Source: Candidatus Gastranaerophilales bacterium (lineage in GTDB: Bacteria; Cyanobacteriota; Vampirovibrionia; Gastranaerophilales; Gastranaerophilaceae). Taken from it: a stretch of 33,290 bases of DNA. The stretch's first letter is position 1. Each line of letters opens with the position of its first letter. The translations under genes and the position numbers were made by a program. The DNA is taken from contig CALUZF010000006.1 in the NCBI GenBank assembly GCA_944325165.1, positions 1 through 33,290 on the forward strand, given 5' to 3'. Below the pieces are notes generated by a model. It saw only the letters and a list, made by a program, of their open reading frames with translations. It was not told the DNA's origin and made no database searches. Below are positions 1 through 33,290 of the stretch, one piece after another.

Positions 1-419
1 CGAGCTACTTCTACTACATATTTTTCTGATAGCGCATTTACAACGGAAGCACCAACGCCGTGCAAACCGCCTGAAACCTTATAACCGCCATCGCCGAATT
101 TACCGCCGGCATGGAGAACTGTATGAACAATTTCAAGAGCTGATTTACCGCTATCCGGCTTTATATCACAAGGAATACCACGACCGTTATCTTGAACGGT
201 AACAGAATCATCCTTATGAACGGTAACATGAATAGTGTCGCAATATCCTGCTAAACTTTCGTCAATTGAATTATCTACAATTTCATATACGCAATGATGA
301 AGCCCGCGTTGAGATGTTGAGCCGATATACATACCGGGTCTAACTCTAACGGCTTCCAAACCTTCCAAGACTCTAATATTGCTGGCATCATAATGTTGAT
401 TAGTTGTTGTATCTGCCAT
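1..419 (-). CDS. gyrB: DNA gyrase subunit B, N-terminal part (runs off left edge)
   Basis: GyrB is the ATPase subunit of the type II topoisomerase that introduces negative supercoils. About 139 codons are in the window, reading leftward from ATG at 419, and the rest lies beyond the left edge. The visible part is the start of the GHKL ATPase domain. It shows EIVDNSIDE, which carries the ATP-binding Asn, then DNGRGIP, then LHAGGKFG followed by VSGGLHGVG. These are the standard order and wording for GyrB. ParE is the main alternative; a GyrB-like N-terminus with RPGMYIGST occurs in both, so the symbol is likely rather than proven. A GGGGAG ribosome-binding site sits just upstream of the ATG. Confidence 0.93.
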
Positions 420-449
420 ATACTCCCCTTTTAAAATGTGTATAGCAAT

Positions 450-478
450 ATTGTACTATAAAGGGAATTTTTTGTAAA
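450..478 (-). promoter_or_regulatory. Predicted sigma70-type promoter of gyrB
   Basis: On the minus strand, TTTACA (473-478) and TACAAT (450-455) are separated by 17 bases, close to the TTGACA/TATAAT consensus. The predicted transcript would start near 443 and have a leader of about 24 bases containing the Shine-Dalgarno. This is read by eye only. Confidence 0.55.
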
Positions 479-497
479 AGCGCTTAATTTTTTTAAA

Positions 498-821
498 TTA
501 TTTGCTTCTTCTTGTAAGGGGTGGATGATTTGTATATTTTTTAGGATTATCTTTTAATTTTGGTTTTTCTATTTCAAGATTTCTGTCCGTTTTTTGTATA
601 TCGGGCAGAATGTTTTGATTTGCGTTATTTGGGTCGTATAATTCTTTCAATGTATTTTTTGTTTGCTCGAAAATTTTTTGTTTTTCTTCTTGCGTGAAAT
701 CAAACTTTTCAATTGCTTGCATTATTTCTTCATCGCTTGGCATGTTTGTTTCAATCTCATTTGACAGAGCAATATTAGAAATAAGCAAAATTGAAAATAA
801 AAAATATATTATTTTCTTCAT
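498..821 (-). CDS. Small secreted protein of unknown function (107 aa)
   Basis: I do not recognise the family. Residues 1-20 form a typical Sec signal peptide: MKK, a hydrophobic stretch ending in NIALS, then a charged mature chain. The mature part has an acidic helix-prone region (residues 28-62), then an Asn/Pro/Lys-rich tail ending in Arg-Arg-Ser-Lys, so it is probably partly disordered. No cysteine follows the signal, so it is not an obvious lipoprotein. It lies 32 bases downstream of the RWYD-repeat gene on the same strand and is probably co-transcribed with it. The product is likely exported to the periplasm or cell surface. Confidence 0.6.
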   Translation of the reverse strand: MKKIIYFLFSILLISNIALSNEIETNMPSDEEIMQAIEKFDFTQEEKQKIFEQTKNTLKELYDPNNANQNILPDIQKTDRNLEIEKPKLKDNPKKYTNHPPLTRRSK

Positions 822-853
822 TAAAATCTTTCTATGAAATATTGATATATTGA

Positions 854-1183
854 TTATTCTATTGCAGAGCCTCTTTCAAGAGCTAATAATAATTTAAGAG
901 CTGCAATTCTTTGTGTTTTAGGATCAGCTTGTCTTAACATTTCAACTGCTTTAATCATTACAGGGTCATTATCATACCAGCGATTACCCTTGCCTTGATA
1001 TTGTGTAATTATTTCATAAATTCTTTCTATAACATCTTGAGCAACATCTTCTTGCAATTTAAGCATAAAGTCTTTTGCTTGCTCTTTTTGTTCATCAGTT
1101 GATAATCTCAATAAATCAAGCGCTTCTTTTAAGATTGGATCTCTATCATACCAACGTTTATTGTAATTTTTTTGTTCGCTCAT
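854..1183 (-). CDS. Small protein with a duplicated RWYD-D-P motif (109 aa)
   Basis: The family is not named here. The chain consists of two copies of one unit. Residues 10-26 begin RWYDRDP and residues 68-84 begin RWYDNDP; each is followed by an amphipathic helix ending in a Leu-Arg pair. A helical linker (about 30-62) separates them, and the second copy is followed by another Leu-rich helix. There is no signal peptide or membrane segment, so it should be cytosolic. The start is fixed by a strong AAGGCGGAG ribosome-binding site just upstream of ATG 1183. Similar single-unit RWYD-type small proteins exist in other bacteria as I recall, but their role is unknown to me. Confidence 0.75.
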   Translation of the reverse strand: MSEQKNYNKRWYDRDPILKEALDLLRLSTDEQKEQAKDFMLKLQEDVAQDVIERIYEIITQYQGKGNRWYDNDPVMIKAVEMLRQADPKTQRIAALKLLLALERGSAIE

Positions 1184-1207
1184 TAACTCCGCCTTTCTCT
1201 CGACATT

Positions 1208-1216
1208 AGTATAACA
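1208..1216 (-). promoter_or_regulatory. Extended -10 promoter for the RWYD-repeat gene
   Basis: The minus strand reads TGTTATACT, an extended -10 (TGnTATACT). A TTGACT lies further upstream but at 22 bases, too far for a normal -35. The transcript would start near 1201, leaving a leader of about 18 bases that holds the AAGGCGGAG site. Confidence 0.45.
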
Positions 1217-1346
1217 AATTTTATTAAAATTTTAAAGTCAAACAAACATGCTTATAATTCCACAAAAAAAATAAATATACCCAACCAGCTAATTTCTACA
1301 TTAATAAAATTAAAATAAAATAGAGCAAGCAATTAAGGAGAAAAGA

Positions 1347-2213
1347 ATGGAAAATCAGAAGTTAATTTTTAGAACACCCCCAAAAGTTGAATTAAAAAAA
1401 TTAGATAATTTATTTTTTCAATTATGCACAAAGGTATGTAATTTAAGATGTAAACATTGTTATATTGAGCGAAATCCTTATAAAACAGAAGAAGATTTTA
1501 TCGATATTGAGAAAGTAAAAAAGACTCTTTTAGCAGTTCGAGGACAGAATTTAAAATCTATTTATTTAACAGGAGGAGAGCCTTTAATGCACCCTGATTT
1601 CAATCAGATTTTAAGAATGTGTTTAAAAGTTTCAAACACTACTGTTATGTCAAACGGGGTTATGATAAATGATAAAAAAGCAAGATTTTTAAGAAAAATC
1701 GATGATGAAAGTCAATTTGAAACAATATTCAGAATTAGTTTAGATTCCACAAATGAATTGGAAAATGACGCTTTAAGAGGCAGAGGCAGCTTTAGAAAAG
1801 CACTTGTTGCAATTATGAGTTTGCTAAAGTATGAATTTAATCCCATTATAAGCGTTGTAAATTTTAAAGATAGAGACAGAAAAGAGATTTTTGACGAATT
1901 TCAAAATTATTTTTTCAAAAAAGGTTTTGCTCTTGATGATATTAATTTAAAAATTATTCCTTATTTTAGAAAATCTGATGAAATAAGACAAATTGAGATG
2001 ATTGATGATATTAATATTGAAAAATTAGATTGTTATAATTCAAGAATTGTCTCTCAAAATGGCGTTTATGCTTGTCCTATGCTGAGCGATGATTATAGAG
2101 CAAGATTAGGCTCAAATATTTGGGATTGCTCAAAAATTAATTATCTTGATTGTGAAAGATGTTCAATCTGTGTAAATTCAAGACAAAAAATTCAAGCTAA
2201 TGATTGGATGTAA
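1347..2213 (+). CDS. Radical SAM protein with Cys-rich C-terminus
   Basis: This is a radical S-adenosylmethionine enzyme, 288 aa, whose substrate is unknown. The cluster-binding motif is C31-x3-C35-x2-C38 (CNLRCKHC), with an extra Cys at 27. TGGEP at residues 75-79 is the SAM-contacting GGEP motif. The C-terminal 60 residues hold several cysteines (YACPML, WDC, DCERCSIC), arranged like a short SPASM or twitch-type auxiliary cluster domain. Enzymes of this build often modify peptides or act as maturases, but no peptide or maturase partner is adjacent, so I give no specific reaction. An AAGGAGA ribosome-binding site precedes the ATG. The end of the gene overlaps the predicted promoter region of the following amidase gene. 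Confidence 0.85.
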   Translation: MENQKLIFRTPPKVELKKLDNLFFQLCTKVCNLRCKHCYIERNPYKTEEDFIDIEKVKKTLLAVRGQNLKSIYLTGGEPLMHPDFNQILRMCLKVSNTTVMSNGVMINDKKARFLRKIDDESQFETIFRISLDSTNELENDALRGRGSFRKALVAIMSLLKYEFNPIISVVNFKDRDRKEIFDEFQNYFFKKGFALDDINLKIIPYFRKSDEIRQIEMIDDINIEKLDCYNSRIVSQNGVYACPMLSDDYRARLGSNIWDCSKINYLDCERCSICVNSRQKIQANDWM

Positions 2214-2217
2214 ATTG

Positions 2218-2226
2218 TGATATAAT
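2218..2226 (+). promoter_or_regulatory. Extended -10 promoter giving a probable leaderless amidase mRNA
   Basis: TGATATAAT (extended -10, TGnTATAAT) ends 7 bases before ATG 2234. No good -35 is visible, which is tolerated with an extended -10. No Shine-Dalgarno lies between it and the ATG, so transcription should begin at or next to the start codon. Confidence 0.5.
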
Positions 2227-2233
2227 TTTTATT

Positions 2234-3403
2234 ATGAAGAATTGGATTTTATTTTTATTATTGTTATTGACGCAAGGAGTTTTTGCAAGTGAATTGCAGG
2301 ATGTTGGAATTGCAAAATATGCAGTTTTAGAGGTTTTATCCGATAATGCACCCTTGCGTCAAAAAGACAATGAAAATGCGCAAAGATTAACTCATTTGTT
2401 TAAAAATGCTGTTTTATTTGCAGATAAGCAAAATGATAATTATTTTAGAGTTGAATTGGAAGAAAATAATTATGCTTGGATTAATAAGAAATTTGTTGAA
2501 GTTCAAGCAATAATTCCTGAAAAAAGATTTGATAATATAGACAAAATAATATTTAAAAATGATAAAAATAAATTTAGCGCATATATTCAAACTCCCTCTC
2601 AGAGCGCTTTTACCTTAAAAGAAGAAGGAAATAATTTAAATTTTACTCTTTTTGATAACAGATTTGACCCGATAGAAACAAAAATCTCAAATAAAAATAA
2701 AAGATTTGTTTTGGATGAAAAAATTAATAATGAATTGAAACTAAAGTATTTAAATGATAAGCCTTTATTTGGTTATGATGTTGAAAAATCGCCCGAAGGC
2801 TATATTTTATCAGTTAAAAAAGCGCCAGAGGTAAATAAATATAAACCTTTAAATAATATAAAAGTTGTACTAGATGCCGGTCATGGCGGGTGTGAAAAAG
2901 GAGCTTGCGCTTTTGGCTTAGAAGAAAAGAAAATCAATTTGCAAATTACAAAAGCATTAAAAAAAGAGCTTAAAAAAAGAGGTGCTAAGGTATATTTGAC
3001 AAGGAAAAAAGATAAACAAGTATCACTAAATGATAGAATTGCTTTTGCAAAAGAAAAAAATGGCGATATTTTGTTGAGTATTCATCAAAATTCTTTGGCA
3101 AATATAGCTGATGTTGATAAAAAACATGGTGTAGGAACATATTATTATCATCCTCAATCAAGACCTTTGGCTCAAAAAATCCAAGAAAATTTGATAAGTG
3201 CTACTAATTTTAGGGATGATAAAATTAATTTTGCTTCATTTGCGCTTACTCGTCCTACAAGCCAATTAAGCGTTCTGATTGAATGTGGATATATTATAAA
3301 AGAGGATGAAGCAAAAAAAATATCAGATAAAAAATTCCAAAAAATTATAGCAAAAGCTATAACTAAGGGTTGTGAAGATTATTTAAAAGAAAATTTTAAT
3401 TAA
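2234..3403 (+). CDS. N-acetylmuramoyl-L-alanine amidase (Amidase_3 family), secreted
   Basis: This zinc amidase cleaves the bond between MurNAc and the stem peptide of peptidoglycan outside the cytoplasm. With the ATG at 2234 the protein is 389 aa and starts with a signal peptide (MKNWILFLL... ending near FAS). An upstream ATG at 2204 is in frame but would bury this signal, so I reject it. An SH3b-like region follows at about residues 20-80, then a linker region. The C-terminal catalytic domain has DAGHGG (zinc His), GLEEKKINL (zinc Glu), SIHQN (second zinc His) and LIECGY (catalytic Glu). The gene is probably expressed from its own leaderless promoter and ends 2 bases before a convergent gene. 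Confidence 0.9.
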   Translation: MKNWILFLLLLLTQGVFASELQDVGIAKYAVLEVLSDNAPLRQKDNENAQRLTHLFKNAVLFADKQNDNYFRVELEENNYAWINKKFVEVQAIIPEKRFDNIDKIIFKNDKNKFSAYIQTPSQSAFTLKEEGNNLNFTLFDNRFDPIETKISNKNKRFVLDEKINNELKLKYLNDKPLFGYDVEKSPEGYILSVKKAPEVNKYKPLNNIKVVLDAGHGGCEKGACAFGLEEKKINLQITKALKKELKKRGAKVYLTRKKDKQVSLNDRIAFAKEKNGDILLSIHQNSLANIADVDKKHGVGTYYYHPQSRPLAQKIQENLISATNFRDDKINFASFALTRPTSQLSVLIECGYIIKEDEAKKISDKKFQKIIAKAITKGCEDYLKENFN

Positions 3404-3404
3404 A

Positions 3405-3704
3405 TTACTTTTTCTTTAGCAAACTTAATAAAGCCCCTATCGAACATCCGGCTATTGCTAAAGAAAAAACATTTTGTAATTTAAAACCTTTAAAAGCGTT
3501 AGAGGTTAGTTTGTAAATCATTCTCGGATTTTCTTGTTTTTTGATTGTTAAAGTGTCCGCCATAGGCGTTTTTGAGATTACGGGAGGATTTACAACTCCA
3601 ACTTTAGGCAGGTTATAGATGCGCTCAGTTTGCGTATTTTCGTTATTTTGAGTGCTTGGTGCCGGTTGTCGAATAGAATTAATATTCAATGGAGTATTAT
3701 TCAT
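3405..3704 (-). CDS. Small membrane-anchored protein of unknown function (about 99 aa)
   Basis: I do not recognise it. The reading frame extends upstream to a TTG at 3743 and has another ATG at 3725. I prefer the ATG at 3704, which gives MNNTPLNINS, because the upstream extension is a short hydrophobic stretch without a convincing ribosome-binding site. None of the candidate starts has a clear Shine-Dalgarno. The chain is a Pro/Asn-rich, probably disordered first part, then one predicted transmembrane helix (VFSLAIAGCSIGALLSLL) near the C-terminus, ending in Lys-Lys-Lys. This resembles a tail-anchored protein with its N-terminal part in the cytoplasm. If the 3725 start is used, the N-terminus would also be hydrophobic. 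Confidence 0.5.
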   Translation of the reverse strand: MNNTPLNINSIRQPAPSTQNNENTQTERIYNLPKVGVVNPPVISKTPMADTLTIKKQENPRMIYKLTSNAFKGFKLQNVFSLAIAGCSIGALLSLLKKK

Positions 3705-3775
3705 AGCTAAATAAAACCAAAACATAAAAAAAATTGCCCGCAAGAGAGATTTATTGTTTAAGATTTTTTAAATTT

Positions 3776-3805
3776 TTGCCTTGGAAAAAAATAAAATTAT
3801 ATAAT
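3776..3805 (+). promoter_or_regulatory. Predicted promoter of the flagellar block
   Basis: TTGCCT (3776-3781) and TATAAT (3800-3805) are separated by 18 bases. The predicted transcript starts near 3812, about 30 bases before the GTG of the FliM/FliN-like gene. It would drive the fliN-like/fliO/P/Q/R run. This looks like a sigma70-type promoter, not a sigma28 flagellar one. Confidence 0.5.
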
Positions 3806-3841
3806 ACACGTGGGGTTTTGTAGCAAAAAATCGGATATCAA

Positions 3842-5080
3842 GTGCACAATAAAGTACAAAATATATTTCAAGATAAAAATTTAAATATCTTTTCATCACA
3901 ATTTTGTGATGTTATAAAGTCTGCGCTTGAATTATTTTGGGAACAGGACGCAAAAGTTATTCTTCAAGGCGTGAATGATTATCGTGAAATAAGGGATGAA
4001 AAGCTTGTTTCCAATATTGATTTTTTCTCAAGTCAAATTAAAGTTGAAAGCCATAAACCTGTTATAATAAGACTAAGCAAGGAATTTATTGAAAATATAT
4101 TAAAAAATACACTTGGTTTAAATTCGCAAGTATTTAGATTAAGCGCTGTAACTCCTCTTGAAATCAATATTTTAAACGGTTTTTGCGAATTTTTATATAA
4201 AAGATTAAAAGATATATTAATTTCTCCTTCTGATGCTAAATTGAGCGAAAAAAGCGAGAAAAATATCAATATGGTGTTTGTTGTTGCTCAAAAAGACGAT
4301 ATAATTTCAAAGATAATGATATCCGTACCCCAAGATAGAGTTAAATTTGCGCCATTAGCGAAAAAGCAGAATTTTAAAGAGGACGATTTTATAACCTCAA
4401 ATGCTTCTATAAGATTAAAAGCAGGAAGTACTAGAATCACGCTTGATGAACTTCAAAATTTAAGCGAAGATGATATTGTTGTTCTTGATAATAGCGAATT
4501 AGATAAAATGATTTTGCTTTCAGGCGACGTTCAAAAGAAATTTAATATAAAAATTAATCCATCTTTGATTGTTGATATTAATAATGATGATGAGGATGAA
4601 GAAGATTTCAATCAAACTTATGAAGAGGTAAAAATGGAAAAAAACGTTTGGGATGATATTCAAATTGAACTAAATGCCGAATTTGAAAAGGTTAAAATGA
4701 CTATTGGAGAATTGAAGCAGATTTCTCAAGGTCAAATTATTGATTTAGGTTCAATTTTTGATAATGAAATTTCACTTTTTGTTGAAGATAGAAAAGTTGC
4801 AAAAGGTGAGCTTATAATTATTAATGATAGATATGCGGTGAGATTAAATGAGGTATTGAGCACTAATACAAATAAAGTTGCGGCAGAACCTAAAATACAA
4901 GTGCAAGCGAAACCTCAAGCGCAAGTGAATTCTCAAGCGCAGGCACAAAAGCCTCAAGCTCAAGCACCAAAGCCTCAAGCACAAGCAAAACCGCAACCGC
5001 AGCAACAAAAACCACAACCAAGACCAAAAGTCCAAGTTGGGGATGATGAAGAATTTGACTACTCTGATTTTGAAAAATAA
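3842..5080 (+). CDS. fliN: FliM/FliN-like flagellar switch protein with two SpoA domains
   Basis: This is a C-ring (motor switch) component, 412 aa, much longer than an ordinary FliN (about 100-140 aa). Residues 1-165 form a FliM- or SctQ-like N-terminal region. SpoA domain 1 spans about residues 188-246 and SpoA domain 2 about 272-339; the second (IELNAEFEKVKMTIGEL ... QGQIIDLG) reads most like canonical FliN. An acidic linker (248-262) joins them. Residues 345-412 are a Pro/Gln/Ala/Lys low-complexity tail ending in an acidic patch. The start is GTG at 3842, with a weak GGAT site upstream. The gene leads straight into fliO, fliP, fliQ and fliR, which supports a flagellar role. The two-SpoA layout also resembles SctQ of injectisomes, so the symbol is approximate. 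Confidence 0.75.
   Translation: MHNKVQNIFQDKNLNIFSSQFCDVIKSALELFWEQDAKVILQGVNDYREIRDEKLVSNIDFFSSQIKVESHKPVIIRLSKEFIENILKNTLGLNSQVFRLSAVTPLEINILNGFCEFLYKRLKDILISPSDAKLSEKSEKNINMVFVVAQKDDIISKIMISVPQDRVKFAPLAKKQNFKEDDFITSNASIRLKAGSTRITLDELQNLSEDDIVVLDNSELDKMILLSGDVQKKFNIKINPSLIVDINNDDEDEEDFNQTYEEVKMEKNVWDDIQIELNAEFEKVKMTIGELKQISQGQIIDLGSIFDNEISLFVEDRKVAKGELIIINDRYAVRLNEVLSTNTNKVAAEPKIQVQAKPQAQVNSQAQAQKPQAQAPKPQAQAKPQPQQQKPQPRPKVQVGDDEEFDYSDFEK
4889..5035 (+). repeat. Low-complexity Gln-Ala-Lys-Pro coding repeat
   Basis: These codons, residues about 350-398 of the FliM/FliN-like protein, repeat units such as QAKPQ, QAQAQ and KPQAQ. The DNA is an imperfect caag/gcaa/cctcaa repeat prone to slippage. 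The opposite strand is open for 63 codons only because of this composition. Confidence 0.75.
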
Positions 5081-5095
5081 GGATATTTAGATATT

Positions 5096-5596
5096 ATGAT
5101 GACCTATGTTACAGCTTTTATATTTTATACACTTGCAATGATTGGCATATTGCTTATAGGTTTTGTAGTCTATAAAAAGACTTTTATGACCGAAAAAGGT
5201 GAAAATAAAGGCTATATAAAAGTTATAGATAGTTTGCCAATAGGTAATAAAAAATTGCTTTTAGTTGTAAAAATCAAAAATGAAAAGTTTTTAATTGCTT
5301 CAGGGCTTGAACATACGACATTTTTATCAAAATTAGAGGATGACAATGTTCAAAAGGAAGAGGTAAAAACTCCTGTTTTAAATAATTTTGTTGATGAAAA
5401 TTTGGTAGATAAAATTTATGATGAAACTTTTTCACAAAGAAACCAGCAAAAGCTCTACGATGAAAATAAAAAAGCGAGATTAGACGAGCTTCAAAGACAA
5501 TTTAAGGAATTGTATGAAAAAGAAGAAACAAAACCAAAAATCACAGATTCTATGATGAGCAAAAAAGAAATGCTCAAAAGGCTTTTAAAAGATTAA
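5096..5596 (+). CDS. fliO: Flagellar biosynthesis protein FliO-like
   Basis: FliO assists assembly of the FliP ring of the flagellar export gate. The 166-aa chain has one N-terminal transmembrane helix (about residues 5-26). A FliO-type beta region follows, in which IKVIDSLPIGNKKLLLVVKI matches the usual SLPLGpkr...lvkv pattern, then a hydrophilic coiled-coil-prone tail (100-166) longer than most. Two ATGs stand in tandem at 5096 and 5099. A GGA lies about 12 bases upstream, so the exact start is uncertain by one codon. Position between the switch protein and fliP supports the call, since FliO sequences are poorly conserved. Confidence 0.75.
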   Translation: MMTYVTAFIFYTLAMIGILLIGFVVYKKTFMTEKGENKGYIKVIDSLPIGNKKLLLVVKIKNEKFLIASGLEHTTFLSKLEDDNVQKEEVKTPVLNNFVDENLVDKIYDETFSQRNQQKLYDENKKARLDELQRQFKELYEKEETKPKITDSMMSKKEMLKRLLKD

Positions 5597-5613
5597 ATTA
5601 GGAGTAAATTTTA

Positions 5614-6255
5614 ATGGATAATTTACTGAAAGATATAAATCCTGTAATACAGCTATTGATTACAATGGCGGCGTTTTCTCTTTTGCCGTTTATATTTGTA
5701 TCTATGACTCCTTTTTTAAGGTTTACTGTTGTATTTTCAATGCTTAAAACTGCAATGGGTACAAATTCTGTTCCTCCTGCAATTACTTTAATCGGTTTAT
5801 CTTTAATTTTAACTATTTATACGATGTCGCCTGTTTTTGATAATATGTATCAAGCTTATCAAGTTCCATATCAAAAAAATAAAAATGTAATTGAAGCGCT
5901 AAATGCTAGCTCTAAACCTTTAAAAGAATATATGTTAAAACAAACTCGTCAGTCTGATTTAGCATTTTTCGTTGAAAAAACAAGGCGTCAAGCACCGCAA
6001 ACTCCTGATGAATTGACATTATGGGAGGTTGCTCCTGCATATATAATTTCAGAATTAAAAACAGCATTTGAAATAGGTTTTATTATCTATGTGCCTTTCA
6101 TCGTTTTGGATTTGGTTGTAGCAAATATTTTGCTTGCTTTGGGGATGTTTATGTTATCTCCTCAAATTGTATCAACGCCTTTTAAATTGCTTATTTTCAT
6201 TGCAGTTGATGGCTGGAGTTTAATTGTAAAAGGACTTGTGGAGAGCTTTAACTAA
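5614..6255 (+). CDS. fliP: Flagellar export gate protein FliP
   Basis: FliP forms, with FliQ and FliR, the export gate in the inner membrane through which flagellar proteins pass. The 213-aa chain has four predicted membrane segments. Family landmarks are SMTPFLRFTVVFSMLKTAMGT in the first half, MLKQTRQSDL before the central soluble loop, ELKTAFEIGFIIYVPF, and the C-terminal FKLLIFIAVDGW. It lacks the cleavable signal peptide seen in many FliP proteins and begins about 20 residues before the first conserved helix. AGGAGTAAATTTT places a good ribosome-binding site at the ATG. The stop codon overlaps the fliQ start (TAATG), so the two are translationally coupled. Confidence 0.95.
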   Translation: MDNLLKDINPVIQLLITMAAFSLLPFIFVSMTPFLRFTVVFSMLKTAMGTNSVPPAITLIGLSLILTIYTMSPVFDNMYQAYQVPYQKNKNVIEALNASSKPLKEYMLKQTRQSDLAFFVEKTRRQAPQTPDELTLWEVAPAYIISELKTAFEIGFIIYVPFIVLDLVVANILLALGMFMLSPQIVSTPFKLLIFIAVDGWSLIVKGLVESFN

Positions 6256-6752
6256 TGGAAGTTTTAGTAGAATATTTAGGAAAAGGTTTTATGGTTATGC
6301 TAATGATTAGCATGCCTTGTGTTTTAATGGCTGCTTTGGTGGGTCTTGTTGTCGGTATTTTACAAGCTGTTACACAAGTTCAAGAACAAACCATCGCTGC
6401 TGCTCCTAAAATTGTATTGGTATTTTTAACCATTGTGGTTTTGGGCGGATACTTTATAAAAGTTTTAACAAATTATTTCTTTGAAGGAACGCATGTGGCA
6501 TTTCAAATTGTTCCAAAATCCGAAACTTACGTTTTGCCTGATAATTATTTTAAATATACACGCCCTTTTAGCGCCGAAATGCAGGATAAAATCAATTCAA
6601 ATTCTTCATTTAATAAGGCATATATTAATAATGGCGCTATTCCTTGGGATAAAAAAGCTACAAAGCAAAAAGTGTATATAAATGCAAAGCAAACAGGTAG
6701 TGTCGAGCCTAATTTTATTGAAAGAGCGAAAATTCAGCAGAATTCCAGATAA
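6255..6752 (+). CDS. fliQ: Flagellar export gate protein FliQ with an extra 80-residue tail
   Basis: FliQ is a two-helix export gate subunit, usually close to 89 residues. Here residues 1-85 are a normal FliQ: two transmembrane helices with VGILQAVTQVQEQTIAAAPK between them. They are followed by an unusual tail to residue 165, rich in Asn, Lys and Tyr (for example PDNYFKYTRPFSAEM, then NAKQTGSVEPNF). The tail has no membrane segment and matches nothing I recognise. It is not a frameshifted neighbour, since the frame is continuous and fliR begins 11 bases later. It overlaps the fliP stop by one base. Confidence 0.9.
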   Translation: MEVLVEYLGKGFMVMLMISMPCVLMAALVGLVVGILQAVTQVQEQTIAAAPKIVLVFLTIVVLGGYFIKVLTNYFFEGTHVAFQIVPKSETYVLPDNYFKYTRPFSAEMQDKINSNSSFNKAYINNGAIPWDKKATKQKVYINAKQTGSVEPNFIERAKIQQNSR

Positions 6753-6763
6753 AGGATAGTTAA

Positions 6764-7543
6764 TTGGATGAAATTTTAAAACAATTTGCATATATGTTTC
6801 CTGAAATAAATAATGCTCTTGGTGCAGGCATTATGATATTTCTTAGGCTTGTTGGCATGATGAGATTGGCTCCTGTTTTATCAAAGAGCGAAATTCCTTC
6901 AATGGTGAGATTGTCTTTTGCAATTATTTCAACAATTATTTTAGTTGGAGTTATAAAGCCTGCTGCGCCAAGTCCTGATTGTCCTATATATCTTTGTATG
7001 TTTTTAAATTTTATTTTTGGGGCTTTGATTGGCTTTGTTGCAAATTGTATTTTAGCGGCAGTTTTAACAGGCGGAGATATGATAAACACTCAAATGGGCT
7101 TATCTTCAGCTATGATTATGGATCCGAGTACAAAATCTCAAGTTAGTATTATGGCTAATTTTTTCTCTGTTTTAGCTATGTTGATTTTTATATATTCGGG
7201 TGGAATTTATTGGCTTTTTAATGCGCTGATTCGTAGTTTTGATTTATTTCCTATGTATAGTGTCAATTTTCATTTTGAAAATTTTGTTAATATTGGCTAT
7301 TTAAGCCAAGTTACGGGAAATATTTTATTTATGGGATTGCATATAGCAGGGCCTATTTTGCTTGCTACTATGGCACAAGACATTATTTTGGGTATCATAT
7401 CTAAAACAGCTCCTCAAGTTAACGTTTTTTCATTGAGCTTCTTATTTAAACCGGTTATGGGTGCTTTTATTTTAATAGTGATATTACCTATGTTAATCAA
7501 TGTAATTACTGATTATTTAGTTTCTTATGCTAATATTTTTTAA
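6764..7543 (+). CDS. fliR: Flagellar export gate protein FliR
   Basis: FliR is the large gate subunit that seals the FliPQR complex. The 259-aa membrane protein has about six helices. FliR landmarks are RLVGMMRLAPVLSKSEIPSMVR near the start, GGDMINTQMGLSSAMIMDP in the middle and FLFKPVMGAF near the end. The only reasonable start is TTG 6764: the nearby ATG at 6768 is out of frame and stops at once, and AAAGGA lies 7 bases upstream of the TTG. The flagellar run ends here without flhB or flhA, which often follow in other genomes. The 3' end overlaps the convergent bioY-like gene by 4 bases. Confidence 0.92.
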   Translation: MDEILKQFAYMFPEINNALGAGIMIFLRLVGMMRLAPVLSKSEIPSMVRLSFAIISTIILVGVIKPAAPSPDCPIYLCMFLNFIFGALIGFVANCILAAVLTGGDMINTQMGLSSAMIMDPSTKSQVSIMANFFSVLAMLIFIYSGGIYWLFNALIRSFDLFPMYSVNFHFENFVNIGYLSQVTGNILFMGLHIAGPILLATMAQDIILGIISKTAPQVNVFSLSFLFKPVMGAFILIVILPMLINVITDYLVSYANIF

Positions 7544-8235
7544 GCTTCTTTGATTTTTTGTTTTTTAGGTCTTTCAAATTTTGGTTTCATACAAGTCCAA
7601 AGAACATTTTTGATATATGGGGCAATTAAAATAACTAAAATGCTGAATAATATGTCATATAATATATTTTCAAGGAAAATTTCTTTTAAAATAGGAATTA
7701 TTAAACCAAAACTTATAACTTTAAATATTGCTAAAATTAAGCAATAAATAAATCCGCAGATATGAATTGCTAAAACTCCAAAAATTGCAGCTATTGTTCT
7801 ATAAAGCGCATTCATTGAAATTTTTAAAATCGAGCTTACAATTCCTATTGCAAATATAAAGCCTAACATATATCCAAATAGATAATTTTGAATATAGTCA
7901 AAACCCCCGCCAAAAACGAATATTGGCCATATAAAAAAGCCTACAATAAGATATAAAATAAATGTTAGTGTAGAATAAGCTCTGCCTAAGATATAAATTG
8001 TGAAAATCATTGCAGGTAATAACGGGCTATATGATATATTTTTTAAAGAGAACATAAAGCCTTCGTTTGATATAAATTTAATCCAAGGATGAGAGAAATT
8101 GATTTGCGTGAAAGTGGCAATAATTAAAAGCATAAAACACAATCCGCAAACAACCAATGTTCCTATTGATAGAGGTGTTGCTTCGCCTTTGTGTATATAT
8201 TGTTCGAAAATATCTCTATAACGCTTGCTAATCAT
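7540..8235 (-). CDS. bioY: Probable biotin transporter BioY
   Basis: BioY is the substrate-binding S component of an ECF-type biotin uptake system. The 231-aa protein has about six predicted membrane helices. The central part reads like BioY: YSPLLPAMIFTIYILG, then LYLIVGFFIWPIFVFGGGF and GYMLGFIFA, matching the usual P-x-x-x-G...GlPvF..GGG...GY..GF pattern. The C-terminal LKEIFLENILYDIL corresponds to the last helix and is followed by a basic tail. ECF ATPase and T subunits are not in the window. The N-terminal 60 residues are longer than usual. A GAGAGAG ribosome-binding site precedes the ATG. Another small membrane transporter remains possible. Confidence 0.65.
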   Translation of the reverse strand: MISKRYRDIFEQYIHKGEATPLSIGTLVVCGLCFMLLIIATFTQINFSHPWIKFISNEGFMFSLKNISYSPLLPAMIFTIYILGRAYSTLTFILYLIVGFFIWPIFVFGGGFDYIQNYLFGYMLGFIFAIGIVSSILKISMNALYRTIAAIFGVLAIHICGFIYCLILAIFKVISFGLIIPILKEIFLENILYDILFSILVILIAPYIKNVLWTCMKPKFERPKKQKIKEA

Positions 8236-8255
8236 AAACTCTCTCGATGTTTTTT

Positions 8256-8264
8256 ATTATAGCA
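8256..8264 (-). promoter_or_regulatory. Extended -10 promoter of the bioY-like gene
   Basis: The minus strand reads TGCTATAAT, a perfect extended -10, about 20 bases upstream of the bioY-like ATG and just after the rimI stop. No convincing -35 is seen. It may give bioY its own transcript in addition to read-through from rimI. Confidence 0.5.
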
Positions 8265-8270
8265 CTAAGC

Positions 8271-8780
8271 TTAATTTTCGTTGAGTGCTTTGTTGATTTC
8301 TGTATATAAATCTTTATATTTTTTATCAAAAATATTTTCACTCCACATAATAAGTGCATCTTCGTTATTGTCTTGATAATATTTTTTTCTTAAACCCAAA
8401 GATTTAAAACCGAATTTTTCATAAAGATGTATAGCTCTTTTGTTAGAAACTCTAACTTCAAGAGTTATATATTTAATTTTTTCCTTGTAGCATTCATCAA
8501 TGGCAGATAGAATTAATCTATGTGCAAGTTTTTTATTTTGATAATCGGGGTGAATTGAAATATTTGTTATATGGGCTTCGTCTATTATCTTCCAAATGCC
8601 CATATAACCGACACATTTGCCCTTATCATTTACAACACATTGATAGAGTGAAATTTTATTTGATAATTCTACTAAAAAAGACTCTCTTGACCAATGATGA
8701 GCACCATAACATAATTCTTCAATTTGAAGAATGTCATCTATATCATCTTCAGTCATTTCACGAATTTTAAATTCTGCCAT
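8271..8780 (-). CDS. rimI: Ribosomal protein alanine N-acetyltransferase RimI (GNAT family)
   Basis: RimI transfers an acetyl group from acetyl-CoA to the N-terminal alanine of ribosomal protein S18. The 169-aa chain has the GNAT order. An N-terminal helix pair (DDIDDILQIEELCY) is followed by ITNISIHPDYQNKKLAHRLI for the acetyl-CoA strand and loop, LEVRVSNKRAIHLYEKFGF for the RimI-type helix, and RKKYYQDNNEDALIM at the end. The pyrophosphate loop reads QNKKLA, where the usual glycine of Q/R-x-x-G-x-G/A is Lys, which is a departure worth noting. It sits 20 bases after speD, with a possible leaderless promoter in the gap. Another GNAT substrate is possible. Confidence 0.85.
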   Translation of the reverse strand: MAEFKIREMTEDDIDDILQIEELCYGAHHWSRESFLVELSNKISLYQCVVNDKGKCVGYMGIWKIIDEAHITNISIHPDYQNKKLAHRLILSAIDECYKEKIKYITLEVRVSNKRAIHLYEKFGFKSLGLRKKYYQDNNEDALIMWSENIFDKKYKDLYTEINKALNEN

Positions 8781-8786
8781 AATTTT

Positions 8787-8795
8787 ATAATATCA
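8787..8795 (-). promoter_or_regulatory. Extended -10 just upstream of rimI (probable leaderless start)
   Basis: The minus strand reads TGATATTAT and ends 6 bases before the rimI ATG. No Shine-Dalgarno is present in the speD-rimI gap, so rimI is either leaderless or relies on read-through from speD. Confidence 0.4.
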
Positions 8796-8800
8796 AAAAA

Positions 8801-9253
8801 TTAAAAATTTTCTGATACCATAAATGGTTTATGTTCAACATGGGATTCAAAATCCATTAAACCACGGTTTAATTGAGAATATTTTGTATCTCTTGAGTTG
8901 AATTTTCTTTTTAAGAATTCGTAAGAAACTTTAGGGTCGCATTGCTCGCCACAAGTAAATAAATCAACAGCAGCATAACCATATTCAGGCCATGTGTGTA
9001 TAGCTAAGTGGCTTTCTGAAATAATTACAACTCCTGAAACACCGTGTGGTGCAAATAAATGAAAGCATTTATTAACGATTGTAGCGCCACATTCAAGAGC
9101 TGCTTCTAACATATATTTTTCTACTAATTGAGGATTATTTAAAACATTAGGATCACACTCAAAAAATTCAGCTAGGATATGTCTTCCTAAGTAATGTTGT
9201 TTAGATGTATTTTTAATCGCTTCGTCCATTCCGATAGGTGTCATTACTGCCAA
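8801..9253 (-). CDS. speD: S-adenosylmethionine decarboxylase proenzyme
   Basis: This pyruvoyl enzyme makes decarboxylated SAM, the aminopropyl donor for spermidine synthesis. The 150-aa proenzyme carries the self-cleavage site ISESHLAIHTWPE. Ser81 becomes the pyruvoyl group, cleaving after Glu80. His86 and Cys101 are at the spacing of the processing His and catalytic Cys in the Thermotoga-type class 1b enzymes. I chose TTG 9253 as start because an AAGGGGGA ribosome-binding site lies 7 bases upstream; the ATG at 9244 would put it 16 bases away. No spermidine synthase (speE) is in the window. It heads the minus-strand run speD-rimI-bioY. Confidence 0.95.
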   Translation of the reverse strand: MAVMTPIGMDEAIKNTSKQHYLGRHILAEFFECDPNVLNNPQLVEKYMLEAALECGATIVNKCFHLFAPHGVSGVVIISESHLAIHTWPEYGYAAVDLFTCGEQCDPKVSYEFLKRKFNSRDTKYSQLNRGLMDFESHVEHKPFMVSENF

Positions 9254-9299
9254 TTCATATTCCCCCTTATGGTTATCTATCTCATTTGTTGCAAGAACA

Positions 9300-9328
9300 A
9301 ATATACACTATAACAAAAAAACATGCAA
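9300..9328 (-). promoter_or_regulatory. Predicted speD promoter
   Basis: On the minus strand TTGCAT (9323-9328) and TATATT (9300-9305) are 17 bases apart. The transcript would start near 9293, giving a leader of about 40 bases with the AAGGGGGA site. It lies in the divergent speD/ldcA spacer. Confidence 0.5.
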
Positions 9329-9418
9329 GATAAGATTTTGACTATTTTTGTATAATTTTTTAACAAATTTTAATATCTTTTTTAATATTGGCTACAAATG
9401 TAGTTTTTTGGCTTTTTC

Positions 9419-9448
9419 TTGACTTGATTTTGTTAATAAATTTATAAT
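9419..9448 (+). promoter_or_regulatory. Strong promoter for a leaderless LD-carboxypeptidase mRNA
   Basis: TTGACT (9419-9424) and a perfect TATAAT (9443-9448) are 18 bases apart. The -10 ends 6 bases before ATG 9455, so transcription should begin at the start codon. There is no Shine-Dalgarno. This is the clearest case of the leaderless pattern in the window. Confidence 0.65.
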
Positions 9449-9454
9449 TATTTT

Positions 9455-10264
9455 ATGAAAAAAATTAACACAATTGCTCTTGTTGCACCAAGCGGAAAAT
9501 TAAAAAATTTAGATGAAATAAATAAAAAAATTTCTATTCTTGAAAAGAGATTTAAAATTAAAAAATATTATGATGAAAATGCTTCTTATTTTTATTTATC
9601 AGATAGTGATGAAAATAGGGCTAGATACTTCGAGAGCGCATTTTTAGACGATGAAGTTGATTTGGTTTTATCTGTTCGTGGCGGATATGGTGCTATTAGA
9701 ATAGTTGATAAAATAAACTATGATTTGATTAAAAAAACATCAAAGTATTATGTTGCTTCATCAGATGGGACTATACTTTTAGCTTCTTTATTTAAAAATA
9801 CAAAAATAAAAACCTTCCATGGCCTAATGGTATCAAATGGTTTTGTGGAAAATTTAGATAAAAATATTGAAATAATTGAAAATGATATATTTAATATAGA
9901 TTTAAAACCAATAAAAGAAGGCAGATTAAAAGGCGTTCTTTGGGGCGGGAATTTATCAAGTTTAGTTTCTTTGTTTTCTGATGAACAATTTATCCCAAAT
10001 GATGATATAGTTTTATTTTTAGAAGATTTATCAGAACCATTATATAAAATTGATAAAATGCTTTATGAGATTTATAGAAATAAAAAGTTAAAAGCGAAAA
10101 TTAAAGGTATTATTTTTGGTGATTTTTACATAGATAGCGATGAAATTATGCCGATATTAGAGCAATATAGCGATTTATTTAATGTTCCTTGTTATATTAG
10201 CGAGGATATTACTCATAAAATTAATAATATTACGATACCCTTTGGGAAATATATCGATTTATAG
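9455..10264 (+). CDS. ldcA: LD-carboxypeptidase (peptidase family S66)
   Basis: This cytoplasmic serine peptidase removes the terminal D-Ala from tetrapeptides during peptidoglycan recycling. The 269-aa chain starts with IALVAPSGK, a family hallmark. RGGYGAIRI (residues 75-83) precedes the nucleophile in ASSDGT, with Ser103 the likely catalytic residue. FLEDLSEPLYKID holds the catalytic Glu190, and DITHKINN near the C-terminus holds His254, followed by ITIPFG. All three triad members are therefore in place. The chain is slightly short for the family (about 300). It has a strong leaderless promoter and is followed 24 bases later by polA. Confidence 0.88.
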   Translation: MKKINTIALVAPSGKLKNLDEINKKISILEKRFKIKKYYDENASYFYLSDSDENRARYFESAFLDDEVDLVLSVRGGYGAIRIVDKINYDLIKKTSKYYVASSDGTILLASLFKNTKIKTFHGLMVSNGFVENLDKNIEIIENDIFNIDLKPIKEGRLKGVLWGGNLSSLVSLFSDEQFIPNDDIVLFLEDLSEPLYKIDKMLYEIYRNKKLKAKIKGIIFGDFYIDSDEIMPILEQYSDLFNVPCYISEDITHKINNITIPFGKYIDL

Positions 10265-10288
10265 TAAAATATACTAAAGGGGGGGTAT

Positions 10289-12898
10289 ATGGAAGATAAA
10301 AAGACTTTAATATTAATAGATGGTCATGCGCTGGCTTTTAGAATGTTTTTCGCTCTTGAGCGAACTAATATGCAAACAACAGAACATATCCCTACTTGGG
10401 CTGTTTGGGGCTTTTTTAAAGCGGTTTTCGATTTATTGGCAGATAAAAAATTAAATATTAAACCTAATTCCATTGCTGTTGCGTTTGATGTTTCAAAAGC
10501 TACTTTTAGACTTGAAAAATACCCCGAATATAAAGCAAATAGATTAACTATGCCTGATAGTTTAAGAACTCAATTATCATTAATTCAAGAGGGTTTAAGA
10601 GCTTTTGATATACCCATATACACTCAAGAAGGCTATGAGGGCGATGATGTTATAGGAACAATAGCAAGACAAGCAAGACAAAAAGGTCATAAAACATATA
10701 TTTTAACAGGTGATAGAGATAGTTTTCAATTGGTTGATGATGAAGGTTTAGTTACCGTTTTAATACCTTCAAAAGGCGAGATTGTAAAATATAACAAGCA
10801 AGAAGTTTTTGAAAAAATGGAAGTTTATCCAAATCAAATCGTTGATTATAAGGCGCTATGCGGAGATAGCTCAGATAATATCCCAGGAATTAAAGGAATA
10901 GGTCCAAAATCAGCAAGTACTTTATTAGCAGAATATAAAACCCTAGATGGTATTTATCAAAATATTGATTTAATTACTAAAAAAGCTCTAAAAGAGAAAT
11001 TAATTAACGGTAAAGAGGATGCTTATTTATCTCAATATTTAGCAAAAATTGTGGATGATATAGATATTAAGTTTGATTTTGATGGAGCTTGTTTGAATAT
11101 TCCAAATAAAGAAATTGCAAAAGATTTCTTACAAAAAATGCAGTTTTATTCTTTTGTTAAAAATATAGATAAACTCTTAGCTCCTTTTAATTCTGATAAT
11201 TCTTGTAATATTGTTCAATTTGATGAAATTAAAGAAGAAAATGAGCAGTTGGGATTATTTTCTTTTGAAAAAGTAAAAAAAGAACAAAAAGAAATAAAAA
11301 TAGAAGATAAAACATATTTAAAAAACATAAAAGATGGCGATAAAATAGGCTTTTTATTAGATTTTCAAGATAAAAATTATTGCTATATAGCTCATAATAA
11401 TTCTGTTATAAAAAGTCCAATAAATGAGATAAAAGAAATAATTGAAAATTCGAATATAAAAAAAGTAACTTATGATGTAAAAAATATTGAAAGTGATATA
11501 AAAGGCGTTATATCTGATGTTCAATTATCAAGCTATATCAAGGATTCATCAAGAAAACATGATTTAATTACTCAAATTAACGAGTGTCTTGAAATTATTC
11601 CAGATGAAAATGATTATTATAAATTATGCTCATATTTATTGGATTTAGAGGATTTTTACAATAAAAATTTAAATGAAAAAGAATTAAAACTTTTAAATAA
11701 TACTGAGCTTCCTTTGGCTTTTGTTTTAAAAGATATGGAAAATACAGGGGTTAAGCTTGATGTTGATTATTTAAAAACAATTGGCGATGAAATAGATATT
11801 AAAGTAAAAAATTATGAAAAATTAATCTACGATGAAGCAGGGGTAACTTTTAATATCAATTCTCCAAAGCAAGTTGCAGAAATTTTATTTGATAAATTAC
11901 AAATAAAACCCAAAAAAAAGGGGAAATCCGGAAATTATTCAACAAATGCTAAAATTTTAGATGAATTAGCTCTTGAATATTCAATTGCAAAAAATATTTT
12001 GGAACATCGTCAATTAATGAAATTAAAAACGACATATATTGACGCTCTACCTAAATTAGTTAAACAAGATGGAAAAATTCATACTCATTTTAATCAAATT
12101 GTTACTACAACAGGAAGATTATCCTCATCTGATCCTAATTTGCAAAATATTCCAATTAGAACAGAATTTTCAAATAGAATAAGAGCAGGGTTTGTGCCTG
12201 AAAATGAAAATAATGTGATTATGAGTGCTGATTATTCTCAAGTTGAGCTTCGTCTTTTAGCGCATTATTCTAATGATAAAGGGTTAATTGAAGCGTTTTG
12301 TTCTGATATTGATGTTCATAAAGTTACTGCTTCAAAAATATTCAATGTTCCTATTGAAGAAGTTACAAAAGATATGAGAAGAAAGGCTAAAACCGTTAAT
12401 TTTGGTATAATTTACGGTCAAACAAGATACGGTTTATCATCAACTTTAGGAATTACTCCTTATGAAGCGCAAGATTTGATTAATAAATATTTTGCAACTT
12501 ATCCAAAAATATCAACATATATCAATGAAACGCTCGAATGCGCGCAAACTAACGGCTGGGTTGAAACTCTTTATGGTAGAAGAAGATATTTAGGAGCAGA
12601 GCTAAATTCAAGAAATGCAAATATTAGAGAATTTGCTGCTCGAGCTGCAATTAATGCGCCACTGCAAGGAACAAGTGCTGATATAATAAAAATGGCAATG
12701 GTTGATTTACATCAGAAGTTGAAAAAATATAAATCAAAAATGATTTTGCAAATCCATGATGAGCTTGTTTTAGAAGTTCCAACTTCAGAGCTTGATGAAA
12801 TAAAACCGATTGTAATTGAAGCAATGGAGCTAAATCAGCCTCTAAGCGTGCCCCTGAAGGTTGATGTAAGCTATGGAAAAACTTGGATGGAGAAATAA
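10289..12898 (+). CDS. polA: DNA polymerase I
   Basis: DNA polymerase I, 869 aa, fills gaps and removes RNA primers. Residues 1 to about 300 are the 5'-3' exonuclease (LIDGHALAFRMF, GYEGDDVIG, LTGDRDSFQLV, GDSSDNIPGI and the helix-hairpin-helix GIKGIGPKSA). Residues about 335-470 are a shortened 3'-5' exonuclease fold without the Asp-x-Glu motif, so proofreading is probably absent. The polymerase domain has DYSQVELRLLAH (Asp648), RRKAKTVNFGIIYG and QIHDELVLE (Asp824), which supply the metal-binding and nucleotide-binding residues. The start has a run of seven G as ribosome-binding site. The stop is 1 base before the next ATG. Confidence 0.97.
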   Translation: MEDKKTLILIDGHALAFRMFFALERTNMQTTEHIPTWAVWGFFKAVFDLLADKKLNIKPNSIAVAFDVSKATFRLEKYPEYKANRLTMPDSLRTQLSLIQEGLRAFDIPIYTQEGYEGDDVIGTIARQARQKGHKTYILTGDRDSFQLVDDEGLVTVLIPSKGEIVKYNKQEVFEKMEVYPNQIVDYKALCGDSSDNIPGIKGIGPKSASTLLAEYKTLDGIYQNIDLITKKALKEKLINGKEDAYLSQYLAKIVDDIDIKFDFDGACLNIPNKEIAKDFLQKMQFYSFVKNIDKLLAPFNSDNSCNIVQFDEIKEENEQLGLFSFEKVKKEQKEIKIEDKTYLKNIKDGDKIGFLLDFQDKNYCYIAHNNSVIKSPINEIKEIIENSNIKKVTYDVKNIESDIKGVISDVQLSSYIKDSSRKHDLITQINECLEIIPDENDYYKLCSYLLDLEDFYNKNLNEKELKLLNNTELPLAFVLKDMENTGVKLDVDYLKTIGDEIDIKVKNYEKLIYDEAGVTFNINSPKQVAEILFDKLQIKPKKKGKSGNYSTNAKILDELALEYSIAKNILEHRQLMKLKTTYIDALPKLVKQDGKIHTHFNQIVTTTGRLSSSDPNLQNIPIRTEFSNRIRAGFVPENENNVIMSADYSQVELRLLAHYSNDKGLIEAFCSDIDVHKVTASKIFNVPIEEVTKDMRRKAKTVNFGIIYGQTRYGLSSTLGITPYEAQDLINKYFATYPKISTYINETLECAQTNGWVETLYGRRRYLGAELNSRNANIREFAARAAINAPLQGTSADIIKMAMVDLHQKLKKYKSKMILQIHDELVLEVPTSELDEIKPIVIEAMELNQPLSVPLKVDVSYGKTWMEK

Positions 12899-12899
12899 A

Positions 12900-13259
12900 A
12901 TGAAAAAATTAATTCTTACATTTTGTTTATTAACATCATTTGCGCTAGGGGGAATTTTTGAGGATAGTTTTAAATTATATCCTGTTGATGCAGATAATTT
13001 ATATATGCATGCGCTAAGTGCAATTGACACTAATTCTAAGTTTGAAATAGTTGAAATGCAGTCTAAGAATGGATATATATTATTTTTATATGGTTCAAAA
13101 TATTATCTTTTAACTTTAACAAAGCGCTATTCTAATCAAACTGAAATCAAGATTTTGCCTCAAAATAGCGATTATTCAGATGGAAGCGAAGTAGCTAAAG
13201 CCGTATTTAGCCAAATTGATTCTCAAATCAAATTAAAACCTATGGAGCAAATAAAATAA
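12900..13259 (+). CDS. Small secreted protein of unknown function (119 aa)
   Basis: I do not recognise the family. Residues 1-18 are a Sec signal peptide (MKKLILTFCLLTSFALG), then a mature chain of about 100 residues with alternating beta-strand and charged segments, such as NGYILFLYGSKYYLLTL. An upstream in-frame ATG at 12873 lies inside polA and would bury the signal. ATG 12900 has GGAG 7 bases before it and is therefore preferred. The gene is packed between polA (gap of 1 base) and priA (gap of 1 base), so it is probably co-transcribed with both, though an exported product has no obvious link to replication. No lipobox Cys is present. Confidence 0.75.
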   Translation: MKKLILTFCLLTSFALGGIFEDSFKLYPVDADNLYMHALSAIDTNSKFEIVEMQSKNGYILFLYGSKYYLLTLTKRYSNQTEIKILPQNSDYSDGSEVAKAVFSQIDSQIKLKPMEQIK

Positions 13260-13260
13260 A

Positions 13261-15285
13261 ATGAGCTCAAAATATGCGCAAGTTTTGGTAGATATAAATA
13301 AATTAGGAACAAAGACATTCAGCTATTTAATTCCTGAAAATTTAAAAGATGAAATTAAAATAGGCTGTGCCGTTTCAATTCCTTTTGGACGCAGAAAAGA
13401 GCCTTTAGTGGCTTATGTTGTAGGGTTTAGCGATTATTTAGAAGAAGGTATAAAAGCGAAAGAAATAGCTGAAATATTGGATAAAACTCCATTATTTTCA
13501 ATGGAATATTTAAATCTTTTAGAGTGGGTTTCAAACTATTATTTTTGCGATATCCAAGCGGTTTTAAATACGGCTTTGCCTCAGAAATTTTTTGAAAAAA
13601 ACGTAAAAAAATATAGAAAACCTAAGATTAAATCTAAAATATATGATGTTGAAAAAATTATCGATGATAAAAAATTAACTCAAAATCAAGAAAAAATTTA
13701 TAATGAGATTAAACGCATAAATGCTCAAACTTCGCTATTATATGGAATTACAGGTTCTGGAAAAACTGAGATTTATTTTAAATTAATAGAAGATACAATT
13801 AAAGAGGGCAAAAATGTAATTTTTTTAGCGCCAGAAATAGCTCTTGTTTCACAATTAACAATGAGAACAATGGAACATTTTGGCTCAGATTGTGTTGCAA
13901 TTTGGCATAGCTCTATAACAGAAGCTGAAAAATATGAAACTTGGAAAAAATTAAGAAATAATGAAATAAAAATTTTATTCGGTGCAAGAAGTGCTGTTTT
14001 TGCGCCTATTAAGGATTTAGGGCTTATTATAATTGATGAAGAACATGATTCAAGCTATAAACAAACTATGCCAAATCCTAGATATAATGCTAAAGATGTT
14101 GCAAAAAAATTATGTGAATTATATGGCGCAAAATTGATTTTGGGTTCTGCAACACCATCTATTGAAAGTTATTATGAAGCGATTAACACTAATTCCTTAT
14201 TTAAATTAAAAGAAAGATATAATAGCGCAAAATTGCCCAAAGTTGTATTGATTGATATGAAAACAGAGCGTTTAGAGAGAAATTATACTCTTTTTTCAAG
14301 GACTTTACAAAAAAATGTAAAAGAAACTATTGAAAAAGGTCATCAAGTAATATTTTTAATTAACAGACGCGGTTTTGCAAGTTATACTCAATGTATGGAA
14401 TGCGGTGAGGTTTTAGAGTGCAAAAAATGCGCAATTCCTTTGATATATCATTCTCAAACAAATTCATACAAGTGTCATTATTGTAATTTTGAATTAAAAG
14501 AACCAAAATGTGAAAAATGTGGGTCTGATGCTTTTGAACATTTTGGAATGGGTAGTCAAAAAGTTGAATTAGTTGCAAAAGAAATTTTTAAAGATTATCG
14601 AATTGAAAGACTTGATTCAGATAGTTTATCCAAAAAAAATGAACATATTGAAATATTGAAGAGATTTCAAAATGGCGAAATTGATATTTTAATCGGTACT
14701 CAAATGATAGCAAAAGGTTTGGATAATAAAAACGTTACTTTAGTTGGGGTTATTAATGCAGATTTGAGTTTTAATTTGCCTGATTATAGAAGTTCAGAGC
14801 GTGGTTTTTCGATATTGACGCAGGTTGCAGGACGCTCTGGCAGAGGGGATGATGAGGGAAAAGTAATTTTTCAAACTTATAATTCTAATAATGTTTATCT
14901 TCAAAATGCTAAAGAACAAAATTATGAAGATTTTTATGAAAATGAAATTGAATTAAGGCAAATGCTTGACTATCCGCCATTTTCCAAGATGATTAGAATA
15001 ATTTTATCTTCTAAAAATGAATATCGAGCAGAAAAATCGGCTCTTGAAATAGAACTTGCGCTAAGCGATTATATTAAAAAATTATCTCTTGATGAAACTT
15101 TGCTTGTTTTAGGCCCTAGCCCTTGTGTTATCAATAAAATAAAAGATGAATATAGATTTAATATTATTGTTAAAAATAAATTATCCTTAAATGGACATAG
15201 AACAATTTTAAGGTTTTTAAAATCAATCAAATTGCCATCTGATATTAAAATGGTTGTAGATATTGATCCATCCGATATATTATAA
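13261..15285 (+). CDS. priA: Primosomal protein N' (replication restart helicase PriA)
   Basis: PriA recognises stalled or broken forks and reloads the replicative helicase. The 674-aa protein has an N-terminal 3' DNA-binding region, then an SF2 helicase. Walker A is GITGSGKT (residues 162-169), Walker B is IIDEEHDSSYKQ, and GSATPSIES follows. Eight cysteines in the C-terminal half of the helicase (CMECG, CKKC, CHYC, CEKCG) form the two zinc sites. Motifs IGTQMIAKGLD and QVAGRSGRG complete the helicase core. The length is a little short of the usual 700-730. It begins 1 base after the upstream stop and is followed closely by the helicase-nuclease pair. Confidence 0.96.
   Translation: MSSKYAQVLVDINKLGTKTFSYLIPENLKDEIKIGCAVSIPFGRRKEPLVAYVVGFSDYLEEGIKAKEIAEILDKTPLFSMEYLNLLEWVSNYYFCDIQAVLNTALPQKFFEKNVKKYRKPKIKSKIYDVEKIIDDKKLTQNQEKIYNEIKRINAQTSLLYGITGSGKTEIYFKLIEDTIKEGKNVIFLAPEIALVSQLTMRTMEHFGSDCVAIWHSSITEAEKYETWKKLRNNEIKILFGARSAVFAPIKDLGLIIIDEEHDSSYKQTMPNPRYNAKDVAKKLCELYGAKLILGSATPSIESYYEAINTNSLFKLKERYNSAKLPKVVLIDMKTERLERNYTLFSRTLQKNVKETIEKGHQVIFLINRRGFASYTQCMECGEVLECKKCAIPLIYHSQTNSYKCHYCNFELKEPKCEKCGSDAFEHFGMGSQKVELVAKEIFKDYRIERLDSDSLSKKNEHIEILKRFQNGEIDILIGTQMIAKGLDNKNVTLVGVINADLSFNLPDYRSSERGFSILTQVAGRSGRGDDEGKVIFQTYNSNNVYLQNAKEQNYEDFYENEIELRQMLDYPPFSKMIRIILSSKNEYRAEKSALEIELALSDYIKKLSLDETLLVLGPSPCVINKIKDEYRFNIIVKNKLSLNGHRTILRFLKSIKLPSDIKMVVDIDPSDIL
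15254..15283 (+). promoter_or_regulatory. Possible internal promoter for the double helicase
   Basis: TTGTAG (15254-15259) and TATTAT (15278-15283) are 18 bases apart at the end of priA. The -10 ends 6 bases before ATG 15290 and no Shine-Dalgarno is present. This matches the leaderless geometry of other genes here but has a weak -35. Confidence 0.35.
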
Positions 15286-15289
15286 AACT

Positions 15290-18200
15290 ATGTTAATAAA
15301 TGCACCAAATATTACAAATAGAACAAAAATATTGCAAGATGAATATTTTAAGCTTTTAGAAAATGGGATTAAAGCTCAAGATATCCTTGTTTTGGTGCAA
15401 AATTCAAAAAAGAAAAAAGAATTTATTGATGCAATTAAACAAAAAAGCCCGCTTGGTTCTATCGGGAATTTAAAAATATATAGTTTTTCTGGGCTTATTT
15501 ATAATTATATTCTTGAAAATTGGGTTATAATTGAAAATTCCATTAAAAAAGGCGAAGCTAAGATTATTCCTAATATGTGCGGTCTTGAGGTTTCTCAAAA
15601 GATTTTAAAAGAAGTTATTCGTGAGGTTGATTTTAGCGGATATAATTCTAAAACAAGTCTTTTACATCAGTTATTTAGAAGAAATTCTTTGATTAATTTT
15701 AATAATTTATCTGATGAAGAAGTTAAAAAAAGAACAGAAATTTTATGCGAAAGTTATTCAAATGAAGCAAGGGAAGCTATTAATAAATATAAGCTAAAAT
15801 CCATTGAATTAAGGGCTTTTGATTATGTAAGGCAAGTTAATCTTTTTGAATTTTTATATAAAAAACAAGAAAATAAATTTAAATATGTTTTTTTAGATGA
15901 CGGCGATGAGATTACTCCTGCTTTATTTGCCTATTTAAATCATATAAAACCAACCGTAAAAGAATTTTATATAGGTTATGATATCCTTGGTTCATCAAGA
16001 TTAGGGTATTTAGGTGCAATAAACATTGATTTTGAAGCGTTTTTAGATACAAAAGCAAAAGAGCTTTTTGAAGAAAATGACAAAATAAAAAATGCAAAAA
16101 AAATTCTTGAAAATGTCAGAAATGATAAGGAAATTGAATTTTCAAACATTAAAACAAAATCATTTTTAAAAAGAAATGAAATGATTGAAGATAGTTTATC
16201 TAAGATTAAAAATCTTATTAATAATGGTGTAAAACCTAATGAAATAGCTATTATTACACCAAATTCTGATGACTTTTTAAAATTAATTTTAGAAAAATCG
16301 GGATTTAATTTTAATTTTTTAACTAAAAATGAGAAATTAAATCAAAATAAGCTGATAGGTTATATTTTAGAGCTTTTAAAAATAATTAACGATAAGGATA
16401 ATCAAGATATTTCACCTTATATTTTAAAAGGAATTTTTATTGAGCTTTTAAATTTAGATAAAAAACAAACTCTAAAAATAATTCAAGAATATAAACTTGA
16501 GCGAGATTTCAAAAATTCAAATATTTTTGATGTCATTAAAAATAAAGATATATCAGAATTTCAGAAGTTAATTGAAGTTTATGAAAAAATACGTTTTGAA
16601 AAATTATCAACTCAACTTTATGAAATAGTTTCAAATTTTGTTAAAATCGAGCGTGAAATTTCAAAAGATATAATTAAAATTAATCAGCTATTAAAGCAGA
16701 TTTATGATTTTGAAGAGGTTTTTGGGGATAATGTTTCAAATTTAGAGCTTATTGTGCAATTAGAAAACACTATAATTTCTGAAAATCCTTTGTCTGATGA
16801 TGAAATGGATGATAATTCGATTGTTGTTTCATCTGCTCAAAAAATAATTGATTATTCGTATAATGTAAAATATCAGTTTTTATTGGATGTAAATAGCGAA
16901 AATTGGCTAAAGCAAGATATAGGGCCTTTATATAACGCTTGGGTTATGCAAAAAAGCTGGAATAAAGATACTTTTGAGCTTGAAGATAATATTGAATTAA
17001 CAAAAGATAGAACTGCAAGAATTTTATATAAACTCTATCTTCTAGCAGATGAAATTTATTTATATTCAAGTGTTTATGATAGTTTAGGTCAAGAAAATTT
17101 AGGCGGTATTGATAAACATTATAAATATCAAAATTCAAGTGAAAAAAAAGAAGTAAAATCAATAATTCCAAGACCAGATCAGCAAGCTGTTTTAGATTAT
17201 AAAGGCGGTTTGATGTCAGTGAGCGCTACTGCAGGTTCTGGAAAAACCACAATTATGCTTCTTTTGGTGGATAAAATTTTATCGGGAGAAATCTTAGATA
17301 ATATCGAGCCAAAAAATATTTTTGTTTTAACTTTTATGGAGTCTGCTGCAAGAAATTTTAGAGAAAGAATAAAAGCAAAATATCCCGATTTATCTGAATT
17401 ACCAAATATATCTACAATTCATGGGCTTGCGCTTAGAATAATTAAGGATAATAACAACTATGCAAGATTAAATCTTGATTATGATTTTGAAATAGTGGAT
17501 GAAATTAAAAGAAACGCTATTTTAAATGAAATTGTTTATGCTTTAGGAATCGGCGCAGATAAATCAGAATTATATTCAAGCGCTATTTCTGCTTATAAAA
17601 ACGAGCTTGCAATTGATAATAATTATGTTTGTTCTAATCGCTTGTTTTTAAATGTTTATCAAGCTTACGAGCAAAAATTAAAAGAGCAAAATTTAATTGA
17701 TTATGACGATTTATTGCTCTATAGTTTAAGACTTTTAAGGGAAAACAAGGACATTTTAGAATATTATCAAAATATAGCAAAAATTATTATTGAGGATGAA
17801 GCGCAGGATTCAAGCTATATTCAGCAAAATTTAATAATGCTTTTAGGCGGAAAATATAAAAACATTATTCGCTGCGGAGATATAAATCAAGCAATAACAT
17901 CTACTTTTACAAATTCTGATGTAAAAGGTTTTAGAGAATTTATGAAAAATTCTTATAATGTTGAGATGGATAGATGTCAAAGATGTGCAACAGGGGTTTT
18001 GGATTGCGCTAATAGCGTTGTTGCTTGGGCAAAAGAAGAAAAAATTGATGCTTTTTCTAATCTTATAATGAAGCCTGTTGAGAATGTTAATATTGTTGAT
18101 AAAAATGCTGTTTCAAGCGAAGTTTTTGAAAATGAAATTGAAGAATCAAATGAAATTATAAATAAAATAAAAAATATATTTAAAAATGAAAAAGAAGCAA

Positions 18201-19066
18201 CAGTAGCAATACTTTTAAGGAGTAATTTTGTCATAAATAAATGGGCAAAATTATTAGAGGATAATTCCATAAAGACTTATAAAAATTCTGAAAGTCTTAT
18301 AAATAACCCTGTTTATAGAATTTGTCTTTTGATTTTGGAATTTATCTCAAATCCTTTTGAATTGAAAATTGTAAAAGAAATTGCTCGTGAATTATTTGAG
18401 CTTGGATATTATGATTTTAACGCTGTAAAATATGCTAATAGCCTAAATGAACCTATATTTTTAAGAGATGATTATGATGAGCAATTTTATTGGGATATGA
18501 CTTATTTTTTATTTAAAAATCATTATTCTGTTTATGATTTAGTTTATGAGATTGGTTCTTTTTATTTTTCATCGGGTGCAAATAAGGATAATATCTCGCT
18601 TGTAGCGACTATTGCTCAAAAAATTATGAATACTCAAAGAACTTTTGAAAATACAGTTTTAAGATTAAGAGAAATTCAATTCAAAAATAATTTTTCAAAT
18701 ATTAAATTTTTCCAAAATGATGATACGGCTCAAAAGCGCTCAAAAGTTCAGATTATGACATTACATAAATCAAAAGGGGATGAATTTGATTATGTATTTA
18801 TTCCTGAATTAACTAAAGAAAATCTTTGTTTTAATGTGGCTGATTATAAATTAAAAGAAAATTCTAAATTTATTCAAAAAATTAAAAAAGAGCCAAAAAC
18901 AGAGCTTGAATTAAAAGAAGAAATTGTAGAAGAAAATTATAGGTTGATTTATGTTGGAATTACAAGAGCTAAGAAAAAATTGTTTTTATCAACTGCAAAA
19001 AATTATAAATATTTTGGAAGAATAAAACCGATAGAAAAAAGCGAAATTTTTGAGGGCTTAAAATGA
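15290..19066 (+). CDS. Double UvrD/AddA-like helicase with a degenerate first helicase fold
   Basis: The protein is 1258 aa, with ATG 15290 preferred over an in-frame TTG at 15263. The second half is a complete SF1A helicase. Motifs are ATAGSGKT (646-653), TIHGLA, IIEDEAQD (Asp836), RCGDINQAI, TLHKSKGDEFDYVFIP and YVGITRAKKK (Arg1226). The first 620 residues look like a second helicase fold that has lost its motifs. The chain starts INAPNITNRTK where a Walker A would be, and YQFLLDVNSENW and DRTARILYKLYLLADEIYLYSS sit where motifs V and VI would be. This is how AddB and RecC relate to active helicases. I infer an AddB-like plus AddA-like fusion acting in DNA end processing. It overlaps the nuclease gene by 4 bases (ATGA). 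Confidence 0.8.
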   Translation: MLINAPNITNRTKILQDEYFKLLENGIKAQDILVLVQNSKKKKEFIDAIKQKSPLGSIGNLKIYSFSGLIYNYILENWVIIENSIKKGEAKIIPNMCGLEVSQKILKEVIREVDFSGYNSKTSLLHQLFRRNSLINFNNLSDEEVKKRTEILCESYSNEAREAINKYKLKSIELRAFDYVRQVNLFEFLYKKQENKFKYVFLDDGDEITPALFAYLNHIKPTVKEFYIGYDILGSSRLGYLGAINIDFEAFLDTKAKELFEENDKIKNAKKILENVRNDKEIEFSNIKTKSFLKRNEMIEDSLSKIKNLINNGVKPNEIAIITPNSDDFLKLILEKSGFNFNFLTKNEKLNQNKLIGYILELLKIINDKDNQDISPYILKGIFIELLNLDKKQTLKIIQEYKLERDFKNSNIFDVIKNKDISEFQKLIEVYEKIRFEKLSTQLYEIVSNFVKIEREISKDIIKINQLLKQIYDFEEVFGDNVSNLELIVQLENTIISENPLSDDEMDDNSIVVSSAQKIIDYSYNVKYQFLLDVNSENWLKQDIGPLYNAWVMQKSWNKDTFELEDNIELTKDRTARILYKLYLLADEIYLYSSVYDSLGQENLGGIDKHYKYQNSSEKKEVKSIIPRPDQQAVLDYKGGLMSVSATAGSGKTTIMLLLVDKILSGEILDNIEPKNIFVLTFMESAARNFRERIKAKYPDLSELPNISTIHGLALRIIKDNNNYARLNLDYDFEIVDEIKRNAILNEIVYALGIGADKSELYSSAISAYKNELAIDNNYVCSNRLFLNVYQAYEQKLKEQNLIDYDDLLLYSLRLLRENKDILEYYQNIAKIIIEDEAQDSSYIQQNLIMLLGGKYKNIIRCGDINQAITSTFTNSDVKGFREFMKNSYNVEMDRCQRCATGVLDCANSVVAWAKEEKIDAFSNLIMKPVENVNIVDKNAVSSEVFENEIEESNEIINKIKNIFKNEKEATVAILLRSNFVINKWAKLLEDNSIKTYKNSESLINNPVYRICLLILEFISNPFELKIVKEIARELFELGYYDFNAVKYANSLNEPIFLRDDYDEQFYWDMTYFLFKNHYSVYDLVYEIGSFYFSSGANKDNISLVATIAQKIMNTQRTFENTVLRLREIQFKNNFSNIKFFQNDDTAQKRSKVQIMTLHKSKGDEFDYVFIPELTKENLCFNVADYKLKENSKFIQKIKKEPKTELELKEEIVEENYRLIYVGITRAKKKLFLSTAKNYKYFGRIKPIEKSEIFEGLK

Positions 19067-19650
19067 AAAAATTTGATACATTCAGCGCACATTCTCTAAA
19101 AATTTTAGAAAAAAACTTAGATGAATTTAAAGATAAATTTATCTATAATCTTTCATTATATAAAAAGGATAATAGAGCGGTTTTAGGGCAAAAATTTCAC
19201 GCTTTAATTTGCTATTATATTAATAATTTTAATGTTGATAAAATGATTAATTCTCTAGATGAAAAAGAAAAAATTGTTTGGCAAAATTTAGAAAAAATTT
19301 TAAAAGATGAAAGAAAATATTTTATTTTTACAGAATATCCCTTTTTAATTAAAGAAGATTTAGATGGCTGGAATTATTATCTAACAGGCAGGTTTGATGC
19401 TATTTATAAGAAAGATGTTTTTTATATAATTTATGATTGGAAAACATTGAATTTGCCAAAAAACCCTTCTTATGACCTTCAAAGCGTTGTTTATTTATAT
19501 TGTGCAAGCAAAATTTTTAATACAAAAAACATAAAAATGCGCTATTTATCTTTAGAAAAGCTTGATATAGTTGAGATTGATTATCTAAATGATGAAAAAT
19601 ATAAAGAAAGAATTGAAAAAATAATACAAAAATTATTTCAAGATGATTAA
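19063..19650 (+). CDS. Stand-alone PD-(D/E)XK nuclease of the RecB/AddA type
   Basis: A 195-aa nuclease matching the C-terminal nuclease domain of RecB, AddA and Cas4-type proteins. The motifs are in family order: LGQKFHALI (His46), GRFDAIY (Asp112), IIYDWKT (Asp125 and Lys127) and LQSVVYLY (Gln140, Tyr144). There is no helicase part and no four-Cys iron-sulfur cluster, so it differs from AddB and Cas4. The 4-base ATGA overlap with the double helicase implies coupled translation and probably one complex. Its 3' end overlaps the convergent rsmG gene by 18 bases. Confidence 0.82.
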   Translation: MKKFDTFSAHSLKILEKNLDEFKDKFIYNLSLYKKDNRAVLGQKFHALICYYINNFNVDKMINSLDEKEKIVWQNLEKILKDERKYFIFTEYPFLIKEDLDGWNYYLTGRFDAIYKKDVFYIIYDWKTLNLPKNPSYDLQSVVYLYCASKIFNTKNIKMRYLSLEKLDIVEIDYLNDEKYKERIEKIIQKLFQDD

Positions 19651-20265
19651 ATTTCTTTCATAATTTTCTTCTAAAGGCAATTTATAGGGTATAATCTCAA
19701 AATTTGCGTTTTTATATTTTTTCTTGAAATTTTTAATTTCTTCATCGGATAATTTTGCTTTATAGATTAAAAAATCGCCATCTTTAGCTAAATGTTTTTT
19801 AGATAGCTCATATACATCAAGCATTTTTCCGACTGCTCTTGAAACAATTAAATCAACTTCAAGATTTTTAATATCTTCAATTCTATTGTATTCAATTATA
19901 AGGTTATTTAAGGATAATTTTTCTTTTATTTCTTTTATAAAATTTATTTTTTTAATTCTTGAATCGTTAGCTATTATTTTAATATCAGAAAAACAAATCG
20001 CTAAAATGACACTTGGAAAACCGCCGCCTGTGCCAACATCAAGAATTTTTTTATGATTTTTAAATTTATTCCATTTTAAAATAGCTAAAGAATCAAAGAC
20101 ATGTTTTTCAAATAAAACCTCGATATCTCCTCTGCTCATAAGGTTTGTATGGGAATTATATTCTTTAAAATATTTTTCCCATAAGTTTAATTTTTGGATT
20201 GTTTCATTATCCAAAGTGAAATTAAATTCTTTTTTTAAAATGTCAGTTTGTTTAGATGTTATCAT
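19633..20265 (-). CDS. rsmG: 16S rRNA (guanine-527-N7)-methyltransferase RsmG
   Basis: RsmG methylates G527 of 16S rRNA using SAM. The 210-aa chain has NSHTNLMSR near the N-terminus, LDVGTGGGFP (residues 75-84) as the SAM-binding loop, ANDSRIKKINFI for the second strand, and VSRAVGKM, the RsmG-specific RA motif. It starts at ATG 20265 inside the last codons of the upstream ATPase-TPR gene (14-base overlap), with no clear ribosome-binding site. Translation is therefore probably coupled to that gene. Length is typical of the family. Confidence 0.95.
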   Translation of the reverse strand: MITSKQTDILKKEFNFTLDNETIQKLNLWEKYFKEYNSHTNLMSRGDIEVLFEKHVFDSLAILKWNKFKNHKKILDVGTGGGFPSVILAICFSDIKIIANDSRIKKINFIKEIKEKLSLNNLIIEYNRIEDIKNLEVDLIVSRAVGKMLDVYELSKKHLAKDGDFLIYKAKLSDEEIKNFKKKYKNANFEIIPYKLPLEENYERNLIILK

Positions 20266-22576
20266 ATTTTTGAGAAATTAAATTGAATGATATATCATCG
20301 AGTCTTATTTTTATGTCGTTAATTCTGGAATTAACTCTTAAAATATTCTCATTATCTTGAATTTTTTGCAATATAGTTTTTGCATTATAGAAATTAACGA
20401 GCGCTTTTTCATCTTCCCCTCTATCATAGAAAAATTCACCCATTTCAAAATGTACAAGTGCTTCTTTAAAAGTATCATTTAATTTTTTAGCGCTGTTTAG
20501 AGCTTGTTTATAATAGCCGATAGCGCTTGTTTCATCAAATCTTTGATATAATTTAGCTAATTCTTTTTGAGAAAAATACATATTTTCCCAATCATCCACT
20601 TCGCCATCATAAATTAGAGCAAGTTTTAGATAATCAATTGCATCTTTTAATCTTCCTTGTTCGTTATAAATTGAGGCTAAATTTGTTAAAGATACAGAAT
20701 AATATTTGTTTTCTTTTCGCTCTGAGCTTGTTTGATAATTTTTTTGATAGTATTTTATAGCATTTTCATAGTCTTGATGTTCATCATATAAAACAGCAAG
20801 CCTGTAATAACATTTGCAAACAAGATTTTTATCTTTTCCTAAAGATAGCTTTAGCGCATTATTATAGCATTTTATTGCTTCCTCTAAATTGGAATTTGCC
20901 TCTTCAATTTCACCTAATTCTATATTTGCTTTTGCAATATAGTGTATTGAATTTGTCTTATTTTCAATTATTTCTTTAAATTTTTCCTTAGCTTCATCTA
21001 TTTTAAATGTATTTTTTTCTAATTGTGCAATTAAAAATTCTATCTCGCAAACCCTTGTGTCTTTTTGTTCTTTGGCTAATTCAAGGGCTTTTTGGAAATA
21101 TTCCATAGCAAGCGAGCTTCTATTTAAAGCTTCATTATTTTTAGCAATTAAAATTAAAATTTCAATTTGAAATTCATTTTCATAATCTGCTTCTTGGGCT
21201 CTTTTTAATTCATCCAGAGCATCTTGGTATTGATAATTTTTGGCAAAATCTCTTGATGAATTGATTAAATCTATTATAAATCTTTTATTTCTTTCTCTTT
21301 CTTTTTGGTTTTGCTGTAGCTGAGTTTTATCAAATTTTTCAATTTTTGTTTGCTCTTTGATTAAAAAATCTCTTCTTTCTTTAATTTTATTGAGCTTTTC
21401 AGAAAGTTTTGTTTTTTGTATTGTTTTTTCATCTTGCCAAGGCGATGTTGCAATCCCAAGATACGAAAAAGCGTGGTTTTTTTCATTCGGATTAATAGAG
21501 GGTATTTTTATTTTAAAATTTTCTATTTCTTTTCTGATAGCTTCTCTTGAAAGCCTTAAAAGTCTGTCTTTTGGGCTTTTTGTTAATTCGTTTTCATAAA
21601 TTTCAACTAAATTTTTGTAATAAGTTACTTTTTCTTGAATGGAAAAAGTTTTTGTTATGTATTGTCTAAAATAGTCTTTTACATAGTATTCATCTTTAAA
21701 TCTGTTAACTAAGAAATTTTTTGATAAATATTCTATATGAGAAATATTTCCTAGTTTATATCTATTCAAAAAATCGACGCTGACAGGGTGTGATATGGCG
21801 GATAGTGTTTTTAATAAATTTTTATAAATCGCAGGAACTAACGAAGTAAATTTTGTTACTATAAATTCTTCATAAGATAGGTACGAGCCAAGGTTTTTGC
21901 GCTCAAATTCGCTTATTAAATCGGCTATTGTCGTATTTGTGGTTGTACAATATTTTACGCTCATTTTGAGGAATAATTCTAATCCTTGGGTTATTTCATA
22001 AAATTTTTCTTTAATATCAAGGCTCATAGGCTCTGTTAAAATTGAGAGCTTGGATTTGAAATCTTCCTTATTTATTTCATTAATTTCTAGATTTTTTGTT
22101 CTTATTTTTTTAAATCTGAATAAGTTTTTTTCGCGGTTTCTTGTAACGATTATAATTTTTACATTTGTATAACTTGCAAGATGAGATAGAAAATCAACTA
22201 TTTCAACATTTGAATCTACTTTTTCAAAATTTTCAACAATGATAATACAATTTTCATCAATTGTTTTAAAATAATGGCTTACTTTTTCTTTAAAATTATC
22301 GCTTGCAAATTTTTTTAATGAAATTTTTTGTAAAATTGAAAAATTTCTTAATGAATCGTAAAAATTTAAAAGGAAATCATCAATAACAGTATTTTCAAAA
22401 CAGAAATGCTGGAAAACAAGGTTATTTTCTTCTAATTCGGGTATTATTTTTTCTATTGTTTCGCTTTTTGCACTACCTCTTTGACCACTCATGAAGAGTA
22501 GGTCAAAAGTAGATATGGCAAAATTTCTTATTTCGTTTATAATAGAATTATTAAATTGAAAAAAACCTTGTGTCAT
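20252..22576 (-). CDS. P-loop (STAND-like) ATPase with C-terminal TPR repeats
   Basis: The protein is 774 aa with unknown role. Residues 20 to about 330 look like a STAND-type NTPase. The P-loop is GQRGSAKS (31-38), where Ala replaces the usual Gly before the Lys. A Walker B-like CIIIVENFE (110-118) follows, and IIIVTRNRE (141-149) is a sensor-1 strand. A winged-helix-like region (ISHPVSVDFL ... LVNRF) comes next. Residues about 375-430 are a charged helix or coiled coil, and about 435-770 contain roughly seven TPR units (for example AIKYYQKNYQ, AIDYLKLALIY, ALVNFYNAKTI). This is the layout of signal-sensing STAND proteins: regulators, chaperone-like switches or defence proteins. It is probably transcribed from a leaderless promoter and continues into rsmG. 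Confidence 0.75.
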   Translation of the reverse strand: MTQGFFQFNNSIINEIRNFAISTFDLLFMSGQRGSAKSETIEKIIPELEENNLVFQHFCFENTVIDDFLLNFYDSLRNFSILQKISLKKFASDNFKEKVSHYFKTIDENCIIIVENFEKVDSNVEIVDFLSHLASYTNVKIIIVTRNREKNLFRFKKIRTKNLEINEINKEDFKSKLSILTEPMSLDIKEKFYEITQGLELFLKMSVKYCTTTNTTIADLISEFERKNLGSYLSYEEFIVTKFTSLVPAIYKNLLKTLSAISHPVSVDFLNRYKLGNISHIEYLSKNFLVNRFKDEYYVKDYFRQYITKTFSIQEKVTYYKNLVEIYENELTKSPKDRLLRLSREAIRKEIENFKIKIPSINPNEKNHAFSYLGIATSPWQDEKTIQKTKLSEKLNKIKERRDFLIKEQTKIEKFDKTQLQQNQKERERNKRFIIDLINSSRDFAKNYQYQDALDELKRAQEADYENEFQIEILILIAKNNEALNRSSLAMEYFQKALELAKEQKDTRVCEIEFLIAQLEKNTFKIDEAKEKFKEIIENKTNSIHYIAKANIELGEIEEANSNLEEAIKCYNNALKLSLGKDKNLVCKCYYRLAVLYDEHQDYENAIKYYQKNYQTSSERKENKYYSVSLTNLASIYNEQGRLKDAIDYLKLALIYDGEVDDWENMYFSQKELAKLYQRFDETSAIGYYKQALNSAKKLNDTFKEALVHFEMGEFFYDRGEDEKALVNFYNAKTILQKIQDNENILRVNSRINDIKIRLDDISFNLISQKYDNI

Positions 22577-22582
22577 AATAAT

Positions 22583-22611
22583 ATTTTAAAAATTTTTAAT
22601 ATTATTTGCAA
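22583..22611 (-). promoter_or_regulatory. Promoter of the ATPase-TPR gene (probable leaderless start)
   Basis: On the minus strand TTGCAA (22606-22611) and TAAAAT (22583-22588) are 17 bases apart. The -10 ends 6 bases before the ATG at 22576 and no Shine-Dalgarno is present. Confidence 0.5.
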
Positions 22612-22662
22612 CAGGTAAATATTCGTTAACGGTGTTGAATTTAATAATTGTTGTAATCCTTT

Positions 22663-22756
22663 AGTTGCCATTAGGTGTAGGTTTTACGTTATTAATAAAT
22701 GTTAAGAATATTTCGAGAAAAAAGGCAACTTTTCAAATTTACAGGTGTTATACAAT
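22663..22756 (+). promoter_or_regulatory. Upstream region of the glucan operon: inverted repeat and possible -10
   Basis: The divergent spacer 22577-22780 holds a perfect 7-base inverted repeat, AGTTGCC (22663-22669) and GGCAACT (22724-22730), with 54 bases between. A possible -10 TACAAT at 22751-22756 lies upstream of the ATG at 22781, but its -35 is poor. The second repeat arm ends next to the expected -35 position, so the repeat could be a pair of regulator half-sites. This is suggestive only. Confidence 0.25.
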
Positions 22757-22780
22757 TGTGTTTATTATTTTGGGGTATTT

Positions 22781-23815
22781 ATGCAACCGGTAACTAGTGT
22801 AAATGTAGAAAATCTTCCAAATGTAGGATATCTTGTTTCAGACAAGGAAAAGAAAGAAAAATTTTTTAAAAACGAATCGCATATTTATAAACAAGGACCT
22901 TTGGAAGGGGTAAAAGTAGGTGCTCATAAGCTTTATAATGATGTTTTAACATATTATCCCAAAGGCTTTGCGGGTTCAAAAAACAGTGATTTTTATGAAT
23001 ATTTATCTTTAGGTATGGTGCCAAATATAATTGGCAGTTTGATGTTGATGGCTTCATACGGACTTGTAAATTATAAGTTTAGTGCTGATGATGCAAGATT
23101 TGCAAATATTAGTTTTAAACAAGCCGCATCAGGCGTTGTGCTATATGCGCTTGGCAAATGGGCATTTCAAAAATTTGCAAGAACAGTAATTAATAAATTT
23201 ACAGATGTAAATATCGATTTATTCTATAAAAAACAAGTAATTGAATTGCCTGAATTGGGTCAAGAAAAAGGACTTGTTAGAACACAGTATCCTAAAGTAT
23301 ATGATTCTGTTCAATTCTATCGTAGCGATTTATTAACAAAAGACGGTGAATTAAATCATAATAATGCTTATTATCACGATGATAAAATTGTAAGAAAAGT
23401 AGGATATAAAGATAAAAAGAACGCATCTAACCAAATGGCAAGCGAAAAGATTAGAGGCGTAAAAGCAAGAACAACAGCTCTTGAAAATATCGGAAAATAT
23501 GTGTTAGCAGCGACAGGTGTTGCTCTTGGTTCTCAAAATGCTTTTGGAAAAATCGATTTAAAATCCCCAAGAACTATAGTAAATGCATTTAAGGAAGGTG
23601 CAGTTGAGCTTTGGAAAGGCAGAGATATAGATGTTAAAACTACAGGCATCGGCAAAATAATGAAATCTTTGTATAAACACTCTGGCAAAGGTTTAGTTAT
23701 AGCATCTGCAGTTATGGCATTTTTGACTTGCTTAATTCCTATCTTAGCTTTCAAACATAAACCTGATTTTATGAAGGATAAGGTTGATACAAAGAAAGAA
23801 TATGAGGTGTGCTAA
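22781..23815 (+). CDS. Lineage-specific membrane protein A of the glucan operon (344 aa)
   Basis: I do not recognise a named family. ATG 22781 follows a GGGG ribosome-binding site; the frame is open back to a GTG at 22745, but that extension is Cys/Tyr-rich and unsupported. The N-terminal 75 residues are hydrophilic. A membrane hairpin (about 77-97 and 113-128) follows, then a soluble region with YPKVYDSVQFY. TTALENIGKYVLAATGVALG (231-250) contains a further hydrophobic stretch, and a C-terminal helix (304-324) precedes a charged tail. No signal peptide is seen. The layout matches the downstream protein B, with which it shares several short motifs. The stop overlaps the next start (TAATG), so the two should be made together. 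Confidence 0.75.
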   Translation: MQPVTSVNVENLPNVGYLVSDKEKKEKFFKNESHIYKQGPLEGVKVGAHKLYNDVLTYYPKGFAGSKNSDFYEYLSLGMVPNIIGSLMLMASYGLVNYKFSADDARFANISFKQAASGVVLYALGKWAFQKFARTVINKFTDVNIDLFYKKQVIELPELGQEKGLVRTQYPKVYDSVQFYRSDLLTKDGELNHNNAYYHDDKIVRKVGYKDKKNASNQMASEKIRGVKARTTALENIGKYVLAATGVALGSQNAFGKIDLKSPRTIVNAFKEGAVELWKGRDIDVKTTGIGKIMKSLYKHSGKGLVIASAVMAFLTCLIPILAFKHKPDFMKDKVDTKKEYEVC

Positions 23816-26193
23816 TGTCTTATATAAGTCCTATTTTACAAAATAAATTAAACATTAGTTCAAAAAAACAACCGACTTCAAATTTACAAAATAGCCATGA
23901 TAAGGCTTATGAAGAATTGCAAAAGAAAGCAAATGAAGTAAAGCCTAATGAAGCAAAAGCTAAATTGGTTAAAGAAGGCATGCTTGGTAATCCTATTACA
24001 GCGATTAAAGATGATTTTAATGATATAAAAAATTTCTTTAAAACTGTTAATAAAGGAGAAATGAGCGATAATAATATCGGCAGAATGAACGATATAGGTT
24101 TGAAACTAGGTGCATTTTTAATAGCTTCATTTTTAGCTCTTAAATCAAAAACAAAAACAAATGCAATTATGAGCTATATTGGTGGCGCTACTTTTATTGG
24201 TATGATGTCTTTATGGCCAAAATTGTTTATTAATATCCCCGCAAGATTAGTTCATGGCTTTAGGATTGATGAAAAATATATCAGCGCACAAGGCGATAAA
24301 AAAGATTTATATTTAGATAACCAATATATCCCGACAGGAATACATTCTGAAGAACAAAAAAGACGTGAAATGAAAAGAATGGGAATTAATCCTGATGAAT
24401 TAAATGCTGAAGAAAAATGGTTTAGAAAAAGACAAAAAACAGCACTTCAAAATAGAACCTTAGGAATGGCAACTGCAGGTTTTGCAACTCCTTTATTTAC
24501 TTCAATTATAGGCAATTATGTTGAACCTATTGTTGAAAAAGGTGTTGTAAGACATGATGTTAATAAAGTTAAAAAAGTTTTAGATAACGGCGGTTTTGCA
24601 AGCTTTATGCAATCAGTAAAACCCGAAGTAAGAAATGAAAAAGAATTGAAGGCAATTCTTGAAGGTGCTAAAGACGGTGCTCTTGAAGGTGATTTCTTCA
24701 GAAACGTTGCAAAAACTATATTGCCAACAGATTTTGTCTTGAAATATAAAGATATAGATAACGCTAATGCGGTTAAAGACTTTAAAGAATTTGGCGTTAT
24801 CGAAGAATTGAGAAAAGTTTATCATCAATTAGCTACTTTAAAAACAGAAGATTTAAGACTTGATGAAATATTAGACACTTGCGAAGTTAAAAGTACCAAT
24901 GACGTTTTGCAAGGCTTATTTAATGTGAATGCTACTTCAATAGACGTTTTAGACGGAGCTGCAGAAACTGTATTAGGCGGAAATACTAACGCTGATAAGT
25001 TGGCAAGACTTAAAAATGTTTTAGGTGAAAGCTGTTCAATTGAAAAATTGCAAAAAGAACTTGAAGCTTCAGGATTATCTTTAGACTTTACTGAAAAAGT
25101 TATGAAGAAAGCCGATGTAGTTTCAGATAAAAAGAAATTCTTTGATTTCATAGAAGCCTACAACAGAGGCCCTGTTGCACAGTTGAGAGCAAGATTAAAA
25201 GCTTATGCTGATTTTGTAAATCCTGTTGTGGGTTCTAAAGCTGAATCTGCTTCAACATTGGAATATTCTAAAGCAATGAAAAAAGTATTTGCAGGATTAG
25301 GATTTAAAACTCCTGATTATGTTAAATTTAAAGACTTACAAGAAGAAAAAGCCATCGCTTATTTATCTGAGTTGGTAAAAAATGCTGCTGCAGGTAAAAC
25401 AAAAGAAGAATATAAAGCATTCTTAGAATCCGTAACTTTAGGACAAATGGATGAAAGTGTTTTAGATATTATTAAAAAATTGCAATCAGATGATGTTCTA
25501 AATCAAATTAAAATTGATTCTGAAGCAATAGATGGAATTAATCTAAAAGGCTTAAATGAGGCTCTTCTTTGCGGTAGTGAAAAATCTGCAAGAAAGATTT
25601 TATTTAATGTTATTGAAAATAAAAAATTAGATTTAGATGCTACAAGAATAAGAATGTTGATATGTGCAAACTTTGAAAGAAGATTGGCTGAAGGCGAATT
25701 TAGTGATTTTGATAGTTATTATATAAATTCAATGAAAAAAGCAATATATGATGCTGATTATAACGTATTTAAAAACTCTGCCCATGCTGATAATCCAGAT
25801 ATGATAAAAGAATTTGTTAGAAGGGTGTTTGATATTGAAAAGTTTAATGAAACAGAAAAAGATGTTGCTGATAAATTAAAATTATTCTTAGGAATGGCTG
25901 ATGATTCAACAGAAAAAGGAAGAGGACTTAAAAAATATCTTGAAAACATAAATGCAATATTCCAAAAAGGTCAAACTAAGTATATGGCAAACCAAAATTT
26001 GGATTATACAACTTGCAGTTCTATAATGGATAATTTGAGAAATTTTGCAAGAAGATTAAGTAATAATAAGATTTGGTTACATACTTTCCTTCCAATGACA
26101 ATTATTTTAATTGCTGTGACTTTATTAGTACAGCCGTTGTTTGGTAAAATCGATAAAGAGTTTCCGGAAGAAAAAAACGGAGGTGCTAGATAA
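23815..26193 (+). CDS. Lineage-specific membrane protein B with a large soluble insert (792 aa)
   Basis: I do not recognise a named family. ATG 23815 overlaps the previous stop and has GAGG 7 bases upstream. A hydrophilic N-terminus is followed by a membrane hairpin (about 97-110 and 117-135), then LFINIPARLVHGFRIDEKY and YLDNQYIPTG. KTALQNRTLGMATAGFATPL (208-227) is a further hydrophobic segment. About 500 residues of soluble, mostly helical, Lys/Glu-rich sequence follow, and a C-terminal transmembrane helix (around 755-775) ends in a charged tail. The hairpin, the TALxN segment and the final helix parallel protein A, so the two are probably paralogues with the insert unique to B. Coupling to the following GH13 gene (TAATG) implies a shared role. 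Confidence 0.78.
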   Translation: MSYISPILQNKLNISSKKQPTSNLQNSHDKAYEELQKKANEVKPNEAKAKLVKEGMLGNPITAIKDDFNDIKNFFKTVNKGEMSDNNIGRMNDIGLKLGAFLIASFLALKSKTKTNAIMSYIGGATFIGMMSLWPKLFINIPARLVHGFRIDEKYISAQGDKKDLYLDNQYIPTGIHSEEQKRREMKRMGINPDELNAEEKWFRKRQKTALQNRTLGMATAGFATPLFTSIIGNYVEPIVEKGVVRHDVNKVKKVLDNGGFASFMQSVKPEVRNEKELKAILEGAKDGALEGDFFRNVAKTILPTDFVLKYKDIDNANAVKDFKEFGVIEELRKVYHQLATLKTEDLRLDEILDTCEVKSTNDVLQGLFNVNATSIDVLDGAAETVLGGNTNADKLARLKNVLGESCSIEKLQKELEASGLSLDFTEKVMKKADVVSDKKKFFDFIEAYNRGPVAQLRARLKAYADFVNPVVGSKAESASTLEYSKAMKKVFAGLGFKTPDYVKFKDLQEEKAIAYLSELVKNAAAGKTKEEYKAFLESVTLGQMDESVLDIIKKLQSDDVLNQIKIDSEAIDGINLKGLNEALLCGSEKSARKILFNVIENKKLDLDATRIRMLICANFERRLAEGEFSDFDSYYINSMKKAIYDADYNVFKNSAHADNPDMIKEFVRRVFDIEKFNETEKDVADKLKLFLGMADDSTEKGRGLKKYLENINAIFQKGQTKYMANQNLDYTTCSSIMDNLRNFARRLSNNKIWLHTFLPMTIILIAVTLLVQPLFGKIDKEFPEEKNGGAR

Positions 26194-28175
26194 TGATTAG
26201 TGTTCAACCTATAAATTATGTTCAGCCAAGAGCTTATGTAATGCAGCCTGCTAAGCAAGTTCCTGTTGTGCCGATAGCTCAACCGTATTATGTGCAACAA
26301 ACTTATCTAATGCCTACTGTATCAGCATATACAATTCCTTCTGCTGCACCTGTGGTTCAAAATAATAATAAAACGACTAATCCTGTAAATAATCAACAAA
26401 TAGTTACAGTAAGCCCTCTATTACTTAAAACTCTTGCTAATAAGAAGAAATTGACACCTAATATTGTTTCAGTATCTGAAATAGCTCCAACTGAAGCTTC
26501 AAGGAGAGTTCCAGGATACAAAAATGATTTAAGGAATATGTTAACTCATAACAGAGCTAATATTTTAGCTGTTATTCCAAGAATTATGAATGCCCAAGAT
26601 AAAGATGGCAACGAATTAATCCAAGGCGATGAACAAGCGGGAAATCTTGTTAATGCAGTTGAGCGCTTGGATGAAATTAAAGATTTAGGATTTAACACTT
26701 TGCATGTGCTTCCTATTCATCCGCCCGGAAAAACACACGCTATGGGTACAGCCGGTTCATTATATGCTCCAGCTGATTTCTTATTAGTTGATCCAGAGCT
26801 TGTGGATGAAAATCCATCTTCTGAAGCATATAAGAGAATTGCTGAGATATATGAGCAAAAAACAGGCAAAAAGCTTGAAAAAATGGATAAAAATGACCCT
26901 GAAGTAGCTTTTGCTCAATGTAAATATTTTGTTGATGAATGTCATAAACGTGGCATAAGAGTAATGCTTGACTTGCCTTCTTGCGCCAGCGTTGATTATG
27001 CAAAAAAACATCCTGAAATGATGGCAATAGGCGCTGACGGAAAAGAAAAAGTTCCTCAAGGCTGGCAAGATATCAGAATGTTGAAGCCTTTTGAAAATGA
27101 ACAAACAAGAGAATTAAATAAAGACGTATTGGATTTACACAAAAAATATGTTGATATGTGTGTAGATTTAGGTATGGATGGTATCAGAGCCGATGTAGGC
27201 AGAGCGAAACCTGTTGAATTTTGGAATGTTATTATCAACTATTCAAGAGTTAAAGACCCTCAATTTGCATGGTTAGCTGAAACATACACCCATGAAGATG
27301 CGTCACCTCAATTAAATATGCCTTATGACAGACCTCAAGAGCTCTTGGAAGTTGGTTTTGATTCATATTACGGTCAATATCATATTTATAGCGATTGGTT
27401 AGAAGCTAACGATTTATATAGCTATGTTAAAGAAAATATAGATATGAACAATAAAATCGGTAAACCAAAATCTCTAATCGGTTCATTTGCAACACATGAT
27501 GACAGATCACCAATGTTATATGGCGGTGCTCCTTGGGTAATGTTTACAACAATACTTCAATCAATGTTGCCTCAAGTAAATCCTTATATGACAGATGGCG
27601 TACAAACAGGTGATTATTACATTTTCCCTTATGACCATGCTTTGGTAAAAGAAACTCAAACAGATAATCACGAATGTGTTGTTCATACAGGCAGAATGGA
27701 TATTTTCAATAAATCAAGAAAACCAGGCGGTAAATTCCCTGAAATTTCAAATGTTGTAAAAGCTGCGTTTGCCTTGAGAGATAATGAATACAATAAAGTT
27801 ATGAATACCAATACTTTGCAAATGAATAATGCGCAAGACGTTATAACAAAAGGTTCATTTATAATATTGCCTACAAATAATTCGCAAATTATTGCTTTTG
27901 CAAGACATAAAGACGGCAAGACATTGTTATTTATAGGTAATAGAAATGTTAACTTTAAAGTTGGCGGAAAAGTTACTATACCAGGTCTAAAACCGCAACA
28001 AAAATTCACAAATTTAATGCCTGCTTATGGCGAAGAATGTAAATTCCAAAACAATCAAGACGGTACTTTAACGGTTGAATTGGGCGCAAGCAGGGCGTGT
28101 GTTTTTGAAATAGATGCTCCTGATATAGAAAAATTATCAAATCAACAAAATGTATTGCAACAAAAATACGTTTAA
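26193..28175 (+). CDS. GH13 (alpha-amylase family) enzyme resembling GlgE
   Basis: A 660-aa alpha-glucan-active enzyme of the GH13 clan. Residues 1-90 are Pro/Gln/Asn-rich and probably disordered, without a signal peptide. The barrel starts near LAVIPRIMN (125). Region I is VMLDLPSCAS (Asp260) and lacks the usual Asn-His. Region II is GIRADVGRAKP, with nucleophile Asp334. Region III is LAETY, with acid Glu363. Region IV is FATHDDRSP (His435, Asp436). A C-terminal beta domain (about 560-645) follows. KKHPEMM, WQDIRMLKPF and AKPVEFW resemble the maltosyltransferase GlgE (GH13_3), but the match is by eye, so transferase versus hydrolase is open. GGAGG precedes the ATG, which overlaps the upstream stop. 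Confidence 0.82.
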   Translation: MISVQPINYVQPRAYVMQPAKQVPVVPIAQPYYVQQTYLMPTVSAYTIPSAAPVVQNNNKTTNPVNNQQIVTVSPLLLKTLANKKKLTPNIVSVSEIAPTEASRRVPGYKNDLRNMLTHNRANILAVIPRIMNAQDKDGNELIQGDEQAGNLVNAVERLDEIKDLGFNTLHVLPIHPPGKTHAMGTAGSLYAPADFLLVDPELVDENPSSEAYKRIAEIYEQKTGKKLEKMDKNDPEVAFAQCKYFVDECHKRGIRVMLDLPSCASVDYAKKHPEMMAIGADGKEKVPQGWQDIRMLKPFENEQTRELNKDVLDLHKKYVDMCVDLGMDGIRADVGRAKPVEFWNVIINYSRVKDPQFAWLAETYTHEDASPQLNMPYDRPQELLEVGFDSYYGQYHIYSDWLEANDLYSYVKENIDMNNKIGKPKSLIGSFATHDDRSPMLYGGAPWVMFTTILQSMLPQVNPYMTDGVQTGDYYIFPYDHALVKETQTDNHECVVHTGRMDIFNKSRKPGGKFPEISNVVKAAFALRDNEYNKVMNTNTLQMNNAQDVITKGSFIILPTNNSQIIAFARHKDGKTLLFIGNRNVNFKVGGKVTIPGLKPQQKFTNLMPAYGEECKFQNNQDGTLTVELGASRACVFEIDAPDIEKLSNQQNVLQQKYV

Positions 28176-28228
28176 GATGGTTTGAAAAAAATAAAAAAAG
28201 GGAAAAATATTAATATAAAGGAAGAGCA

Positions 28229-31200
28229 ATGGATTTTTCAATTAATAATATTAATTTAAATAAGAAAAATATAAGTTTTAAAGGCTTTGAGGCAGCTTAT
28301 AATGATAAGACAGTGCCTATGTTTAGTTTTTATGCTCCTGCTCACAAAAAGGACGAAAAAGTTTATCTTGAATTTTTTCCTTTAGAAAAAGATGAAACTA
28401 CATCTCAATTTAAAGTTACCAAAGAATTTTATACTTTGGGTTTTGATGGAAAAGAACTTATTGAGTTTCCTCAAAATATGATTAGAAAAGCTTGTGCAGG
28501 CTTTGGATATAGATATAAAATAATAAATAAACAAAATAAAGTAAGATATGAGCTTGACCCGTTTAAAACAATGAAATTCGGTAAGAATAATACAGAAATA
28601 AATGTTGTAAATCCGGGACAACAAGTATATATTTCTCCAAAAGCAGGTACTGCTCGCCATAGTTTTCTTGATTCAGATGTTGTTTATGATGCAAATTTGG
28701 GAAGAAGAGCTAAAGTCAAAGAAGATTTTGTAAGAAATCATTTTAATAAATTAGGCGGTAGCATTAAAGGTCTAAATTGGTTATTGACTGAAACTGATGA
28801 ATTAGAGCCTTATACATATTTTATTACCACACCAGATATTGGTGTAGATAAAATTTCAAGTCATGGATATTGGCCAAATAATCAATACCAATGCAATAAT
28901 TTAGAAGATTTTAAAAACTTTAATTTTGAATTGTTCAAAAGAGGTAAGGGTTATATTGCAGACGGTGCTTTTACTTCTCAAGGTATTCAATCTCCTTTAG
29001 TGCAACACGTATTAAAATGGGGCAGTGATTCGCCATTTTATAATATGTTAAAAATAGACGGCAAAATTGCACTTGGTGTTTTGCCTGATATAGTTGGAGG
29101 ACAAGACGTAAACCCTTATGATCATATAGGCTTTAGGGTAGTCAACCCGAAAGGTAAAAATTATGACAAAAATAAACCGACATATATTCAATTATATGAC
29201 GATAGATTATTAACACCTGAAAGCCAAGTTGACGGAAAACTTCATTTTGAATATGATACAACTCCAAAAGATAGTTATGAGATAACTACACATCAAGATT
29301 CGGTTGTTCCTTATGCTTTTGAGATTGATCCAAACGATAGCAAATTAAGAATTTTTAAAGATAAAAATGCAGTATTAGTAAGCGAAATTGAAAAAAGAAT
29401 GGGCGGTTTGAGAGCCTTCGTAAGATTTGATAACTTTTCACTTGCGCCAAAAAGCAAAGTTGCAGGAGTTACTTGCTGGGATGGAAATACTGATATTATT
29501 AAAATGAATTTATCTAATCCTACAAAAAGTCCGGAAAACGAAGAAGGATTTGTTAATGCAAGAAATTATTTGTACGGCGTTGCTTCATATTGGAGTGGCT
29601 TAATTCAATCTCATTTAATTTTGGAAACTGCAAAGTGTTCTAAAAAGCCTAAAATTGCTGAAGCAAACAAAATTTCATCTGATTTATATAAACAAATTCA
29701 AGCTTCAATCGCAAATAATACATTTAATTCATTAGTTTTATCTGAAAACTTGGATACAGCTGAGCTTGTTAAGAATTTTCCTCTACAAACATTGGAAACA
29801 AGCGTAGAATTAAGTGCTATATTTGCTCAACCCCAATTTTCTAAAGAATTATTTAGAGGTGATACTTTAGGAAAAATTACAAAGATATTTGATGATACAG
29901 TAAAAAGCTCACTACCAGACGCATACAAAGGTAATGAAGAATACATTAAATATGTTAAAAAGACATACGGCACAGAAATTTTAAGACAAATTTTTGCAGG
30001 AGCACTTAATTCTGAAACAATTAAAAAAGACGGTACTATTGATTTAGGTGTTCTTAATAAAGTTACTTTAAAATCTATAGAAAAACATAAATCAACTTGC
30101 CCAAAAGAAGAAAGAGCTCAAGTAATTTCAAAAATTGAAGATGGTATAAATAAGAGTGAAACTGATTGGCTTGCAGAAAGAATTAAAAAGGAATTATCTT
30201 CAATTAGTCTTGAAGATTTCAAATTGGCTGAAGCTATTGTTTTACATGGTAAGGGCGGTTTGAATTGGCGTTTTGATGCTGCTAAAGATATCGGTGATTT
30301 AGATTCTGTTAGAGCTGAAAGAAAAACGCTAAATCAAATTTGGCAATCTGACGAAATGCAACCAGGTGTTGAAAATTTCTTTAAAAACTTTATAAGAAGA
30401 ATTAGAAAATATAATCCTGCTCCATATATTGTCAATGAGGTTACTTCACTTGGTGAATTCTGTGATTTAGGTAGCGAAGAATCTCTAGAAAATTTTGACC
30501 CCAGGTTAACTCAAGCTTGGAGACAAGCAGGTAAACCTGACAAATATGAAGAAAAACCTGTTTATATGAAACAAGCTCAATTCCTAGAGGAAACAAATTC
30601 TACAACAATTTCTGAATATTCAAAGGGATTTAATGCTTTTTCTGTATTTGCAGGAGTTGACCCTGAACATCCTGTTTCTGATTTAGGTTCTTATAAGGGT
30701 ACAACTTCAAAAGCAGGTAATTTAGGTATTTTAAAAAATCAAATGGAAGAGTTGATGAAATATAGTCAATCTGACGCTGCTATATTTTCTCATATGTTCA
30801 ATTCTAACCACGATAAACCTTCAGTATTACATACTTTGCCTTTAAATATGTCAATATTTTTGGCTGAAAAACTTGAAAATTTAGATGAAAAGACAAAAAG
30901 CAATATACGCTATTTGACAGGTAGAGATGATTTGAAAAACATGTGCCCTCAAGCGGTAGGTGTTGGTTTAGCTATGTATAAGGTTATTGAAAATCTTCCA
31001 AAATCATTTAATGAAAGTGATAAAGCTAAATTATATAAATCTCTTCAAAATCTTGTAAATGGTAAAAAAGCTGACGGTAGTGGAAAAAATAGCTTCAAAA
31101 GAGCAAGAGCATTTGGCGTTAGACCTTTTGTAAGAACAATTAAAGATATGATTGAAAACGCAGGAATTGCAAAAAATGAGGATGATTTAATAAATAAAGT

Positions 31201-32086
31201 TCGCGATTTTCATTATGCAATGACGTGTGATTCTAGGTCATATTATGAAAGATTATGGCAAGTAATGAATGCTTGTGTTGGTACTCCTACATTGTTTGGC
31301 GGTAGTGAATTTGCTCAAGAAGGCTATGAAACACCATCTAAAAACGTGTATCTAGGTATCAGAAATGAAGTGTTACATGATTTAAAAGATGATGCAAGAT
31401 ACCAAGATTATTATAATAAAATGCGTAAAATATCCGGTATGTATAGATTTCCAGGACTTAGCGTTTTAAGAGATGGTACTCCTATGTCATTGAAATTAGT
31501 TTCTGCAAAAGCTGATATTAATAAAGAATTTGCAAAAATGGCTGAAGCTTATTATAAAGAAGCTGAAAAAAGAGGTGTATCAAAAGGTGCGATTGATTAT
31601 TTTGTAGGACAAGTTTCAAATAGTGCTAAAGGTTTTGGTCTTAGTCCCCGAGAATATGGCATAAGCAGTGATAATAATAATCATGAAAATTATAAAAAAG
31701 TAGAAGATATTATTGAAAATATTATTTCTATTAATAATAATAAAAAAGCGCTGTTAAAACGCACAAATGGTTTTGAATTGTGGCCTATATATCGTAAAAA
31801 TTCAAAAGGAGAAGAAGCGCTTAGCGTTGTAACAAACCTTGGTTTGCCTAATGGATCCGCTTCATGGCAGAAAAATCCTCTTGAATCCATCAGACTTGAA
31901 GAAAGTATATTAATCGAGAATGAAAATGGTGTTTGTCCTTTTGATGAAGGTACAAAACTTCAAAAAGTTTCTTATGATGGCACAAAAGAGGCTGGTTATA
32001 TTGTAAAAGACCATAAAATAGTTAAACAAGATGGTTCAAGAATAAGATTAACAGATACAGTAAGCGTATTTGTTCCGACTAAATAA
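28229..32086 (+). CDS. Giant GH13-family protein (1285 aa) with an oversized insertion
   Basis: The GH13 landmarks are spread over a very long chain. Region I is GKGYIADGAFTSQG (Asp245), followed by QHVLKWGSDSPFY. Region II is GLNWRFDAAKD (Asp683 in the nucleophile position), region III is YIVNEVTSL (Glu737) and region IV is FNSNHDKP (Asp862). All three catalytic acids are therefore present. About 440 residues lie between regions I and II, where about 100 is usual. They include a large beta part and a helical part around residues 455-660. Residues 1-150 resemble a CBM48-like N-domain headed by NISFKGF. There is no signal peptide or membrane helix. GGAAGAG precedes the ATG, 53 bases after the upstream GH13 gene. 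A terminator follows directly. Confidence 0.8.
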   Translation: MDFSINNINLNKKNISFKGFEAAYNDKTVPMFSFYAPAHKKDEKVYLEFFPLEKDETTSQFKVTKEFYTLGFDGKELIEFPQNMIRKACAGFGYRYKIINKQNKVRYELDPFKTMKFGKNNTEINVVNPGQQVYISPKAGTARHSFLDSDVVYDANLGRRAKVKEDFVRNHFNKLGGSIKGLNWLLTETDELEPYTYFITTPDIGVDKISSHGYWPNNQYQCNNLEDFKNFNFELFKRGKGYIADGAFTSQGIQSPLVQHVLKWGSDSPFYNMLKIDGKIALGVLPDIVGGQDVNPYDHIGFRVVNPKGKNYDKNKPTYIQLYDDRLLTPESQVDGKLHFEYDTTPKDSYEITTHQDSVVPYAFEIDPNDSKLRIFKDKNAVLVSEIEKRMGGLRAFVRFDNFSLAPKSKVAGVTCWDGNTDIIKMNLSNPTKSPENEEGFVNARNYLYGVASYWSGLIQSHLILETAKCSKKPKIAEANKISSDLYKQIQASIANNTFNSLVLSENLDTAELVKNFPLQTLETSVELSAIFAQPQFSKELFRGDTLGKITKIFDDTVKSSLPDAYKGNEEYIKYVKKTYGTEILRQIFAGALNSETIKKDGTIDLGVLNKVTLKSIEKHKSTCPKEERAQVISKIEDGINKSETDWLAERIKKELSSISLEDFKLAEAIVLHGKGGLNWRFDAAKDIGDLDSVRAERKTLNQIWQSDEMQPGVENFFKNFIRRIRKYNPAPYIVNEVTSLGEFCDLGSEESLENFDPRLTQAWRQAGKPDKYEEKPVYMKQAQFLEETNSTTISEYSKGFNAFSVFAGVDPEHPVSDLGSYKGTTSKAGNLGILKNQMEELMKYSQSDAAIFSHMFNSNHDKPSVLHTLPLNMSIFLAEKLENLDEKTKSNIRYLTGRDDLKNMCPQAVGVGLAMYKVIENLPKSFNESDKAKLYKSLQNLVNGKKADGSGKNSFKRARAFGVRPFVRTIKDMIENAGIAKNEDDLINKVRDFHYAMTCDSRSYYERLWQVMNACVGTPTLFGGSEFAQEGYETPSKNVYLGIRNEVLHDLKDDARYQDYYNKMRKISGMYRFPGLSVLRDGTPMSLKLVSAKADINKEFAKMAEAYYKEAEKRGVSKGAIDYFVGQVSNSAKGFGLSPREYGISSDNNNHENYKKVEDIIENIISINNNKKALLKRTNGFELWPIYRKNSKGEEALSVVTNLGLPNGSASWQKNPLESIRLEESILIENENGVCPFDEGTKLQKVSYDGTKEAGYIVKDHKIVKQDGSRIRLTDTVSVFVPTK

Positions 32087-32087
32087 A

Positions 32088-32112
32088 AAAAGCCCCGATT
32101 TAAGGGGCTTTT
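32088..32112. terminator. Bidirectional intrinsic terminator closing the glucan operon
   Basis: AAAAGCCCC (32088-32096), a 7-base loop and GGGGCTTTT (32104-32112) form a perfect 9-base-pair stem with A/T flanks on both sides. It starts 2 bases after the giant GH13 stop and its right arm reaches the stop codon of the convergent gene, so it can serve both strands. Confidence 0.9.
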
Positions 32113-33290
32113 AAATTATTTTTACTTTAAAATCTTCTTTTAGAGATTCAATTACATGCGGATTTATTAATGAATGCGGGCAATTAGCTATATTTAGTTC
32201 TATATCTTGATTTAAGAGGGTTAATAAAACTCCTAAATTTGTAAGGTTGCATTGAGCTAAAAATACAGTTATTTTAATACCTTTTTCTTTTAGCTTATTA
32301 ATTGATTCTAAAAGTATATCTCCTTCTAAAGGACAGCTGATTTTAACTATTTTTTTACCGTTATAATCATCTACTTGTTGATTACCGTCCAATAATCCTG
32401 AGATTACTATTATTTCTTCAACATCGGTGTGTTCTATAAATTTTTTGATTTTTTCTCTATCGTAGTCAATTTCTATGGATGTTGTTTCTTTTGATTTTTT
32501 ACATCCGTTTAGTCTTAGAGCTGTCTCGATTAGCGGTTTATAATCATTATTTTTAATATCGGCAAATTTTGAAAATGATATTAATTTATTTGAAAAAATT
32601 TCTCCACGATAAAGATTATCTATTTTTTGTATGAAATTTTGGGTGATTAATATTGCACCGTCAAAAACAGAAAAGTCATATTGGGCATTATCTGCGCCAA
32701 AGTGTCCTTTTAGGTATTTATTTTTCTTAAAGTAAGGATAAAAATGTGCTAAAAATAAAGGTCCATGGGTATAAACATTTATTTTTTCTTTAATATCCAT
32801 TTCATCGATTGTTTTTAAAAGTTTTTCCAATTCATCCAAGTCAGCACCAGAAACTAAAATACAATGACCGTCCAAAAGGGATGTTTTTGTGTTGGCGCTT
32901 TCTTTTTTGCCATATTTTTTCTGATAAATTAAAGACAATTTTACGGCAATTTTTAGTGAAAAATCGGAAAATTCGTAAATTCTTCTTATTATTTTTTCAT
33001 TTCTTATAGAATATCCGTTTGTAAGAGCGAAAAATCTTAAAACTCCAAAATCGTACTCATCGCAATAGTTTTCAAGTTTTTTGATTTTTGTTATTTCAAT
33101 TGCACAAAGTCTTGAAAAAAGAGTTATAAGCTCAAAAAGTCTTAGTTTTACTTTATCTGTATTTTTTTGTTTGTTTATAAGATTACTTTGCGAATAATTG
33201 ATTAATTCTGATATTGTCATTGATTTATCGAATTTAAAATTAGTTTTGATTATTTCACAAGGAAGTTCGTTGTTTGAACAATAATCAATG
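32111..33290 (-). CDS. Degenerate hybrid cluster protein (HCP)-like protein, partial at right edge
   Basis: The pattern matches hybrid cluster protein (prismane, hydroxylamine reductase). GHCILVSGADLDELEKLL is followed by INVYTHGPLFLAHFYPYFKK, then a stretch matching the FPGPILMTTNC region, and a C-terminal NPHVIESLKEDF. The metal ligands appear lost: the usual TNC reads TQNF, GGCDG reads SGLLDG, and the Glu/Lys of WYEQKAV is absent (FLAQCNLTN). The ATG at 33220 has no ribosome-binding site, and the frame stays open upstream to the window edge. That extension contains two Cys (DYCSNNELPCE) near where HCP N-termini bind a cluster, so the gene probably starts outside. The domain length fits the short class III HCP form. 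Function unknown; possibly a pseudoenzyme. Confidence 0.65.
   Translation of the reverse strand, partial: IDYCSNNELPCEIIKTNFKFDKSMTISELINYSQSNLINKQKNTDKVKLRLFELITLFSRLCAIEITKIKKLENYCDEYDFGVLRFFALTNGYSIRNEKIIRRIYEFSDFSLKIAVKLSLIYQKKYGKKESANTKTSLLDGHCILVSGADLDELEKLLKTIDEMDIKEKINVYTHGPLFLAHFYPYFKKNKYLKGHFGADNAQYDFSVFDGAILITQNFIQKIDNLYRGEIFSNKLISFSKFADIKNNDYKPLIETALRLNGCKKSKETTSIEIDYDREKIKKFIEHTDVEEIIVISGLLDGNQQVDDYNGKKIVKISCPLEGDILLESINKLKEKGIKITVFLAQCNLTNLGVLLTLLNQDIELNIANCPHSLINPHVIESLKEDFKVKII

What the first reader, a model, noticed from the sequence alone, without database searches (positions are those of the whole stretch)
22781..32086. Four-gene operon pairing two lineage-specific membrane proteins with two divergent GH13 enzymes
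The first three genes are joined by TAATG overlaps, the fourth follows after 53 bases, and one terminator closes the set. Both GH13 proteins lack signal peptides, and both partners are membrane proteins with no named family. Ordinary starch or glycogen loci have GlgA/B/P/X or transporters, none of which is here. I infer a membrane-associated alpha-glucan synthesis or remodelling system, perhaps making a glycan on an internal or inner-face membrane.
Basis: partly seen in the sequence, partly recalled or inferred. Interest (0 to 1): 0.75.

Follow-up and report, generated by a model that had tools for sequence, protein, structure and literature searches.

The report
Membrane-tethered, N-terminally tagged alpha-glucan enzyme operon
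A gut-dwelling relative of cyanobacteria carries a conserved gene set that pairs two unknown membrane proteins with two starch/glycogen-type enzymes, and these enzymes belong to a second copy of sugar-polymer metabolism whose proteins share a short N-terminal tag that probably sends them to a separate place in or outside the cell.

Summary
The four-gene set is real. A-B-C is one unit: adjacent on one strand in every one of about 78 relatives with enough sequence, usually with overlapping stop and start codons. D is a looser fourth member: directly downstream in 46 of 80 loci, elsewhere in many relatives. In another family of the class D again sits beside A-B-C, in divergent orientation, and in three genomes B and C are one fused protein. 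A and B look like remote paralogues with no detectable known relative. C and D keep the full GH13 catalytic triad; no Sec signal was seen.

Similar tags recur on other proteins, including second copies of glycogen synthase (GlgA2) and amylomaltase (MalQ2), while the ordinary copies have none. I conclude that A-B-C-D is a membrane-tethered part of a second, 'addressed' alpha-glucan pathway. Where the address points is open: a membrane-bound site inside the cell, or export through the second type III-like gate found in 78 of 78 genomes of the family. Synthesis or breakdown is not settled. No function was measured.

The parts
22781..23815 (+). A: 344-aa helical membrane protein, family without known relatives; probable remote paralogue of B
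   Evidence: A of two genomes of another family also hits the B profile (3.7e-8 and 7.9e-7); direct A-B profile comparison E 1.7e-4 but probability only 50%
23015..23203 (+). A: predicted helical hairpin, residues 79-141 (moderately hydrophobic)
   Evidence: AlphaFold2 model, mean pLDDT 82; hydropathy
23693..23749 (+). A: C-terminal hydrophobic segment, residues 305-323
23815..26193 (+). B: 792-aa helical membrane protein with the same layout as A plus a long insert; fused to C in three genomes of another family
23815..23850 (+). B: N-terminal short motif ISPIL (MSYISPILQNKL), also seen in C of relatives
24067..24255 (+). B: predicted helical hairpin, residues 85-147
26086..26142 (+). B: C-terminal hydrophobic segment, residues 758-776
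26193..28175 (+). C: GH13 enzyme with Pro/Gln-rich N-terminal linker; catalytic Asp334, Glu363, Asp436
26409..26435 (+). C: short linear motif VSPLLLKTL in the linker, like the B N-terminus
28229..32086 (+). D: divergent GH13 enzyme nearest to neopullulanase/maltogenic amylase, with about 390 extra residues between conserved regions I and II; catalytic Asp683, Glu737, Asp862
28229..28285 (+). D: N-terminal tag MDFSINNINLNKKNISFKG (F-x-G tag)
   Evidence: Phe17 invariant, Gly19 in 22 of 24; FxG in 46 of 46 downstream-linked D
32088..32112 (.). stem-loop that may close the operon (bidirectional)

Best explanation
A-B-C(-D) is a membrane-tethered module for cutting or rearranging alpha-1,4-glucan. 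A and B are probable remote paralogues that form the membrane platform. C is held next to B, and D is brought to the same site by its N-terminal F-x-G tag. The module is one part of a second alpha-glucan pathway (GlgA2, MalQ2, C, D) that is kept physically apart from the ordinary cytosolic enzymes by N-terminal tags. Shown by computation: gene order, fusions, co-distribution, GH13 triads, tag conservation, tagged versus untagged isozyme pairs. Inferred: that A and B form a complex, that the tag is an address, the substrate, and the direction of the reaction. My guess for the place is a membrane-associated glucan site served from the cytosol (about 50%) rather than export (about 35%).
For: A-B-C contiguous in all loci long enough, A/B and B/C gaps median -1, C/D median 53 nt. 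B-C fusions as single ORFs of 986, 1030 and 1082 aa, with B domains first and the GH13 domain after the last hydrophobic helix. D beside A-B-C in a second family in the opposite orientation. A in 41 of 97 class genomes, full-length D in 40 of those 41 and in none of the other 56; B in 64 of 64 family genomes and, one spurious match aside, in none of the 82 others sampled across the phylum. Phe invariant and Gly 22/24 in the D tag at 25% mean identity; Phe kept in two further families, Gly in one of them. Tag-like N-termini in one related genome: 20 versus 3.5 expected by shuffling; in sequence not used to design the pattern 7 versus 1.9, more than the maximum of 6 in 300 shuffles. GlgA2 and MalQ2 carry N-terminal extensions, most with F-G or F-x-G, while GlgA1 and MalQ1 start at the folded domain. 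Cysteine 0.22-0.77% in GlgA2 against 1.25-2.47% in GlgA1, and 0.33-0.90% against 0.95-1.41% for MalQ. GlgA2 keeps KxGGL and E-x7-E in most copies, so it probably still uses a nucleotide sugar, which favours a cytosolic side. D lies beside a sucrose/maltose-type symporter, and in one genome MalQ, GlgP and GlgA2, in the second family.
Against: D is unlinked in many genera, and A and B persist without D in G045. G036 has the full operon but no GlgA2 was found, so the pathway is not always complete. Several GlgA2 and MalQ2 N-termini lack the Gly, and MalQ2 of G000 and G032 did not show the RxDH nucleophile motif. The tag pattern was first drawn from the data. Hydrophobic segments of A and B are only moderate. 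No complex was modelled.
Confidence: 0.52

Rival explanations
1. The tag is a type III-like export signal. C, D, GlgA2, MalQ2 and perhaps A and B leave the cell through the second, non-flagellar FliNOPQR/FlhA gate and act on alpha-glucan outside or in another cell, as Chlamydia glycogen enzymes do in the inclusion.
For: A short-FliP export gate is in 78 of 78 family genomes, also those with no second, longer FliP, and in all 41 genomes with A; it is encoded in this window. Tags are N-terminal, acid-poor and N/S/T-rich, with no Sec signal. Tagged isozymes are cysteine-poor. A and B segments are of moderate hydrophobicity, as reported for type III-exported membrane proteins (PMC6110835). Chlamydia GlgA, GlgB, GlgX, GlgP and MalQ carry type III signals in their first 20 residues (PMC4829429). 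A tagged MalQ-like gene lies 1.6 kb from the gate genes in G021.
Against: GlgA2 keeps nucleotide-sugar motifs. The spacing rule of early flagellar signals (at least 26 residues) is not met by D, whose F is at residues 15-27. Families f8, f9, f10 and f12 have FliP but no A.
Confidence: 0.3
2. An ordinary cytosolic maltodextrin/glycogen breakdown set. The N-termini are disordered leftovers and A and B are unrelated membrane proteins that happen to be co-transcribed.
For: GH13_20-type enzymes are often cytosolic (own knowledge). D lies next to a sugar symporter in another family. Starch and glycogen use is predicted for these bacteria (PMC3787301).
Against: F-x-G is conserved across families and recurs on unrelated proteins. 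B-C fusions. Invariable A-B-C coupling.
Confidence: 0.15
3. C and D are secreted amylases that act alone, and their place in the operon is incidental.
For: Three stand-alone C relatives start with apparent Sec signal peptides (L039, L055, L068).
Against: The Sec forms make a separate paralogue branch (SH-aLRT 100), though long branches make the join uncertain; all operon C, including those of the other family, fall outside it. Operon C and D have no Sec signal.
Confidence: 0.03

Closest known systems
Chlamydia trachomatis glycogen enzymes with type III secretion signals (GlgA, GlgB, GlgX, GlgP, MalQ; PMC4829429)
   Same: Alpha-glucan enzymes including GlgA, MalQ and a GH13 enzyme carry N-terminal signals instead of Sec peptides, in a genome with a type III gate.
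   Different: Here the tagged enzymes are second copies beside untagged ones, two dedicated membrane proteins are coupled to one of them, and export is unproven.
GH13_20 neopullulanase / maltogenic amylase / cyclomaltodextrinase
   Same: Best profile match of D (1sma, E 1.6e-27); same catalytic triad.
   Different: D is 1285 aa with about 390 extra residues between conserved regions I and II and an F-x-G tag.
GH13 alpha-amylases 4gkl/3dhu and GlgE maltosyltransferase
   Same: Best profile matches of C, triad intact.
   Different: C has a Pro/Gln-rich N-terminal linker and is coupled or fused to membrane protein B.
Sus-type starch utilisation systems and glgBXCAP operons
   Same: Clustered alpha-glucan genes with membrane partners or several enzymes.
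   Different: No TonB receptor, SusD, GlgB, GlgX, GlgC or GlgP in the locus; A and B have no relatives there.

Membership tests
GH13 alpha-amylase family | catalytic Asp-Glu-Asp triad in conserved regions II, III and IV | tested here: met
   C D334/E363/D436 invariant in 15; D D683/E737/D862 invariant in 24
GH13 alpha-amylase family | profile similarity to solved GH13 structures | tested here: met
   D: 1sma 1.6e-27; C: 4gkl 6.3e-26
GH13_20 neopullulanase/maltogenic amylase | compact protein of about 590 aa without a long insert | tested here: not met
   D is 1285 aa; matches are broken by a long insert
Sec-secreted amylase | N-terminal hydrophobic signal peptide | tested here: not met
   no hydrophobic segment in C or D; present only in stand-alone C paralogues
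glgBXCAP-type glycogen operon | GlgA/B/C/P/X genes in the locus | tested here: not met
   none among the ORFs of the locus; GlgA1 lies on another contig
Sus-type system | TonB-dependent receptor and SusD-like lipoprotein | tested here: not met
   A and B match no Pfam or NCBIfam family
early flagellar type III substrate (FlgD type) | hydrophobic N-terminus at least 26 residues before the gate recognition motif | tested here: not met
   D tag Phe at residues 15-27, median 18; rule from PMC8983047
type III-secreted alpha-glucan enzymes (Chlamydia type) | N-terminal residues export a reporter in a type III-dependent way | not testable with these tools
   needs a bench test
type III-secreted alpha-glucan enzymes (Chlamydia type) | type III export gate present in the same genome | tested here: met
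   FliP in 78 of 78 family genomes; FlhA in 13 of 13 genomes of the order

The most novel reading that the evidence does not exclude
Three families of the Melainabacteria class use an undescribed N-terminal F-x-G sorting signal that sends a duplicate alpha-glucan pathway, with its own membrane scaffold (A, B), to a site separate from the cytosolic pathway, possibly by export through a second type III-like gate kept after loss of flagella.
Probability: 0.4. Interest if true: 0.88.

Novelty: new variant of a known kind. Interest (0 to 1): 0.68.

Why it matters
If the tag is an address, these bacteria keep two alpha-glucan pathways apart by short N-terminal signals, much as isozymes are kept apart in organelles or as Chlamydia exports its glycogen enzymes. 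It would suggest a function for a second type III-like gate that is kept in every genome of the family, and a way to list its cargo. A and B would be the first members of a membrane protein family dedicated to glucan enzymes. The question can be tested directly with reporter fusions of a 20-residue tag.

Tried and rejected
Phage and plasmid records: no D match in phages; C gives only distant GH13 hits in plasmids, the best at 24-27% identity. Secreted stand-alone amylases: rejected for the operon forms. Fold search of A and B: no match in the PDB with E below 0.06. The bare motif F-x-G is only 1.5-2 times enriched near N-termini; the composite pattern with acid-poor polar flanks is needed, and the simple start-motif test gives 26 against 13.8 expected (p = 4e-4). 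In flanks of loci from other genera the composite pattern gave 7 against 2.4 and 5 against 1.9, within the range of single shuffles, so those two samples are only suggestive. Pooled cysteine content of all tagged proteins is not clearly lower than that of other proteins; the difference appears in the isozyme pairs and in A, B and D.

Full report
WHAT IS THERE. Four ORFs on the + strand: A 22781-23815, B 23815-26193, C 26193-28175, D 28229-32086. A/B and B/C overlap; C and D are 53 nt apart; a stem-loop follows D. A and B match nothing in Pfam or NCBIfam and B nothing in PDB sequences; confident models (mean pLDDT 82 and 78) match no solved fold. The models share a layout: a helical hairpin, a small beta hairpin, a long helix and a C-terminal hydrophobic helix. 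A proteins of two genomes of another family hit the B profile (3.7e-8 and 7.9e-7), although the direct profile comparison of A and B is weak (E 1.7e-4, probability 50%). I take A and B as probable remote paralogues.

ENZYMES. Profiles place D near neopullulanase/maltogenic amylase and C near amylases 4gkl/3dhu and GlgE. Both keep the full triad. D has about 390 extra residues between conserved regions I and II.

CONSERVATION. 116 relatives of B were found in public genomes; of the 80 shown, nearly all are titled Gastranaerophilales, Melainabacteria, Cyanobacteria or simply bacterium. In these 80 loci A, B and C are adjacent wherever the contig reaches; D follows in 46. B is in 64 of 64 family genomes and in none of the 82 others sampled across the phylum apart from one spurious match. 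In the family, 69 of 78 genomes have D, often alone. Beyond the family, A and full-length D occur together in families f7 and f13 and nowhere else among 97 class genomes. Three families are few independent events, so this co-occurrence is descriptive. In f7, D sits beside A-B-C in divergent orientation in seven loci, and B and C are one ORF in three. The fusion is the strongest sign that C works next to B.

THE TAG. D proteins mostly begin M-[K/D]-[V/I/L]-[N/S], then polar residues, then F-x-G. Phe is invariant and Gly is in 22 of 24 in an alignment of 25% mean identity; all 46 linked D have it. In f7 the tag reads RFSGYR and the like, in f13 KFSAYR/RFSAYR or QFSGYR. A proteins of the A-B-C-only clade start with similar SFG/NFKS motifs, and B and C share an ISPxL motif. 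In one related genome the composite pattern finds 20 N-termini against 3.5 by shuffling and 1.4 from protein interiors; in sequence of the same genome not used for its design, 7 against 1.9 (maximum of 300 shuffles: 6). Tagged proteins include a HAD phosphatase, a calcineurin-like phosphoesterase and many unknowns.

A SECOND ALPHA-GLUCAN PATHWAY. The genome has an ordinary GlgA and an ordinary amylomaltase without extensions, and second copies with tag-like N-termini. GlgA2 of this genome (L315:1825-4353) reads MRISPINFGYKNNQIHFQK, followed by a hydrophobic pair and a starch-synthase domain. MalQ2 (L323:1924-3921) reads MNINGISTKNFSLNFGNAL. By my count 6 of 9 GlgA2 and 4 of 7 MalQ2 have F-G or F-x-G; the rest have F with another residue. 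Most GlgA2 keep KxGGL and E-x7-E. Cysteine is clearly lower in GlgA2 than GlgA1, and lower in MalQ2 than MalQ1. In f7, GlgA2 lies next to C in G133 and next to the sugar symporter and D in G100, where MalQ and GlgP adjoin. G036 has the operon without a detectable GlgA2.

WHERE DOES THE ADDRESS POINT? Export: every genome of the family has a short-FliP gate, encoded also in this window; earlier work read the incomplete gene sets of non-flagellated members as unable to make a flagellum (PMC4040986). Chlamydia exports its glycogen enzymes by type III signals in the first 20 residues (PMC4829429). Against: GlgA2 looks able to use nucleotide sugars, and the D tag does not meet the spacing rule of early flagellar signals (PMC8983047). 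I could not test FliP-less genomes for tags.

VERDICT. The place, the partner of the tag and the reaction are inference; nothing here was measured.

Noticed in passing
window 3842-7543: SctQ/FliN-FliO-FliP-FliQ-FliR set, a second type III export gate with short FliP that is present in all 78 family genomes, also those without a second, longer FliP.
   Followed up: partly
G000:C74 and relatives (L334:1043-2494): A third FlhA-like protein of about 486 aa that covers only the C-terminal half of FlhA, found in nearly all genomes searched in this genus and in four other families of the order.
   Followed up: no
L194:5458-7548 (G021): A tagged MalQ-like gene 1.6 kb from the FliN-O-P-Q-R genes.
   Followed up: no
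window 20252-22576: Protein with ATPase-like N-terminal region and TPR repeats, divergent from A and kept beside it together with rsmG in much of the A-B-C-D clade.
   Followed up: no
window 32111-33220: Prismane/hydroxylamine reductase relative that aligns only to an internal part of the family profile; its upstream end may run off the window.
   Followed up: no
L176: A-B-C on a contig labelled Brachyspira (ONYB01000132.1), probably a mislabelled metagenome bin.
   Followed up: no
L079:6900-7985 and L088:13559-14590: Proteins starting MG[M/L]AASQARFLGLTARKSN, with no reliable family match; possible surface or hook-like parts of the second type III apparatus.
   Followed up: partly
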